Shown here: piece by piece, positions 1 to 64,000 of the stretch
How the letters are laid out: every line of letters begins with the position of its first letter
How positions within the stretch are numbered: position 1 is the first letter of the stretch
NCBI RefSeq assembly: GCF_006335115.1
Contig: NZ_VDMJ01000003.1
Coordinates: 1-64,000 of the forward strand
From: Streptomyces sp. NP160
GTDB taxonomy: Bacteria > Actinomycetota > Actinomycetes > Actinomycetales > Quadrisphaeraceae
Length of the DNA stretch: 64,000 nucleotides
Direction of reading: 5' to 3'
Translations under genes and position numbers: made by a program
Notes under the pieces: generated by a model
What the model saw: only the letters and a program-made list of their open reading frames with translations
Told to the model about the DNA's origin: nothing
Databases searched by the model: none

Positions 1-48
1 ACCCCGAACACCGTGGTCGCCGAGACCCGCATCGCCGAGGTCGGCTGA
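1..48 (+). CDS. 3' end of an unidentified gene (partial)
   Basis: An open frame entering from the left edge reads TPNTVVAETRIAEVG and stops with TGA at 46-48. It is followed 24 bp later by a strong hairpin terminator, which supports a real gene end on this strand. Fifteen residues are too few to identify the product. Confidence 0.5.
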   Translation, partial: TPNTVVAETRIAEVG

Positions 49-72
49 CCGCACCGCGCCCCGAGCGACGGC

Positions 73-104
73 GAGGGCCCCGGACCAGCAGGTCCGGGGC
101 CCTC
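73..104 (+). terminator. Hairpin terminator after the left-edge gene
   Basis: A perfect 14-bp GC-rich stem (73-86 with 91-104) closes on the tetraloop AGCA. It lies 24 bp after the stop of the left-edge gene and probably ends that transcript. No T-tract follows, as is common in actinobacteria. Just downstream (118-144) a 13-bp unit CACCTCGTACCCC occurs twice at 14-bp spacing. Confidence 0.7.
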
Positions 105-170
105 GTCGCACCCCCCCCACCTCGTACCCCCCACCTCGTACCCCCGGCAGGCGCGGGTGGCGGCACGGGG

Positions 171-202
171 GAGCCCCCCGGACCTGGTGGTCCGGGGGGC
201 TC
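171..202 (-). terminator. groEL transcription terminator
   Basis: A perfect 14-bp stem (171-184 with 189-202, loop TGGT) sits 36 bp beyond the groEL stop codon on the minus strand, where a groESL terminator is expected. Together with the hairpin at 73-104 it separates two convergent transcripts. Confidence 0.75.
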
Positions 203-237
203 TGGCGCGCGCCCGGTGACCCGGGCGGACGGTCAGC

Positions 238-1878
<1,641 letters not shown>

Positions 1879-1912
1879 CTACCGGGTGCGCGAGTGGTGC
1901 GGGGACGGCGAA

Positions 1913-1955
1913 CGCCCCGGGGCCCCCGCCGTGCGGCGTGGGGGCCGCCGGGGCG
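1913..1955 (-). other. Intercistronic hairpin between groES and groEL
   Basis: An imperfect but long stem-loop (CGCCCCGG pairs with CCGGGGCG, and GGCCCCCGCCG with CGGCGTGGGGGCC, one bulge) fills most of the groES-groEL gap. It could act as a partial terminator or as an mRNA stabiliser that sets the GroES:GroEL ratio. This is inference from sequence only. Confidence 0.45.
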
Positions 1956-1974
1956 AGCCGAGATCAGTGGTCGA

Positions 1975-2268
1975 TCAGGCGACGACGGCGAGCACGTCGC
2001 GCGCCGAGAGCACGAGCAGCTCCTGGCCGCCGTACTTCACCTCGGTGCCGCCGTACTTGGAGTAGATGACCTTGTCGCCGACCTTGACGTCGAGCGGCAC
2101 GCGGTTGCCGTTGTCGTCGATGCGGCCCGGGCCCACGCTCAGGACCTCGCCCTCCTGGGGCTTCTCCTTCGCGGTGTCCGGGATGACGAGGCCGGATGCG
2201 GTGGTCTGCTCGGCGTCGAGGGGCTTGACGACGATGCGGTCCTCGAGCGGCTTGATGGAGACCGACAC
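1975..2268 (-). CDS. groES: 10-kDa co-chaperonin GroES
   Basis: GroES forms the heptameric lid of the GroEL chamber. The 97-residue protein begins [17 protein letters not shown] and contains the mobile-loop region [21 protein letters not shown] and the core [15 protein letters not shown], so it is full length and intact. The start is preceded by an AGGGGAGG Shine-Dalgarno. It is the first gene of the groES-groEL unit, behind a promoter flanked by two CIRCE elements, so heat-inducible control by HrcA is likely. Confidence 0.98.
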
Positions 2269-2362
2269 GGGCGGACCTCCCCTTCGCTGGTGGTGCGGAA
2301 CGGACGGATGCGCGCGCCGGTGGGCCGGTGCGTCGTCGCGGGTGCCGCTCCGACCTCGGGCG

Positions 2363-2389
2363 CTGGCACTCTCGCAGGGAGAGTGCCAA
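2363..2389 (-). promoter_or_regulatory. CIRCE operator (HrcA box), promoter-proximal copy
   Basis: The plus strand reads CTGGCACTC-N9-GAGTGCCAA, matching the HrcA operator consensus TTAGCACTC-N9-GAGTGCTAA except at the outer positions. It begins 5 bp after the -10 box TACTGT of the groES promoter, so it covers the transcription start. Confidence 0.92.
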
Positions 2390-2394
2390 GAAGG

Positions 2395-2424
2395 ACAGTA
2401 GTGAGGCCGTCAGCACTCGGTCAA
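2395..2424 (-). promoter_or_regulatory. groES promoter
   Basis: On the minus strand TTGACC (2424-2419), an 18-bp spacer and TACTGT (2400-2395) form a good vegetative promoter. The -35 hexamer lies inside the N9 spacer of the upstream CIRCE and the start point falls on the downstream CIRCE, so HrcA could block it twice. The expected 5' leader to the groES start is about 120 nt. Confidence 0.75.
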
Positions 2425-2436
2425 CCCGAGTGCCAG
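2410..2436 (-). promoter_or_regulatory. CIRCE operator, upstream copy
   Basis: The plus strand reads TCAGCACTC-N9-GAGTGCCAG: a second HrcA box with the canonical 9-bp spacer. The spacer contains the -35 box of the groES promoter. It ends 22 bp from the stop codon of the neighbouring aldehyde dehydrogenase gene. Confidence 0.88.
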
Positions 2437-2458
2437 CCGGCTCGCCCGTCCGCCCGGC

Positions 2459-4036
2459 TCAGACCAGCGAGCAGACGGTCTTGGCCTCCAGGTACCCGGC
2501 CAGGCCCTCCATCCCGTTCTCCACGCCCCACCCGGACGTCCGCCGCCCGCCCTTGACGAGCTCCGGGGAGAACACGGAGTGGCAGTTCACCCACACCGTC
2601 CCGGCGCGCACGCCGTCCACCACGCGCTGCGCGGTGCGCAGGTCGGTGGTCCAGACGCTCGCCGCCAGGCCGTAGTCGGTGTCGTTCGCCGCGGCGAGCA
2701 CCTCCTCCACGTCGTCGAAGGGCGCGACGACGACCACGGGACCGAAGACCTCCTCCTGCACCAGCGGCGAGGTCGGGTCCGCCCCCACCAGCACCGTCGG
2801 CGCGAAGAAGCAGCCGCCGCCGGAGGCGTCGGCCACCGGGCCGCCGGACCCCACCACCTGCGCACCCGCGGCCACGCCGTCGGCCACGCGCTGCGCCACC
2901 CGGGCCGCGTGCGCCGGGCTCGCGAGGGGTCCCAGCTGCGCGCCGGGGTGGAGGCCGTGCCCGAGCGGGGTGCCGGCCGCGACCCCCGCGAGCGCCTCGA
3001 CGAAGGCGTCGTGGGCGCGGCGCTCGACGTAGACCCGGGACCCGGCCACGCACACCTGCCCGGAGTTGGCGAAGACCCCCCGCGCCACCCCCGGCACCGC
3101 CGAGGCCATCTCGGCGTCGGCCATGACGACGGCGGGCGACTTGCCCCCCAGCTCGAGGGTGAGCCGGGGCAGGTGCCCGCCGGGCCGCCCGGCCGAGCGG
3201 ACGATGGCGCGCCCCGTGGCGGTCGAGCCGGTGAAGGCCACCTTGTCGACCCCCGGGTGCTCGGCGAGCGCTGCGCCGACGGCACCTCCCCCGGTCAGCA
3301 GCGACACCGCCCCGCGGGGCAGGCCGGCCTCGTCGAGGGCGCGGACCAGCAGCTGCACGAGGCGCACGGACGTGAGCGGGGTGTCCTCGGCGGGCTTGAG
3401 GACGACGACGCACCCGGCGGCGAGCGCGGGCGCGACCTTCATCGCGGCCATGAGCAGGGGGGAGTTCCACGGCGTGATCGCGGCGACCACGCCCACCGGT
3501 TCGAGCACGGTGCTCGCCACCAGCCGCGCCCCGGGGGCCGCGTGCGTGGGCACCGGCGAGGAGGGCCGGAAGGTGGTGCCGGTGAGCTTGGTCGCGGCGC
3601 CGGCGAAGTAGCGGAACTGCTCGGCCGCGCCGGCCACCTCACCGCGGGCCGTGGCCAGGGTCTTGCCCTGGTCGAGCACCTCCAGCTGCGCCAGCTCCTC
3701 GGCGTGCTCGGCGAGCAGGTCGGCCACGCGCCACAGCAGCCGGCCGCGGGCCGAGGGGGTGGCCGCCCACCACGAGCCGGGGCGGCGGTCCTCCAGCACG
3801 GCGCGGGCCTCCTCGACGGCGGGCCCGACGTCCTCCGGGCCGGCGTCGGCGACGTCCGCGAGCACGGCGCCTGTGGCGGGGTCGCGGGTGGTCCGGCGCC
3901 CCCCCGTCGCGGCGGGGCCCCACTCCCCCGCGGTGAACAGGCCGGCCGGCTCCTCGCGCCACGCGTCGAGCACCGACCGCGCGGCCGGGGAGACGGCGCC
4001 GGCGGGCGCGGTCCCGCCGTCCAGCAGCGCGCTCAC
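2459..4036 (-). CDS. NAD(P)-dependent aldehyde dehydrogenase
   Basis: Oxidises an aldehyde to a carboxylate with NAD(P). The 525-residue protein carries the ALDH fold signatures: TPWNSP near residue 188 (oxyanion Asn), LELGGKSP with the general base Glu295, and FANSGQVCVAG with the nucleophile Cys329; FTGSTATG marks the cofactor site and the end holds VNCHSVFSPELVKGG. It starts at GTG 4036, whose GTGA overlaps the stop of the aminohydrolase gene by 4 bp; about 30 extra N-terminal residues precede the usual family start. It is the last gene of the six-gene operon, so it probably finishes the pathway. The substrate cannot be deduced; betaine, aromatic and short-chain aldehydes are all possible. 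Confidence 0.93.
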   Translation of the reverse strand: MSALLDGGTAPAGAVSPAARSVLDAWREEPAGLFTAGEWGPAATGGRRTTRDPATGAVLADVADAGPEDVGPAVEEARAVLEDRRPGSWWAATPSARGRLLWRVADLLAEHAEELAQLEVLDQGKTLATARGEVAGAAEQFRYFAGAATKLTGTTFRPSSPVPTHAAPGARLVASTVLEPVGVVAAITPWNSPLLMAAMKVAPALAAGCVVVLKPAEDTPLTSVRLVQLLVRALDEAGLPRGAVSLLTGGGAVGAALAEHPGVDKVAFTGSTATGRAIVRSAGRPGGHLPRLTLELGGKSPAVVMADAEMASAVPGVARGVFANSGQVCVAGSRVYVERRAHDAFVEALAGVAAGTPLGHGLHPGAQLGPLASPAHAARVAQRVADGVAAGAQVVGSGGPVADASGGGCFFAPTVLVGADPTSPLVQEEVFGPVVVVAPFDDVEEVLAAANDTDYGLAASVWTTDLRTAQRVVDGVRAGTVWVNCHSVFSPELVKGGRRTSGWGVENGMEGLAGYLEAKTVCSLV

Positions 4037-5415
4037 CAGGCCACCTCCGGCAGGCCGTGCTCGGCCACCCACGCCTCGCGGCGCGCGAACAGGCCGGGCG
4101 CGGTGGCGCGCGCCTCGTCGACGAGCTCGCCGAGGTCGGCGTGCACCAGCGCGCCGTCGCGCACCACCGGGGCGCCGTCCACCCAGACGTGGTCGACGTC
4201 GGAGCCGCGCACGGCGTGCACGAGGTTGTGGTGCACGTTGAGCAGCGGACCCGACGTGACCAGCGGCGTCATCCGCGGGGTGCGCGAGCGCACCGCCACG
4301 ACGTCCGCCTTCTTCCCCACCTCCAGCGAGCCCAGGTCGGCCTCGCGCCCCAGCGCGCGGGCTCCACCGGTCGTCCCGAGGGCGAACGCGTCCCAGCTGG
4401 GCAGCGCCGCGGCGTCGAGGTCGCGCAGCTTGGCCAGCAGGGACGCGGCCTTGAGCTCCTCGAACACGTCGAGGTTGTTGTTCTCCTTCTCGCCGTCGGT
4501 CCCCAGGCCGACGGCGACTCCGGCCGCGAGCAGCTCGCGCACCCGGGCGGTGCCGCTGGCCAGCTTCATGTTGCTCACCGGGTTGTGCACCACGCCGACG
4601 CCGCGCTCGGCGAGCAGGCCGATCTCGTCGTCGTCGAGCCAGACGGCGTGGGCGAGCACGGTGCGCGGGGCGTCGAGCATCCCGAGGCGCTCCAGGGCGC
4701 GCACCGGACGGGCGCCGTAGCGGCGCTCGAACTCGGCGACCTCGTCGCGCGACTCGCTGCAGTGCGTGTACAGGCCGGTGCCGAGGTCCCGCGCCATCGC
4801 CACGGCGCGCTGCTGCGCAGCCTCGACGGCGTAGAAGGGGTGCTCCAGCCCCACCCACACCTCGACCCGCCCGCCGGCGGAGCCGTGGTGGTCGGCGGCG
4901 AGCCGCTCGACGTCGTCGAGGGTGTCGAAGAAGTCGTGCTCCGGGTGCTCCGCGGCGTACGGGACGGCCACGAGCCGGTTGCCGAGCAGCTCCGCGGCGC
5001 GGGCTCCGCCGTGCAGGTACCGCCACATGTCGACGACGGTGGTGGTGCCGGCGAGCAGGCCCTCCGCGTAGCAGAGGCGGGCGGCGACCTCGGCCTCGTG
5101 GGCGGTGAGCACGCGGTGCATGGGGTCGATGTGGACGCGCAGCCACTCCCACACCGGCAGCTCCTCGGCGGTGCCGCGCAGCAGGCCGGAGTGGTGGTGC
5201 GCGTTGACCAGACCGGGCACGAGGAGGTGGTCCGGCAGCTCCTCGACGGGTGCCCCCGGGTGCTCGGCGCGCACCGCGGTCAGCACCTCCTCCCGCGGCC
5301 CGACGGCGGTGATGCGGTCCCCGTCCAGCGCCACGGCGCCGTCGGTGAGCACCGTGTGGGCGGCGTCCCCCACGACGACGACGCCGGCCGCCAGCACGCG
5401 CACGCCGGCGCTCAC
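4033..5415 (-). CDS. Amidohydrolase-superfamily deaminase/hydrolase (TrzN/guanine-deaminase-like)
   Basis: A metal-dependent hydrolase that typically removes an amino or chloro group from an N-heterocycle. The 460 residues show the metal motif NAHHHSG (about 66-72), THCSES, HAVWLDDDE with the third His, and GLGTDG with the metal Asp, plus SNMKLASG, all typical of the chlorohydrolase/SAH-deaminase branch. The closing segment VDGAPVVRDGALVHAD is the family's beta-sandwich end. The GTG start at 5415 overlaps the GMC gene stop by 4 bp (GTGA), so translation is coupled. Related enzymes act on guanine, hydroxyatrazine, cytosine or 5'-deoxyadenosine compounds; which applies here is unknown. Confidence 0.85.
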   Translation of the reverse strand: MSAGVRVLAAGVVVVGDAAHTVLTDGAVALDGDRITAVGPREEVLTAVRAEHPGAPVEELPDHLLVPGLVNAHHHSGLLRGTAEELPVWEWLRVHIDPMHRVLTAHEAEVAARLCYAEGLLAGTTTVVDMWRYLHGGARAAELLGNRLVAVPYAAEHPEHDFFDTLDDVERLAADHHGSAGGRVEVWVGLEHPFYAVEAAQQRAVAMARDLGTGLYTHCSESRDEVAEFERRYGARPVRALERLGMLDAPRTVLAHAVWLDDDEIGLLAERGVGVVHNPVSNMKLASGTARVRELLAAGVAVGLGTDGEKENNNLDVFEELKAASLLAKLRDLDAAALPSWDAFALGTTGGARALGREADLGSLEVGKKADVVAVRSRTPRMTPLVTSGPLLNVHHNLVHAVRGSDVDHVWVDGAPVVRDGALVHADLGELVDEARATAPGLFARREAWVAEHGLPEVAW

Positions 5416-6986
5416 CGGCGCACCGACCACGGCACCAGCAGGTCCGCGGCGCGCTCGGCCAGCGCCACCACGGGCGCGAGCGTGTTGGACGTCGGCACGG
5501 TGGGGAACGCCGAGGCGTCGGCCACGCGCAGGCCGTCGACGCCGCGGACGCGGAGCTCGGGGTCGAGCACGGCGGTCCCGTCGTCCTGGCGTCCCATCGC
5601 CGCGGTCCCGCAGGCGTGGAAGAAGGTGGTGCAGGCCAGGCTCATGAGCTCCTCCAGGTCGGTGTCGCCGGTGTCGCTGGTGAGGGTGGGCAGCGGCGCG
5701 AGGCGCTGGGCGCCGAGGGCGGAGAAGACCGGGCCGTCGGCCAGGTCGAGCACGTCGCGCAGGCCCTCGAGCAGGGCGGCGCGGTCGGCGGGGTCGGCCA
5801 GGAGGCCGGGGTGCAGGTCCACGGCGCCGCCGGGGGCGAGGTCGCGCACCACCAGGTGGCCGCGGCTGCGGCTGCCCATGAGCCCCACGCCGAGGCCCAC
5901 CAGGTGCGGGTCGGAGCGGTCCAGCTCGTGGGCCTGCGCGACCGCCGGCGTCGCGCAGGCCGCCTGGGTCACGAAGCAGTGCAGGTCCGGGGCGTCGCTG
6001 CGGGGGCTCGCGCTGCGCCAGTTCCAGACTGCCCCGCCGCCGTTGTCGCGCACCGGCCCCCGCGGCTCGCGCAGCCGCAGGGTCACGCCTTCCAGCAGCG
6101 GGTGGTCCTGGAGGTTGCGCCCCACGCCCGCCAGGGCGCTGACCACGGGCACCCCCAGCCGGGCGAGGTCGGCCGGGTCCCCGACGCCGGAGGCCAGCAG
6201 CAGCCGCGGCGTCTCCACCGCGCCAGCGCACAGCACCACCTCGCCGCCGCTCACCAGCGCGCTGGTCACCGGCTGCCCGTCCAGCAGGTGGACGACGCCG
6301 GTGGCCCGACCGCCCTCCACCTCGACGCGCAGGGCCGGGCTGCCGGTGACCACGGTGAGCGACCCGCTGCCCGGCAGCTGCTCGAGCGGTGGCAGCTCGC
6401 GCAGGTAGGCGCGCGAGGTGCTCCAGCGGCGCGAGCGGACGCCGCCCGCGCCGTCGTCCTCCGCGGCGGCCGTGAGCTCGGCCAGCTCGGCGAGGCCGCC
6501 GGCCCCCTGCCGGCCAGCGGCGACCACGGCGTCGACCAGGGCCGTCGCGACCGGGTGCGGGTCGCGCGGCCGCTCCACGCGCAGCACGCGCTCGGCGAGC
6601 TCCAGCCGGGGCGCGACGTCCGCCCAGCCCCAGCCCGGCAGGTCCCAGCCGTCGTAGTCGCTGGGGTGCCCGCGGTACCAGAGCATCGCGTTGGTGCTGC
6701 TCGACCCGCCCAGCACCCGGCCGCGCGGCAGCGGGATGCGCCGGCCCGCCACCTGCGGCGACGGCGCGTACGAGACGCCCCAGTCGAGCTCGCCGCCGAG
6801 CATCGCGGGCCAGGACCCCGCGTCGGCGACGTCCTCGCGGCCGGCGTCGTCGGGGCCGGCCTCCAGCAGGAGGACGGCCGAGCCGCGCTCGGCGAGGCGG
6901 CGGGCCACCACGCAGCCCGCTCCCCCGCCGCCGACCACCACGTGGTCGTAGGCCCTCGCCGCGCCGGCCGCTGCGGGTCCCACCAT
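5412..6986 (-). CDS. GMC-family FAD-dependent oxidoreductase (choline-dehydrogenase-like)
   Basis: Oxidises an alcohol to an aldehyde using FAD. The 524 residues begin with the dinucleotide motif GGGGAGCVVARRL (about 18-30), then GMC signature 1 (LPRGRVLGGSSSTNAMLWYRG), signature 2 (GAVETPRLLLASGVGDP), the C-terminal catalytic region FHACGTAAMG, and the closing FAD segment GVDGLRVADASAFP followed by PTSNTLAPVVALAE. The ATG at 6986 shares one base with the stop of the preceding decarboxylase subunit (TGATG). Its product could feed the downstream aldehyde dehydrogenase, an alcohol-to-aldehyde-to-acid sequence. The substrate is unknown. Confidence 0.9.
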   Translation of the reverse strand: MVGPAAAGAARAYDHVVVGGGGAGCVVARRLAERGSAVLLLEAGPDDAGREDVADAGSWPAMLGGELDWGVSYAPSPQVAGRRIPLPRGRVLGGSSSTNAMLWYRGHPSDYDGWDLPGWGWADVAPRLELAERVLRVERPRDPHPVATALVDAVVAAGRQGAGGLAELAELTAAAEDDGAGGVRSRRWSTSRAYLRELPPLEQLPGSGSLTVVTGSPALRVEVEGGRATGVVHLLDGQPVTSALVSGGEVVLCAGAVETPRLLLASGVGDPADLARLGVPVVSALAGVGRNLQDHPLLEGVTLRLREPRGPVRDNGGGAVWNWRSASPRSDAPDLHCFVTQAACATPAVAQAHELDRSDPHLVGLGVGLMGSRSRGHLVVRDLAPGGAVDLHPGLLADPADRAALLEGLRDVLDLADGPVFSALGAQRLAPLPTLTSDTGDTDLEELMSLACTTFFHACGTAAMGRQDDGTAVLDPELRVRGVDGLRVADASAFPTVPTSNTLAPVVALAERAADLLVPWSVRR

Positions 6987-7642
6987 CAGTTGTGCTCGCT
7001 CGGGCCCATGATCGTGACGCCCTCGGTCGCCTCGACGTGCCGCACGAAGCGGTAGGTGTCCTCGCGGCCGTCGCTGTGCTTGCGGCGCACCACGGGGTGG
7101 CCGGCCGCGGCGTGGCCCTCCGGGGAGGTGTCGACCTTGGCGACGACGACGTGCGGCGCGCTCGTGTCGGCCAGGCCCGCGGCGCACGCCGCGGCGAACG
7201 CCTCGACGTCGCGGACCGTGCTCGCGCGCACCACACCCGCTCCGCGCGCGATGGCCGCCAGGTCGACGGTGCCGGAGGAGGTGTGGGTGCGCGGCCCCCC
7301 GATGGACTGGTAGCGCTCGTTGTCCCAGACGACCACCAGCAGGTTGCCCGGCTGCTCGTTGCCGAGGGTGGCGAGCACCCCGAGGTTGAAGAGCAGGCCC
7401 CCGTCGGTGTCGAGGGAGACCACCCGCCGGTGCGGCAGCCCCACCGCGAGGCCCAGGGCCTGCGGGGTGACGCACCCGAGCTGCTGCTGGAAGAGGCTGG
7501 CCTCGCGCAGGTGGGGCGCAGCGGTGTACCACTCGTCGACGGCGCCGCCGAGGGAGAGCACCACCAGCTCGTCGGTCAGCATCCCCGCCAGCGCCTCCAT
7601 CGCGGAGAAGCGCGTCATCGCCGAGGCGGGTGCAGCGGTCAT
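6986..7642 (-). CDS. ThDP-dependent decarboxylase, C-terminal (beta) subunit, sulfopyruvate/phosphonopyruvate decarboxylase-like
   Basis: This is the diphosphate-binding half of a two-subunit thiamine diphosphate enzyme. In 218 residues it has the ThDP/Mg motif region SLDTDGGLLFNLG, followed by VVWDNERYQSIGGPRTHT and LAAIARGAG, the order seen in ComE and in the C-terminal half of phosphonopyruvate decarboxylase. The start overlaps the alpha gene by 4 bp (ATGA), consistent with a 1:1 complex. No PEP mutase, phosphonate genes or coenzyme M genes are nearby, so the substrate is probably another 2-oxo acid. Confidence 0.85.
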   Translation of the reverse strand: MTAAPASAMTRFSAMEALAGMLTDELVVLSLGGAVDEWYTAAPHLREASLFQQQLGCVTPQALGLAVGLPHRRVVSLDTDGGLLFNLGVLATLGNEQPGNLLVVVWDNERYQSIGGPRTHTSSGTVDLAAIARGAGVVRASTVRDVEAFAAACAAGLADTSAPHVVVAKVDTSPEGHAAAGHPVVRRKHSDGREDTYRFVRHVEATEGVTIMGPSEHN

Positions 7643-8139
7643 CGGACGACGCTCCCGCCGAGCACGACCGCCGAGTGCTGGTACGCGGAGTACGACCACT
7701 CGTAGGCGTCCACCACGGCCTGCTCGATCCCGGCCTCCTCGCGCACCACGCGGTAGGGGATGCGCAGCGCCGCGAGCATCGGCTCCATCGTGATCCCGTG
7801 CGGCACGGCCCACCAGTTGTTCTCACCCAGCTCGCCGCGGTAGCTCATGACCATCACGACGGGGATGCCGGAGCCCAGGCCCATCCGGGCCAGCGGCTCG
7901 GCGGCCGCCCGCAGCCCGGAGTTCTCCATGCACAGCACGGCGCGCTTGCCGGACAGGAACACCCCGCCGCACACGGCGGCGCCCTCGCCCTCGTTGGTGC
8001 AGGGGACGGTGCGGATCCCGGGATGGGCGTCGAGCGCGGGGTAGAGCGGCTTGAGCAGGGAGTCGGGCAGGTAGCTGGCGACGGTCACGCCGGCGCGCTC
8101 CAGCCCGGCGATCACCGCCTGCACGGCGGTCGGGGTCAT
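7639..8139 (-). CDS. ThDP-dependent decarboxylase, N-terminal (alpha) subunit, sulfopyruvate-decarboxylase-like
   Basis: This is the pyrimidine-binding half of the split ThDP enzyme, 166 residues. ASYLPDSLLKPL and especially TNEGEGAAVCGGVFLSGKRAVLCMENSG contain the conserved Glu that activates ThDP (in NEGEG); MSYRGELGENNWW follows. The arrangement matches ComD. The ATG start at 8139 has GAGGAG 5 bp upstream. It is the second gene of the operon, 41 bp after the flavin monooxygenase gene. The product is expected to be an aldehyde made by decarboxylation, which the later dehydrogenase could oxidise. Confidence 0.85.
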   Translation of the reverse strand: MTPTAVQAVIAGLERAGVTVASYLPDSLLKPLYPALDAHPGIRTVPCTNEGEGAAVCGGVFLSGKRAVLCMENSGLRAAAEPLARMGLGSGIPVVMVMSYRGELGENNWWAVPHGITMEPMLAALRIPYRVVREEAGIEQAVVDAYEWSYSAYQHSAVVLGGSVVR

Positions 8140-8180
8140 CGGTCTCCTCGGGTGCTGGCTGGTCTGGTCGGGGGTCGGGG

Positions 8181-9518
8181 TCAGAACTCGGCGAGGTGGC
8201 CGCGCAGCGTGGCGGCCGTGTAGCGGGTGCGCACGAGACCGCGCCGCTGCAGGACGGGCACCAGGCCCTCGGTGACCTGCACGACGTAGTGGCGCGAGAG
8301 CCGGTGGTACGGCGTGGTGACGAGGAAGCCGTCCCCGCCGACCTCGTCGGCCGCGGCCTCGAGCTGGTCGGCCACCTGCTCGGGGGTGCCCACGAGGTCG
8401 AGGGAGGAGTTGGTGCCGGCGTCGGCCGCCAGCTCGCGCAGCGGCTTGGTGCTCGGGCGCCCGTCGCCGCCGACCTGCGCGAACTTCGCGAGCGTGCCCA
8501 GCGAGCCGCGGGCAGAGCCCGCCAGCAGCAGCTCCGGCGCGGGCAGCGGCGCGTCGAGGTCGAGGGCGGTGAGGTCGACCCCCGTGTAGGCGCTGAACTT
8601 GGCCAGCGTCGTCGCGAGCGCGGTCGGGTGGGCCGCCGAGCGCGCCAGGGCGGCGCGGGCCTCCTCCTCGGTCTCCCCCAGCACCGGGGCCACGAGGAAC
8701 AGCACGCGCAGGTCGTCCGGGTCCCGGCCCGCCTCGGCGGCGCGCTGGCGCACGTCGTCGCGGGCCGTCTTCATGGCCGCGGGGCCGTTGGCCACGGCGA
8801 GCACGACGTCGGCGTTGCGCGCGGCGAAGGCCCGGCCCGTGGGCGACCCGCCGGCCTGGCAGTACACGGGGCGGCCCTGCGGCGAGCGCACCGTGGTGAG
8901 CGGGCCCGCGACGGGGTGGCGGGGACCGGCCGCGTCGACGGGGTGCACGCGGGTGTGGTCGGCGTAGGTGTGGGTGGCGCGGTCCATGACGACGGCGTCC
9001 GGGTCCCAGCTCTCCAGCAGCGCCGTGACCACGTCCACGTGCTCCTGGGCCGCGGCGTAGCGCTCGTCGCGGTCGGGCAGGGCGGGCAGGCCGGCGTTGC
9101 GGGCCTCGGCGTCGTCGGTGCTGGTGACGATGTTCCAGCCGGTGCGGCCGCCGGAGAGGGAGTCGAGCGTGGAGACCAGCCGGGCCAGCAGGAACGGCGG
9201 GTAGAGCAGCGTCGACAGGGTGGTCACGACACCGAGGTGCTGGGTGGCGGCCGCCAGCAGCGCCGACAGCGGGGCCGGGTCGTGCCGCGGCGCGCGCACG
9301 CCCGTGCGCAGCAGGAGCTCGCGGGTGCCGCCCGCCTCGGACGAGACGGCCAGGGAGTCCTCCAGCAGCACCAGGTCGAAGCAGGCGCGCTCCAGGGCCC
9401 GCGCGAGGTCGGTGTGGAAGGCGCCGTCCCAGGGGCTGCCGCCGGCGGAGGCGAACGGCGCGTCCCACTCGTCGGGACCGAAGTGCGTGAACCACCCGAG
9501 GTGGAAGGGCCGTGCCAC
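8181..9518 (-). CDS. LLM-class flavin-dependent monooxygenase (NtaA/SnaA/DszA-like)
   Basis: A flavin (FMNH2)-dependent oxygenase of the bacterial luciferase-like family, 445 residues. The N-terminus HLGWFTHFGPDEWDAP and GGSPWDGAFHTDLARALE, the segment SLSGGRTGWNIVTS, and GSPTGRAFAARNADVV are typical of the nitrilotriacetate/pristinamycin/dibenzothiophene-sulfone oxygenase branch. A separate flavin reductase would be needed; none is seen nearby. The GTG at 9518 is chosen because GGGGAG lies 7 bp upstream; an ATG at 9608 would add 30 low-complexity residues. It is the first gene of the six-gene operon, so it probably attacks the substrate first. The bond broken (C-N, C-S or ring carbon) is not known. 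Confidence 0.88.
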   Translation of the reverse strand: MARPFHLGWFTHFGPDEWDAPFASAGGSPWDGAFHTDLARALERACFDLVLLEDSLAVSSEAGGTRELLLRTGVRAPRHDPAPLSALLAAATQHLGVVTTLSTLLYPPFLLARLVSTLDSLSGGRTGWNIVTSTDDAEARNAGLPALPDRDERYAAAQEHVDVVTALLESWDPDAVVMDRATHTYADHTRVHPVDAAGPRHPVAGPLTTVRSPQGRPVYCQAGGSPTGRAFAARNADVVLAVANGPAAMKTARDDVRQRAAEAGRDPDDLRVLFLVAPVLGETEEEARAALARSAAHPTALATTLAKFSAYTGVDLTALDLDAPLPAPELLLAGSARGSLGTLAKFAQVGGDGRPSTKPLRELAADAGTNSSLDLVGTPEQVADQLEAAADEVGGDGFLVTTPYHRLSRHYVVQVTEGLVPVLQRRGLVRTRYTAATLRGHLAEF

Positions 9519-9686
9519 CGCTGCGCTCCCCGTCCGCGTCCCGCTGCTGCAAGGCGGGGCCGCACGTCGTCCGACCACCGGCCCTCGCACCCGGTGGCGG
9601 AACAGCACCCGGGGGCCGCGAGCGCGGCCGGGGCGGCGCAGGGGAGCTGCGCGCCGCCGATGGTGCCCGCGGCGCGGCCACCGTGG

Positions 9687-9702
9687 GTTGCGGGCGTGTT
9701 AC
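9687..9702 (-). promoter_or_regulatory. Possible GlnR-type half-box upstream of the monooxygenase operon
   Basis: The minus strand reads GTAAC-N6-GCAAC, one mismatch from the actinobacterial nitrogen regulator consensus gTnAC-N6-GaAAC. It is 169 bp before the monooxygenase start, in the 217-bp divergent gap. The motif is short and degenerate, so this is a weak call. Confidence 0.3.
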
Positions 9703-9735
9703 GGCTCGGCGGGAGGCGGCTGCGAGGATCGGCGG

Positions 9736-11079
9736 GTGCACGAGGAGCCCGCTGACGCGTCGTCGTCCTCCTCCTCACCCTCGGCGGCGGGCGTGGCGCC
9801 GCTCCTGCGCCCCGAGGGGTGGGCGCTGCTCGAGGCCCTGCCGCCCTACACCGGCCCGGACGCCGCGATGGCCCTGGGCGAGCGCCTGCGCGCCGAGGGC
9901 GCCGAGCCGCAGCTCGTCGCGGCGGCCATGACGCAGTCGCGGCTGCGCGCGAAGGGCGAGGCCAAGTTCGGCCCGTTCGCCGCCGGGATGCTCTTCACCG
10001 CCGAGGGCCTCGAGCAGGCGACGCGGCTGCAGGTGGCGGCCCACCACGCCCGGCGCTTCCGCGACGCCGGCTGCACCCGCGTGGCCGACCTCGGCTGCGG
10101 CATCGGCGGCGACGCGATGGCGCTGGCCTCCCTCGGCCTGGGGGTCCTGGCCGTGGACAGGGACGAGGCGACCGCCGCCGTCGCCACGGTGAACCTGCGC
10201 CACTGGCCCGAGGCGCAGGTCCACCGCGCCGACGTGCTGGACGTGGTCGCCGAGCTCGGCCGGGACGGTTCCGTGGACGGCGCCTGGCTCGACCCCGCCC
10301 GCCGGAACGCCTCCGGACGCCGCGTCCTGGACCCCCACCACGCCTCTCCCCCGTGGAGCGCGGTGCTGGACGTCGCTCGGCGCGTGCCCGCCACGGGCGT
10401 CAAGCTGGCGCCCGGTGTGCCCCGTGACGTCGCCGCGGGGTCCGGGCTGGCCGCGGAGGTGCAGTGGGTCTCCGTCGACGGCGACGTCGTGGAGGCGGCG
10501 TGCTGGTTCGGCCCCCTCGCCCGCCCGGGCCGGGCGGCCACCGCCCTGGTGCTGCGCTCGGCCGAGCACGGCGGCACCGCCACCCTCGTCGACGACGAGG
10601 GACTGGAGGTGCCACCCGCCATCGGCTCTCCGGACGGGGTCGGCGCCTACCTGTACGACCCCGACGGCGCCGTGGTGCGCTCCGGGCTCGTGGGGCAGGT
10701 GGCCGCTCTGGTCGGCGGCTCGCTGCTCGACCCGTCCATCGCCTACGTCACCTCCGACCGGCTGGTGACCACGCCGCTGGCGCGGGCGCTGGCGGTGGAG
10801 GAGGTCTGGCCGTTCGGGCTGAAGGCGCTGCGCACGCGGCTGAGGGACCGGGGCGTGGGCGCCGTGGAGGTGCTCAAGCGCGGCAGCGCCGTGGACGTCG
10901 AGCAGCTGCGCCGGTCCCTGAGGCTGGAGGGACCGCGCCAGGCGACGCTCGTGCTCACCCGCGTGGCGGGTCGCCAGCACGTCCTGCTCTGCCGGCCGGT
11001 GACGACCCCCTCGGCGCCGACGCCCCCGCGACCGTCTCCTGATCGTGACCAGAACCCCGGTCCGGAAACAGCCCCGTAA
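9736..11079 (+). CDS. Class I SAM-dependent methyltransferase with THUMP-like C-terminal domain
   Basis: A predicted SAM methyltransferase conserved in actinobacteria, 447 residues. The SAM-binding motif I VADLGCGIGGDAMALA and the acidic strand end VLAVDRDEATA are clear; WLDPARRNASGRRV resembles the catalytic DPxR-type loop of this family; the last third is the THUMP-like region. The C-terminal tail after residue 420 is Pro-rich and low complexity. GTG at 9736 has GAGG 8 bp upstream. The methyl acceptor is unknown, probably RNA by family resemblance. It is divergent from the monooxygenase operon and may have no functional link with it. Confidence 0.8.
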   Translation: MHEEPADASSSSSSPSAAGVAPLLRPEGWALLEALPPYTGPDAAMALGERLRAEGAEPQLVAAAMTQSRLRAKGEAKFGPFAAGMLFTAEGLEQATRLQVAAHHARRFRDAGCTRVADLGCGIGGDAMALASLGLGVLAVDRDEATAAVATVNLRHWPEAQVHRADVLDVVAELGRDGSVDGAWLDPARRNASGRRVLDPHHASPPWSAVLDVARRVPATGVKLAPGVPRDVAAGSGLAAEVQWVSVDGDVVEAACWFGPLARPGRAATALVLRSAEHGGTATLVDDEGLEVPPAIGSPDGVGAYLYDPDGAVVRSGLVGQVAALVGGSLLDPSIAYVTSDRLVTTPLARALAVEEVWPFGLKALRTRLRDRGVGAVEVLKRGSAVDVEQLRRSLRLEGPRQATLVLTRVAGRQHVLLCRPVTTPSAPTPPRPSPDRDQNPGPETAP

Positions 11080-11118
11080 CACGGCCGTCCTCCGGCCGAC
11101 GCACAGCGCTCCTAGCGT
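11065..11118 (+). promoter_or_regulatory. Putative promoter and GlnR-like sites of the ABC/purine operon
   Basis: GAAAC-N6-GTAAC occupies 11065-11080 and overlaps the 3' end of the methyltransferase gene. TAGCGT at 11113-11118 is a plausible -10 box; no good -35 is seen at the right distance, as is common for activated promoters. The paired half-sites would be centred about 52 bp upstream of the start point. The order of half-sites is the reverse of the usual a-b pair, so the assignment is tentative. Confidence 0.35.
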
Positions 11119-11212
11119 CCCCGCTCGTCCACCGCGAGCTGGCACGAGAAGGCAGCACGCGGTCCCCACGCAGCGCGGGAGAACCGCGAGCACCAGAACC
11201 CGGGAGGCCCTC

Positions 11213-12370
11213 GTGCCGTCGATCGACCGCCACCACCAGCAGCTCGTCCGCAGCGCCCTGGGGCGCCGCTCCTTCCTGCGCATGGCGGGACTGGCGGGCC
11301 TCGGCGTCGCCGGCGCCGGCGCGCTGGCGGCCTGCGGCGGCTCCGACACGGGGGCCGGCACGGGCGGCTCGAGCAGCGGCGGGTCCGCCGACTACGGCGA
11401 CCTGGCCATCCAGCTGTCCTGGATCAAGAACATCGAGTTCGCCGGCGAGTACTTCGCCGACTCCAAGGGCTACTTCAAGGACGCCGGGTTCTCGAGCGTC
11501 AACCTCATCGCCGGCGGTGCGGCGGGCACGAGCGCCGAGGCCGCCGTCACCACCGGCAAGGCGCTCGTGGGCCTGTCAGCCCCCACGCTGACCGCCCCGG
11601 CCATCAACGAGGGCGCCCCCCTGAAGATCATCGGCGCGACGTTCCAGAAGAACGCCTTCTGCATCGTCTCGCTCGACTCCAACCCGATCCCCGACCCGGC
11701 GGCCATGGCGGGCAAGAAGATCGGCGTGCAGTCCGGCGGCAACGAGCAGATCTTCTCCGGGCTCCTCAAGGCCAACGGCATCGACCCCAGCTCGCTGACC
11801 ATCGTCCCGGTCCAGTACGACCCGACCGTGGTCACCACCGGCGAGGTCGACGGCTTCATGGCCTACCTCACCAACGAGCCGATCCTCCTGCAGGGCAAGG
11901 GCTTCAAGACCGTGCAGTTCGCCTTCGCCGACCACGGCCTGCCGCTGGTCACGGAGACCTTCACCGTGGCGCAGCAGACCATCGAGGAGGACCGCGACAA
12001 GCTCAAGGCCTTCCTCAAGGCGGAGATCCTCGGCTGGACCGACGCCCTCAACGACCCGCAGGAGGGCGCGCGCCTCGCGGTGGAGCAGTACGGCAAGGAC
12101 CTGAACCTCAACCTCGACGAGCAGATCCAGGAGATCAACGCCCAGGCCACCCTGATCGTCACGGCCGACACGGTGCAGAACGGCCTGTTCACGATGACCG
12201 ATGAGCTCGTCGCCACCAACATCGAGTCGCTCGCCACGGCCGGCACCACGATCACCGCGGAGGAGCTCTTCGACCTCTCGCTGATCCAGGAGGTCTACTC
12301 CGAGGACCCCTCGCTCATCACCGGCCCGACGCTGACGCCCGAGGCCGCCGCCTCGGCCGCCCCCGCCTGA
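11213..12370 (+). CDS. NMT1/THI5-like ABC transporter substrate-binding lipoprotein
   Basis: The extracellular solute receptor of an importer, 385 residues. The N-terminus holds a twin-arginine motif (GRRSFLRMAG, about residues 18-27) followed by a hydrophobic stretch and the lipobox LAAC, so it is probably exported folded by Tat and anchored as a lipoprotein. The mature part (IQLSWIKNIEFAGEYFADSKGYF, then AAGTSAEAAVTTGKALVG and KKIGVQSGGNEQIFSG) is typical of the NMT1/ThiY/SsuA group that bind pyrimidine precursors, sulfonates or nucleobases. GTG at 11213 follows GGGAGG by 5 bp. Its neighbours are purine enzymes, so a nucleobase-like ligand is the best inference. Confidence 0.88.
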   Translation: MPSIDRHHQQLVRSALGRRSFLRMAGLAGLGVAGAGALAACGGSDTGAGTGGSSSGGSADYGDLAIQLSWIKNIEFAGEYFADSKGYFKDAGFSSVNLIAGGAAGTSAEAAVTTGKALVGLSAPTLTAPAINEGAPLKIIGATFQKNAFCIVSLDSNPIPDPAAMAGKKIGVQSGGNEQIFSGLLKANGIDPSSLTIVPVQYDPTVVTTGEVDGFMAYLTNEPILLQGKGFKTVQFAFADHGLPLVTETFTVAQQTIEEDRDKLKAFLKAEILGWTDALNDPQEGARLAVEQYGKDLNLNLDEQIQEINAQATLIVTADTVQNGLFTMTDELVATNIESLATAGTTITAEELFDLSLIQEVYSEDPSLITGPTLTPEAAASAAPA

Positions 12371-12449
12371 CGCACCCGCCCAGCCCGCGGCGGTCGGCGC
12401 AGCAGTGCGCCGACCGCCGCGGGCGGGGCCCGTCCCGGGAGGGACCCGC

Positions 12450-13468
12450 ATGGACGCAGCACTCCTGCCCAAGGCCGAGCTCCACGTGCACGTCGAGGGC
12501 ACGCTCGAGCCGGAGCTCGTGGTCGAGCTCGCCCGGCGCCACCGCGTGGCGCTGCCCACCACCGACCCGGCCGTGCTGCGGGCAGCACGCCGCTTCACCG
12601 ACCTGCAGTCCTTCCTCGACCAGTACTACGAGGCCGCCGAGCTGCTGCGCACCGAGCAGGACTTCCACGACCTCATGGCCGCCTACCTCGCCCGCGCCGA
12701 GCAGGCCGGGGTGCGCCGCGCCGAGGTCTTCCTCGACCCCCAGCACCACACCGAGCGCGGCGTGCCCCTGGAGGCGGTGTTCGGCGGCCTGAGCGCCGCC
12801 GCCGCGGCGAGCCCGGTCTCGGTGGCCCTCGTCCCGTGCTTCATGCGCCACCTCGGGCCCGACGCCGCGCTCGAGGCCCTGCGCACGTGGCTGCCGCACC
12901 GCGAGCACTTCGTGGGCGTGGGCCTGGACTCCACCGAGGTCGGCAACCCGCCGGCCGCCTACGCCCCCGCGTACGCCCTCGCCGCCGCGGAGGGCCTGCA
13001 CCGCAGCGCCCACGTCGGCGAGGAGGGCACCGCCGCCGACGTCGCCGAGGCGCTCGACACCCTCGGCATCGAGCGGCTCGACCACGGCAACCACTCCCTC
13101 GACGACGCCGAGGTCGTCGCCCGCCTGCGTGACGCCGGCACGTCGCTGACGGTGTGCCCGCTGAGCAACGTGGCGCTGCGCGTCGTCGACGTCCTCGAGC
13201 GCCACCCGCTGCCGGCGATGCTCGAGGCCGGCCTGGTCGTGTCCGTCAACAGCGACGACCCGGCCTACTTCGGCGGGTACGTCGACGACAACTACCGGGC
13301 CCTGCGCGACGTCGTCGGCCTCACCGACGACCAGCTGGCCCAGCTGGCGCTGGCGTCCTTCGACGCCAGCTTCGCCGACCCCGGCGCCAAGGAGTCGTGG
13401 CGCGCCGAGGTGCTCGCCGCGAGCACCGCCCCGACCCCCGTGACGACCCCCGACCCCCGAGGAGCGCT

Positions 13469-13472
<4 letters not shown>
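12450..13472 (+). CDS. Adenosine-deaminase-family protein, probably adenine deaminase
   Basis: A zinc-dependent deaminase, 340 residues. The metal motif ELHVHVEGT (about 10-18), [22 protein letters not shown] and [13 protein letters not shown] are present. The [11 protein letters not shown] motif is characteristic of the adenosine-deaminase-like adenine deaminases (fungal Aah1 and bacterial homologues), where adenosine deaminases have a different sequence. The expected reaction is adenine to hypoxanthine plus ammonia. It lies between the binding protein and the ATPase of the importer, so it probably acts on the imported compound. The start is ATG 12450 after GGGAGGGA. Confidence 0.83.
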
Positions 13473-14310
<838 letters not shown>

Positions 14311-14311
<1 letters not shown>

Positions 14312-15138
14312 TGACCGACTACCACGTCGCGCCACCCACCGAGCAGGAGCTGGAGGCTCGCACCAAGCGGTCGTTCGAGCGTCCCCGGTGGCTGGCCGGC
14401 GTCATCGGCGTCCTCGGGATCCTCGCGCTGTGGTCCCTGCTGGCCGTCACCGTCTTCGCCGACGGCGGTGGCGTGCCCACGCCCTGGGCCGTCGTCGCGA
14501 AGATGGGCGCCGACGGCTGGTCCCTGTACGGCCCCAACTCCGCGGTCACGGTGAGCAGCGCCGCGCAGGGGTTCCTGTGGGGCAACGCCCTGGCGCTGGT
14601 GCTGGCCGGAGCCGTCCTCGTGGTCCCCCAGCTGGACGGCCTGGCCACGCAGCTGGGCGTCATCAGCTACTGCATGCCGCTGACCGCCATCGGCCCGATC
14701 ATCCAGATCGTCTTCGGCGGCCGGTCGACCTCCATCTTCCTGGCGGCGGTCGCCGTCTTCTTCACCACGCTCATCGGCTCGCTGCTCGGCCTGCGCGCCG
14801 CGGACCGCACGAGCATCGACCTCGTCGCCGCCTACGGCGGCAGCCGCCTGCAGCAGCTGCTGAAGGTCCGCATCGTCTCCGCCCTGCCCAGCCTGCTCGC
14901 CGCGCTGATGATCGCCGCTCCCGCCGCCATGCTCGGCGCGATCATCGGCGAGTACCTCGGCGGCGTCGACAGCGGCCTCGGCGTGGCGCTGACCAACGCC
15001 CAGCAGCAGTTCGACGTGCCCCGCACCTGGGGCCTCGCCATCGCCACCGGCGCCATCGCCGGTGCCGGCTACCTCGTCTTCAGCCTCGTCTCGCGGGTCG
15101 TCACGCCGTGGTCGGCCGGACAGGAGGGCACCTCGTGA
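14311..15138 (+). CDS. ABC transporter permease (first)
   Basis: An inner-membrane permease of the binding-protein-dependent family, 275 residues with about six hydrophobic segments. The coupling loop region (EAA motif) appears around VAAYGGSRLQQLLKVRIVSALPSLLAALM. The ATG shares a base with the ATPase stop. It presumably forms a heterodimer with the next gene product. Confidence 0.9.
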
Positions 15139-16055
15139 GCGCACCCACCGGCACGTCCGACCCCACCGAGGCCCGCGGCACCGCCGACCTCACCACGCCG
15201 CCGCCGGCCGGGGCCCCCGTGCCGGCCCCGCCGGCCGGCGAGTCGGTGCGGCCCGCCGGGCACGTCGTCGGAGTGGCGGTGTGGCGCGCCTTCCGGCCGC
15301 TGCTCGTGTCCGCCGTCGTCGCCCTGGTGGTGTGGTGGGGGTTCCTCGCCGCCTTCGAGATCAGCCCCTTCGTGGGCAAGACGCCGCAGGCCGTGTGGGC
15401 CTACCTCGTCACCGACCCCGACGCCGCGACCAACCGCGCCACCATCGCGGAGCCGCTGGGCGTCACCCTGCAGCACGCGCTGGTCGGGTTCGTCGCCGGC
15501 ATGGCGGCTGCGCTCGTGGTCGGTGCGGCGTTCGTGGCGGCGCGCTCGCTCGAGCAGTCGCTCATGCCCATCGCCATGCTGCTGCGCTCGGTGCCCCTGG
15601 TCGCGATGACGCCGATCATCGTGCTCATCTTCGGTCGCGGGCTCGGGTCCATCGCGGTGATGGGCGGCATCGTCGTCTTCTTCCCCGCGCTGGTGAACGT
15701 CGTGCAGGGCCTGCGCTCGGTGCCCCCGACCTCTCGGGACCTCGTCCACGCCTACGGCGGCTCCGACCTCGCCGTCATGCGCCGGGTCGGCATCCCCACC
15801 GCGATGCCGGCGATCTTCGCCGCCGTCCGCATCTCCGTGCCCGGCGCCCTCACCGGCGCCCTGGTGGTGGAGTGGCTGGCCACCGGCGACGGCATCGGCT
15901 CGCAGATCCTGTCCGCCATCGGCGGCTTCCGCTACGACGAGGTCTGGGCCCTCATCGTGGCCGTCACCGCGACGTCGGTGGTGCTCTACACGCTCGTGGG
16001 CCTGCTCGAGGGCCTCGTCCTGGCCCGGTACGCACCGCACCGCCTGACGCGGTGA
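15135..16055 (+). CDS. ABC transporter permease (second)
   Basis: A second permease of the same family, 306 residues, with an N-terminal Pro/Ala/Thr-rich tail of about 45 residues ahead of the first membrane helix. The EAA loop is at HAYGGSDLAVMRRVGIPTAMPAIFAAV. GTG at 15135 overlaps the first permease by 4 bp. Two different permease genes with one ATPase imply an asymmetric transporter. Confidence 0.9.
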   Translation: MSAPTGTSDPTEARGTADLTTPPPAGAPVPAPPAGESVRPAGHVVGVAVWRAFRPLLVSAVVALVVWWGFLAAFEISPFVGKTPQAVWAYLVTDPDAATNRATIAEPLGVTLQHALVGFVAGMAAALVVGAAFVAARSLEQSLMPIAMLLRSVPLVAMTPIIVLIFGRGLGSIAVMGGIVVFFPALVNVVQGLRSVPPTSRDLVHAYGGSDLAVMRRVGIPTAMPAIFAAVRISVPGALTGALVVEWLATGDGIGSQILSAIGGFRYDEVWALIVAVTATSVVLYTLVGLLEGLVLARYAPHRLTR

Positions 16056-16091
16056 GGTGCGGCTGCCGGCCGTGCTGCCAGGCTGGGGGGC

Positions 16092-17069
16092 GTGAGCACT
16101 GACGCAGGGGCGCCGGGCCGGCGCGTCGTCCTCGACACCGACCTCGGCACCGACGTCGACGACGCCCTCGCCCTCGCGCTGCTGCTCGGCTCCCCCGAGG
16201 TGGAGCTGCTCGGCGTCACCACCGTCTACGGCGACACCGACCTGCGCGCCCGCGCCACCTCGCGCCTGCTGGAGCTGGCCGGCGTCCCCGGCCCCGGAGC
16301 GCCGGGCGGGCTGCCCGTGCGCGCGGGCGCGTCCGCGCCCCTGTCGGGCGCCGAGGTCTGGTGGGCAGGGCACGAGGGCACCCTGCTGGGCGACCTGACG
16401 ACGGCGACGACGACCGCCCCGGCGCCGGGCTCCGCTGCCGCCGACGACGCCGCCGACTGGCTCGCGGCCACCGCGGCCGCTGCGCCGGGCGCGGTGGACC
16501 TGCTGGCCATCGGCCCGCTCACCGGTGTCGCGACGGCGCTGCGCCGCCACCCGGAGCTCGCCCGCCACCTCCGCTCGCTGGTGGTGATGGGCGGCCGCTG
16601 GGACGGCGCGCTGACCGCGGACGGCCTCCTGGAGGACGAGCACAACCTGCGCAGCGACGCCGTCGCCGCGGCCGAGGTCCTCACCTGCGGCGCCCAGACC
16701 CTCGTCGTCGGCCTCGAGGTCACCCAGCGGGTGCGCCTCGAGGCGGGCGACGTGGAGCGCATCGCCGCGGCCGGGCCGCTGGGCGCCGCGCTGGCGGCGC
16801 AGGTGCGGCAGTGGTGGGAGTTCTGGGACGAGCCGTGGGGCGTCCCCCACGACCCGGTGACCGCCCTGGTGCTGCTCGAGCCGGACGTGCTGCAGCTGGG
16901 CCCGCCCGGGCGCGTGGAGGTGGACGGTCGCGGAGCCGTGGTGCACGTGCCCGACCCCGCCGGCACCGTCCGCGTCGCCGTCGGGGTGGACGCCCAGCGC
17001 GCTGCGGAGGCCGTGGTCCGCCGGGTGCTCGCGGGCTGCCGCCGCTCCGCGGAGCAGGAAAGGGCCTGA
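16092..17069 (+). CDS. Nucleoside hydrolase (IunH/RihA family)
   Basis: Splits the N-glycosidic bond of ribonucleosides to give base plus ribose. The 325 residues begin with the calcium-binding signature DTDLGTDVDDALAL (about 15-28) and contain VTTVYGD, LAIGPLTGVATALRR, VVMGG and, near the end, a conserved His-Asp pair (VPHDPVTAL). Starts with GTG, 36 bp after the permease. It would release the base that the deaminases then act on, or salvage ribose. Confidence 0.9.
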   Translation: MSTDAGAPGRRVVLDTDLGTDVDDALALALLLGSPEVELLGVTTVYGDTDLRARATSRLLELAGVPGPGAPGGLPVRAGASAPLSGAEVWWAGHEGTLLGDLTTATTTAPAPGSAAADDAADWLAATAAAAPGAVDLLAIGPLTGVATALRRHPELARHLRSLVVMGGRWDGALTADGLLEDEHNLRSDAVAAAEVLTCGAQTLVVGLEVTQRVRLEAGDVERIAAAGPLGAALAAQVRQWWEFWDEPWGVPHDPVTALVLLEPDVLQLGPPGRVEVDGRGAVVHVPDPAGTVRVAVGVDAQRAAEAVVRRVLAGCRRSAEQERA

Positions 17070-17107
17070 GGCACCCGGGCCCGCCCGCACCCGCCTAGCC
17101 TGCGGGC

Positions 17108-18094
17108 ATGACGGTCCGCGACCTGCGCCTGCTGCCCAAGGCCTCCCTGCACACCCACCTCGAGGGGTGCATGCGCCCCTCCACGCTGGCGGACCTGGCG
17201 GCCGGCTACGGCATCCCCGTGCCGGAGACCCGCGGCTACGGGAACTTCGGGGCCTTCGCCGGCCTCTACGACGCCGCGGCGCAGTGCATCCGGTCCGAGG
17301 ACGACCTGCGCCGGCTCGTCCGCGAGGTGGTCGAGGACGCCGCCGCCGACGGAGCCGTGTGGGTGGAGCCCCAGATCTGGCCCCACTACGAGAGCCCGCA
17401 GCTCGCGGACCCCGGGCGGGTCCTCGACGTGGCGCTCGACGAGGGGCGCGCCACCGCCGAGCGGCTCGGCGTGGGCTTCGGCCTGATGGTCACCGCCATC
17501 CGCGTGCTGCCGGTCGAGGACGCCGAGGCCCTGGCCGAGCTGGCCGTCACGCGCGCCGGCCAGGGGGTGGTCTCCTTCGGCCTGGCCCACGACGAGGTGC
17601 TCGGCCCGCCCGCGCCCTTCGCCCGCGCCTTCGCGGTGGCGCGCGCGGGCGGGCTCGTCTCGGCGCCGCACGCGGGCGAGCTGCTGGGGGCCGACAGCGT
17701 CCGCTCGGCCCTGGACGACCTCGGCGCGCAGCGCATCGCCCACGGCGTGCGCGCCGTGGAGGACCCGGCGCTGGTGGAGCGGCTCGCCGCCGAGCGCGTC
17801 TGCCTGGACGTCTGCCCCACCTCCAACGTGCTGCTCGGCGTGGTGCCCTCCCTCGCCGAGCACCCGCTGCGGCAGCTGTTGGAGGCCGGGGTGCCGTGCT
17901 CGGTCAACACCGACGACTCCCTGCTCTTCGGCCCCGGCCTGCTGGAGGAGTACGAGACCGCCCGCACCGCGCTCGGGCTCGACGACGCGCAGCTGGCCAC
18001 CGTGGCGCGCAGCGGCCTCGAGGCGGCCTCGCACGCCCCGGCTGCACTGGTCAGCACGGCCCTCGAGCGCGTGGAGAGCTGGCTGGCGAGCTGA
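17108..18094 (+). CDS. Adenosine-deaminase-family enzyme (second copy)
   Basis: A zinc amidohydrolase of the Add/Ada family, 328 residues. SLHTHLEGCMRP carries the HxH metal pair (about 15-17), VSAPHAGE the third His, RIAHGVRA the catalytic His, and SVNTDDSLLFG the Asp pair. It lacks the [11 protein letters not shown] motif of the deaminase at 12450-13472, so the two probably differ in substrate (for example nucleoside against base). The gene follows the nucleoside hydrolase by 38 bp and closes the operon before a hairpin terminator. Confidence 0.83.
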   Translation: MTVRDLRLLPKASLHTHLEGCMRPSTLADLAAGYGIPVPETRGYGNFGAFAGLYDAAAQCIRSEDDLRRLVREVVEDAAADGAVWVEPQIWPHYESPQLADPGRVLDVALDEGRATAERLGVGFGLMVTAIRVLPVEDAEALAELAVTRAGQGVVSFGLAHDEVLGPPAPFARAFAVARAGGLVSAPHAGELLGADSVRSALDDLGAQRIAHGVRAVEDPALVERLAAERVCLDVCPTSNVLLGVVPSLAEHPLRQLLEAGVPCSVNTDDSLLFGPGLLEEYETARTALGLDDAQLATVARSGLEAASHAPAALVSTALERVESWLAS

Positions 18095-18099
18095 GCCGC

Positions 18100-18133
18100 C
18101 GGCGCGCCGGCCGCTGCTGCGGCTGGCGCGCCG
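18100..18133 (+). terminator. Terminator of the ABC/purine operon
   Basis: A 14-bp stem (18100-18113 with 18120-18133, one G-U pair, loop CTGCTG) starts 6 bp after the last stop codon of the operon. It lacks a T-tract. Confidence 0.7.
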
Positions 18134-18162
18134 ACCGGCACGACCGTCTGGCGGGTGGTAGT

Positions 18163-18176
18163 TTCGGTCCACCGAA
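18163..18176. promoter_or_regulatory. TTCGG-N4-CCGAA palindrome, copy 1
   Basis: TTCGG-TCCA-CCGAA, extended to 9-bp arms (AGTTTCGGT and ACCGAAACT, 18160-18179). It lies 50 bp before the start of the 70-residue membrane protein and is a good candidate operator. Copies 2 and 3 are at 18496-18509 and 18547-18560. Confidence 0.6.
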
Positions 18177-18225
18177 ACTCGGGCGGCGCCGGTGCCGCTC
18201 GAGCGTCACCGAGGGAGGCCACCGG

Positions 18226-18438
18226 GTGTCCGCCGCCGTCGTCGCGCTGCTCGTGGCGCTCGCCGCCCCCGCGCTCCTGCTCTGCCTGGCCCTGGCCGTG
18301 TCAGCTGCCCTGCCGGGCCTGCGCCCGCGCCTGCGCGCCCGCTCGCCCCGCGAGCTGCGCGAGCCCGCCGACCTCACCGCCGCTCGTGACGAGCTGGAGC
18401 GCGGCGCCCCGGAGTGGGCCGAGGCGCTGCGCTCCTGA
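18226..18438 (+). CDS. Small membrane protein of unknown function (70 residues)
   Basis: An open frame with GTG start and GAGGGAGG 7 bp upstream. One long hydrophobic helix (about residues 2-29, SAAVVALLVALAAPALLLCLALAVSA is its character) is followed by an Arg/Pro-rich turn and a Glu-rich amphipathic tail ending EWAEALRS, so it is predicted to span the membrane once. No family was recognised. It is bracketed by TTCGG-N4-CCGAA palindromes and precedes the antiporter gene, which suggests a shared regulator. Confidence 0.55.
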   Translation: MSAAVVALLVALAAPALLLCLALAVSAALPGLRPRLRARSPRELREPADLTAARDELERGAPEWAEALRS

Positions 18439-18495
18439 GGGCCCTGCGCTCCCGAGGGCCCTGCTCCGGGGAGCGCTGCGCAGCGCGCCGCCGGT

Positions 18496-18509
18496 TTCGG
18501 CCGCCCGAA
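18496..18509. promoter_or_regulatory. TTCGG-N4-CCGAA palindrome, copy 2
   Basis: TTCGG-CCGC-CCGAA, 51 bp before copy 3, in the 293-bp gap between the small membrane protein and the antiporter. Apart from the three palindromes and the promoter at 18565-18593 nothing else is recognisable in this gap. Confidence 0.55.
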
Positions 18510-18546
18510 GTCCTCCAGGGCGTTCCCCCAGGTCAGTGAGGGTTTT

Positions 18547-18560
18547 TTCGGGTGACCGAA
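18547..18560. promoter_or_regulatory. TTCGG-N4-CCGAA palindrome, copy 3
   Basis: TTCGG-GTGA-CCGAA, ending 4 bp before the -35 box of the antiporter promoter. A run of six T residues precedes it. Confidence 0.6.
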
Positions 18561-18564
18561 GTGC

Positions 18565-18593
18565 TTGGACCCCGCTCCGGGAGCCGGTAGCGT
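18565..18593 (+). promoter_or_regulatory. Promoter of the antiporter gene
   Basis: TTGGAC, 17-bp spacer, TAGCGT. The hexamers fit an actinobacterial vegetative promoter. The predicted 5' leader is about 130 nt. No yybP-ykoY or other metal riboswitch pattern was recognised in it. Confidence 0.6.
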
Positions 18594-18731
18594 CGTCGTC
18601 GACCCGCCGCGCGGGCCACCACGACTCGTCCTGACCGATGGCGGTGAGCTGGTCGCGGGCCCTCGGGTCCCCGGCTCGCCGCCTTCCTGCTGCGCCCGTG
18701 CGGGCGCTGCGGCCTGCTGCGGAGGCACCGC

Positions 18732-19838
18732 GTGCTGCTCACCCTCGTCCTGCTGCTCGGCTGCGCCGTGCTCATCTACCTGGCGTGCGAGTGGTTCGTG
18801 AACGCCGTGGAGTGGCTGGGCGTCCGCATGGCGGTCGGGTCGGCCGTGGTCGGCACGGTGCTCGCCGCCGCGGGCACCGCCCTGCCCGAGAGCGTGGTGA
18901 CGCTGGTCGCGGTGCTCTTCGGCTCCCCGGAGACCGGCGCCGACGTCGGGGTCGGCGCCGCGCTGGGCGGCCCCCTCGTCGTCGGCAGCCTCGCCTACGC
19001 GGTGGTCGGCGTCGTCCTGCTGGGCAACCGGCGGGGGGCCCGACGCGGAGCCGCTCGTGCTGCCGCCGCGGAGCGCGTCAGTGCGGCCGTGGCCGCGAGC
19101 GGGGTGGCGGCTGGCCGCAGGCCGTCGACAGGTGGCAGCACGGACGCCGAGGCGGCGCAGCTGGCCGCCGTCGACACCCGCTCGCTGGCGCGCGACCAGG
19201 CGTGGTTCCTCGTGTCCTTCGCGGCGGCCGCCTCGCTCGGGCTGGTGGCCTTCGCGGTCAAGCCGTGGCTGGGGTGGCTGTTGTTCGGCGCCTACGCCGT
19301 CTACTGCTGGCGCCAGGTGCGGTCCGGCGGCGACGCGCACAGCGCCGAGGACCTCGAGCCCCTCAAGGCCCAGCCGAGGCGCGAGCGCCCGAGCACGACA
19401 GCCGTCGTCGCGCAGGTGGTGGTGTCGCTGGCCGTCATCTTCGCCGCCTCGCAGGTGTTCGTCGGGCAGCTGGAGGCGCTGGCGCCGCAGCTGGGCCTGT
19501 CGGCCTCGCTGGTGGCGCTGCTGCTCGCCCCCATCGCCACCGAGCTGCCGGAGGTGCTCAACGCCCTCATCTGGGTGCGCCAGGGCAAGGCCTTCCTCGC
19601 CCTGGGCAACCTGGCGGGGTCGATGGTCATCCAGGCAACCATCCCCACGGGGCTCGGGCTGGCCTTCACCAGCTGGCACGTGGAGGGTCCTCTGCTGCTG
19701 GCCGTGGTCGCCACCCTGGCCGTCGTGGGCTACCTGCTGGTGCTGTTCGCCACCCGCCGCGTGACGGCGGTGCGCCTGGCGGCGGCGTCGTCCGCCTACG
19801 CCGCCTTCGCCGTCGGCCTGGCCGTCACCACCGCCTGA
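18732..19838 (+). CDS. CaCA-family sodium/calcium-type cation antiporter
   Basis: A membrane exchanger of the YrbG type, 368 residues. The two inverted alpha repeats are visible: GTALPESVVTLVAV (about 50-63) and APIATELPEVLNALI (about 270-284), both with the conserved Pro-Glu that binds the cation. About ten hydrophobic segments occur, with a central cytosolic loop rich in Ala/Arg (about 104-150). GTG at 18732 has GGAGG 6 bp upstream. The ion (Ca2+, Mn2+ or other) cannot be told. The three palindromes upstream suggest regulated expression. Confidence 0.85.
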   Translation: MLLTLVLLLGCAVLIYLACEWFVNAVEWLGVRMAVGSAVVGTVLAAAGTALPESVVTLVAVLFGSPETGADVGVGAALGGPLVVGSLAYAVVGVVLLGNRRGARRGAARAAAAERVSAAVAASGVAAGRRPSTGGSTDAEAAQLAAVDTRSLARDQAWFLVSFAAAASLGLVAFAVKPWLGWLLFGAYAVYCWRQVRSGGDAHSAEDLEPLKAQPRRERPSTTAVVAQVVVSLAVIFAASQVFVGQLEALAPQLGLSASLVALLLAPIATELPEVLNALIWVRQGKAFLALGNLAGSMVIQATIPTGLGLAFTSWHVEGPLLLAVVATLAVVGYLLVLFATRRVTAVRLAAASSAYAAFAVGLAVTTA

Positions 19839-19864
19839 GCCCCGCTCCGTCCCGTCCCGTCACC

Positions 19865-19926
19865 GCACTCGCGCACCCCAGTGCCGGTTCAGGCCCCCTT
19901 CATCCCGCACTCGCGCACCCCAGTGC
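19865..19926. repeat. Two direct copies of a 20-bp palindromic unit
   Basis: GCACTCGCGCACCCCAGTGC occurs at 19865-19884 and again at 19907-19926, 42 bp apart. Each copy can fold on itself (GCACT with AGTGC). A third, inverted variant forms the hairpin at 19943-19974. They sit between two convergent genes, like REP/BIME-type intergenic palindromes. Confidence 0.7.
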
Positions 19927-19942
19927 GGCTTCGCGGGGCCTC

Positions 19943-19974
19943 GAAGCCGCACTCGGATGCGCGAGTGCGGCTTC
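19943..19974. terminator. Bidirectional hairpin between convergent genes
   Basis: A perfect 13-bp stem (19943-19955 with 19962-19974, loop GATGCG) lies between the antiporter gene end and the stop of the monooxygenase-like gene on the other strand, and can serve both. Confidence 0.7.
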
Positions 19975-19983
19975 GCGGGCCGG

Positions 19984-21288
19984 TCAGCGCGCGGACGCGG
20001 GCGTGGCCGCGGTGTGGGTGCCGATGGCCCACACGAACGGCGGGGTCGTGCCGTTGACGGACCAGTCACCCACGATCCTGGCCTTGTAGATCACCGGGTT
20101 GTGCGACGCGACCGTGCGCGCGTTGCGCCAGTGCCGGTCGAGGTCCTTGGCGCGCGAAGTCCCCGACGCCCCGAGGGTGTTGAACAGCAGCGTCGCCGCG
20201 CGCGGCACGCTCTCGCTGAGCACCACCTGCGCCTGCGCGGTGGCGATCTCGGCGCGGGCGTTGGCGGCGAGGTCGGCCTCGCTGTCGCGGTCGTGGGCGG
20301 TGTCGGCGGCGCCCTGGACCGCGGCCGCGGCGGCCAGGGCGGTGGCGCGCGCGGCGAAGGCGGTCGAGGAGATCTCCCCCGCCACGGCGAGCACCTGCGG
20401 GTCCTCCCGGACCACGGGCGCCAGGCCGTGGCTGTAGGAGCGGGTGCGGGCGCGCACCTCGTGGGCGGTGTCGCGCTCCACGGCGGCGGCGATGCCGGCG
20501 TGCACCGCGAGCAGCACCAGCTGGTACAGCGCCGTCTGGTAGCGGAACCTGTCGTCGAAGGCGGCGAGGTCGTCGTCCTCGACCACGGCGTCCTCCAGCA
20601 CCATCGTGCCGGTGCCCGTGAGCTGCTGGCCGAAGCCGTCCCAGTCGTCGCTGACGGTCACGCCGGGCTGGTCGAGCCGCACGAGCGCGGTGACGGTGCC
20701 GGCGGCGGCGTCCCCGGCCTCCTGCACCGCGAGGGTCTCCTCGTCGGTGAGCTGGGCGACCACGTCGCTCCAGCCGGCGTAGATCGTGCCGGTCGTGTAG
20801 TACTTGCGGCCGCTGATGCGCCAGCGGCCGTCGGCGTCGCGACGGACCTTGGTCGCCTGGCCGCCGAGGGTGGTGCCACCGGTCTCGCTCCACGCGTTGC
20901 CGGTCCACTCCCCCGCCGCCACCCTGGCGAACCAGGCGTCGCGATAGGGCCCGTCGGGCAGGGACAGCAGGTGCTCCACCCAGGCGACCTGCCCGCGGAA
21001 GACCTGCGGCAGGTTGGAGTCCGCGGCGGCCAGGTCGATCATCAGCTCGGTGAAGCCCACGAGGTCGAGGCCGTCACCGCCGTGCTCGACGGGCACGCGC
21101 AGGCGCGTGAAGCCGGCCTCCACCAGCGCCCTCACCTGCTCGCGCGGCAGCTCGTGGTCGACCTCGCGCTGCACGACGCCCTCCGCCACGGCGTCGAAGA
21201 CCGGCTGCAGGCGGGCGCGGGCGGCGGCCAGCCGCTCAGCGGGGGTCGTCGCGCTGGTCCGGTGGGTCGGCTGGGTGGTGGTGCTCAT
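19984..21288 (-). CDS. Acyl-CoA-dehydrogenase-fold flavin monooxygenase (SfnB/DszC-like)
   Basis: A member of the acyl-CoA dehydrogenase superfamily that works as an FMNH2-dependent monooxygenase, related to DszC (dibenzothiophene) and SfnB (sulfone metabolism). The 434 residues show the helical N-terminal domain, NAWSETGGTTLGG in place of the acyl-CoA-dehydrogenase signature, then GRKYYTTGTIYAGWSDVVAQ and the C-terminal RHWRNARTVASHNPVIYK, which is typical of DszC-like enzymes. The upstream SAM-IV-type riboswitch points to sulfur-limited expression, so the substrate is probably an organosulfur compound. The ATG at 21288 has GAGGAG 10 bp upstream. Confidence 0.87.
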   Translation of the reverse strand: MSTTTQPTHRTSATTPAERLAAARARLQPVFDAVAEGVVQREVDHELPREQVRALVEAGFTRLRVPVEHGGDGLDLVGFTELMIDLAAADSNLPQVFRGQVAWVEHLLSLPDGPYRDAWFARVAAGEWTGNAWSETGGTTLGGQATKVRRDADGRWRISGRKYYTTGTIYAGWSDVVAQLTDEETLAVQEAGDAAAGTVTALVRLDQPGVTVSDDWDGFGQQLTGTGTMVLEDAVVEDDDLAAFDDRFRYQTALYQLVLLAVHAGIAAAVERDTAHEVRARTRSYSHGLAPVVREDPQVLAVAGEISSTAFAARATALAAAAAVQGAADTAHDRDSEADLAANARAEIATAQAQVVLSESVPRAATLLFNTLGASGTSRAKDLDRHWRNARTVASHNPVIYKARIVGDWSVNGTTPPFVWAIGTHTAATPASAR

Positions 21289-21365
21289 CGACGGCGCTCT
21301 CCTCGGCGTTCAGTGGTCGTCACCGGGCGCCTGTGCCCGGGCCGACGAGGAGGAGCGCGCCGTTA

Positions 21366-21462
21366 CCGGGCGCGGACGCCTGGTCCGGTCATCACCCGGA
21401 GCACCCCACGACGCGGGGTTGCCGGCCAGCGAGCCGGGGCTTGGCGCTGGCGCTCATGACCT
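21366..21462 (-). ncRNA. SAM-IV-type riboswitch aptamer
   Basis: The minus-strand RNA starts GGUCAUGAG, then GCCAGCG and CAAGCCCCGGCU, UGCUGGCCGGCAACCC, a short hairpin, GGGGUGCUCCGGGUGAUGACC and a trailing GGACCAGG. This is the conserved S-adenosylmethionine aptamer pattern in its actinobacterial SAM-IV form: the P1 helix GGUCAU/AUGACC closes 21461 with 21387. A hexanucleotide-rich segment at 21341-21361 can pair with the ribosome-binding site GAGGAG (21299-21304), so control is probably translational, switching the gene off at high SAM. The aptamer begins about 16 bp after the lplA stop. Confidence 0.87.
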
Positions 21463-21468
21463 CCGCGC

Positions 21469-21498
21469 ACCGTAGCGTCACGGCACCCGGGCGGTCCA
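21469..21498 (-). promoter_or_regulatory. Promoter of the riboswitch transcript
   Basis: The minus strand reads TGGACC (21498-21493), 18 bp, TACGGT (21474-21469). The predicted start falls at about 21462, directly at the 5' end of the aptamer. The -35 box lies inside the last codons of lplA. Confidence 0.65.
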
Positions 21499-22545
21499 GG
21501 CCGGGTCGAGGTACTTGCTCTGCGCCAGCTCGCGGGCGGAGGCGAGCTCCGCGGGCGTCACGTCGCCGTCGGCGAGGCCGTACCGGGCGCGGAACGACGC
21601 CGCCATCGCGGCGATGACGTCCTCGCGCGCCATGCCCGTCTGCGAGCGCAGCGGGTCGACGCGCTTGGCGGCGCTCGTGGTGCCCTTGTCGGAGAGCTTC
21701 TCGCGGCCGATGCGCAGCACCTGGAGCATCTTCGCGGCGTCGATGTCGTACGACATCGTCACGTGGTGCAGCACCGCTCCGGGCACCCGCTTCTGGGCGG
21801 CCCCGGCGATCTTGCCCGCCGCGGAGACGATGTCGTTGATGGGCCGGTACTCGGCCCGGACGCCGAGGTCACCGAGGGCCTCGAGCACCCACGCGTCGAG
21901 GTAGGCGTAGGAGTCGACGAAGCTCAGCCCCGCGACCATCGAGTCCGGCACCGTGAGGGACCAGGTGATGGTGTTGCCGGGCTCGGCGAACATCGCGCCC
22001 CCGCCGCTGATCCGCCGCACCACGTCCACGCCGAGCGCGGAGGCGGCCTCGCCGTCGACCTCGTTGCGCAGCGACTGGAAGCTCCCGATGATCACGGTCG
22101 GCCGGTCCCACTCCCACACCCGCAGCGTGGGCCCGCGGCGTCCGTGCGCCACCTCCTCGAGCAGCACCTCGTCCAGCGCCATGAGCAGCTCGGGGCTCTC
22201 GGGACCGCGGTGCACGAGCGACCAGGAGTGGTCGGCGAAGCCCGTCGCGCGGGCCAGGGCGCGTCGGACGACGACGGCGACGGCCTCCGGCGTCACCCCC
22301 ACGAGCACGGCCCCGGGCGGCAGGGCGGCTCGCACCCGGGCAGCCAGGTCGGCGGCCTCGGTGTCGGCGGGAACGCCCTCCAGCGCCGCGTCGATCGCCT
22401 CGAGGGCGTCGTCCGGCTCGAGGAAGAAGTCCCCCGAGACCCGCACGTCGCGCAGCACCCCTCCCGCGCTGAGCTCGTGGGGGCCGCTCACCTCGAGGTC
22501 GACCACGACGAGCTTGCCGCCGGGGACCTTGTACTCGCCGTGCAC
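21478..22545 (-). CDS. lplA: Lipoate-protein ligase A, with the accessory domain at the N-terminus
   Basis: Attaches lipoate to E2 and GcvH proteins via lipoyl-AMP. The 355 residues begin with an accessory domain (about 1-105, GEYKVPGGKLVVVDLEV) that in the E. coli enzyme is at the C-terminus. The catalytic domain follows with RRISGGGAMFAEPGNTITW (lipoate-binding loop) and AGKIAGAAQKR with the catalytic Lys. The start is GTG at 22545 with GGAG 8 bp upstream. It lies 25 bp after tsaD on the same strand and may be in that operon. Confidence 0.88.
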   Translation of the reverse strand: MHGEYKVPGGKLVVVDLEVSGPHELSAGGVLRDVRVSGDFFLEPDDALEAIDAALEGVPADTEAADLAARVRAALPPGAVLVGVTPEAVAVVVRRALARATGFADHSWSLVHRGPESPELLMALDEVLLEEVAHGRRGPTLRVWEWDRPTVIIGSFQSLRNEVDGEAASALGVDVVRRISGGGAMFAEPGNTITWSLTVPDSMVAGLSFVDSYAYLDAWVLEALGDLGVRAEYRPINDIVSAAGKIAGAAQKRVPGAVLHHVTMSYDIDAAKMLQVLRIGREKLSDKGTTSAAKRVDPLRSQTGMAREDVIAAMAASFRARYGLADGDVTPAELASARELAQSKYLDPAWTARVP

Positions 22546-22569
22546 GGTGCGCGCTCCTGCCGGGGGCCG

Positions 22570-23658
22570 TCAGACGACGACCGTGGACACCGGCAGGCCG
22601 GGGTCCGTCGCCAGGTCGAGGGGGGAGGGGCCGAGCCCGTCGGCGAGCGCCAGCGCGCCGAGCGCCGCCACCATCGCGCCGTTGTCGGTGCACAGGCGCA
22701 GCGGCGGCACCCGCAGGTCGAGGCCGGCCGCCTCGCAGCGCTCGGCCAGCAGGCCGCGCACGCGCGCGTTGGCAGCGACGCCCCCGCCCAGCAGCACGGT
22801 CCGCACCCCGCGGTCCAGCGCCGCGCTGACCGTCTTGCGGGCGAGCACGTCGGCCACGGCCTCGGAGAAGGAGGCGGCGACGTCGGCGACGAAGCGCTCG
22901 TCGAGCTCCCCACCGGCCCGGCGGTGGACGTCCACCTCGCGGGCCACGGCCGTCTTGAGGCCCGAGAACGAGAAGTCGTAGGGGTGGCGGCGCAGGTCGT
23001 GCGCGGCGGTCAGCCCCCGGGGGAAGGCGATGGCCGCGGGGTCACCGCCCTCGGCGGCGCGCTGCACGTGGGGCCCGCCGGGGTAGGGCAGGCCGAGCAG
23101 GCGGGCGACCTTGTCGAAGGCCTCACCGGCGGCGTCGTCGAGGGTCTGGCCGAGCAGCTCCACGCGCAGCGCTCCCACCCCCTCCCCCGCGGGGCTGCGG
23201 ACGTCGAGCAGCTCGGTGTGCCCGCCGGAGACGAGCAGCGCCACGCTGCGCTCCGGGAGGGCCCCGGAGACGAGCACGTCCACGGCGACGTGCGCCACGA
23301 GGTGGTTGACCCCGAGCAGCGGCACGTCCAGCGCCAGGGCGAGCGCCTTCGCCGCCGCGACGCCCACGAGCAGCGCTCCCGCCAGGCCCGGGCCGGCGGT
23401 CACCGCCACGGCGTCGACGTCGGCGAGGGTGGCGCCGGCCTCCTCGCACGCCCGCCGCATCGTCGGCAGGAGCGCCTCCAGGTGCGCGCGGCTGGCGATC
23501 TCGGGGACGACGCCGCCGAACCTGACGTGCTCGTCGACGCTGCTGGCCACCGCGTGGCCGAGCAGCTGCGCCCCGCGCACCAGGGCCACGCCGGTCTCGT
23601 CGCACGAGCTCTCGATGCCCAGCACCAGGGGTGCGGTGGAGCCGCCAGCCGTCGTCAC
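22570..23658 (-). CDS. tsaD: tRNA N6-adenosine threonylcarbamoyltransferase TsaD
   Basis: Transfers the threonylcarbamoyl group to A37 of tRNAs that read ANN codons. The 362 residues contain [14 protein letters not shown] at the start, the metal motif NHLVAHV (HxxxH) near residue 118, and [11 protein letters not shown], the nucleotide-binding ASKHA signature. It follows rimI by 9 bp, in the usual tsaB-rimI-tsaD order. Confidence 0.97.
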
Positions 23659-23667
23659 GCGACCACC

Positions 23668-24147
23668 CTACGAGCGCTGCGCACCGGCACCGGCGCCGGT
23701 CAGGCGCAGCCGGAGCACGAGCGCGTCGACGTCCTCGGGCTGGTAGTAGCGCCGCCGCACCCCGATCCTCTCGAAGCCGCGGGCGGCGTAGAGCGCCTGC
23801 GCGGGCTCGTTGTCGGCGCGGACCTCGAGCAGCACCGCGCTGGCGCCGCCCTCGCGCGCCGCCGCGACCAGGGCGTCGAGCAGCAGCGCCCCCACCCCCC
23901 GGCGCTGCGCGTGAGCAGCCACCGCGAGGGTCTGGACGTCGGCGTCGGGCCCTGCGAGCGCCAGGCCGGCGTAGCCGAGCAGCGCTCCCCCGCCGTCCTC
24001 GGCCACGAGGTAGGTGCGCCCGGGGGCGGCCAGCTCCGACCAGAACGTCTCCGCGCTCCACGCGCTCGCGCCGAACAGCGCGGCCTCCACGGGCAGCAGC
24101 GGCTCGACGTCCCACCAGCGCATCCGCCGCAGGACCACGCTGCTCAC
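23668..24147 (-). CDS. rimI: Ribosomal-protein-alanine N-acetyltransferase RimI
   Basis: A GNAT acetyltransferase thought to acetylate the N-terminal Ala of ribosomal protein S18. The 159 residues contain the acetyl-CoA loop QRRGVGALLL and the motif B strand VLLEVRADNEPAQALY with YAARGFERIG. The position between tsaB and tsaD is the conserved one in actinobacteria. Confidence 0.93.
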   Translation of the reverse strand: MSSVVLRRMRWWDVEPLLPVEAALFGASAWSAETFWSELAAPGRTYLVAEDGGGALLGYAGLALAGPDADVQTLAVAAHAQRRGVGALLLDALVAAAREGGASAVLLEVRADNEPAQALYAARGFERIGVRRRYYQPEDVDALVLRLRLTGAGAGAQRS

Positions 24148-24165
24148 CGACCGCTCACCGGCCGC

Positions 24166-24906
24166 TCACCGGCTGCTGGCCGGCCGGAGCGAGGCGGGCA
24201 CCTGGGCGTCGGGGCGGCGCAGGTACAGCGGCTGCGCGGGCAGCAGCTCGCCCCCGACGGCCAGGCGCCGCGCCACGAGGGCGCCCAGCACGCCCGGGTC
24301 GGGGTCGAGCGGCAGCGCCACGGAGTCCTGCCCCTGTCCCGAGGCGCCCGCGAGGACGTCGGGGCCGGGCAGCGCGTCGCGGTAGAGCGCCGCGCCGCGC
24401 CCCACGGCGGGCAGCCCCTCGGTGACGACGTCGGCGGGGGCGCTGACGTCCGGTCCTGCGGTGCGGCGCCACCCCGCGAGGGCGTCGGAGGGGTCGTCGA
24501 CGGCGACCCGGGCCCAGTGCACCTCGCGGCGGCGGGCGTCCGCGGCCACCACGAAGCCGCCGGCGAGCGGCCCGCGGGCGCTGGCCGGCGCGGCGGCGAG
24601 CGCGGTGGCCGCCAGGGCGTCCAGGCTGCTCACGCCGTGCACCGGCACGCCGAGCGCCTCGGAGAGCGCCAGGGCCGTGACCACGCCGACGCGCAGCCCC
24701 GTGAAGGGAGCCGGCCCGACACCCACGGCGACGGCGCCGAGGTCGCGGCGGTCGACGCCGGCCGCGGCCAGCACCGAGCGGACGGCGGGGGCCAGCAGCT
24801 CGCCGTGGCGGCGCGGGTCCAGGTGCTGCTCCTGGGCGAGCAGGCGCTCGCCGTCGAGCAGGGCGACGCCGACGGCGGAGGACGTGTCGAGGGCGAGCAG
24901 CAGCAC
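24166..24906 (-). CDS. tsaB: tRNA threonylcarbamoyladenosine biosynthesis protein TsaB
   Basis: The inactive-paralogue partner of TsaD in the t6A complex, 246 residues. It begins VLLLALDTSSAVGVALLDG and contains GVGPAPFTGLRVGV, typical of TsaB, but lacks the HxxxH metal motif. GTG at 24906 is chosen because it begins the conserved strand; no Shine-Dalgarno is visible, but a TACGCT sequence ends 7 bp upstream, so translation may be leaderless. A longer ORF to 24984 would add low-complexity residues. The tsaE gene is separated from it by the MarR and MFS genes. Confidence 0.93.
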   Translation of the reverse strand: MLLLALDTSSAVGVALLDGERLLAQEQHLDPRRHGELLAPAVRSVLAAAGVDRRDLGAVAVGVGPAPFTGLRVGVVTALALSEALGVPVHGVSSLDALAATALAAAPASARGPLAGGFVVAADARRREVHWARVAVDDPSDALAGWRRTAGPDVSAPADVVTEGLPAVGRGAALYRDALPGPDVLAGASGQGQDSVALPLDPDPGVLGALVARRLAVGGELLPAQPLYLRRPDAQVPASLRPASSR

Positions 24907-24966
24907 GGCCAGCAGCGTAGGCCGCCCGGGTGGCGCCGAGCCCCGCCGCCCGACACGCCGCGACAA

Positions 24967-24989
24967 GTTGCTTGCACGCTGCACACAAC
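24967..24989. promoter_or_regulatory. Imperfect palindrome overlapping the marR promoter
   Basis: GTTGCTTGCA-CGC-TGCACACAAC has 10-bp arms matching at 8 positions. It overlaps the -35 box and most of the spacer of the promoter at 24972-25000, the usual place for an autoregulatory MarR operator. Confidence 0.55.
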
Positions 24990-25000
24990 AGTCCTACAGT
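24972..25000 (+). promoter_or_regulatory. Promoter of the marR-MFS operon
   Basis: TTGCAC, 17-bp spacer, TACAGT. The -10 box ends 8 bp before the GTG start, so the mRNA probably begins at the start codon itself (leaderless). Confidence 0.7.
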
Positions 25001-25008
25001 CATTGCTT

Positions 25009-25518
25009 GTGACATCCATCGACACGTCGAGCGCGCCGGCCCGCACGCCGGCCGCCGAGGAGCTGGTGGAGGAGTTCGGGTCGCTCATGCGCGTCGTCCA
25101 CCTCCACAAGGCCCAGTCGGCGATGCGCTCGGCGCACTCCCTGCTCTTCCCGGTGGCCCACCACGGGCCGCTGCGCACCACCGCCCTCGCGGAGCTGGTC
25201 CACACCGACCCCTCCACCACCAGCCGGCAGGTCGCCGAGCTGGTCTCCGAGGGCCTCGTCGAGCGCCAGGACGACCCGGCCGACCGCCGCGCCTGCCTCA
25301 TCGCGACCACCGCCGCGGGCCGCGCCGCCGTCTCGGCGATGCGCGCCCAGCGCGCCCGCCTCTTCGCCGAGGCCCTCTCCGACTGGTCCCCCCAGGAGAT
25401 CACCTCCTTCACGGGCGACCTGCGCCGCTTCCGCGAGGCGCTCGCCGCGTCCGCGCTCGCTCCCGCGCCCGTCCTCGGGAGCACCCCCTCCAGCACCCAG
25501 CCAGACCAGGAGCACTGA
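25009..25518 (+). CDS. MarR-family transcriptional regulator
   Basis: A dimeric winged-helix regulator, 169 residues. The recognition region LAELVHTDPSTTSRQVAELVSEGLVERQDDPADRRA (about residues 61-96) is a clear MarR wing with the DxRxx hinge. GTG at 25009 fits the promoter 8 bp upstream. The stop overlaps the exporter start by one base, so regulator and exporter are one transcript and the protein probably represses it until a drug-like ligand binds. Confidence 0.93.
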   Translation: MTSIDTSSAPARTPAAEELVEEFGSLMRVVHLHKAQSAMRSAHSLLFPVAHHGPLRTTALAELVHTDPSTTSRQVAELVSEGLVERQDDPADRRACLIATTAAGRAAVSAMRAQRARLFAEALSDWSPQEITSFTGDLRRFREALAASALAPAPVLGSTPSSTQPDQEH

Positions 25519-27269
25519 TGTCCTCCACCGCCGCGGCGCCTCCCGCCGCCAGCGCACCCGGCGCCTTCACCCACCGCCAGATCATGACGATCCTGTCCGG
25601 CCTGATGCTCGGCCTCTTCCTGGCCGCGCTCGACCAGACCGTCGTCTCGACCGCCATCCGCACCATCGCGGACGACCTGCAGGGCTACTCGCTGCAGGCG
25701 TGGGCCACCACGGCCTTCCTGATCACCTCGACCATCGCCACGCCGCTGTACGGCAAGCTCTCCGACATCTACGGCCGCAAGCCGTTCTACCTCTTCGCGA
25801 TCGGGATCTTCGTCGTCGGCTCGGCCCTGTGCGCCTTCGCCTGGTCGATGTACTCCCTCGCCGCGTTCCGCGCCGTGCAGGGCATCGGCGCCGGCGGCCT
25901 CATGAGCCTGGCGTTCGCGATCCTCGGCGACATCGTGCCGCCGCGGGAGCGCTCCCGGTACCAGGGCTTCTTCATGGCCGTCTTCGGCTCCTCCAGCGTC
26001 CTCGGCCCGGTCGTCGGCGGCCTGCTGGCCGGCCAGGACCAGCTGCTCGGCATGAGCGGCTGGCGCTGGATCTTCCTGGTCAACGCGCCGCTCGGCGTGG
26101 CGGCCTTCCTCGTGGTGGCCCGCGTGCTCCACATCCCGCACGTCCGCCGCGACCACCGCATCGACTGGTGGGGCGCCGCGGCGCTCGTCGTCGCCCTCGT
26201 GCCGCTGCTCATCGTCGCCGAGCAGGGTCGCGAGTGGGGCTGGACCTCCGCCGGCTCCGTCGCCTGCTACGCCATCGGCGCCGTCGGCATCGCCACCTTC
26301 GTCGTCGCCGAGCGCGCGATGAAGGACGAGGCGCTGCTGCCGCCGCGCATGTTCGGCGAGCGCACCTTCTCGGTCGGCATCGTGTCCAGCTTCATCGTGG
26401 GCATGGGCATGTTCGGCGGGATGCTGCTGCTCCCGCAGTACCTCCAGGTGGTCAAGGGCTCCTCGCCCACCGTCGCCGGCCTGCAGACCCTGCCGCTGGT
26501 GCTCGGCATCATGAGCGCCGCCGCCGTCTCCGGCCGCATCACGAGCAGGACCGGCCGGTACAAGGTCTTCCCGGTGGTCGGCACCGCGGTGCTCGCCGTC
26601 GCCCTCGGCCTGTTCTCGCTGGTCGGGGCCGACACCCCGCTGCTCGCGACCATGGCGATCATGCTGCTCTTCGGCATGGGCCTGGGCCTCAACATGCAGT
26701 CGGTGATCCTCGCGGTGCAGAACGCCGTGAGTCCCCGCGACATGGGCGTGGCCACCTCCTCGGTGACCTTCTTCCGCCAGATGGGCGGCACCCTGGGCGC
26801 CGCGGTGTTCCTGTCGCTGCTCTTCAGCATCGTCGTCGGCCGCATCGCCACCGCGTTCACCGAGGCGCAGGGCACCTCCGAGTTCCAGCGGGCGCTCGCC
26901 GCGAACCCCGACCAGGCGCAGACCCTGGCCGGCGTCACCTCGGGCGGCGGCTCGCTGAACGACACCTCGTTCCTCAACACCCTCGACGACGCCCTGGCCC
27001 ACCCCTTCCGGGTCGGCTTCTCCTCCGCGATGGACACGATCTTCCTGCTCGCGGCGGGGATCATGGTGATCGGCTTCGTGGTGACGATCTTCCTCCCGGA
27101 GAAGCCGCTGCGCACCACCGCCGGCGTCCAGGCCCGCGCCGAGGAGGCCGGCTCGGCCTCGACCTCCGCGGACGGTCCGGCGGCGGCGGTCGCCGCCTCG
27201 GCCCCCACGTCCACCGCCCCGGTGGTGGAGGAGGACGACGACGACCGCCGGGTCCGCGCCTCCCGCTGA
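25518..27269 (+). CDS. MFS drug exporter, 14-helix (DHA2) type
   Basis: A proton-coupled major facilitator, 583 residues. Motif A and C-type features LDQTVVSTAIRTIADDL near residue 40 and GKLSDIYGRKP near residue 80 are typical of QacA/EmrB-like DHA2 exporters; GPVVGGLLAG is the second conserved motif. About 14 hydrophobic segments can be seen. The last 60 residues (Ala/Ser/Glu/Asp/Arg-rich, ending RRVRASR) are cytosolic. The start codon overlaps the MarR stop. It is followed by a bidirectional hairpin. Confidence 0.93.
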   Translation: MSSTAAAPPAASAPGAFTHRQIMTILSGLMLGLFLAALDQTVVSTAIRTIADDLQGYSLQAWATTAFLITSTIATPLYGKLSDIYGRKPFYLFAIGIFVVGSALCAFAWSMYSLAAFRAVQGIGAGGLMSLAFAILGDIVPPRERSRYQGFFMAVFGSSSVLGPVVGGLLAGQDQLLGMSGWRWIFLVNAPLGVAAFLVVARVLHIPHVRRDHRIDWWGAAALVVALVPLLIVAEQGREWGWTSAGSVACYAIGAVGIATFVVAERAMKDEALLPPRMFGERTFSVGIVSSFIVGMGMFGGMLLLPQYLQVVKGSSPTVAGLQTLPLVLGIMSAAAVSGRITSRTGRYKVFPVVGTAVLAVALGLFSLVGADTPLLATMAIMLLFGMGLGLNMQSVILAVQNAVSPRDMGVATSSVTFFRQMGGTLGAAVFLSLLFSIVVGRIATAFTEAQGTSEFQRALAANPDQAQTLAGVTSGGGSLNDTSFLNTLDDALAHPFRVGFSSAMDTIFLLAAGIMVIGFVVTIFLPEKPLRTTAGVQARAEEAGSASTSADGPAAAVAASAPTSTAPVVEEDDDDRRVRASR

Positions 27270-27296
27270 CACCCGGCGCGCCGCCCCCGGGCGGCG

Positions 27297-27349
27297 GTGA
27301 CGCAGCAGACCCGCACCTCGAGCGTCGAGGTGGGGGTCTGCTGCGTCAC
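27297..27349. terminator. Bidirectional terminator between MFS and tsaE
   Basis: A 15-bp outer stem (27297-27311 with 27335-27349) encloses an inner 8-bp hairpin (27314-27321 with 27325-27332). It serves the plus-strand exporter and the minus-strand tsaE-alr-nnr-acpS transcript. Confidence 0.8.
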
Positions 27350-27360
27350 GCCACCGGGCG

Positions 27361-27846
27361 TCAGGGCAGCTGCACGCCGTCCCAGCGCGGCCCGAGACCG
27401 CGCAGCACCACGCGGCGCCCCTCCCCCGCACCTGCCGTGGAGGGGCGCTCCAGGTGCACCTCGAGGCGGTCCGCCGCGAGCTGCTCGACGAGGCCCTCGC
27501 CCCACTCCACCAGCGTCACCGACTCCTCCAGGGAGGCGTCCAGGTCGAGGTCGTCCACCTCGCCGGCGGACCCGAGCCGGTAGGCGTCCACGTGGACCAT
27601 CGACGGCCCGCCCACGAGCGAGGGGTGGACGCGGGAGATGACGAACGTGGGCGAGGTGACCGGGCCGCGCACGCCGAGGCCGTCGCCCACGCCCTGGGCC
27701 AGGGTGGTCTTGCCCGCGCCGAGGTCCCCGGTGAGGACCACGAGGTCGCCCGGGCGCAGCAGCGCGGCCAGCGCGCGCCCCAGGTCGTGCATGTCCTCGG
27801 CGGTCGGCACCGACAGCACCCGCTCGGCGGTCTGACCTGCGGTCAC
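27361..27846 (-). CDS. tsaE: tRNA threonylcarbamoyladenosine biosynthesis ATPase TsaE
   Basis: The P-loop partner of TsaB/TsaD, 161 residues. Walker A GDLGAGKTTLAQG (about 40-52) and TSPTFVISRV with HVDAYRLGS, typical of the family, are present. The stop lies 12 bp from the terminator hairpin. It overlaps alr by 4 bp at its 5' end. Confidence 0.95.
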   Translation of the reverse strand: MTAGQTAERVLSVPTAEDMHDLGRALAALLRPGDLVVLTGDLGAGKTTLAQGVGDGLGVRGPVTSPTFVISRVHPSLVGGPSMVHVDAYRLGSAGEVDDLDLDASLEESVTLVEWGEGLVEQLAADRLEVHLERPSTAGAGEGRRVVLRGLGPRWDGVQLP

Positions 27847-29114
27847 AGCCCTGCCCCCTCCTGCTCACCCGTCTGGTCGTCGGTCTGGTCGTCGGTCTGG
27901 TCGTCGGTCTGGGGCACGCCGGCGGTGCCGGTGTACCGGCGCGGCAGGCGCGCGGAGACGCGCGCCACCACCTCGTAGCCGATGGTGCCGCACGCCCGCG
28001 CCCAGTCCTCCGCGGTGGGGCCTCCCAGGGCGCCGTCGCCGAAGAGCTCCACGAGGTCCCCCGCGGCAGCCGTCCCGGCGCCCGGCAGGCCGCCCAGGTC
28101 CACCACGAACTGGTCCATGCAGACCCGGCCGGCCACCGTGGTGCGGCCACCGGCCACCACCACCGGACCGACCCCGCTGGCCGCGCGCGGCACGCCGTCG
28201 GCGTAGCCCAGGGGCACCAGGCCCAGCCGGGTCGGGCGGTCGGTCGTGTAGGTGTGCCCGTAGGAGACGCCCTGCCCCGCCTCGACGTCCTTGACCAGCG
28301 CCAGCCGGGTCCGCACCGACATCGCCGGGCGCAGGCCCAGCTGCTCCGGCGTGCCGACACCGTCGCCCGGCGATAGCCCGTAGACGGCGATGCCGGGCCG
28401 CACGAGGTCGTAGCGGAGGTCCGGGTCGGTCAGGAGGGCGGCGGAGTTGGCGAGGTGCCGCAGCGCGAAGGTCGCCCCCAGCTCACCGGCCGCCGCCAGC
28501 GCGCCCTCGAAGGCCTCGCGCTGCCGCAGCAGGCTCGGGTGGCCGGGCTCGTCGGCGCGGGCGAGGTGCGACCAGGCGCCCACCAGCTCGGCCAGCCCCT
28601 CCTCGCGCGCCGCCACCGCAGCGCGCACCGCTCCCGGCCAGTCCGCCGCCGTCGCGCCCCCGCGGCCCATCCCGGTCTCGGCCTCCAGGTGCAGCCGCAC
28701 CGGTCGGTCCGCGGCGCGCGCGGCCTCCGCGAGGAGCCGCACCGCCCGCTCCGAGGACGCCGACAGGTCCACTCCCGCGGCCACGGCGGCCTGCACGTCC
28801 TGGCCCGGCACCCACAGCCAGCACAGCACGGGTGCGGTCACGCCGGCGGCGCGCAGGGCCAGCGCCTCCCCCAGCTGCGCCACGCCCAGCCAGGTGGCCC
28901 CTCCGGCGAGCGCGGCGCGCGCGGCGGGCACCAGCCCGTGGCCATACGCGTCGGCCTTGACCACCGCCATGACGACGGCGGGGGCTGCGCGCTCGACGAG
29001 GCGCGCGGTGTTGGCGGCGATGGCGTCGAGGTCCACCACCGCCTGCCCGGTCCAGCGCCCGTGCCAGAGGCCCGCCGTCGTCTCGGCCGTCGGCTCGGTC
29101 GTCGCGTCGGTCAC
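27843..29114 (-). CDS. alr: Alanine racemase
   Basis: Makes D-alanine for peptidoglycan using PLP. The 423 residues contain VVMAVVKADAYGHG with the PLP Lys (near residue 47) and the Tyr-containing motif VSYGHTYT. The start is GTG 29114 (GTGA overlap with nnr, GGGAG 8 bp upstream); GTG 29123 is the alternative. The C-terminus carries three tandem QTDD units (QTDDQTDDQTDDQTGEQEG), encoded by a 12-bp repeat at 27875-27912, beyond the conserved domain. Confidence 0.94.
   Translation of the reverse strand: MTDATTEPTAETTAGLWHGRWTGQAVVDLDAIAANTARLVERAAPAVVMAVVKADAYGHGLVPAARAALAGGATWLGVAQLGEALALRAAGVTAPVLCWLWVPGQDVQAAVAAGVDLSASSERAVRLLAEAARAADRPVRLHLEAETGMGRGGATAADWPGAVRAAVAAREEGLAELVGAWSHLARADEPGHPSLLRQREAFEGALAAAGELGATFALRHLANSAALLTDPDLRYDLVRPGIAVYGLSPGDGVGTPEQLGLRPAMSVRTRLALVKDVEAGQGVSYGHTYTTDRPTRLGLVPLGYADGVPRAASGVGPVVVAGGRTTVAGRVCMDQFVVDLGGLPGAGTAAAGDLVELFGDGALGGPTAEDWARACGTIGYEVVARVSARLPRRYTGTAGVPQTDDQTDDQTDDQTGEQEGAGL
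27875..27912 (-). repeat. 12-bp tandem repeat in the alr 3' end
   Basis: The plus strand repeats GGTCTGGTCGTC in three units and one partial. It codes for consecutive QTDD units in frame, so changes in repeat number would keep the alr frame. Confidence 0.75.
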
Positions 29115-30694
29115 GAGGGCCACTCCCGCCGGGTCAGCAGGTGCGCGACGACGCCGGGCACCGCCCGCGCCACCGCCTCAGCGTGCAGCGGTCCGCCGCC
29201 GCTGGCGAGGGCAGCGGCGCGGCCGTGCACAGCGGTCGCGAGCGCCCCGGCGTCGAAGGGGTCCAGTCCCGCCGCCAGCAGCGTGCCGGCGACCCCCGCG
29301 AGCACGTCGCCCGCACCGGCCGTCCCGAGCCAGCCGGGCCCGTCGGTCTGCGAGCGCACCCGCCCGTCCGGCGCGCCCAGCAGGGTGGTCGAGCCCTTGA
29401 GCAGGACGACGGCGCCGGTGGCGCGGGCGGCGCGCTGGGCGTGCTCGAGCGGGCGGCCCTCGACCGCGGTCCGGTCCACCTCCTCGCCGTCCGGTCCGTC
29501 CAGGCCGCTGAGCAGCCGGGCGAGCTCGCCGGCGTGCGGGGTGAGCAGCACGGCGGTGCGCCGGGGGTCGAGGGGACCGGTGTCGCGCAGGCGGGCCGCC
29601 AGCGCCGGCAGGGCGCCGGCGTCGAGCAGGGCGGGGACGCCGTCGTCGAGCGCCGCGGCCAGCGCGTCCGAGACCGCTGCCGCCTGGGCGCCGTCGTCGG
29701 GGTCGACCCCGGACCCGACGGCCCAGGCCTGCACCCGTCCCGCGCCGGGGACCACCTCGGGCAGGCGCTGGCGGACCAGGTCGGTGGGACGCGGCGGCCC
29801 CACGTAGCGGACCATCCCGGCGCCGGAGAGCACGGCGGCGGTGGTGCACAGCAGCGCCGCGCCGGTGTAGGTGTCGCCGCCGGCGACCACGCCGAGCACG
29901 CCGCGGGAGTACTTGTCGTCCTGCGGTCCGGGCACCGGCCACAGCAGCGCCGCCTGCTCGGGCTCCAGCTCCTCCACGGCCGCCGGTCCCAGCACCGCCG
30001 GGTCGAGCCCGGTGTCGACGACGACGACCCGACCCGCGGCCCTCACCGCCGGCGGCAGCAGCAGCGCCGGCTTGGCGGTGCCGAAGGTGACGGTGACGTC
30101 GGCGTGCACGCAGGCGGGGCGCCCGCGGGGGTCGCGCGGCAGCTCGCCGCTGTCGGCGGCCACGCCGCTGGGCACGTCGACGGCCACCACGAGAGCACCG
30201 GCGGGGACCGCCGCGACGAGGGCCGAGGCGGAGGCGTCCAGCCCGGGGCGCCCGCCGGTGCCCAGCAGCCCGTCGAGCACCACGTCGGCGCCCGCGAGCG
30301 CGGAGCGCGCCGCCGCACGGCGGCGGCCGTGGTCGCCGTCGGTCGGCGCAGCGGCGGGCAGGACCCTGCCGCCCGCGGCGCGCAGCGCCGCCAGACCCCC
30401 GGCGTGGGCCCGCGGGCCGGCCAGCAGGGCCACCACCTGGGCTCCCCCGGCGGCCAGGCGGGCACCCGCGTGCAGCGCGTCGCCGCCGTTGCTGCCGACG
30501 CCCACCAGCAGCGCCACCCGGGCCCCGTAGAGCCGGCCGCGCCGGCGGCGCACCTCACCGGCCACCACGGACGCCAGTCCCGCGGCGGCGCGGAGCATCA
30601 GCGGGCCGTCCTGCGCTGGGGGGCGGTCGGGCAGGCCCGGGTCGGCGGCGGCCTCGGCGCGCCGGACGGCCTCGACGGTGTGGGCGGAGGTCAC
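29111..30694 (-). CDS. nnr: Bifunctional NAD(P)H-hydrate epimerase/dehydratase
   Basis: Repairs hydrated NAD(P)H. The 527 residues join the epimerase domain (about 1-225, with [14 protein letters not shown]) to the ADP-dependent dehydratase domain (about 226-527, with [13 protein letters not shown] and [18 protein letters not shown], the ribokinase-fold Gly-Ala-Gly-Asp site). The GTG at 30694 overlaps acpS by 4 bp. Confidence 0.94.
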
Positions 30695-31062
30695 GGGGTC
30701 CCAGCCTGGCCCAGCGCCTCGGCCAGCACGAAGGCGGAGGCCACGCCGGCGTCGTGGGTGAGCGACAGGTGCCAGGTGGTCACGCCGAGCTCGGCGGCGG
30801 CGGCCGCCACCGTGCCGCGCACCCGCAGCACGGGCCGTCCGGACGCCGAGCGCTCGACCTCGGCGTCGTGCCAGGCCAGGCCACCCGGGGCGCCGAGGGC
30901 CTTGGCCACGGCCTCCTTGGCGGCGAAGCGGGCCGCGAGGGACTCCAGCGGCAGGTCGCGCTCGGCGGGGGTGAAGAGCCTCGTCCGCAGCGCGGGGGTG
31001 CGGGCCAGGGTGCGCCCGAACCTCTCCACGCCCACGACGTCGACGCCCACGCCGACGATCAC
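30691..31062 (-). CDS. acpS: Holo-[acyl-carrier-protein] synthase
   Basis: Transfers 4'-phosphopantetheine from CoA to acyl carrier protein. The 123 residues begin [14 protein letters not shown] with the metal Asp and contain [13 protein letters not shown] with the metal Glu, as well as [17 protein letters not shown]. It lies 19 bp after glmS, in the usual actinobacterial order. Confidence 0.95.
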
Positions 31063-31081
31063 CGCCGTGCTCCTCGGGCGC

Positions 31082-32995
31082 TCACTCGACGGTGACGGAC
31101 TTGGCGAGGTTGCGCGGCTGGTCGACGTCCAGGCCCTTGGCGCTGGCCACCTCCATCGCGAACACCTGGAGCGGCACCACCGTCACCAGCGGCGCCATCA
31201 GCGTGGGCACCCGCGGCACCCGCACCACGAGGTCGGCCGAGCCGAGCACCGCGTCGTCGCCGTCCTCGGCGATGACGATGGTGCGCGCACCGCGGGCGCG
31301 CACCTCCTGGGCGTTGGAGACGACCTTGGCGTGCAGGGAGTCGCGGCTGTCGGGCGAGGGCACGATGACGAACACCGGCTGCCCCTCCTCCACCAGCGCG
31401 ATCGGGCCGTGCTTGAGCTCGCCGGCGGCGAAGCCCTCGGCGTGCAGGTAGGCCAGCTCCTTGAGCTTCAGCGCGCCCTCGAGGGCCACCGGGAACCCGA
31501 CGTGGCGGCCCAGGAAGAGCACCGACTTGGAGTCGGCGAGCTCGTGGGCGAGCTTGCGGACCTCCTCGGACCTGTCCAGCACGGTCTGGACGGCGTCGGG
31601 CATGCCGTGCAGCTGCCCCAGGACGGTGCGCACCTCGTCGGCGAACATGTTGCCGCGCAGCTGCGCGAGGTACAGGCCCAGCAGGTAGCACGCGGTGATC
31701 TGCGCGAGGAAGGCCTTGGTGGAGGCGACCGCCACCTCGGGGCCCGCGTGGGTGTACAGCGCCGCGTCGGACTCGCGGGGGATGGTCGCGCCCTGGGTGT
31801 TGCAGATGGCGAGCACCTTGGCGCCCTGCTCGCGCGCGTGGCGGATGGCCATGACGACGTCCATCGTCTCCCCGGACTGGGAGATGGCGACGACGAGGGT
31901 GCGCTCGGTGAGCACCGGGTCGCGGTAGCGGAACTCGTGGGCGAGCTCGACCTCCACCGGGATCCGGCACCAGTGCTCGATGGCGTACTTGGCCACGTGC
32001 CCGGCGTAGGCGGCCGTGCCGCACGCGATGACGATGATCTTGTCGGTGCGGCGCAGGACGGCGGTGTCCATGCGCAGCTCGTCGAGCACGAGGGCGCCGC
32101 TGGCGTCGGTGCGCCCGAGCAGCGTGTCGGCGACGGCCTTGGGCTGCTCGTGGATCTCCTTGTCCATGTACCACTGGTAGCCGCCCTTCTCGGCGGCCGC
32201 GGCGTCCCAGTCGACGGTGAAGGCGCGCGGGGTGACCGGCGCGCCGTCGAAGCCGGTGACCTCGACGGAGGTGGCGGTGATGGTGACCACCTGGTCCTGG
32301 CCGAGCTCCAGCGCGTCGCGGGTGCGGCCGATGAAGGCCGCGACGTCGGAGCCGAGGTAGTTGGCGCCGTCGCCGAGCCCCACCACCAGCGGGGAGTTGC
32401 GGCGGGCGCCGACCACGGTGCCGGGCGCGTCGACGTGGACGGCCAGCAGCGTGAAGGCGCCCTCGAGGTCGCGGCAGACCTCGCGCATCGCCGTGGTGAG
32501 GTCGGCCCCGGCGGCCACCGCGCGGCCGAGCAGGTGCGCGACCACCTCGGTGTCGGTCTGGGAGGTGAACGGCACGCCCTGCTCGAGCAGCTCGGCCTTG
32601 AGCGCGGCGTAGTTCTCGATGATGCCGTTGTGGATGACGGCCAGGCGGCCGTCGGCGCTCGTGTGCGGGTGGGCGTTGGCGTCGGTGGGGCCGCCGTGCG
32701 TCGCCCAGCGGGTGTGGCCGATGGCGGCCGCCGCGTCCGGCACCGGCTCGGCCTCCAGCGCCTCCACCAGGCGTGCCAGGCGACCGGCCCGCTTGGTGAC
32801 GTGCAGCGCGTGCGCTCCGCCCCCGGGCCCGTCGTGGCCGTCGGCCTCGGCGACGACGGCGACGCCCGCGCTGTCGTAGCCCCGGTACTCCAGCCGCCTC
32901 AGGCCCTCCAGGACCACCGCGAGCGCCTCACCGCCGGCGGGGTCGCTGGGCCGGACGGTGGGACGGGGACCTGCGTAGCCCACGATGCCGCACAT
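31082..32995 (-). CDS. glmS: Glutamine-fructose-6-phosphate aminotransferase (isomerizing)
   Basis: First committed step of UDP-GlcNAc synthesis. The 637 residues start MCGIVGYAG, where Cys2 is the glutaminase nucleophile, and the first domain holds [17 protein letters not shown]. Two SIS sugar-isomerase domains follow ([14 protein letters not shown] and [13 protein letters not shown]). The end is KSVTVE. No clear Shine-Dalgarno precedes the ATG; TAGCCT 7 bp upstream could mean a leaderless mRNA. It is divergent from coaA. Confidence 0.96.
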
Positions 32996-33038
32996 GTCGG
33001 GAAGGCTACGGCTCCTCGTCCGGGCATGATGGCGCCCC

Positions 33039-34070
33039 GTGGAACCAGCCCCGCCGCGCACCGGCCAGAGCACGGGCCGGACGACGGGGTCCCTGCCCGC
33101 CGTGGCACCGGCGACCAGGCCCGGCGCGTCCCCCTTCGTCGACCTGGACCGCGCCGCGTGGAGCCGCCTGCGCGCCTCCACGCCCATGAACCTCACCGCC
33201 GCGGACCTCGAGCGCGTGCGCGGCCTCGGGGAGCGGATCGACCTGCGGGAGGTGGAGGAGGTCTACCTGCCGCTGTCCCGGCTGCTGAACCTCTACGCCG
33301 CCGGCGCGGCGCGGATGCACGCGGTGACCTCCACGTTCCTCGGGGACGGCTCCGGCGTCGCGCCCGGGCCGCGCACCCCCTTCGTCATCGGGGTGGCGGG
33401 GTCGGTGGCGGTCGGCAAGTCGACGGTGGCGCGCCTGCTGCGCGAGCTGCTCTCGCACTGGCCCGACACCCCGCGCGTCGAGCTGGTGACCACCGACGGG
33501 TTCCTGATGCCCAACGCGGAGCTGGAGCGACGCGGGCTGCTCGGCCGCAAGGGCTTCCCCGAGTCCTACGACCGCCGCGCGCTGCTCCGCTTCGTGACGG
33601 CGGTGAAGTCCGGGGCGCCGGAGGTGCGGGCCCCCCTGTACTCCCACCTCGTCTACGACATCGTCCCCGGGGCGGAGGTCGTGGTGCGCTCCCCCGACGT
33701 CCTCATCGTCGAGGGCCTCAACGTGCTGCAGCCCGCGCGGCCCCGCAGCGACGGGCGCACCGGGCTGGCGGTGAGCGACTTCTTCGACGTCTCGCTCTAC
33801 GTGGACGCCCGCACCGAGGACGTCGCCACCTGGTACGAGGAGCGCTTCCTGCGGCTGCGCCAGACGGCCTTCTCCCGCCCGGAGTCGTACTTCCGCCGCT
33901 ACGCGGACCTGTCCGACGCCCAGGCCCGGGCCCGCGCGCGGGAGATCTGGTCGAGCATCAACGAGCCGAACCTCGTGGAGAACGTCCTCACCACGCGGGG
34001 GCGCGCCACGATCGTCCTGCGCAAGGCGGCGGACCACTCCGTGACGCGCGTGCGCCTGCGCAAGCTGTGA
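33039..34070 (+). CDS. coaA: Type I pantothenate kinase
   Basis: Phosphorylates pantothenate, the first step of CoA synthesis. The 343 residues hold Walker [13 protein letters not shown] (near residue 128), [19 protein letters not shown] and HLVYDIVPG, all CoaA features. The 30 N-terminal residues are low complexity. GTG start 43 bp from the divergent glmS start; CATGAT 8 bp upstream suggests another leaderless transcript. Confidence 0.96.
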
Positions 34071-34077
34071 GCCGCGC

Positions 34078-34518
34078 GTGAGCGGTGCTGCCGGCCGGGC
34101 GGGGCTGCCGCCGTGGCGGCTGCTGGGGCTGGTGGCGCTGGGGGGTGCCGTCGGGGCGCCGCTGCGCTGGGCGCTGGCTCTGGCGCTGCCGGGGCCCGCG
34201 TCGGGGTGGCCGACGGCCACCTTCACCACCAACCTCGTGGGCGCCTTCGCGCTCGGGCTGGTCCTGGAGGCGCTGGCGCGCCGCGGGCCCGACGAGGGGC
34301 GCCGCAGGGCGGTCCGGCTCGCCGTGGGCACCGGCGTGCTGGGCGCCTTCACCACCTACAGCACCTTCGCGCTGGAGGTCGACCAGTACCTGCGCTCGGG
34401 CCAGGTGGGCCTGGGTGTCGGCTACGCGCTGGCCACCGCGGCGGCGGGGGTCGTGTGCGCAGCGCTGGGGGTGCTGGTCGCCTCAGCGGGGCGGGGCCGG
34501 ACCAGGAGCGCCCCGTGA
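34078..34518 (+). CDS. crcB: Fluoride channel subunit CrcB/Fluc (first)
   Basis: A small membrane protein that lets fluoride leave the cell, 146 residues with four hydrophobic segments. The family motifs TFTTNLVGAF and GAFTTYSTFALE, with the Thr and Phe that line the pore, are intact. It begins 7 bp after coaA and overlaps the second copy by 4 bp. Confidence 0.93.
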   Translation: MSGAAGRAGLPPWRLLGLVALGGAVGAPLRWALALALPGPASGWPTATFTTNLVGAFALGLVLEALARRGPDEGRRRAVRLAVGTGVLGAFTTYSTFALEVDQYLRSGQVGLGVGYALATAAAGVVCAALGVLVASAGRGRTRSAP

Positions 34519-34946
34519 CCGGCGCAGCCCTCCTGCTCGTCGTGCTGGGCGGCGTGGCCGGTGCCCCTGCGCGCTACGCGCTGGACTGCGCCGTCCTGGC
34601 CCGCTGGCAGCGCCGGCACCGGTCCGCGACCCCGTCCCGCCCGCCGGCCGTCCCCCCGGGGACCCTGGTCGTCAACCTGCTGGGCGCCTTGCTGCTCGGC
34701 GTGCTCGTGGGGCTCGCGCCCCCCGGTACGTCCACGTCGCGCGGCCCGCTGTGGCTCGTGGCCGCAGCGACCGGCTTCTGCGGCTCCTTCACCACCTTCA
34801 GCAGCGCCGCCCTCGAGGTGGTCAGGCTCGCGCAGGCGCGCCGGTGGGCCGCAGCAGGGGCCACCGCGTCGGTGCACCTGCTCGGGAGCCTGGGCGCGCT
34901 CGGCGTCGGGCTCGCGACGGGGACGGCGCTCGCGCCGCCGGGCTGA
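34515..34946 (+). CDS. crcB: Fluoride channel subunit CrcB/Fluc (second)
   Basis: A second Fluc subunit, 143 residues, four hydrophobic segments, with LVVNLLGALLLG and GSFTTFSSAALEV. The consensus STF is SSA here, so the pore Phe is missing from this copy and the functional channel is probably a heterodimer with the first subunit. Paired crcB genes are common in actinobacteria. Confidence 0.92.
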   Translation: MTGAALLLVVLGGVAGAPARYALDCAVLARWQRRHRSATPSRPPAVPPGTLVVNLLGALLLGVLVGLAPPGTSTSRGPLWLVAAATGFCGSFTTFSSAALEVVRLAQARRWAAAGATASVHLLGSLGALGVGLATGTALAPPG

Positions 34947-35005
34947 CACCGCCGGCTGGCACCACCACCGCCGCCGTCGGCGACCGCGTGCCGCCGGGGA
35001 CGGCC

Positions 35006-36352
35006 TCAGAGGGCCAGGCGCTCCCCGACGACGCCGGCGAGCCGGTCAGCGACGGCCCGGGCCTGCGCCTCGTCGCCCGCCTCCACCATGACGCGGACGA
35101 GCGGCTCGGTGCCGGAGGGGCGCAGCAGCACGCGGCCGGTCTCGCCGAGCTCCGCGGATGCTGCGGCGACGGCCGCCGAGACGTGCTCGTCGGAGCTGGC
35201 CCGCGACTTGTCGACGCGCGGCACGTTGACCAGCACCTGCGGCAGCCGCTGGACCACGGAGGCGACCTCCGCCAGGGGGCGGCCCACCTCGGCGACCCGG
35301 GCGAGCAGGTGCAGGGCGGTGAGCACGCCGTCGCCGGTGGTCTGGTGCTCGAGCATCACGACGTGGCCTGACTGCTCACCGCCGAGGGCGTAGCCGCCCT
35401 CGCGCATGGCCTCGAGCACGTAGCGGTCGCCCACGGCGGTCTGCAGGACCTCGACGCCCGCGGCGCGCATGGCCAGCAGCAGCCCGAGGTTGCTCATGAC
35501 CGTGGCGACGAGCACCGAGCCGGGCAGCTGCCCGCGCTCGGCGAGAGCCAGCGCGAGCACGCCCATGATCTGGTCGCCGTCGACGACCCGTCCCGCCGCG
35601 TCGACGGCCAGGCACCGGTCGGCGTCACCGTCGAAGGCGATGCCGGCGTCCGCGCGGTGCTCGACCACGGCCCGCTGCAGTGGCTCGAGGTGGGTCGACC
35701 CCACACCGTCGTTGGTGTTGAGCCCGTCCGGCTCCGCGCCCATGACGACCACGTCGGCTCCGGCGCGGCGCAGCGCCTCCGGCCCGACGCTCCAGGCGGC
35801 TCCGTGGGCGCAGTCGACGACGACGCGCAGCCCGTCCAGCCGGTGGGGCAGCGTGGCGAGGAGGTGGTCCACGTACCGCGCCCCGGCACCGGCGTCGGCG
35901 GTGACCCGCCCGACGCCGGCGCCCGTGGGGCGCGCCCACGGCTCGCGCAGGCGCCCCTCGATGGCGTCCTCCACCTCGTCGGGCAGCTTGTGGCCGCCGC
36001 GGGCGAAGAACTTGATGCCGTTGTCCGGCACCGGGTTGTGCGACGCGGACAGCACCACGCCGAGGTCCGCCCCCGTGGCGGCGACGACGTGGGCGATGCC
36101 CGGGGTCGGCAGCACACCGACGTCGGAGACGTCCACGCCGGCGCTCGCCAGCCCGGCGACCACCGCTGCCGAGAGGAACTCTCCCGACGCGCGGGGGTCG
36201 CGACCGACCACGGCCCGCGGGCGGTGCCCGGAGAACGCTCCTGCGTCTCCGAGCACGTGCGCCGCGGCCACCGACAGGTCGAGGGCGAGCTCCGCGGTGA
36301 CGTCGACGTTCGCGAGACCGCGCACGCCGTCCGTGCCGAAGTAGCGACCCAT
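35006..36352 (-). CDS. glmM: Phosphoglucosamine mutase
   Basis: Interconverts glucosamine-6-P and glucosamine-1-P for UDP-GlcNAc. The 448 residues begin [15 protein letters not shown] and contain the phosphoserine loop [17 protein letters not shown] (Ser near residue 104), the metal motif DGDADR and [14 protein letters not shown] near the end. It is next to rpsI and complements glmS 2 kb away. Confidence 0.97.
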
Positions 36353-36406
36353 GTCAGCCTCTGGTCCTGCTCGTGCTGCGGGGAAGCTGCAGCCGGACGA
36401 GCCGGG

Positions 36407-36913
36407 TCAGCGCTTGCTGTACTGAGGAGCCTTGCGGGCCTTCTTGAGGCCGGCCTTCTTGCGCTCCTTGATCCGCGCGTCGCGGCTCAGGAAGCCGGCC
36501 TTCTTGAGCGAAGGGCGGTTGGCCTCGACGTCGATGCCGTTGAGGGCGCGGGCGATGCCCAGGCGCAGCGCACCGGCCTGGCCGGAGACGCCGCCGCCGT
36601 CGATGCGGGCGATGACGTCGAAGCGGCCCTCGACCTCAGTGACGCGGAAGGGCTCGTTCACCATCTGCTGGTGGACCTTGTTCGGGAAGTACGACTCGAG
36701 GTCGCGCCCGTTGATGGACCACTGGCCGGAGCCGGGGACGATGCGCACCCGCGCCACGGCCTCCTTGCGGCGGCCGGTGGCCGCACCCGGGGCGGTGATG
36801 CTCGAGCCACCGCCGGCGATGCCGGGGCTGGTGGTCGAGTAGCTGCTCAGCTCGTCCTCGTCGTAGCCGCCGTCCTCGAGGGGGGCGTCGACGGGCGCGG
36901 TGTCGGTGCTCAA
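36407..36913 (-). CDS. rpsI: 30S ribosomal protein S9
   Basis: The 168-residue protein has the conserved core ([34 protein letters not shown]) and the decoding-site tail [11 protein letters not shown]. About 45 N-terminal residues, Asp/Glu/Ser-rich, precede the core and exceed the bacterial norm of about 130. It is 19 bp after rplM. Confidence 0.97.
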
Positions 36914-36932
36914 CGGAGGTCCTCCTGCGCGC

Positions 36933-37376
36933 TCACTGCGCGACCTGGGTCAGGGTGTACGGCGTGGGCTTCTGGGCGGCGTGGGGGTGCTCGGGGCCCG
37001 CGTAGACCTTGAGCTTGCCGAGGACCTCACGGCCCAGGGAGTTCTTGGGGATCATGCCGCGCACGGCGCGCTCGATGGCGCGCTCGGGGTCGCGGGCGAG
37101 GAGGTCGGTGTAGCGCTCCGACTTCAGACCGCCCGGGTAGCCCGAGTGGCGGTAGACCCGCTTCTGCTCCGACTTGCTGCCCGTGAGGACGACCTTGTCG
37201 GCGTTGATGATGATGACGAAGTCACCGGTGTCGACGTGCGGGGCGAACACGGGCTTGTGCTTGCCGCGCAGCAGACGCGCGGTCTGGCTGGCCAGACGGC
37301 CCAGGACGACGTCCGAGGCGTCGATGACGTGCCAGGCGCGGTCGACCTCGCCGGGCTTGGGGGTGTACGTGCGCAC
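36933..37376 (-). CDS. rplM: 50S ribosomal protein L13
   Basis: The 147 residues are full length: [19 protein letters not shown] near the start, PVDTGDF-like [15 protein letters not shown], and [19 protein letters not shown]. The GTG start at 37376 gives the normal N-terminus [15 protein letters not shown]. Promoter candidate at 37506-37535, leaving a leader of about 125 nt. Confidence 0.97.
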
Positions 37377-37505
37377 GCTCGGACCTTCGCTCTGTGGACA
37401 GTGGTTCGTGAGGGGTGGTGCTGGTACTGCTGGGGGTGCGCCTCGACCGGTTGCGCCGGAGGTGTGTCCACCGTTCACGGCGACGTCGAACGCACGACGG
37501 CCAGC

Positions 37506-37535
37506 AGACTACTCGGCGCCGGTCCCCCGGGTCAA
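37506..37535 (-). promoter_or_regulatory. rplM-rpsI promoter
   Basis: The minus strand reads TTGACC (37535-37530), 18 bp, TAGTCT (37511-37506). The -35 box is immediately preceded by the T-tract of the terminator at 37538-37577, so terminator and promoter are fused. Within the rest of the gap to rplM (37377-37505) nothing else was recognised. Confidence 0.7.
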
Positions 37536-37537
37536 AA

Positions 37538-37577
37538 CGCGGCCCCGGCCCCGGGACGCGCCGGGGCCGGGGCCGCG
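37538..37577 (-). terminator. Terminator of the DUF5709-like gene
   Basis: A perfect 15-bp GC stem (37538-37552 with 37563-37577) is followed on the minus strand by TTTT (37537-37534), a classic Rho-independent signal 71 bp after the stop of the DUF5709-like gene. Confidence 0.85.
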
Positions 37578-37648
37578 TGGGAGCTGACGAGGACCGCGCC
37601 GGGACCGCCGACGCGGCGCGCGGCGGTGGGGGTCGGGCGTCCTCGGGG

Positions 37649-38167
37649 TCAGTCGTCCTCGGGGTCGGGGACGACGTGGACGGCGGCCTCCTCGGCGGAG
37701 GCCGCGCCGCCGTCGATGCCGGCGTCGCTCGCCACGGCGCTCTTCTCCCGGTCCTCCGAGGCGCCCTGGTCCGGCTCCACGAGGCGGCCGGCGCGCGCGT
37801 CGCCCACCTCGTCGTCCAGGAGCTCCCCCTCGACGTCGCCGGAGGCGGGCTGGTCGGCCGGCAGGTCGCCGTCGTCCGCGAGACCGGCGGAGGCGTCGCG
37901 GTCGCCGCTGCCGCGCGGCTGGCCCTCCTCGTCGGAGCCGTCCAGGACGACCGACGCGGACGGGTCCGGCTCCTCCTCGGCGAGGCGCTCGTCGAGGGTC
38001 TCGCCGGCCAGCTCCTCGTCGGCGGTCATCCCGAAGCGGCCCACGCGCACGTCGCGCTCACGAGGCGAGTGGCCCTCGTCGAGGAGCTCGCTCTGGTAGG
38101 CGTCGTCCTCGGTGTCGGCCATCGAGGTGATCGGGTCCTGGTCGGGCTGGGCCCCGGGGGTGCTCAT
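37649..38167 (-). CDS. Acidic DUF5709-like protein of unknown function
   Basis: A 172-residue protein rich in Asp, Glu, Gly and Ala, with no signal peptide or membrane helix. A conserved core GHSPRERDVRVGRFGMTADEE resembles the actinobacterial DUF5709 family; the rest looks disordered (repeated DVEGELLDDEVGD, PDPEDD end). ATG 38167 is chosen over GTG a few codons upstream. It lies 25 bp after truA on the same strand. Function unknown. Confidence 0.7.
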   Translation of the reverse strand: MSTPGAQPDQDPITSMADTEDDAYQSELLDEGHSPRERDVRVGRFGMTADEELAGETLDERLAEEEPDPSASVVLDGSDEEGQPRGSGDRDASAGLADDGDLPADQPASGDVEGELLDDEVGDARAGRLVEPDQGASEDREKSAVASDAGIDGGAASAEEAAVHVVPDPEDD

Positions 38168-38192
38168 GGTCACGAGGCTGCCACGGAGCGCC

Positions 38193-39164
38193 TCAGCCGT
38201 CCTGCTGAGCGCCTCCCCCCGGGGGTGCCGCCTGCGGCTCGTCGCGGCGCGCGCGGGCCTGCCGGACGCGCAGGGCGAGGTCGGGGTCGTCCGGGTAGTC
38301 CACGCGCTCGAGCACGAGCCCGTGGGCCGGCGCCACGGTGACCCCCGGGTCGCGCCGGGCGGCGGCGAGCACCTGCGCGGGCCACTCCACCGGACGGCGC
38401 CTCGACCCGACGGCCACGGCGGCCCCGACGAGGGCGCGCACCATGGAGTGGCAGAACGCGTCGGCGACCACCTCGGCCACCAGCAGGTCCCCCTCGCCCG
38501 CCGGCGCGCGGCCGTGCTCGCGCCGCCAGCGGTAGCGCAGCAGCGTGCGGGTGGTCGTGGCGCCCTCCCGCGGGCGGCAGAAGGCGGCGAAGTCGTGGAG
38601 CCCCTCCAGCGCCCGGGACGCGGCGTCCATCGCCGCCTCGTCGAGGCGCCCGTGCGCTCCCGCGCCCGCGCGGCGGGCGTCTACCACGTCGCGCCGCCGC
38701 AGCGGGTCCGTCCCCCCGGGGCGGTCCGAGATCCGGTAGGCGTAGTGGCGCCGCAGGGCTGCGAAGCGGGCGTCGAAGCCGTCAGGGGCCGGTGCCGCGG
38801 CCCGGACGACCACGTCGGTCGGAAGCACCCCCGCCAGCCGCGTGACGAGCGAGGCGGCCGGTGTCCTGGCCGACCTGCCAGGCAGCTGCTCCCACGCGGG
38901 CAGGGGGACGTCGACGTGCACCACCTGCCCCCGGGCGTGGACGCCGGCGTCGGTGCGCCCCGCCACCACCGTCGCGGGCGGCTCGCCCAGCCGGAGCACC
39001 CGGGCCAGGCCGTCCTCGAGCTCCCCCTGGACGGTGCGCAGCCCCGGCTGGCGGGCCCACCCGGCGAAGTCCGTGCCGTCGTAGCCGAGGTCCAGCCGGA
39101 CTCGCACGCGCGGACCCGCCGCGCCGGGCCGTCCCTCGGGCACCTGGGCCTGCGCGTCCTGCAC
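38193..39164 (-). CDS. truA: tRNA pseudouridine(38-40) synthase TruA
   Basis: Makes pseudouridine at positions 38-40 of the tRNA anticodon arm. The 323 residues contain [16 protein letters not shown] and the catalytic Asp motif [13 protein letters not shown], then RHYAYRI and [12 protein letters not shown] at 39164 was taken as start (AGGG 8 bp upstream); the longer ORF to 39212 adds Pro/Arg-rich sequence. It follows rplQ after a terminator, as is common in actinobacteria. Confidence 0.94.
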
Positions 39165-39218
39165 GCGAGGACCCTGCCACGGGCGCCGCGGGGCGCGGCC
39201 GGGGGGCCGCACGACGAC

Positions 39219-39252
39219 GGGGGCCCCTGCACCTCGCGGTGCAGGGGCCCCC
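39219..39252 (-). terminator. Terminator of the alpha operon after rplQ
   Basis: A perfect 14-bp stem (39219-39232 with 39239-39252, loop CTCGCG) lies 16 bp after the rplQ stop and separates it from truA. Confidence 0.8.
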
Positions 39253-39268
39253 GTGGACGTGCGGCTCG

Positions 39269-39871
39269 TCAGGCCTTGGGCGCCTCGGCGGAGCCGGCGG
39301 CGTCGTCGACCTGCGACTCGGCCGGGGTCACGGCCGTGGTGTCACCGGCCTCGGCGGACGGAGCGGCCTGCGAGGTCGGCTCGGCCTGCTCCTCGGCGGC
39401 CGGGGCCTCGGTGGCCTCCGCCTCCGTGGCGGTCGCCGCAGCGGGCTGGTTGCCGCGCGCGGAGCGGGCTGTCGCTGCCTCGGCCTCGCGCACGGTGGCG
39501 GCGCGCGCGGTCAGCGGCTCGAGGACCAGCTCGATGACGGCCATGGGGGCCTTGTCACCCTTGCGCGGGCCGATCTTGGTGATGCGGGTGTAGCCGCCCG
39601 GGCGCTCGGCCATGGCGGGCCCGATCTCCGTGAAGAGGGCGTGCACGACGCCCTTGTCCTTCACGGTCGACAGGACGCGGCGGCGGGCTGCGAGGTCACC
39701 GCGCTTCGCGAACGTCACGAGGCGCTCGGCCAGGGGGCGCAGGCGCTTGGCCTTGGCCTCCGTGGTCGTGATGCTGCGGTGCTCGAACAGCTGGGTGGCC
39801 AGGCCGGCGAGCAGCAGGCGCTCGTGCGCCGGGCCGCTGCCGAGCCGCGGACCCTTGGTGGGGGTGGGCAT
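39269..39871 (-). CDS. rplQ: 50S ribosomal protein L17 with long C-terminal tail
   Basis: The first 125 residues are the normal L17 ([39 protein letters not shown]). A tail of about 75 residues, Ala/Glu/Thr-rich ([23 protein letters not shown]), brings it to 200 residues against about 120 in most bacteria; such tails are frequent in actinobacteria and are probably disordered. The gene is 136 bp from rpoA. Confidence 0.96.
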
Positions 39872-39916
39872 CTCGTCTCCAGTGATCGTCAGTCGTGCGT
39901 CGGTGCTGCTGCGGCC

Positions 39917-39951
39917 CCGGGGCGCCGGACCGCGGTGGTCCGGCGCCCCGG
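39917..39951 (-). other. Hairpin between rpoA and rplQ
   Basis: A perfect 15-bp stem (39917-39931 with 39937-39951, loop GCGGT) lies in the rpoA-rplQ gap, with no T-tract. It could be a partial terminator that lowers L17 relative to alpha subunit, or an RNA-stability element. Confidence 0.5.
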
Positions 39952-40007
39952 GAGCCGCTCAGCGCTGGTCGGGACCGGCCAGCGCCGCGGTGGGGCTGAG
40001 GTGGGGC

Positions 40008-41024
40008 TCAGTACTGCTCGGTCTCGGCGAACGCGGAGTCGTCGTCCGCGCCGTAGCTGTCGACCGCCAGACCGGGGTCGAACCCGGGGGGGCTGTCCTT
40101 GAGCTGCAGGCCCATGCCCTGCAGCTTGACCTTGACCTCGTCGATGGACTTCGCGCCGAAGTTGCGGATGTCCATCAGGTCGGCCTCGCTGCGCGCGGTG
40201 AGCTCACCCACGGTGTGGATGCCCTCGCGCTTGAGGCAGTTGTAGGAGCGGACCGTGAGCTCGAGCTCCTCGATCGGCAGGGCGAGGTCGGCCGCCAGCG
40301 CCGCGTCGGACGGCGACGGGCCGATGTCGATGCCCTCGGCCTCGACGTTGAGCTCGCGGGCCAGGCCGAACAGCTCCATGAGCGTCTTGCCCGCGCTGGC
40401 CATCGCGTCGCGGGGGCGCGTGGACGGCTTGGTCTCGACGTCCACGACCAGGCGGTCGAAGTCGGTGCGCTGCTCCACGCGGGTGGCCTCGACCTTGTAG
40501 GTCACCTTGAGGACCGGGGAGTAGATCGAGTCGACCGGGATGCGGCCGATCTCGGCGTCCGCGTCCTTGTTCTGCGCGGCGGAGACGTACCCGCGCCCGC
40601 GCTCGACGGTCAGCTCCACCTCGAGGCGGGCGGTCTCGTCGAGGGTGGCGAGCTCCAGCTCGGGGTTGTGCACCTCGACACCGGCCGGAGGCGCGATGTC
40701 GGCGGCGGTCACGACGCCGGGGCCCTGCTTGCGCAGGTACATCACCACGGGCTCGTCGTGCTCGCTGGAGACGACGAGGCCCTTGATGCCGAGGATCAGC
40801 TCGGTGACGTCCTCCTTGACGCCCGGCACCGTGCTGAACTCGTGCAGCACGCCGTCGATGCGGATGCTGGTCACGGCCGCGCCCGGGATGGACGACAGCA
40901 GCGTGCGGCGCAGGGAGTTGCCGAGGGTGTAGCCGAAGCCGGGCTCGAGCGGCTCGATGACGAACCGGGAGCGGTGGTCGGCGATCGGCTCCTCGAGGAG
41001 CGTGGGGCGCTGTGCGATGAGCAC
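40008..41024 (-). CDS. rpoA: DNA-directed RNA polymerase subunit alpha
   Basis: The 338 residues cover the N-terminal assembly domain ([33 protein letters not shown]) and the C-terminal DNA/activator-binding domain (about 245-310, with [21 protein letters not shown] and [13 protein letters not shown]). The tail is acidic ([13 protein letters not shown]). Preceded by a hairpin and about 150 bp from rpsK; rpsD is absent from this position. Confidence 0.98.
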
Positions 41025-41137
41025 GGGTGGGTGCCTTCCTGCCGAGGGTCCGCCATATGACCCTGCGGCGCGTGTTCACCCCGGGCGGCGTCGGTCTGCC
41101 GCCCGGGGGTGGGGCTGGTGGAGCTGGTGGAGCTCGT

Positions 41138-41168
41138 CGTGGCGCGGGCCGCAGGGGCCCGCGCCACG
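41138..41168 (-). other. Hairpin between rpsK and rpoA
   Basis: A 13-bp perfect stem (41138-41150 with 41156-41168) just after the rpsK stop. No T-tract, so termination is uncertain; it may set alpha-subunit expression. Confidence 0.5.
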
Positions 41169-41177
41169 GCAGGGAGG

Positions 41178-41591
41178 TCAGACGCGGCGGCGCTTCGGGG
41201 GGCGCGTGCCGTTGTGCGGGACGGGCGTGACGTCGGAGATCTGCCCGACCTCCAGGCCGGTGGCCTGCAGGGAGCGGATCGCGGTCTCGCGGCCGGAGCC
41301 GGGGCCCTTGACGAACACGTCGACCTTGCGCATCCCGTGCTCCTGCGCGCGGCGGGCGGCGGCCTCGGCGGCCATCTGGGCGGCGAAGGGGGTGGACTTG
41401 CGCGAGCCCTTGAAGCCGACCTGGCCCGCGGAGGCCCAGGAGATCACGGCGCCCGAGGGGTCGGTGATCGAGACGATCGTGTTGTTGAAGGTGCTCTTGA
41501 TGTGCGCCTGGCCGACGGCGACGTTCTTCCGCTCCTTGCGGCGCGGGCGGCGGGCTGCGCCGGCGGCGGCGCGGCGGGTCGTGGGGGGCAT
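41178..41591 (-). CDS. rpsK: 30S ribosomal protein S11
   Basis: The 137 residues have a normal S11: [34 protein letters not shown] and [18 protein letters not shown] at the end. It follows rpsM by 113 bp. Confidence 0.97.
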
Positions 41592-41704
41592 GGCTCTTCT
41601 CCTGGGTCCGAGGGTCTCGTGTGCGGCTGGCCGGTGGGGCCGTGGGGCGGCTGGCGGACGTGGCGCCGTGCTGTGGACGGGCGCGGGCGCCGCTCAGCCG
41701 CGCG

Positions 41705-42085
41705 TCACTTGCGCCCGGCCTTCTTCTTGCCGGCGACCGTGCGCTTCGGGCCCTTGCGGGTGCGCGCGTTGGTCTTGGTGCGCTGGCCGCGCACGGGCAG
41801 GCCGCGGCGGTGCCGCAGGCCCTCGTAGGTGCCGATCTCGACCTTGCGGCGGATGTCGGCGGACACCTCGCGGCGGAGGTCGCCCTCGACCCGGTAGTTG
41901 GCCTCGATGTACTCGCGCAGCGCGACCTGCTCGGGCTCGCCGAGGTCGCGCACGCGGGTGTCACCGCTGATGCCGGTCGCTGCGAGCACCTCGAGCGCAC
42001 GGGTGCGGCCGATGCCGAAGATGTAGGTGAGCGCCACCTCGAGCCGCTTCTCGCGGGGGAGGTCGACGCCGACGATGCGTGCCAC
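41705..42085 (-). CDS. rpsM: 30S ribosomal protein S13
   Basis: The 126 residues start (GTG at 42085) [30 protein letters not shown] and end [15 protein letters not shown], the normal length and tail. It is 182 bp after rpmJ; that gap contains several GC-rich inverted repeats but no gene. Confidence 0.97.
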
Positions 42086-42267
42086 TGCTGTCCTGTCCGT
42101 CGTCCGGAGGTCTGCGGCAGCCCGTGCCCCGCCGGTCGGCGGGTCCCCGGCCTCCGGGCCGGGGGTGTCGGCCCTGGGGGCCGTGGGCTGCTCTGCGTGC
42201 TGGTGGACCCTGCGGGTCCGGGTGGAGCGGGTGGAGCTGGTGCTGCGTCGTGCGGGTGGTGCTCTGC

Positions 42268-42381
42268 TCAGCCCTGGCGCTGCTTGTGGCGCAGGTTCTC
42301 GCAGATGACCATCACGCGACCGTGCCGGCGGATCACCTTGCACTTGTCGCAGATCTGCTTGACGCTCGGCTTGACCTTCAT
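42268..42381 (-). CDS. rpmJ: 50S ribosomal protein L36
   Basis: A 37-residue L36 of the zinc-binding type: CDKCK and a later Cys (VICEN) with His (RHKQ) form the metal site. It is 61 bp after infA. Confidence 0.97.
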
Positions 42382-42442
42382 GATCGTCCTGTCGTGCGGG
42401 AGTGGCTGAGGGTGGGGAGCTGCGAGCCGTGGTGCGAGCGGC

Positions 42443-42664
42443 TCACTTGTAGCGGTAGACGATGCGACCGCGGGAGAGGTCGTACGGGCTGAGCTCCACG
42501 ACCACGCGGTCCTCCGGGAGGATGCGGATGTAGTGCTGCCGCATCTTCCCCGAGATGTGCGCGAGCACCTTGTGGCCGTTCGAGAGCTCCACGCGGAACA
42601 TGGCGTTCGGCAGGGCCTCGACCACCGCGCCCTCGATCTCGATGACGCCGTCCTTCTTGGGCAT
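42443..42664 (-). CDS. infA: Translation initiation factor IF-1
   Basis: The 73-residue protein has the OB-fold motif [25 protein letters not shown] and the end [10 protein letters not shown]. It begins the infA-rpmJ-rpsM-rpsK-rpoA-rplQ unit; a promoter candidate is at 42797-42826. Confidence 0.97.
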
Positions 42665-42796
42665 GTCCTCCGCTCACCGGCCGGCGGCGCGCTGGCGCCT
42701 CCGGCCCTTGCAACTGGTCGTCGTCCGGCCGTGAGGGCCGGTCGGGCTCCGCAGGTGACCGACCGGGAGAGGGCGGACGCACGGGAGCGACCCTCC

Positions 42797-42826
42797 ATGC
42801 TAAGCCACAGCACCCGGCTCGGTGAA
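42797..42826 (-). promoter_or_regulatory. Candidate promoter of the infA-rpoA unit
   Basis: On the minus strand TTCACC (42826-42821), 18 bp, TAGCAT (42802-42797) lie 130 bp before infA and 30 bp after map. The fit is fair. Nothing else is recognised in the 191-bp map-infA gap. Confidence 0.5.
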
Positions 42827-42855
42827 ATCGCTCCCCCCGCCGCCTGCGCAGCCCC

Positions 42856-43719
42856 TCACGCCAGGGGCGCCAGGGGCGCCACCTGCACGCCCCGGGCACC
42901 CAGCTCGGCCGCACCCCCGTCCTCGGCGGTGAGGACCCACGCACCGCGCTCCCCCAGGGCCACGGTGTGCTCCCAGTGCGCGGCGCGGCTGCCGTCGGTG
43001 GTGACCACCGTCCAGCCGTCCTCGAGGACGTCGGTGTCGGCGGTGCCCCGCGAGAGCATCGGCTCCACCGCCACGCACAGCCCGGGCCGCAGCTTGGGCC
43101 CGCGCGACCGGCTCCGGTGGTTGAGCACCTCCGGCGGCTGGTGCATCGCCGTGCCGATGCCGTGGCCGACGTACCCGTCGACCACTGCCAGGGGCGCTCC
43201 CCCGGCCGCCGCGGCCTCCTCCGCGCACCCCTCGACGGCGTCCCCCACCACGCCGAGCCGCTGGCCCTGCGCGAGGCCGCGGGCGAGGGCGGCGATGCCC
43301 TCCCACATCGAGGCGCGCGTGGTCTCCACGAGCGCGACGTCCGCCGGGTCGTGGTGCTCGGGATCCCCGACGAGCACCGAGAACGCCGCGTCCCCGTGCC
43401 AGCCGTCCACCACGGCGCCGCAGTCGACGCTGAGCACGTCGCCCGCCACGAGCACGCGGTCCCCCGGGATGCCGTGCACCACCTCGGCTCCCACGGACGT
43501 GCACAGGGTGCGCGGGTACCCGTGGTAGCCGAGGAACGACGGCACGGCGCCCGCGTCGCGGATGACCTGCGCCGCGACGTCGTCGAGGTCGCCCGTCGTC
43601 ACGCCCGGGCGCACGGCGGCGCGGACCGCGGCGAGCGCCTCGGCCACCACCAGCCCGGCCCGGCGCATGAGCAGCACCTGCTCGGGCCGCTTGTACTCGA
43701 TCCGCTCGCGCCCCAGCAC
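42856..43719 (-). CDS. map: Methionine aminopeptidase, type I
   Basis: Removes the initiator Met from new proteins. The 287 residues carry the metal ligands in SVDCGAVVDGWHGDAAFS, the His in HGIGTAMHQPP and the Glu in VAVEPML. GTG at 43719 was chosen as the start of VLGRERIEYKRPEQVLLMRRAG, the family's usual beginning. It overlaps no gene but lies only 16 bp after adk. Confidence 0.95.
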   Translation of the reverse strand: MLGRERIEYKRPEQVLLMRRAGLVVAEALAAVRAAVRPGVTTGDLDDVAAQVIRDAGAVPSFLGYHGYPRTLCTSVGAEVVHGIPGDRVLVAGDVLSVDCGAVVDGWHGDAAFSVLVGDPEHHDPADVALVETTRASMWEGIAALARGLAQGQRLGVVGDAVEGCAEEAAAAGGAPLAVVDGYVGHGIGTAMHQPPEVLNHRSRSRGPKLRPGLCVAVEPMLSRGTADTDVLEDGWTVVTTDGSRAAHWEHTVALGERGAWVLTAEDGGAAELGARGVQVAPLAPLA

Positions 43720-43735
43720 CGCTGCGGGCCCGCCC

Positions 43736-44398
43736 TCAGGCGCCGGCGGCGGCGGCGCTGCTGGCGTCGCCACCGGCGGCGCGCAGGGCCGCCGCGACGC
43801 GCCGCGAGACCTCGTCGACCGCACCCACGCCGTCGACCGTGACGAGCAGCCCCCGCGTCGCGTACGCCGCCGCCAGCGGGGCGGTCTGCTCGGCGTAGAC
43901 CTCCAGGCGCCGGCGCACGACCTCCTCGGTGTCGTCGCTGCGGCCCTGCTCGCTGGCGCGCTTGAGGAGCCTCTCGACGACGACGTCGACGTCCGCGGTG
44001 ATCTCGAGCACCGCGTCCAGGCCCGTCCCGGCGGCGGCGAGCACCTCGTCGAGCGTGCGCACCTGGGCGGTGGTGCGGGGGTAGCCGTCCAGCAGGAAGC
44101 CCGCGGAGGCGTCCGGCTGGGACAGGCGGTCCGCGACCATGCGGTTGGTGACGTCGTCGGGGACGTACTCGCCGGCGTCCATGTACCGCTGCGCCTCGCG
44201 GCCCAGGTCCGTCCCCGCGGCCTTGTTGGCGCGGAAGATGTCGCCGGTGGAGATGGCGGGGACGCCCAGCCGCTCGGCCAGCAGCGCGGCCTGCGTGCCC
44301 TTGCCCGCTCCGGGCGGGCCGAGCAGGACCACGCGCGACGGCGTGGCGGCGGGGCCGGCGTCGACGGCGGTGGGGCGGGAGTCAGGGCTGTCGGTCAT
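43736..44398 (-). CDS. adk: Adenylate kinase
   Basis: The 220 residues have the P-loop VVLLGPPGAGKGTQA, the AMP-binding STGDIFRAN, and the LID-start region DGYPRTTAQ. The N-terminus is extended by about 20 residues. It overlaps secY by 4 bp (ATGA). Confidence 0.97.
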   Translation of the reverse strand: MTDSPDSRPTAVDAGPAATPSRVVLLGPPGAGKGTQAALLAERLGVPAISTGDIFRANKAAGTDLGREAQRYMDAGEYVPDDVTNRMVADRLSQPDASAGFLLDGYPRTTAQVRTLDEVLAAAGTGLDAVLEITADVDVVVERLLKRASEQGRSDDTEEVVRRRLEVYAEQTAPLAAAYATRGLLVTVDGVGAVDEVSRRVAAALRAAGGDASSAAAAGA

Positions 44399-45699
44399 CG
44401 GAGGAACCCCTCGTAGTGGCGCTGCTGGAGCTGGGACTCGATCTGCTTCACCGTCTCCAGGCCGACGCCGACGACGATGAGGATGGACGTACCACCGAAG
44501 GGGAAGTTCTGGTTGGCGCCGACCGCCACGAGGGCGACCAGCGGCACCAGCGCCACGAGCCCCAGGTAGAGGGCTCCCGGCAGGGTGATGCGCGTGAGGA
44601 CGTGGTCGAGGTACTCGGCCGTGGGGCGGCCCGCGCGGACGCCGGGGATGAACCCGCCCACCCGCTTGATGTTGTCGGCCACCTCGTCCGGGTTGAACGT
44701 GATGGCGACGTAGAAGTACGTGAAGAACACGATGAGCAGGACGTAGGCGACGATGTACGCCGGGTGGTCGCCGCGCGTGAACGTGTTCTGGATGAAGATC
44801 ACCCAGCTGTCGGTCGGGTCGCCGAACTGGGCGGCCAGGGCCGGCAGGTACAGCAGGGACGAGGCGAAGATGACCGGGATGACGCCGGCCATGTTGACCT
44901 TCATCGGGATGTAGGTGCTCGTGCCCCCGTACATGCGGCGGCCCACCATGCGCTTGGCGTACTGCACCGGGATGCGCCGCTGGGACTGCTCGACGAAGAC
45001 GACGGCGGCCACGATGAGCAGGCCGACGGCGATGACGAGCGCCATCGTGCCCCAGCCCCGCTCGCGCCCGATGGCGGCGATCGAGGTCGGGAACTGGGCG
45101 GCGACGGAGGTGAAGATGAGCAGCGACATGCCGTTGCCGACACCGCGCTCGGTCACCATCTCGCCCATCCACATCACCAGGCCGGTGCCGGCCGTCATGG
45201 TCAGCACCATGAGGAGCAGCACGGGCACGGAGTCGTCGGGGATGACGTCGGCGCAGGCGCCGGAGCTCGAGCCGAAGAGGTTGCCGGAGCGGGCGACCGC
45301 CACGTAGGTGGTGGACTGCAGCACCGCCAGGGCGATGGTCAGGTACCGCGTGTACTGCGTCAGCTTCGCGGTGCCGGACTGCCCCTCCTTGTGCAGCTCC
45401 TCGAAGCGGGGGATCACCACCCGGAGCAGCTGGATGATGATGCTCGCGGTGATGTACGGCATGATCCCCAGCGCGAAGACGCTGAGCTGGAGCAGCGCAC
45501 CGCCGCTGAAGAGGTTGACCAGCCCCAGCAGGTCGCTCTGGGTGTCGATGCCCGCGAGGCACTGCTGCACGTTGGTGTAGCTGACGCCCGGCGCCGGCAC
45601 GAAGGACCCGAGGCGGAACACCGCCATGATCGCCAGCGTGAAGACGATCTTGCGTCGCAGGTCGGGCGTCCTGAACGCCCGCACGAACGCACCTAGCAC
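44395..45699 (-). CDS. secY: Protein translocase subunit SecY
   Basis: The channel of the Sec system, 434 residues with ten transmembrane segments. It begins MLGAFVRAFRTPDLRRKIVFTLAIMAVFRLGSFVPAPGV, carries the plug region, YAKRMVGRRMYGGTSTYIPMKVN in the cytosolic loop, and the GYPPL-type end GTSILIVVGVGLETVKQIESQL. It starts the secY-adk-map set, 347 bp after rplO. Confidence 0.98.
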   Translation of the reverse strand: MLGAFVRAFRTPDLRRKIVFTLAIMAVFRLGSFVPAPGVSYTNVQQCLAGIDTQSDLLGLVNLFSGGALLQLSVFALGIMPYITASIIIQLLRVVIPRFEELHKEGQSGTAKLTQYTRYLTIALAVLQSTTYVAVARSGNLFGSSSGACADVIPDDSVPVLLLMVLTMTAGTGLVMWMGEMVTERGVGNGMSLLIFTSVAAQFPTSIAAIGRERGWGTMALVIAVGLLIVAAVVFVEQSQRRIPVQYAKRMVGRRMYGGTSTYIPMKVNMAGVIPVIFASSLLYLPALAAQFGDPTDSWVIFIQNTFTRGDHPAYIVAYVLLIVFFTYFYVAITFNPDEVADNIKRVGGFIPGVRAGRPTAEYLDHVLTRITLPGALYLGLVALVPLVALVAVGANQNFPFGGTSILIVVGVGLETVKQIESQLQQRHYEGFLR

Positions 45700-46046
45700 G
45701 TGTCCTCCTGGTCAGTCTCCGCCGGCACCTCGTCCGAGGCTCGGCTGCGAGCGCGGCACCTGCCGCGGCCCGCGGGGGGCCGTGACGGCGGCGCGGGTCT
45801 GTCACGACGCGCCCCGCGGTGCCAGCGCCCCGCTCGAGGTCGCCCGAGCGGCCCGGGTGCCGACCCGGCGAGGTTACCCGGCGCGGTGACCCGCCGTGGC
45901 GCCTCCGCACCTCCGGGGTGCGCGGGCCCTCGGCGGACCACCGGCGGGGCCGGGCGGACAGAGGGCCCGGACCGCGCTGCTGCGCGGTCCGGGCCCTCTG
46001 GCGCCGCGCCGGCCCCCCTGGCGGGGGGACCGGCGGCCGCACCCGG
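45700..46046 (-). other. Intergenic region between rplO and secY
   Basis: This 347-bp gap has no ORF that looks real. It contains the terminator at 45960-45999 and, on the minus strand, a TAACCT at about 45875 that may be a -10 box of the secY promoter, but no convincing -35 was found. The rest is GC-rich sequence with no recognised element. Confidence 0.5.
45960..45999 (-). terminator. Terminator of the S10-spc cluster after rplO
   Basis: A perfect 17-bp stem (45960-45976 with 45983-45999, loop CTGCTG) starts 48 bp after the rplO stop on the minus strand. It implies that secY-adk-map starts a separate transcript. Confidence 0.85.
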
Positions 46047-46505
46047 TCAGAGCCGGGTGGTGGTCCCGCCGGCGGCGGCGATCTTCGCCTCCGCCGACGC
46101 CGAGAACGCGTGCGCGGTCACCTGGACCGGGACGCTGATGTCACCGGTGCCGAGCACCTTGACGCGCTGCCCGGCGCGCACGGCACCGACGGCCACGAGC
46201 TCGTCCACACCGACCTCGCCGCCCTGGGGGAACAGCTCGGAGATGCGGTCCAGGTTCACGACCTGGGACACGACCTTCGCGGGGTTGGTGAAGCCGCGCA
46301 GCTTGGGCAGGCGCATGTGCAGGGGCATCTGGCCACCCTCGAAGCGCGCGGACACCTGGTAGCGGGCCTTCGTGCCCTTGGTGCCGCGGCCGGCGGTCTT
46401 GCCCTTGCTGGCCTCACCACGACCCACGCGGGTCTTCGCGGTCTTCGCCCCGGGGGCGGGCCGCAGGTGGTGGACCTTCAACGTGTGCTCAGTGGTCTCG
46501 CTCAT
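46047..46505 (-). CDS. rplO: 50S ribosomal protein L15
   Basis: The 152 residues contain [36 protein letters not shown] and [19 protein letters not shown]-like [17 protein letters not shown], typical of L15. Start overlaps the rpmD stop by one base. Confidence 0.96.
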
Positions 46506-46690
46506 CAGCTGCTGACCTCCTCCACGGTCACGAGGTGGCGCACCGCGCGCAGCATGCCCAGCACCTCGGGGCGGTCCTCACGGACGACCGACTGGCCGAT
46601 CCGCTTGAGACCGAGGGTGCGCAGCGTGTCGCGGTGGTTCTGCTTGCCACCGATCTCAGACTTGACCTGGGTCACCTTGAGCTGCGCCAT
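46505..46690 (-). CDS. rpmD: 50S ribosomal protein L30
   Basis: The 61-residue protein [28 protein letters not shown] with [20 protein letters not shown] is a normal bacterial L30. The start shares a base with the rpsE stop and a base with rplO at the other end. Confidence 0.96.
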
Positions 46691-47343
46691 CAGACGGCCG
46701 CCGCCCTGGCCCGCAGGAGGGCCGCCGGAGCGACCTCCTCGACCGACAGGCCGCGGCGCGCCGCGACGGACTCGGGCTGCTCGAGGCCCTTCAGCGCGGT
46801 CACCGTGGCGTGCACGATGTTGATCGCGTTGGAGGAGCCCAGGGACTTGCTCAGCACGTCGTGGATGCCGGCGCACTCGAGCACGGCGCGCACCGGGCCA
46901 CCGGCGATGACGCCGGTACCGGGGCTCGCCGGGCGCAGCAGCACGACGCCAGCAGCGTCCTCGCCCTGCACCGGGTGGGGGATCGTGCCCTGGATCCGGG
47001 GGACGCGGAAGAAGTTCTTCTTCGCCTCCTCCACGCCCTTGGCGATCGCCGCGGGCACCTCCTTGGCCTTGCCGTAGCCGACGCCGAGGGTGCCGTCGCC
47101 GTCACCCACCACGACGAGCGCGGTGAAGCTGAAGCGCCGGCCGCCCTTGACGACCTTGGCGACGCGGTTGATGGTCACGACGCGCTCCAGGAACTGGCTG
47201 CGCTCGGCGTCACCGCCGCGGCCGCCGCGGTCGTTGCCGCCGCGCCCGCCCCGGTCGTTGCCGCCGCGCTGGCCGCGGTCGTTCCCCGGGCCGCCGGTCC
47301 CGCTGGGGGGGCCACCGGCGCCCCTGCGCTGTGGTCCGGGCAT
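46690..47343 (-). CDS. rpsE: 30S ribosomal protein S5 with Gly/Arg-rich N-terminus
   Basis: The 217-residue protein has the S5 double-stranded RNA-binding core [34 protein letters not shown] and the end [12 protein letters not shown]. About 50 N-terminal residues are low-complexity (repeated GGNDRG units), longer than the usual S5. ATG 47343 is the start (AAGGAA upstream); an upstream in-frame ATG would add unrelated sequence. Confidence 0.96.
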
Positions 47344-47380
47344 CAGGCGTTCCTTCCGTTGGTCAGGTTCGTACGGGTGC

Positions 47381-47776
47381 TCACAGGGAGAGCCCCCCCT
47401 CGCGGGCGCCGTCCGCGACCGCGGCCACACGGCCGTGGTAGCGGTTGCCGCCGCGGTCGAAGACCACGGCCTCCACGCCCGCGGCCCTGGCGCGCTCGGC
47501 GACGAGCTCGCCGACGCGTCGGGCCTTGGCCGTCTTGTCGCCGTCGTGCCCGCGCAGGTCGGCCTCCATGGTGGAGGCCGACGCCAGCGTGCGGCCGACG
47601 GTGTCGTCCACGACCTGGACGGCGATGTGCCGCGCGGAGCGGACGACCACCAGCCGCGGACGGACCGCGGTGCCGGTGACCTTCTTGCGCACGCGCAGGT
47701 GGCGGCGGGAGCGGGCGGCGGAGCCCGTCTTGGCAGCGCCCTTGCGGAGGAGCTTCGTCCTACTGGCGAGAGCCAT
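47381..47776 (-). CDS. rplR: 50S ribosomal protein L18
   Basis: The 131 residues have [30 protein letters not shown] and [27 protein letters not shown], the normal L18 ends. It begins 2 bp after rplF. Confidence 0.97.
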
Positions 47777-47778
47777 GA

Positions 47779-48327
47779 CTACTTACCAGCCTTCCCGACC
47801 TTGCGCCGGACGACCTCGCCGGCGTAGCGCACGCCCTTGCCCTTGTAGGGGTCGGGCTTGCGCAGCTTGCGGATGTTCGCAGCGACCTCACCGACGCGCT
47901 GCTTGTCGATGCCCGCCACCGCGAAGCGGTTGGGGGCGGACACCGTGAGGGTGATGCCCTCGGGTGCCTTGACCAGCACGGGGTGGCTGAAGCCGAGGGC
48001 GAACTCCAGGTCGGAACCGCGTGCCTGCACGCGGTAGCCGGTACCCACGATCTCCATCTGCTTCTCGAAGCCCTGCGTCACGCCGGTGACCATGTTGGCC
48101 AGCAGCGTGCGGGTCAGGCCGTGCAGCGACTTGGACAGCCGCTCGTCGTTCGGACGCGTGACGGCGAGGACGCCGTCCTCACCGCGGTCGACGGACAGCG
48201 GCGCGGGCACGGTGTGCGTGAGGGTCCCCTTGGGGCCCTTGACGGTGACGGTGCGGCCCTCGGCACCGTCGATGGTGACGTCCACCCCGGCCGGCACGGC
48301 CACGGGGAGCCTTCCGATGCGCGACAT
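47779..48327 (-). CDS. rplF: 50S ribosomal protein L6
   Basis: The 182 residues start [19 protein letters not shown] and hold the conserved KGPKGTL and the C-terminal [27 protein letters not shown]. Full length, 11 bp after rpsH. Confidence 0.97.
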
Positions 48328-48338
48328 GCTCTACCCCC

Positions 48339-48737
48339 TCACCAGACGTAGGCGAGGACTTCCCCGCCCACGCCCTGCTTGCTCGCCTGGCGGTCGGTCA
48401 GGAGGCCGGAGGAGGTCGAGAGGATCGCCACCCCCAGGCCACCGAGGACGCGCGGCAGGTTGGTCGACTTGGCGTACACGCGCAGACCGGGCTTGCTGAC
48501 GCGGCGCAGGCCGGCGATCGAGCGCTCCCGGTTGGGGCCGTACTTGAGGTCCAGCACGAGGCGCTTGCCCACCTCGGCGTCCTCGACGCGCCACGAGGCG
48601 ATGTAACCCTCGCTCTTGAGGATCTCCGCCACGCGGGACTTCAGCTTGCTGTAGGGCATGGCGACGTCGTCGTGGTACGCCGAGTTGGCGTTCCGCAGGC
48701 GCGTCAGCATGTCCGCGATCGGGTCGGTCATGGTCAT
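48339..48737 (-). CDS. rpsH: 30S ribosomal protein S8
   Basis: The 132 residues begin [23 protein letters not shown] and end with the conserved [13 protein letters not shown] ([13 protein letters not shown] before it). It is 97 bp after rpsZ. Confidence 0.97.
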
Positions 48738-48834
48738 CGGGCTCGTCCGCCCTTCCTCGCCGTGGTCCCCCGGACGGCTGTCCGTGCGGGGCCTGCGGCG
48801 CAGTGGTTCAACAGGAGTGTGAGGAGCGTGCTGC

Positions 48835-49020
48835 TTACCAGGAGCTCTTGGTGATGCCCGGGAGCTCGCCGCGGTGGGCCATGTCTCGCAGGCACACGCG
48901 GCACAGGCCGAACTTGCGGTACACCGAGTGCGGGCGACCGCACTTCTGGCAGCGGGTGTAGGCGCGCACGGCGAACTTCGGCTTGCGCGACGCCTTGACG
49001 ATCAGAGCGGTCTTGGCCAT
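48835..49020 (-). CDS. rpsZ: 30S ribosomal protein S14, zinc-binding type Z
   Basis: The 61-residue protein has two CxxC pairs (CQKCG and CRVC, 12 residues apart), so it is the zinc-containing short S14. A second, zinc-free S14 gene is often found elsewhere in actinobacteria, but is not in this window. Confidence 0.96.
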
Positions 49021-49042
49021 GGGTGTCTGCCTCAGTCCTCGG

Positions 49043-49639
49043 TCAGTTCTCGCGGAACGGGAAGCCGAGCAGGCGCAGCAGCGCCCGGCCCTCGTCGTCG
49101 CTCGTCGCGGTGGTGACGACCGTGATGTCCATGCCGCGGACGCGGTCGATCTTGTCCTGGTCGATCTCGTGGAACATCGACTGCTCGTCGAGGCCGAAGG
49201 TGTAGTTGCCGCGGCCGTCGAACTGCTTGGGCGAGAGCCCGCGGAAGTCCCTGATCCGGGGCAGCGCGAGGCTGACCAGGCGGTCCAGGAACTCCCACAT
49301 GCGGTCGCCGCGCAGCGTGGCGTGGGCGCCGATCGGCATGCCCTCGCGCAGCTTGAACTGCGCGATGGACTTGCGCGCCTTCGTCACCGCCGGGCGCTGG
49401 CCCGTGATGAGCGTGAGGTCGCGCACGGCGCCGTCGATGAGCTTCGAGTCGCGAGCGGCCTCGCCGACGCCCATGTTCACGACGACCTTGACCAGGCGCG
49501 GGACCTGCATCACGTTGTCGTGCTTGAACTGCTCGCGCAGCGCCGGGGCGATCTCCTGGGCGTAGCGCGTCTTCAGGCGCGGCGGCACCTTGGTGCCGGT
49601 GGCCTGAGCGTCCGTGCTGGCGGTCGTGTCGGTGCTCAT
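49043..49639 (-). CDS. rplE: 50S ribosomal protein L5
   Basis: The 198 residues carry [48 protein letters not shown] and [24 protein letters not shown]. Start overlaps the rplX stop by 4 bp. N-terminal tail of about 17 residues is low complexity. Confidence 0.97.
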
Positions 49640-50004
49640 GCGATGTCCTCGCCCGAGCGGCGGGCGACGCGCACGCGCACGGTGCGCTGCACGCCGTCGC
49701 GCTCGACGGTCTCGGTGCGGATGCCCACGCGGGTGGGCTTCTTGGTCTTGGGGTCGACGAGCGCGACGTTGCTGATGTGCAGCGGCGCCTCGTGCGTCTC
49801 GATGCCACCGGTGCGCGAGCCGCGGGCGGTCTGGCCGGCCTTCACGTGCTTGGTCACGCGGTTGATGCCCTCGACCAGGACGCGGCCGCGGTCGGGGTAG
49901 ACCTCGAGGACGCGGCCGGTCTTGCCGCGGTCGCCACCACGGGCCTGCTTCTTGCCGGTGATGACCTGGACCAGGTCACCCTTCTTGATGCGGGTCTTGG
50001 CCAT
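49636..50004 (-). CDS. rplX: 50S ribosomal protein L24
   Basis: The 122 residues have the KOW motif ([43 protein letters not shown]) and the C-terminal region [19 protein letters not shown]. It lies 3 bp after rplN. Confidence 0.96.
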
Positions 50005-50007
50005 GGG

Positions 50008-50376
50008 TCAGAGCACCTCCGGGGCGAGCGAGATGATCCGCATGAACTTCTTGTCCCGCAGCTCGCGGCCCACCGGGCCGAAGATGCGGGTGCCGCGCGG
50101 GTCGCCGTCGTTGCGCAGGATCACCGCGGCGTTCTCGTCGAAGCGGATGTATGAGCCGTCCGGACGACGGTTCTCCTTGGTGGTGCGGACGACGACCGCC
50201 TTGACGACGTCGCCCTTCTTGACGGCACCCCCGGGGATGGCGTCCTTGACGGTGGCGACGATGACGTCGCCGATGCCGGCGTAGCGGCGTCCGCTGCCGC
50301 CGAGCACGCGGATGCAGAGGATCTCCTTGGCACCCGTGTTGTCGGCGACGCGCAGCCGCGACTCCTGCTGGATCAC
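50008..50376 (-). CDS. rplN: 50S ribosomal protein L14
   Basis: The 122 residues begin [37 protein letters not shown] and contain [11 protein letters not shown], as expected. It opens the spc part of the cluster 98 bp after rpsQ. Confidence 0.97.
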
Positions 50377-50474
50377 TGCTTCTCTCCTGTCGTCACGCCG
50401 GTCCTCGCCCGCCGCCGGCCAGCCGGCCGGCGGGGGTCGAGCCTCGCGGAACTAGATGGGACCGTGGGGTGGGC

Positions 50475-50759
50475 TTACTTGGCCCGCTCGAGGACCTCGA
50501 CCACGCGCCACCGCTTGGTGGCCGACAGCGGACGGGTCTCGGCGATGCTGACGAGGTCGCCGATGCCAGCGGTCTCGTTCTCGTCGTGCGCCTTCACCTT
50601 GACGGTGCGGCGGATGACCTTGGCGTAGAGGGGGTGCTTCACGCGGTCCTCGACGGCGACGACCACGGTCTTGGTCATCTTGTCGCTGACCACGTAGCCG
50701 CGGCGCGTCTTGCGGTAGCCGCGGGCCTGGCCCTCGGTGGTGGTGGTGTTCTCGCTCAC
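50475..50759 (-). CDS. rpsQ: 30S ribosomal protein S17
   Basis: The 94 residues include [37 protein letters not shown] and [16 protein letters not shown]. The start overlaps rpmC by 4 bp. Confidence 0.97.
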
Positions 50760-50989
50760 TGGGCGTCGACCTCCCCGATGCCGAGCTCGCGCTCACGCAT
50801 CGTCGTGTAGATCCGGGCGATGTCCCGGCGGACGGCGCGCAGCCGGCCGTGGTTCTCGAGCTGCCCGGTGGCCGACTGGAAGCGGAGGTTGAAGAGCTCC
50901 TCCTTGGCCTTCCGCAGCTCCTCGACGAGGCGCTCGTCCTCGAAGCCGCGCAGCGCGGTGGGCTCCAAGCCCTTGGACCCGACGGCCAT
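50756..50989 (-). CDS. rpmC: 50S ribosomal protein L29
   Basis: The 77 residues contain [39 protein letters not shown], the L29 coiled core. The start shares a base with the rplP stop. Confidence 0.96.
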
Positions 50990-51408
50990 CAGGACAGCCC
51001 TCCCTCACGGGTGATGAAGCGGCACTTCATCGGCAGCTTGTGGATCGCGCGCCGCATCGCCTCGCGGGCGATCTCCTCCGGCACGCCGGACAGCTCGAAC
51101 ATCACGCGTCCGGGCTTGACGTTGCTGATCCACCACTCGGGCGAGCCCTTGCCCGAACCCATGCGGGTCTCGGCGGGCTTCTTGGTCAGCGGGCGGTCCG
51201 GGTAGATGTTGATCCAGACCTTGCCGCCGCGCTTGATGTGGCGGGTCATGGCGATACGAGCGGACTCGATCTGCCGGTTGGTCACGTAGCCGTGCTCCAG
51301 CGCCTGGATGCCGAAGTCACCGAACGTGATCGCGGTGCCGCCGGTGGCCTGGCCACGACGGGTGGGGTGGTGCTGCTTGCGGTGCGCGAGGCGCCGAGGG
51401 ATCAGCAC
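50989..51408 (-). CDS. rplP: 50S ribosomal protein L16
   Basis: The 139 residues begin [19 protein letters not shown] and contain [29 protein letters not shown], the normal L16. It is 3 bp from rpsC. Confidence 0.97.
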
Positions 51409-51411
51409 GGG

Positions 51412-52236
51412 TCAGCCCTCCGATCCGGGTGCGGACGCCCCGGCCTCGGCCGGAGCGGTGGTGGCGGCGGCGGGGGCCTGGCCCTCGCCGCGCTGCGGGT
51501 TGCCCCCGCGCTGGGGACGGTCACCGCGCTGCGGGCGGTCACCGCGCGGCGGACGCGCACCGCGGGGAGCGGTGGCGGCCTGCGCGGCGAGCTCGCGCTG
51601 GGTGTGGTCGCCCTTGTAGACCCAGACCTTCACGCCGATGCGGCCGAAGGTGGTCTTGGCCTCGTAGAAGCCGTAGTCGATGTACGCGCGGAGCGTGTGC
51701 AGGGGCACACGGCCCTCGCGGTAGAACTCCGAGCGGCTCATCTCGGCGCCACCCAGGCGGCCCGAGCACTGCACGCGGATGCCCTTGGCGCCGGCGCGCT
51801 GCGCCGACTGCATGCCCTTGCGCATGGCGCGGCGGAACGACACGCGGCTCGCGAGCTGCTCCGCGATGCCCTGCGCGACCAGCTGCGCCTCGACCTCGGG
51901 GTTCTTCACCTCGAGGATGTTCAGCTGGACCTGCTTGCCGGTGAGCTTCTCCAGCTCGCCGCGCAGGCGGTCGGCCTCGGCGCCGCGGCGGCCGATGACG
52001 ATGCCCGGGCGGGCGGTGTGGATGTCGACGCGCACGCGGTCACGGGTGCGCTCGATCTCGACGCGGGCGATGCCGGCCCGGTCCATGCCCTTCGACATGA
52101 GCCGGCGGATCTCCACGTCCTCCTTCACGTAGTCGCGGTAGCGCTGCCCCGGGCGGGTGCTGTCGGCGAACCAGCGCGACCGGTGGTCGGTGGTGATGCC
52201 GAGGCGGAACCCGTTCGGGTTGACCTTCTGCCCCAT
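51412..52236 (-). CDS. rpsC: 30S ribosomal protein S3 with extended C-terminus
   Basis: The 274 residues hold the S3 core ([16 protein letters not shown] domain with [26 protein letters not shown], and [21 protein letters not shown]). The last 50 residues are Ala/Arg/Gly/Pro repeats ([15 protein letters not shown]), longer than the E. coli protein. Start overlaps rplV stop by one base. Confidence 0.97.
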
Positions 52237-52640
52237 CAGCGGGCCCTCCTCGTCTGCTGGTCACCGCTGGAGGCTCCCGCGCCGGCCTTGTCGGCCTCGG
52301 GGGCGACCACCACGGTGATGTGGCTGGTGCGCTTGTTGATCCGGCCCGCGCGGCCCTGGGCCCGCGGCCGGAAGCGCTTCAGCGTGACGCCCTCGTCGAC
52401 GTACGCCGCGCTGATGACCAGGCTGCGCTCGTCGAAGGCCTCGCTGGCGCGGTCGGCCTTGACCCGGGCGTTCGCGATCGCGCTCTGCACGACCTTGAGC
52501 ACCGGCTCGCTGGCCGACTGGGGGGCGAAGCTCAGCACCGCCACCGCCTCGCTCGCACGGCGTCCGCGGATCAGGTCCACGACGCGCCGTGCCTTCTGCG
52601 GCGTCACGCGGACGTACCGCGCCTGCGCCTTGGCTTCCAT
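52236..52640 (-). CDS. rplV: 50S ribosomal protein L22
   Basis: The 134 residues contain [30 protein letters not shown] and the tunnel-tip region [26 protein letters not shown], as normal. The C-terminal 20 residues are low complexity. Confidence 0.97.
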
Positions 52641-52698
52641 GTCTCGTCCTGCCTCGTGTCTCGGCTGGGTCGGGGTGTTCGTCGCCTGCTGACCGGGG

Positions 52699-52980
52699 TC
52701 AGCGGCGACGGCCCCGGCGGTCGTCCTTCTCGTGCCCGCGGAAGGTGCGGGTGGGGGCGAACTCGCCGAGCTTGTGCCCGACCATCGCCTCGGTGACGAA
52801 CACCGGCACGTGCTTGCGGCCGTCGTGCACGGCGATCGTGTGCCCGAGCATGTCCGGGATGATCATCGAACGGCGCGACCACGTGCGGATGACGTTCTTC
52901 GTGCCCTTCTCGTTCTGGGCGTCCACCTTCTTGGCGAGGTGGTCGTCGACGAAGGGGCCCTTCTTCAGGCTGCGCGGCAT
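52699..52980 (-). CDS. rpsS: 30S ribosomal protein S19
   Basis: The 93 residues begin [23 protein letters not shown] and contain [34 protein letters not shown]. Full length, 15 bp after rplB. Confidence 0.97.
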
Positions 52981-52995
52981 GGCTCAGCTACTCCC

Positions 52996-53832
52996 TCAGC
53001 GCTTCTTGCCGGCAGTGCGCCGACGGACGATCTGGCGGTCGCTGGCCTTGCCGGGACGGCGGGTACGACCCTCGGCCTGGCCCCAGGGGCTGACCGGGTG
53101 ACGACCACCGGAGGTCTTGCCCTCACCACCACCGTGCGGGTGGTCGATCGGGTTCATGGCGACACCGCGGACGGTCGGGCGCTTGCCCTTCCAGCGCATG
53201 CGGCCGGCCTTGCCCCAGTTGATGTTCGACTGCTCGGCGTTGCCGACCTCGCCGACCGTCGCGCGGCACTCGACCGAGACGGTGCGGACCTCGCCGGACG
53301 GCATGCGCAGCTGCGCCGTGCCGCCCTCGCGGGCCACCAGCCGGATCGAGGCGCCGGCCGAGCGGGCCATCTTGGCGCCGCCGCCCGGGCGCAGCTCCAC
53401 GGCGTGCACGACGGTGCCGACGGGGATGTTGCGCAGCGGCAGGTTGTTGCCCGGCTTGATGTCGGCCTCGGGGCCGTTCTCGATGCGGTCGCCCTGCTTG
53501 AGACGGGTCGGCGCCAGGATGTAGCGCTTGGTCCCGTCCACGTAGTGCAGGAGCGCCAGGCGCGCCGTGCGGTTGGGGTCGTACTCGATGTGAGCGACCG
53601 TCGCGGGCACGCCGTCCTTGTCGTGGCGGCGGAAGTCGATCACGCGGTAGGCGCGCTTGTGGCCGCCGCCCTGGTGGCGCGTCGTGATGCGGCCGCTGGA
53701 GTTGCGGCCGCCCTTCTTCGGCAGCGGGCGGACGAGGGACTTCTCGGGCTCGCTGCGAGTGACCTCGACGAAGTCAGCGACCGAGGAGCCGCGACGGCCC
53801 GGCGTGGTGGGCTTGTACTGGCGGATGCCCAT
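52996..53832 (-). CDS. rplB: 50S ribosomal protein L2
   Basis: The 278 residues hold [11 protein letters not shown]-type start [20 protein letters not shown] and [26 protein letters not shown], and the C-terminal segment with the catalytic-centre His ([20 protein letters not shown]). Full length, 1 bp after rplW. Confidence 0.97.
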
Positions 53833-53833
53833 C

Positions 53834-54175
53834 TCAGGCCCCTCCCCCGAAGATGTCGATGGTGCCCTCGCGCAGGGTGACGACGGCGCGCTTGGTGTCC
53901 TTGCGCTTGCCGGTCCCCGTGCGCGTGCGGCGCTTCTTGCCCTCGCGGTTGAGGGTGTTGACCGAGGCGACCTTGACGCCGAAGACCTTCTCGACGGCGA
54001 CCTTGATCTCGGTCTTGTTGGCGCGCGGGTCCACCAGGAACGTGTACTTGCCCTGGTCGAGCAGCGCGTAGCTCTTCTCGGACACGACCGGGGCGACGAG
54101 CACGTCGCGCGGGTCCTTGCCGATGCCGGCGAACGCGCTGGTCGCGGTCGACGGCGTGGTGGGCGTCTCGCTCAT
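53834..54175 (-). CDS. rplW: 50S ribosomal protein L23
   Basis: The 113 residues (ATG 54175) contain [50 protein letters not shown]. It overlaps rplD by 4 bp. The longer upstream ORF reading is a frame artefact. Confidence 0.97.
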
Positions 54176-54855
54176 CGAGCGGCCTCCTCGCTGCGGGTGG
54201 CGCCGGCCAGGAAGGCCTCCAGCGCGCCGGAGGTGAACACGACGTCGTCGGAGCACAGGACGTCGTAGGTGTTGAGCTGGTCGGCGAACAGCAGGTGCAC
54301 GCCGGCCGCGTTCTGCAGGCTCTTCCAGCTCAGCTCGTCGCCGCGCTGCAGCACCACGAGGCGCTGCTGGCGCTCGGACAGGCCGGAGAGCAGGCCGATC
54401 GCGCTCTTGGTGCTCGGGACCTCGCCCGCCACGACGGCGGACAGGACGTGCACGCGGGAGTGGCGGGCCCGGTCGGACAGGGCGCCGCGCAGGGCAGCGG
54501 CCTTCATCTTCTTGGGCGTCCGCTGGCTGTAGTCACGCGGCTGCGGGCCGTGGACGGTGCCACCGCCGGCGAACTGCGGGGCGCGGGTGGAGCCCTGGCG
54601 GGCGCGGCCGGTGCCCTTCTGCTTGTAGGGCTTCTTGCCACCGCCGCGGACCTCGCCGCGGGTCTTGGTGGCGTGCGTGCCCTGGCGGGCCGCGGCCAGC
54701 TGGGCCACCACGACCTGGTGGATCAGCGGCACGTTGGTCTGGACGTCGAAGACGGAGCCCGGCAGCGTCGCGGAGCCGGAGGCGGAACCGTCCGGGCCGA
54801 TGACGTCGACCGTGCGGTCGGCGGGGGCCGTGTCCAGGATCTCGGTGGTGGTCAT
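54172..54855 (-). CDS. rplD: 50S ribosomal protein L4
   Basis: The 227 residues contain [43 protein letters not shown], the L4 tunnel loop, and [19 protein letters not shown]. It is 5 bp after rplC. Confidence 0.97.
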
Positions 54856-54860
54856 GGGGC

Positions 54861-55532
54861 TCAGCCCTCCTGAGCGGCCTTGGCCGCGGTCTTGAGGACG
54901 ACGACGGCGCCGCGCGGGCCCGGGACGGCGCCCTTGACCAGCACGTAGCCGCGCTCGGCGTCGACGGCGTGGACGAGCAGGTTCTGCGTGGTCTGGCGCT
55001 CGCCGCCCATGCGGCCGGCCATGCGCAGGCCCTTGAAGACGCGGCCGGGGGTGGCGCACCCGCCGATGGAGCCCGGCTTGCGGTGGTTGCGGTGCGCACC
55101 GTGGCTGGCCGAGACGCCGGCGAAGCCGTGGCGCTTCATGACGCCCGCGAAGCCCTTGCCGCGCGTGGTGCCGCCCACGTCGATGCGCTGGCCGGCGCTG
55201 AACAGCTCGACCGTCAGCTCCTGGCCGGCCGCGTACTGCCCGGCGTCGGGGGTGCGCAGCTCCGCGACGTGGCGGCGGGGGGTGGTGCCGGCCTTCTCGA
55301 AGTGGCCGGACAGCGGCTTGTTGACCTTGCGCGGGTCGATCGCGCCGAAGGCGATCTGCACAGCGTCGTAGCCGTCGGTCTCGGGGGTGCGCACCTGCGT
55401 CACCACGCACGGGCCCGCCTGGATGACGGTCACCGGCACGAGGCGCCCGGCCTCGTCCCAGACCTGGGTCATCCCCAGCTTGGTGCCCAGCAGGCCCGCG
55501 ACGCGGCGCGGCGCGTCGGTGGTCGTGCTCAT
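54861..55532 (-). CDS. rplC: 50S ribosomal protein L3
   Basis: The 223 residues contain [34 protein letters not shown] and [46 protein letters not shown]. Complete and 40 bp after rpsJ. Confidence 0.97.
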
Positions 55533-55572
55533 CGTCGTTCTCCTCGCAGCTCTGTCTGTTCCGTGACCAGGC

Positions 55573-55881
55573 TCAGAGCTTGATCTCGATGTTGACGTCG
55601 GCGGGGAGGTCGAGGCGCATCAGCGAGTCGACCGCCTTCGGCGTCGGGTCGATGATGTCGATCAGCCGCTTGTGCGTGCGCATCTCGAACTGCTCGCGGC
55701 TGTCCTTGTACTTGTGCGGCGAGCGGATGACGACGTACACGTTCTTCTCGGTCGGCAGCGGCACCGGGCCGACCACCGTCGCACCGGCGTTGCTGACCGT
55801 GTCGACGATCTTGCGCGCGGAGCTGTCGATGACCTCGTGGTCGTACGACTTCAGCCGGATGCGGATCTTCTGTCCCGCCAT
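55573..55881 (-). CDS. rpsJ: 30S ribosomal protein S10
   Basis: The 102 residues are [46 protein letters not shown]-type S10, ending [12 protein letters not shown]. It opens the S10 cluster; the ATG at 55881 has GAGAGGG upstream. Confidence 0.97.
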
Positions 55882-56102
55882 GGCCCGTCCCTCTCTCGTC
55901 CCGCTGTGCCACGGGGCGGCCACCGGCCCCCGAGGTCGGGCGTGTCGCCCTTCCCCGAGCGCTCTGGCGCGCTGCCACCTGTGGAGGTCTGCTGTCCTGC
56001 CCGGTCTCCCGGGCGCCGGCGATCCGTGATGCGCGCCCGTTGGGGGCCCGCAGCGGGGCGCCCCCGCACTGGGCGGGGGCGCGCACGCCGAACGACCCGC
56101 CC

Positions 56103-56133
56103 ATCTTGCCAGACGAGACCCTCGCCGGTCCAA
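56103..56133 (-). promoter_or_regulatory. Candidate promoter of the S10 cluster
   Basis: The minus strand reads TTGGAC (56133-56128), a rather long 19-bp spacer, and CAAGAT (56108-56103). The match is only fair. Confidence 0.4.
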
Positions 56134-56230
56134 TCCGCTGGCGGGGCCCCGGGGCGCCCGTCCGGGGCGGCTCGGCACGCCCACCTCCGCGCCCTGCTCC
56201 TGGAGCCCCTCGGCGGGGCCCGGGCAGCAC

Positions 56231-56263
56231 GAAGGGCCCGGGAGCTCAGCTCCCGGGCCCTTC
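56231..56263 (-). terminator. tuf terminator
   Basis: A perfect 15-bp stem (56231-56245 with 56249-56263, loop TCA) lies 29 bp after the tuf stop codon on the minus strand. It separates the str operon from the S10 cluster. Confidence 0.85.
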
Positions 56264-56292
56264 GCCGTCATCGTCGCCCCGGAGGGCTCAGA

Positions 56293-57486
<1,194 letters not shown>

Positions 57487-57551
57487 TGGGTGTTCCTCCT
57501 CGAGATCTGTCTGTCGATGATGCTAACGAACGACCCGACGGGGTCGACAGG

Positions 57552-59654
57552 TCACTCGCCGCGAGCCTTCTTGATGATCTCCTCGGCCACGTTGCGCGGG
57601 ACCTCGGCGTAGCTGTCGAACGTCATGGTGTAGACGGCGCGGCCCTGGGTCTTCGACCGGAGGTCTCCGACGTAGCCGAACATCTCCGACAGCGGGACGG
57701 ACGCCCGGACGATCTTGGCGCCGGAGATGTCCTCCATGGCCTGGATCTGGCCGCGGCGGGAGTTGAGGTCGCCGATGACGTCGCCCATGTAGTCCTCGGG
57801 GGTGCGCACCTCGACGGCCATGACGGGCTCCAGGAGCACCGGGTCGGCCTTCTTGACGCCCTCCTTGAGGACCATGGACCCGGCGACCTTGAAGGCCATC
57901 TCCGAGGAGTCGACCTCGTGGTACGCGCCGTCGAGCAGGGTGGCCTTGATGCCCACGAGGGGGTAGCCGGCCACCACGCCGAGCTGCATCGCGTCCTGGA
58001 TGCCCGCGTCGACGCTGGGGATGTACTCGCGCGGCACGCGGCCGCCGGTGACGGCGTTCGCGAACTCGTACATCTGGCCCTCGGAGGTGTCCAGGGGCTC
58101 GAACTTGACCTGCACCTTGGCGTACTGGCCGGAGCCGCCGGTCTGCTTCTTGTGGACGTAGTCGATCTTCTCCACCGTGCGGCGGATCGTCTCGCGGTAC
58201 GCCACCTGCGGCTTGCCGACGCTCGCCTCGACCTTGAACTCGCGGCGCATCCGGTCCACCAGGATGTCGAGGTGGAGCTCGCCCATCCCCTTGATGATGG
58301 TCTGGCCGGTCTCCTCGTCGAGCTGGACCTGGAAGGTCGGGTCCTCCTCGGCGAGCTTCTGGATCGCGGTGCCCAGCTTCTCCTGGTCGGCCTTCGTCTT
58401 GGGCTCGATGGCCACGGAGATGACGGGCTCCGGGAAGGTCATCGACTCGAGGACGATCTGCGCCGACGGGTCGCTCAGGGTCTCGCCGGTGGTCGTGTCC
58501 TTGAGCCCGATCACCGCGTAGATGTGACCGGCAGCCGCCTCGTCGACGGGGTTCTCCTTGTTGGAGTGCATCTGGAAGATCTTCCCGATGCGCTCCTTCT
58601 TGCCCTTGGTCGAGTTGATGACCTGGGCGCCCGAGGAGATCCGGCCCGAGTAGACGCGGATGTAAGTGAGCTTGCCGAAGAACGGGTGCGCGGCGATCTT
58701 GAAGGCGAGGGCCGAGAAGGGCTCCTCGTACTTCGCCTGGCGCGTGAGCACCTTCTCCTCGTCGTTGGGGGCGTGGCCCTCGACGTCCGGGACGTCCAGC
58801 GGGGAGGGGAGGTAGTCGACGACGGCGTCGAGCATGGGCTGCACGCCCTTGTTCTTGAACGCCGAGCCGCACAGCACCGGGTAGAGCTGCGAGGCGATCG
58901 TCATCTTGCGGATGGCGCCCTTGATCTCCTCGGGCGTCAGCTCCTCGCCGCCGAGGTACTTCTCGAGCAGCTCCTCGTCGGACTCGGCCACCGTCTCGAT
59001 GAGCTGGTGGCGGTACTCCGCCGCCTTCTCCGCGAGCTCGGCCGGGATCTCCTCGATCTCGTAGGCCTCGCCCTTGCCCGTCTCGCCGCGCCACACGAGG
59101 GCGCGGTTGTAGACCAGGTCGATGCAGCCGATGAAGGTGCTCTCGGAGCCGATCGGCAGCTGGATGACCAGCGGCGTCGCGCCGAGGCGGTCCTTGATGG
59201 TCTGGACGGTGAAGTAGAAGTCCGCGCCCAGCTTGTCCATCTTGTTGACGAAGCAGATGCGGGGGACGTCGTACTTGTCCGCCTGGCGCCACACGGTCTC
59301 GGACTGGGGCTCGACACCCTCCTTGCCGTCGAAGACGGCGACGGCGCCGTCGAGGACGCGGAGGTTGCGCTCCACCTCGACCGTGAAGTCGACGTGGCCG
59401 GGCGTGTCGATGATGTTGAGCTGGGTGCCCTCCCAGAAGCAGGTGGTGGCAGCCGAGGTGATGGTGATCCCCCGCTCCTGCTCCTGCTCCATCCAGTCCA
59501 TCGTGGCGGCGCCGTCGTGGACCTCGCCGATCTTGTAGTTGATCCCCGTGTAGAAGAGGATCCGCTCGGTCGTCGTGGTCTTGCCGGCGTCGATGTGCGC
59601 CATGATGCCGAAGTTGCGGACCTTGTTGAGGTCCATCAGCACGTCGAGTGCCAC
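57552..59654 (-). CDS. fusA: Translation elongation factor EF-G
   Basis: The 700-residue translocase GTPase. N-terminal GTPase motifs [22 protein letters not shown] and [28 protein letters not shown], then [10 protein letters not shown], followed by domains II-V; the late segment [19 protein letters not shown]-type ([29 protein letters not shown]) is domain V. Intact and 88 bp after rpsG. Confidence 0.98.
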
Positions 59655-59742
59655 GCTGTGGTCCTGCCTGTCCGGCCCGCGAGGGGCCCTAGGGAGTGGT
59701 GGAGTGCGTCCGCGCCGCCCGGTGGGCGGCGCGGACGGAAGA

Positions 59743-60213
59743 TCACCAGCGGTAGTGCGCGAACGCCTTGTTCGACTCGGCCATCTTGTGGGTGTCCTCG
59801 CGGCGCTTGACCGCAGCCCCCAGGCCGTTGCTGGCGTCGATGATCTCGTTCATGAGGCGCTCGGTCATCGTCTTCTCACGGCGCGAGCGCGCGTAGCTGG
59901 TCAGCCAGCGCAGCGCGAGCGTCGTGGAGCGACCGGCGCGCACCTCGATCGGGACCTGGTAGGTCGCGCCGCCGACGCGGCGGGACTTGACCTCGAGGGC
60001 CGGGCGGACGTTGTCCATGGCCTTCTTGAGCGCGACGACCGGGTCCTGCCCGGTCTTCTCGCGGGTGCCCTCGAGGGCGCCGTAGACGATGCGCTCCGCG
60101 ACGGACTTCTTGCCGTCGACGAGGATCTTGTTGACCAGCTGGGTGACCAGCGGGGACCCGTAGACCGGGTCGACGACGAGCGGCCGCTTCGGGGCCGGTC
60201 CCTTGCGAGGCAT
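59743..60213 (-). CDS. rpsG: 30S ribosomal protein S7
   Basis: The 156-residue protein [36 protein letters not shown] with [19 protein letters not shown] at the end is a standard S7. Start shares a base with the rpsL stop. Confidence 0.97.
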
Positions 60214-60584
60214 CAGTTCCCCTTCTTCGCGCCGTAGCGGCTGCGGGCCTGCTTGCGGTTCTTGACGGCCTGGGTGTCCAGGGCGCCGCGCACGATCTTG
60301 TAGCGCACGCCCGGGAGGTCCTTCACGCGGCCGCCGCGGACCAGGACGATCGAGTGCTCCTGGAGGTTGTGGCCCTCGCCCGGGATGTAGGCGGTGACCT
60401 CGACCTGGCTGGAGAGGCGCACGCGGGCGACCTTGCGCAGCGCCGAGTTCGGCTTCTTCGGGGTGGTCGTGTACACGCGGGTGCACACGCCGCGGCGCTG
60501 CGGGCTCCCCTTGAGCGCCGGCGTCTTCGTCTTCGTCGCCTTGTCCTGGCGGCCCTTGCGGACCAACTGCTGGATGGTGGGCAC
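60213..60584 (-). CDS. rpsL: 30S ribosomal protein S12
   Basis: The 123 residues have [15 protein letters not shown] at the start, [17 protein letters not shown] with the conserved Lys (Lys43 equivalent) and [12 protein letters not shown] with Lys88 equivalent. Both lysines are the streptomycin-sensitive residues, so no rpsL resistance allele is seen. GTG start at 60584. Promoter at 60797-60826 leaves a leader of about 205 nt. Confidence 0.97.
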
Positions 60585-60796
60585 TGAGTCTCCGTGGGTC
60601 GTGACGTGCGTCTGGCTGTGTCGGGCTGCCGGCGACCGGGGATCCCCCGCCCACCTCTCGTACTGCCTGGCCCCCGTGGTCGGGCACGTCCGACTGCCTG
60701 GCGGGCTTCCCCACCGGACCCGGCCCGGACTGCGGTCCTCCTGGGAGCGGGACGGTCCTGGCGCACGGAGGCCCGGGCGCACCCGGGCTTCTGTCG

Positions 60797-60826
60797 AGGG
60801 TACGCGGTGCGCGATACACCAGTCAA
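60797..60826 (-). promoter_or_regulatory. rpsL-rpsG-fusA-tuf promoter
   Basis: On the minus strand TTGACT (60826-60821), 18 bp, TACCCT (60802-60797). The -35 box follows the T-tract of the rpoC terminator without a gap (TTTTGACT), the same layout as at rplM (37506-37535). Confidence 0.75.
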
Positions 60827-60828
60827 AA

Positions 60829-60868
60829 CGCCCCCGGCGGCCGGGGTGTTCCCCTGCCGCCGGGGGCG
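60829..60868 (-). terminator. rpoBC terminator
   Basis: A 13-bp stem (60829-60841 with 60856-60868) with an inner 4-bp extension (GGGG with CCCC) is followed on the minus strand by TTTT (60828-60825), 60 bp after the rpoC stop. Classical Rho-independent form. Confidence 0.88.
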
Positions 60869-60927
60869 TCCCGGCGCAGCTCCCGGCGGCCGCTCCCCCT
60901 GCGGGGTCGCGGCCACCGGGCGTGCGG

Positions 60928-64000
<3,073 letters not shown>

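Follow-up and report, generated by a model that had tools for sequence, protein, structure and literature searches.

Six genes on the minus strand of the window, a 64,000-nt stretch of a Streptomyces sp. NP160 contig, form a predicted catabolic operon whose core is conserved at other loci around a split ThDP enzyme that falls in a clade separate from ComDE; the oxygenase is exchanged between loci and the neighbourhood is one of purine genes. From these features we infer the reactions, their order and the substrate, and we tentatively propose that the operon removes a one-carbon branch from a purine ring carbon, the bare purine then passing to ordinary breakdown.

The operon and its gene products

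The preliminary description had reported six same-strand genes, five of them overlapping by 1-4 bp, and all six proved to be real, with coordinates, overlaps and strand correct. From the ThDP alpha gene to the ALDH gene they form a five-gene chain with successive overlaps of 4, 1, 4 and 4 bp, and 41 nt separate the LLM gene from ThDP alpha (Table 1). A gene finder based on codon usage, with these six among its known seed genes, returned the same set, calling ThDP beta from an alternative start at 7618, and Pfam and NCBIfam bore out the family of each product. The operon contains neither a flavin reductase nor a regulator, as previously noted; five PF01613 flavin reductases are encoded elsewhere in the genome.

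Table 1. Features of the operon and of the divergent genes, with proposed roles
Position	Strand	Product	Basis	Remark
8181..9518	-	LLM-class flavin monooxygenase, NtaA/DmoA family	TIGR03860	proposed pathway oxygenase
7639..8139	-	ThDP enzyme alpha subunit	PF02776	
6986..7642 (alternative start 7618)	-	ThDP enzyme beta subunit	PF02775	with alpha, proposed heteroaryl-carboxylate decarboxylase
5412..6986	-	GMC-family FAD alcohol oxidase or dehydrogenase	PF00732 and PF05199	proposed CH2OH -> CHO
4033..5415	-	amidohydrolase-family aminohydrolase (AH)	PF01979, 191 bits	proposed base deaminase
2459..4036	-	NAD(P)-dependent aldehyde dehydrogenase (ALDH)	PF00171, 500.7 bits	proposed CHO -> COOH
11213..12370	+	NMT1/THI5-type ABC substrate-binding protein, divergent operon	PF09084	start from gene finder
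12450..13472	+	adenine-deaminase-type member of the adenosine deaminase family	TIGR01430, 314.6 against 216.55	longer start
13469..16055	+	ABC ATPase (13469-14311) and permeases (14311-15138, 15135-16055)	gene calls	homologues in Microbacterium loci
16092..17069	+	nucleoside hydrolase family protein	PF01156, 164.5 bits	
17108..18094	+	second adenosine-deaminase-family protein	PF00962, 275 bits; solved relatives	

The solved relatives of the GMC protein include alcohol, choline, HMF and pyridoxine oxidases and are not decisive for its substrate, and the ALDH reached no NCBIfam equivalog cut-off among the 25 models listed. Conversion of choline to betaine by BetA and BetB was rejected, both proteins scoring below the cut-offs (GMC, 224.6 against 732.1 bits; ALDH, 416.9 against 668.6 bits). 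The AH had been called guanine-deaminase-like, yet it does not resemble guanine deaminases especially: the guanine deaminase model gave 130 against a cut-off of 375.4, the TRZ/ATZ model 298, also below its cut-off, and the 5′-deoxyadenosine-deaminase model 295.3 bits. Equivalog models for MTA/SAH/5′-deoxyadenosine deaminases were missed as well (295.3 against 522 and 176.5 against 779 bits). The metal ligands are conserved in 59 of 59 aligned rows, and so is His100, which follows the Pro of an I-x-P motif and is replaced in the three solved relatives shown by a Glu that is presumably ribose-binding in MTA/SAH-type deaminases. Despite the resemblance of the AH to MTA deaminases, a role in MTA or methionine recycling was discounted in view of His100 and the missed cut-offs.

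The conserved core and its exchangeable oxygenase

At least 75 loci were collected via the split ThDP pair; they represent close relatives, not a census. Among the 75 loci listed, all contain both ThDP subunits, 68 the GMC gene, 59 a strong AH match (> 500 bits) and 58 the ALDH, and these five genes occur together in 49. An AH match at one locus (L034, 167 bits) is an 8-oxoguanine-deaminase homologue and was left out of the count. In the stretch examined per locus, the AH is missing from 11 and the ALDH from 10 of the 68 GMC loci, some of which are contig ends, and at four loci (L010, L019, L066 and L072) the ThDP pair is accompanied only by a CDA-fold deaminase and an NMT1-type binding protein. 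Quadrisphaera granulorum (L001) carries all six genes in unchanged order, with identities of 86-97%. Because this locus keeps the whole set in order and the core is found again in both Alphaproteobacteria and Actinomycetota (17 actinobacterial loci were picked by hand from genome titles), the six-gene set is more than a chance arrangement. The neighbourhood supports the view that the genes work as a unit, and the separate travel of the genes that would have spoken against it did not occur for the core. The LLM gene, in contrast, is no fixed member of the operon, since the full set including it is found in just 5 of the 75 loci listed. Many plant- and sea-dwelling bacteria are among the hosts of these loci; that of the window is a soil actinobacterium.

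Each of the 68 GMC loci listed has a single kind of oxygenase: 12 carry an LLM enzyme, 56 have a Rieske enzyme and none has both, whereas only 2 of the 7 loci that lack GMC have any (Fisher test, 1.2e-6, uncorrected for ancestry). This pattern fits an oxygenase that would make the alcohol oxidised by the GMC enzyme. By these counts the LLM enzyme is the exchangeable part, with one pathway step apparently served by unrelated oxygenases. An LLM match at L068 (95 bits; far away and on the other strand) was left out of the count.

The window LLM belongs to the NtaA/DmoA subfamily (TIGR03860, 386.4 bits against a cut-off of 279.7), which includes DszA, YtnJ, DmoA and riboflavin lyase. Its best solved relatives are DszA (252 bits), HcbA1 (221), YtnJ (218) and riboflavin lyase (166), but none of its solved relatives is by name a purine enzyme, and we know of no LLM enzyme that hydroxylates a heteroaryl methyl group. 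It is 91% identical to the LLM of L001 and 29-34% identical to those of sister clusters, and constitutes a lineage apart from the Microbacteriaceae LLMs (tree test without the L001 row, p-AU 1.6e-8).

The Rieske catalytic subunit of the sister clusters is sequence kin of SxtT/SxtDIOX and of the methylxanthine demethylase NdmA. The Rieske motif occurs in 0 of 61 catalytic subunits and in 53 of 54 separate Rieske proteins, and a GST profile matched in 54 of the 75 loci listed. With a motif-less catalytic subunit, a separate Rieske protein and a GST partner, this system is NdmCDE-like. In layout it resembles the NdmCDE methylxanthine N7-demethylase (PMC4408171), which also combines a catalytic subunit devoid of the Rieske motif with a GST-like gene; it differs in that its Rieske domain stands alone, not on a reductase, and the window has the LLM instead. 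Two loci (L009 and L027) hold a catalytic subunit with neither a Rieske protein nor a GST gene in the stretch examined, while in two others (L054 and L060) the Rieske matches are weak (91 and 101 bits), yet the proteins have both domains and were counted as fused.

Purine neighbourhood and the split ThDP pair

The annotated neighbours of the listed loci are mostly purine-catabolism genes: uricase, hydroxyisourate hydrolase and PucR at L034, the one locus with annotated uricase-type neighbours, allantoate amidohydrolase at L014, and an NCS2 permease with XDH genes at L057. Among the 75 loci listed, an XDH-like protein is found in 57, a BMP-type binding protein in 48 and an 8-oxoguanine-deaminase-like protein (> 500 bits) in 20, and 15 lack every counted purine deaminase other than the AH. 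In the window, the product of the gene at 12450 has 3rys (309 bits) and 3ou8 (301 bits) as nearest solved relatives, both of which we take to be adenine deaminases of the ADE type; the next relative scores 109, and model NF006850 is narrowly missed (404.5 against 419). In the window, as in Microbacterium, this adenine-deaminase type adjoins the ABC genes. The binding protein at 11213..12370 shows weak sequence kinship to the pyrimidine-binding ThiY-type protein 3ix1 (E 3e-8), and the nucleoside hydrolase gene was found, besides the window, in L001 only among the loci listed. Amino sulfonates and aminotriazines, previously suggested as growth substrates to try, draw no support from the annotated neighbours, which point to purines; sulfonate, phosphonate and triazine substrates were rejected, there being no supporting family or annotated neighbour.

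Like the ComDE sulfopyruvate decarboxylase, the window pair is of the split alpha/beta ThDP decarboxylase type, and the ComDE models are the top-scoring named decarboxylase models for alpha; however, both equivalog cut-offs were missed (alpha, 83.8 against 147.95, TIGR03845; beta, 91.5 against 221.5 bits, TIGR03846) and the pair lies in a separate clade. Another split pair, LumK/LumL, is reported as a heteroaryl decarboxylase (PMC12746152). Direct comparison with the Lum candidates weakened the likeness to that pair: identity was 36-38% over 95-99 residues for alpha and 32-41% over 101-116 residues for beta, while a ComDE-annotated pair gave 28% (E 5e-17) and 32% (E 5e-23). LumK and the ComDE-annotated subunit match alpha about equally, and beta matches LumL less well (E 8e-11 at best). 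By these sequence comparisons the window pair is no closer to LumK/LumL than to the ComDE-annotated pair. The term ComDE-like, used in the preliminary description, denotes a distant likeness, both cut-offs being missed. In a quick tree with long branches, the window beta subunit forms a clade with Nocardioidaceae-type pairs that joins other pairs, the LumK/LumL rows lying on a separate long branch. The nearest outside clade adjoins molybdenum hydroxylase and Rieske dioxygenase genes; more distant split pairs, outside the window clade, occur in acyl-CoA, tricarballylate and phosphonate contexts.

A candidate pathway and its alternatives

In the pathway that we propose, the ABC transporter would import a base, or else a nucleoside from which the nucleoside hydrolase would release it, and a deaminase, either the AH or the adenine-deaminase type, would remove its exocyclic amine. 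A methyl group on the purine would be hydroxylated by the LLM enzyme (by the Rieske oxygenase in most sister clusters), GMC would convert CH2OH into CHO and the ALDH would convert CHO into COOH. ThDP alpha/beta would then decarboxylate the heteroaryl carboxylate, its N=C-COOH serving as the equivalent of an alpha-keto acid, a behaviour reported for LumK/LumL. Overall, the ring-carbon branch would run CH3 -> CH2OH -> CHO -> COOH -> H, with deamination, and an XDH-type enzyme would take the bare purine onward. Support comes from the tie between oxygenase and GMC, the kinship of the Rieske subunit to NdmA, the purine neighbours and the genes beside the clade nearest to the ThDP pair, and LumK/LumL offer a reported case of heteroaryl decarboxylation by a split pair. 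Against the scheme count the better match of beta to the ComDE-annotated pair than to LumL, the separate branch of LumK/LumL in the tree, the want of a known LLM enzyme that hydroxylates heteroaryl methyl groups, the GMC loci that lack AH or ALDH, the 15 loci lacking other purine deaminases, the restriction of annotated uricase-type neighbours to one locus, and L010, L019, L066 and L072 with their reduced gene set. As the likeliest single substrate we would guess 2-methyladenine released from m2A in RNA, a modification that is also present in plastid RNA and was detected in all 23 bacteria tested (PMC11708014). A more specific version, in which a dedicated pathway for 2-methyladenine from bacterial and plastid m2A would use the ThDP pair as purine-2-carboxylate decarboxylase and unrelated oxygenases (two LLM lineages, a split NdmC-like Rieske and a fused Rieske) for methyl oxidation, is doubtful. 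The literature searched yielded no description of such a pathway, consistent with the earlier remark that the gene combination matches none known.

Among other readings, it is unlikely, though not far-fetched, that an open-chain 2-oxo acid is what the ThDP pair decarboxylates, as ComDE does, and that the operon breaks down an acyclic or side-chain compound, the fragments of which would join purine catabolism. The scores of the ComDE models for alpha, the E values of the ComDE-annotated pair and the contexts of the distant split pairs argue for it; nevertheless, both ComDE cut-offs are missed, those distant pairs fall outside the window clade, and XDH and the purine neighbours would be left unexplained. 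Somewhat less probable is an oxygenase that strips the alkyl group from an N-substituted adenine, be it a cytokinin (zeatin, for instance) or an N-methylpurine, with the ALDH taking the released aldehyde, GMC the side-chain alcohol, and adenine entering purine catabolism. N-dealkylation is known for NdmC-like Rieske enzymes and for NtaA-type LLM enzymes, adenine-deaminase types lie nearby and many hosts are plant-associated by genome title, but this scheme gives no role to the ThDP pair, which is more constant than any other part of the loci listed, and no such pathway was among the cytokinin literature matches listed.

A pteridine ring as substrate is improbable. Here 6-hydroxymethylpterin would be oxidised through 6-formylpterin to pterin-6-carboxylate, followed by ThDP decarboxylation, hydroxylation and deamination, which would put GMC, ALDH, ThDP, XDH and deaminase all to use and would suit the 8-oxoguanine-deaminase-like proteins counted above; yet uricase, allantoate and adenine-deaminase neighbours are of no use for pterins, and a natural alcohol needs no oxygenase, although one is present in all 68 GMC loci listed. 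The pterin deaminase of PMC9513972 is a 399-residue protein. The clostridial route from xanthine to aminoimidazole-carboxylate was rejected, since GMC, ALDH and oxygenase would have no part in it.

Most improbable of all is a pathway for riboflavin or lumichrome on the pattern of RcaE plus lum. In Lum lumichrome catabolism (LumK/LumL/LumM; PMC12746152) a two-gene ThDP enzyme is likewise followed by an aminohydrolase gene, the cluster includes an XDH-type enzyme, an ALDH, a Rieske enzyme and an NMT1-type ABC transporter, and an NtaA-family oxygenase is a further common part. Against this, the window sequences are distant (the AH is only 30-31% identical to the LumM candidates, with alpha at 36-38% and beta at 32-41%), the window LLM is nearer to DszA than to riboflavin lyase, the window and sister clusters have purine neighbours and an LLM or VanA_C-type oxygenase, and the LumD-, LumE- and LumH-like ring-cleavage and ring-opening proteins gave no match at 1e-6 among 1361 predicted genes from the window and the loci.

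If the removal of a one-carbon branch from a purine is true, it would provide an end fate for a modified purine that occurs in plastids and in RNA from each of the 23 bacteria tested (PMC11708014), and would extend ThDP chemistry to purine carboxylates. It would also give a role to the ndmC/ndmE-like genes of unknown function in Sinorhizobium and Mesorhizobium (PMC4408171), which may be the same as those of the sister clusters, and would offer a clear case of unrelated oxygenases serving one pathway step.

A conserved operon around a split ThDP enzyme

The six genes described in the preliminary account lie on the minus strand at the positions assigned to them, with five of the six forming an overlapping chain, and their family assignments also hold: an LLM protein of the NtaA/DmoA family, a ThDP enzyme in two halves, a GMC protein, an amidohydrolase-family aminohydrolase (AH) and an ALDH. 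The LLM reached the cut-off of TIGR03860, a subfamily model and the only one, among the models shown, that any of the six genes reached. The operon is flanked by groEL/groES and a THUMP-like methyltransferase gene, an arrangement also found in Quadrisphaera granulorum.

Conservation was examined in 75 loci (at least 73 from a ThDP beta scan of genome contigs, together with two plasmid loci). ThDP alpha and beta were co-located in all 75, GMC was present in 68 and ALDH in 58 (profiles searched against six-frame ORFs at E up to 1e-20), and AH exceeded 500 bits in 59. The expectation that the six families co-occur was borne out for the set of ThDP pair, GMC, AH and ALDH, complete in 49 of 75 loci, but not for the same set with LLM, found in 5 of 75 (L001, L005, L014, L024 and L039). 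All six genes are in the same order in Q. granulorum (L001), the closest among the loci listed, and all six are also present in L086, examined outside the 75. Among the 68 GMC loci, AH was missing in 11 and ALDH in 10 of the stretches examined, some of which are contig ends. In a class-level draw, 6 of 394 genomes matched at 1e-15, of which only the source genome itself and a second genome (74%) were close.

Coordinates of the operon and of other features observed
Sequence	Positions	Strand	Feature
Window	238-2268		groEL/groES
Window	2459-9518	minus	Six-gene operon
Window	9793-11079		THUMP-like methyltransferase gene
Window	19984-21288		Acyl-CoA-dehydrogenase-family protein, weak domain scores; possibly of the DszC/SfnB monooxygenase kind
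L103	523-18936		Conserved cluster: related ThDP pair, XDH subunits, Rieske alpha/beta, SDR, ALDH, probable extradiol dioxygenase
L125	2-12695		Same cluster as L103
L127	160-18320		Same cluster as L103
L057	568-12755		Two UbiD-type decarboxylase genes flanking the ThDP pair, with NCS2 permease and XDH genes
L010	6248-10618		Small cluster: ThDP pair, CDA-fold deaminase, NMT1-type binding protein
L019	6247-10618		Same small cluster as L010
L066	6449-9237		Same small cluster as L010
L072	7780-10609		Same small cluster as L010
L074	4789-5640; 17628-18497		Rieske-less catalytic subunit, twice in one cluster (Rhizobium tumorigenes plasmid)

Oxygenases beside the GMC gene

Every one of the 68 GMC loci carried an oxygenase of a single kind, a Rieske oxygenase in 56 and an LLM in 12, with no locus having both or neither; of the seven loci without GMC, two had a Rieske enzyme and five neither oxygenase (Fisher 1.2e-6, counting loci as independent despite shared ancestry). 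All 12 LLM loci are from Actinomycetota, where Rieske enzymes are used in 5 of 17 loci, and a single clade joining the window LLM with those of Microbacteriaceae, Nesterenkonia, Frondihabitans and Subtercola was rejected (p-AU 1.6e-8). Oxygenation is therefore tied to GMC, while the catalyst has been exchanged.

Of the 56 Rieske-type GMC loci, 55 encode the catalytic subunit as a protein of its own; the fused form occurs in L060 and in L054, which lacks GMC. This separate subunit is a VanA_C protein (Rieske motif in 0 of 61). Its partner genes encode a GST and a Rieske-only protein, which carries the motif in 53 of 54 cases; neither partner was found in the stretches examined of L009 and L027, where the catalytic subunit stands alone. 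PMC4408171 describes the same layout for the caffeine-degrading proteins NdmC and NdmE, and reports ndmCDE homologues of unknown function mostly from Sinorhizobium and Mesorhizobium. Among solved chains, SxtDIOX and SxtT are closest to the catalytic subunit, followed by NdmA and NdmB. The two catalytic subunits of L074 apparently share one Rieske protein and one GST.

Relatives of the ThDP pair

A quick tree with 44 rows placed the 25 window-type ThDP pairs in a single clade (SH-aLRT 98). Three pairs, all from one family, join this clade (99); alongside them lie genes for XDH subunits, for Rieske alpha/beta and for a protein that, judging from the start of its sequence, we take for an extradiol dioxygenase. 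Identity to these three pairs is 43-48% for the window alpha and 43-44% for the beta subunit. The L107 pair, likewise beside XDH and Rieske genes, falls outside the joined clade. The cluster found in L103, L125 and L127 looks like another unreported N-heteroarene pathway.

A specific likeness to LumK/LumL, the split heteroaryl decarboxylase reported for the lumichrome (lum) pathway, is counted against by the E-values, which were 1e-9 to 1e-11 (beta) and 2e-14 to 1e-16 (alpha) versus LumK/LumL candidates, and 5e-23 and 5e-17 versus a ComDE-annotated pair. The heteroaryl assignment therefore does not come from close homology to LumK/LumL; its basis is the genes that surround the pairs of the joined clade, the purine context and the chemistry reported for LumK/LumL.

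In the family of the three joined pairs, 13 of 341 genomes matched at 1e-22, with 12 of 16 places examined. We take loci in four genomes of this family (L129-L132) to be the lum cluster, in which case the host family would be Nocardioidaceae. In the order and size of their genes these loci agree with LumA-LumF and LumI-LumM as given in PMC12746152; relative to that account, LumJ corresponds to two genes and the LumH candidate falls short of the 80 kDa reported. No P450 was found in these stretches as far as examined. In three of the four candidate clusters, ABC genes of BMP type or NMT1 type are adjacent or close by.

Purine-type neighbours and a possible route

Annotation of chosen genes around the loci revealed several purine-type neighbours. 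In Rhodococcus L034, the cluster comes after hydroxyisourate hydrolase (score 119.1 versus cut-off 87.45), urate oxidase (336.1 versus 168.4) and a PucR-type regulator; the Microbacterium L014 cluster has as neighbours an allantoate amidohydrolase (487.3 versus 479), two proteins of the adenosine deaminase family and an XDH-like enzyme; L057 has NCS2 permease, XdhC, molybdenum subunit and UbiD genes; and L012 adjoins a rut gene of pyrimidine catabolism (RutB, 433.3 versus 377.95). Of the 75 loci, 57 had an XDH-like large subunit and 48 a binding protein of the BMP type. Deaminases comprised AdeC-like proteins in 29 loci (two tested, 336 and 352 bits, both below the 472.5 cut-off), 8-oxoguanine-deaminase-like proteins above 500 bits in 20 (one tested, 598.7 versus 532), ADE and ADA-b types above 500 bits in 6 and 7, and a CDA-fold protein in 5; none of these five kinds was found in 15 of the 75.

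The window's divergent operon encodes an NMT1-type ABC transporter, an adenine-deaminase type, a nucleoside hydrolase and a second ADA-family protein. The own genome has five flavin reductases and two molybdenum hydroxylases, one of which, 51-57% identical to the cluster XDH-like proteins, adjoins a CDA-fold deaminase on another contig. In the small clusters of L010, L019, L066 and L072, oxygenase, GMC and ALDH are absent, and these clusters may serve uptake of a ready-made carboxylate.

The tie between oxygenase and GMC, followed by ALDH and the ThDP enzyme, fits a route in which the first three would oxidise a ring methyl stepwise to a carboxylate that the ThDP enzyme would then release as CO2. 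The argument made for LumKL in PMC12746152 is that a carboxylate on a carbon adjoining a ring nitrogen resembles an alpha-keto acid. We know of no precedent for an LLM reaction on a ring methyl. The metal ligands of AH are kept in 59 of 59 rows, and an invariant His occupies the position of a Glu in three solved relatives; since we take that Glu to bind ribose, the replacement suggests a base as substrate. To our knowledge, 2-methyladenine is the only widespread natural purine with a C-methyl. PMC10838301 reports it, as m2A, from the chloroplast RNA of both plants and Chlamydomonas.

Literature searches with 2-methyladenine and related terms gave no description of such a pathway, and the gene combination was rightly called undescribed as far as searched. 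Two older studies, going by their titles, reportedly concern 2-methyladenosine metabolism in mycobacteria. Overall, the six genes, which have no reported function as far as searched and whose chemistry and substrate we infer, are a real, conserved catabolic gene group.
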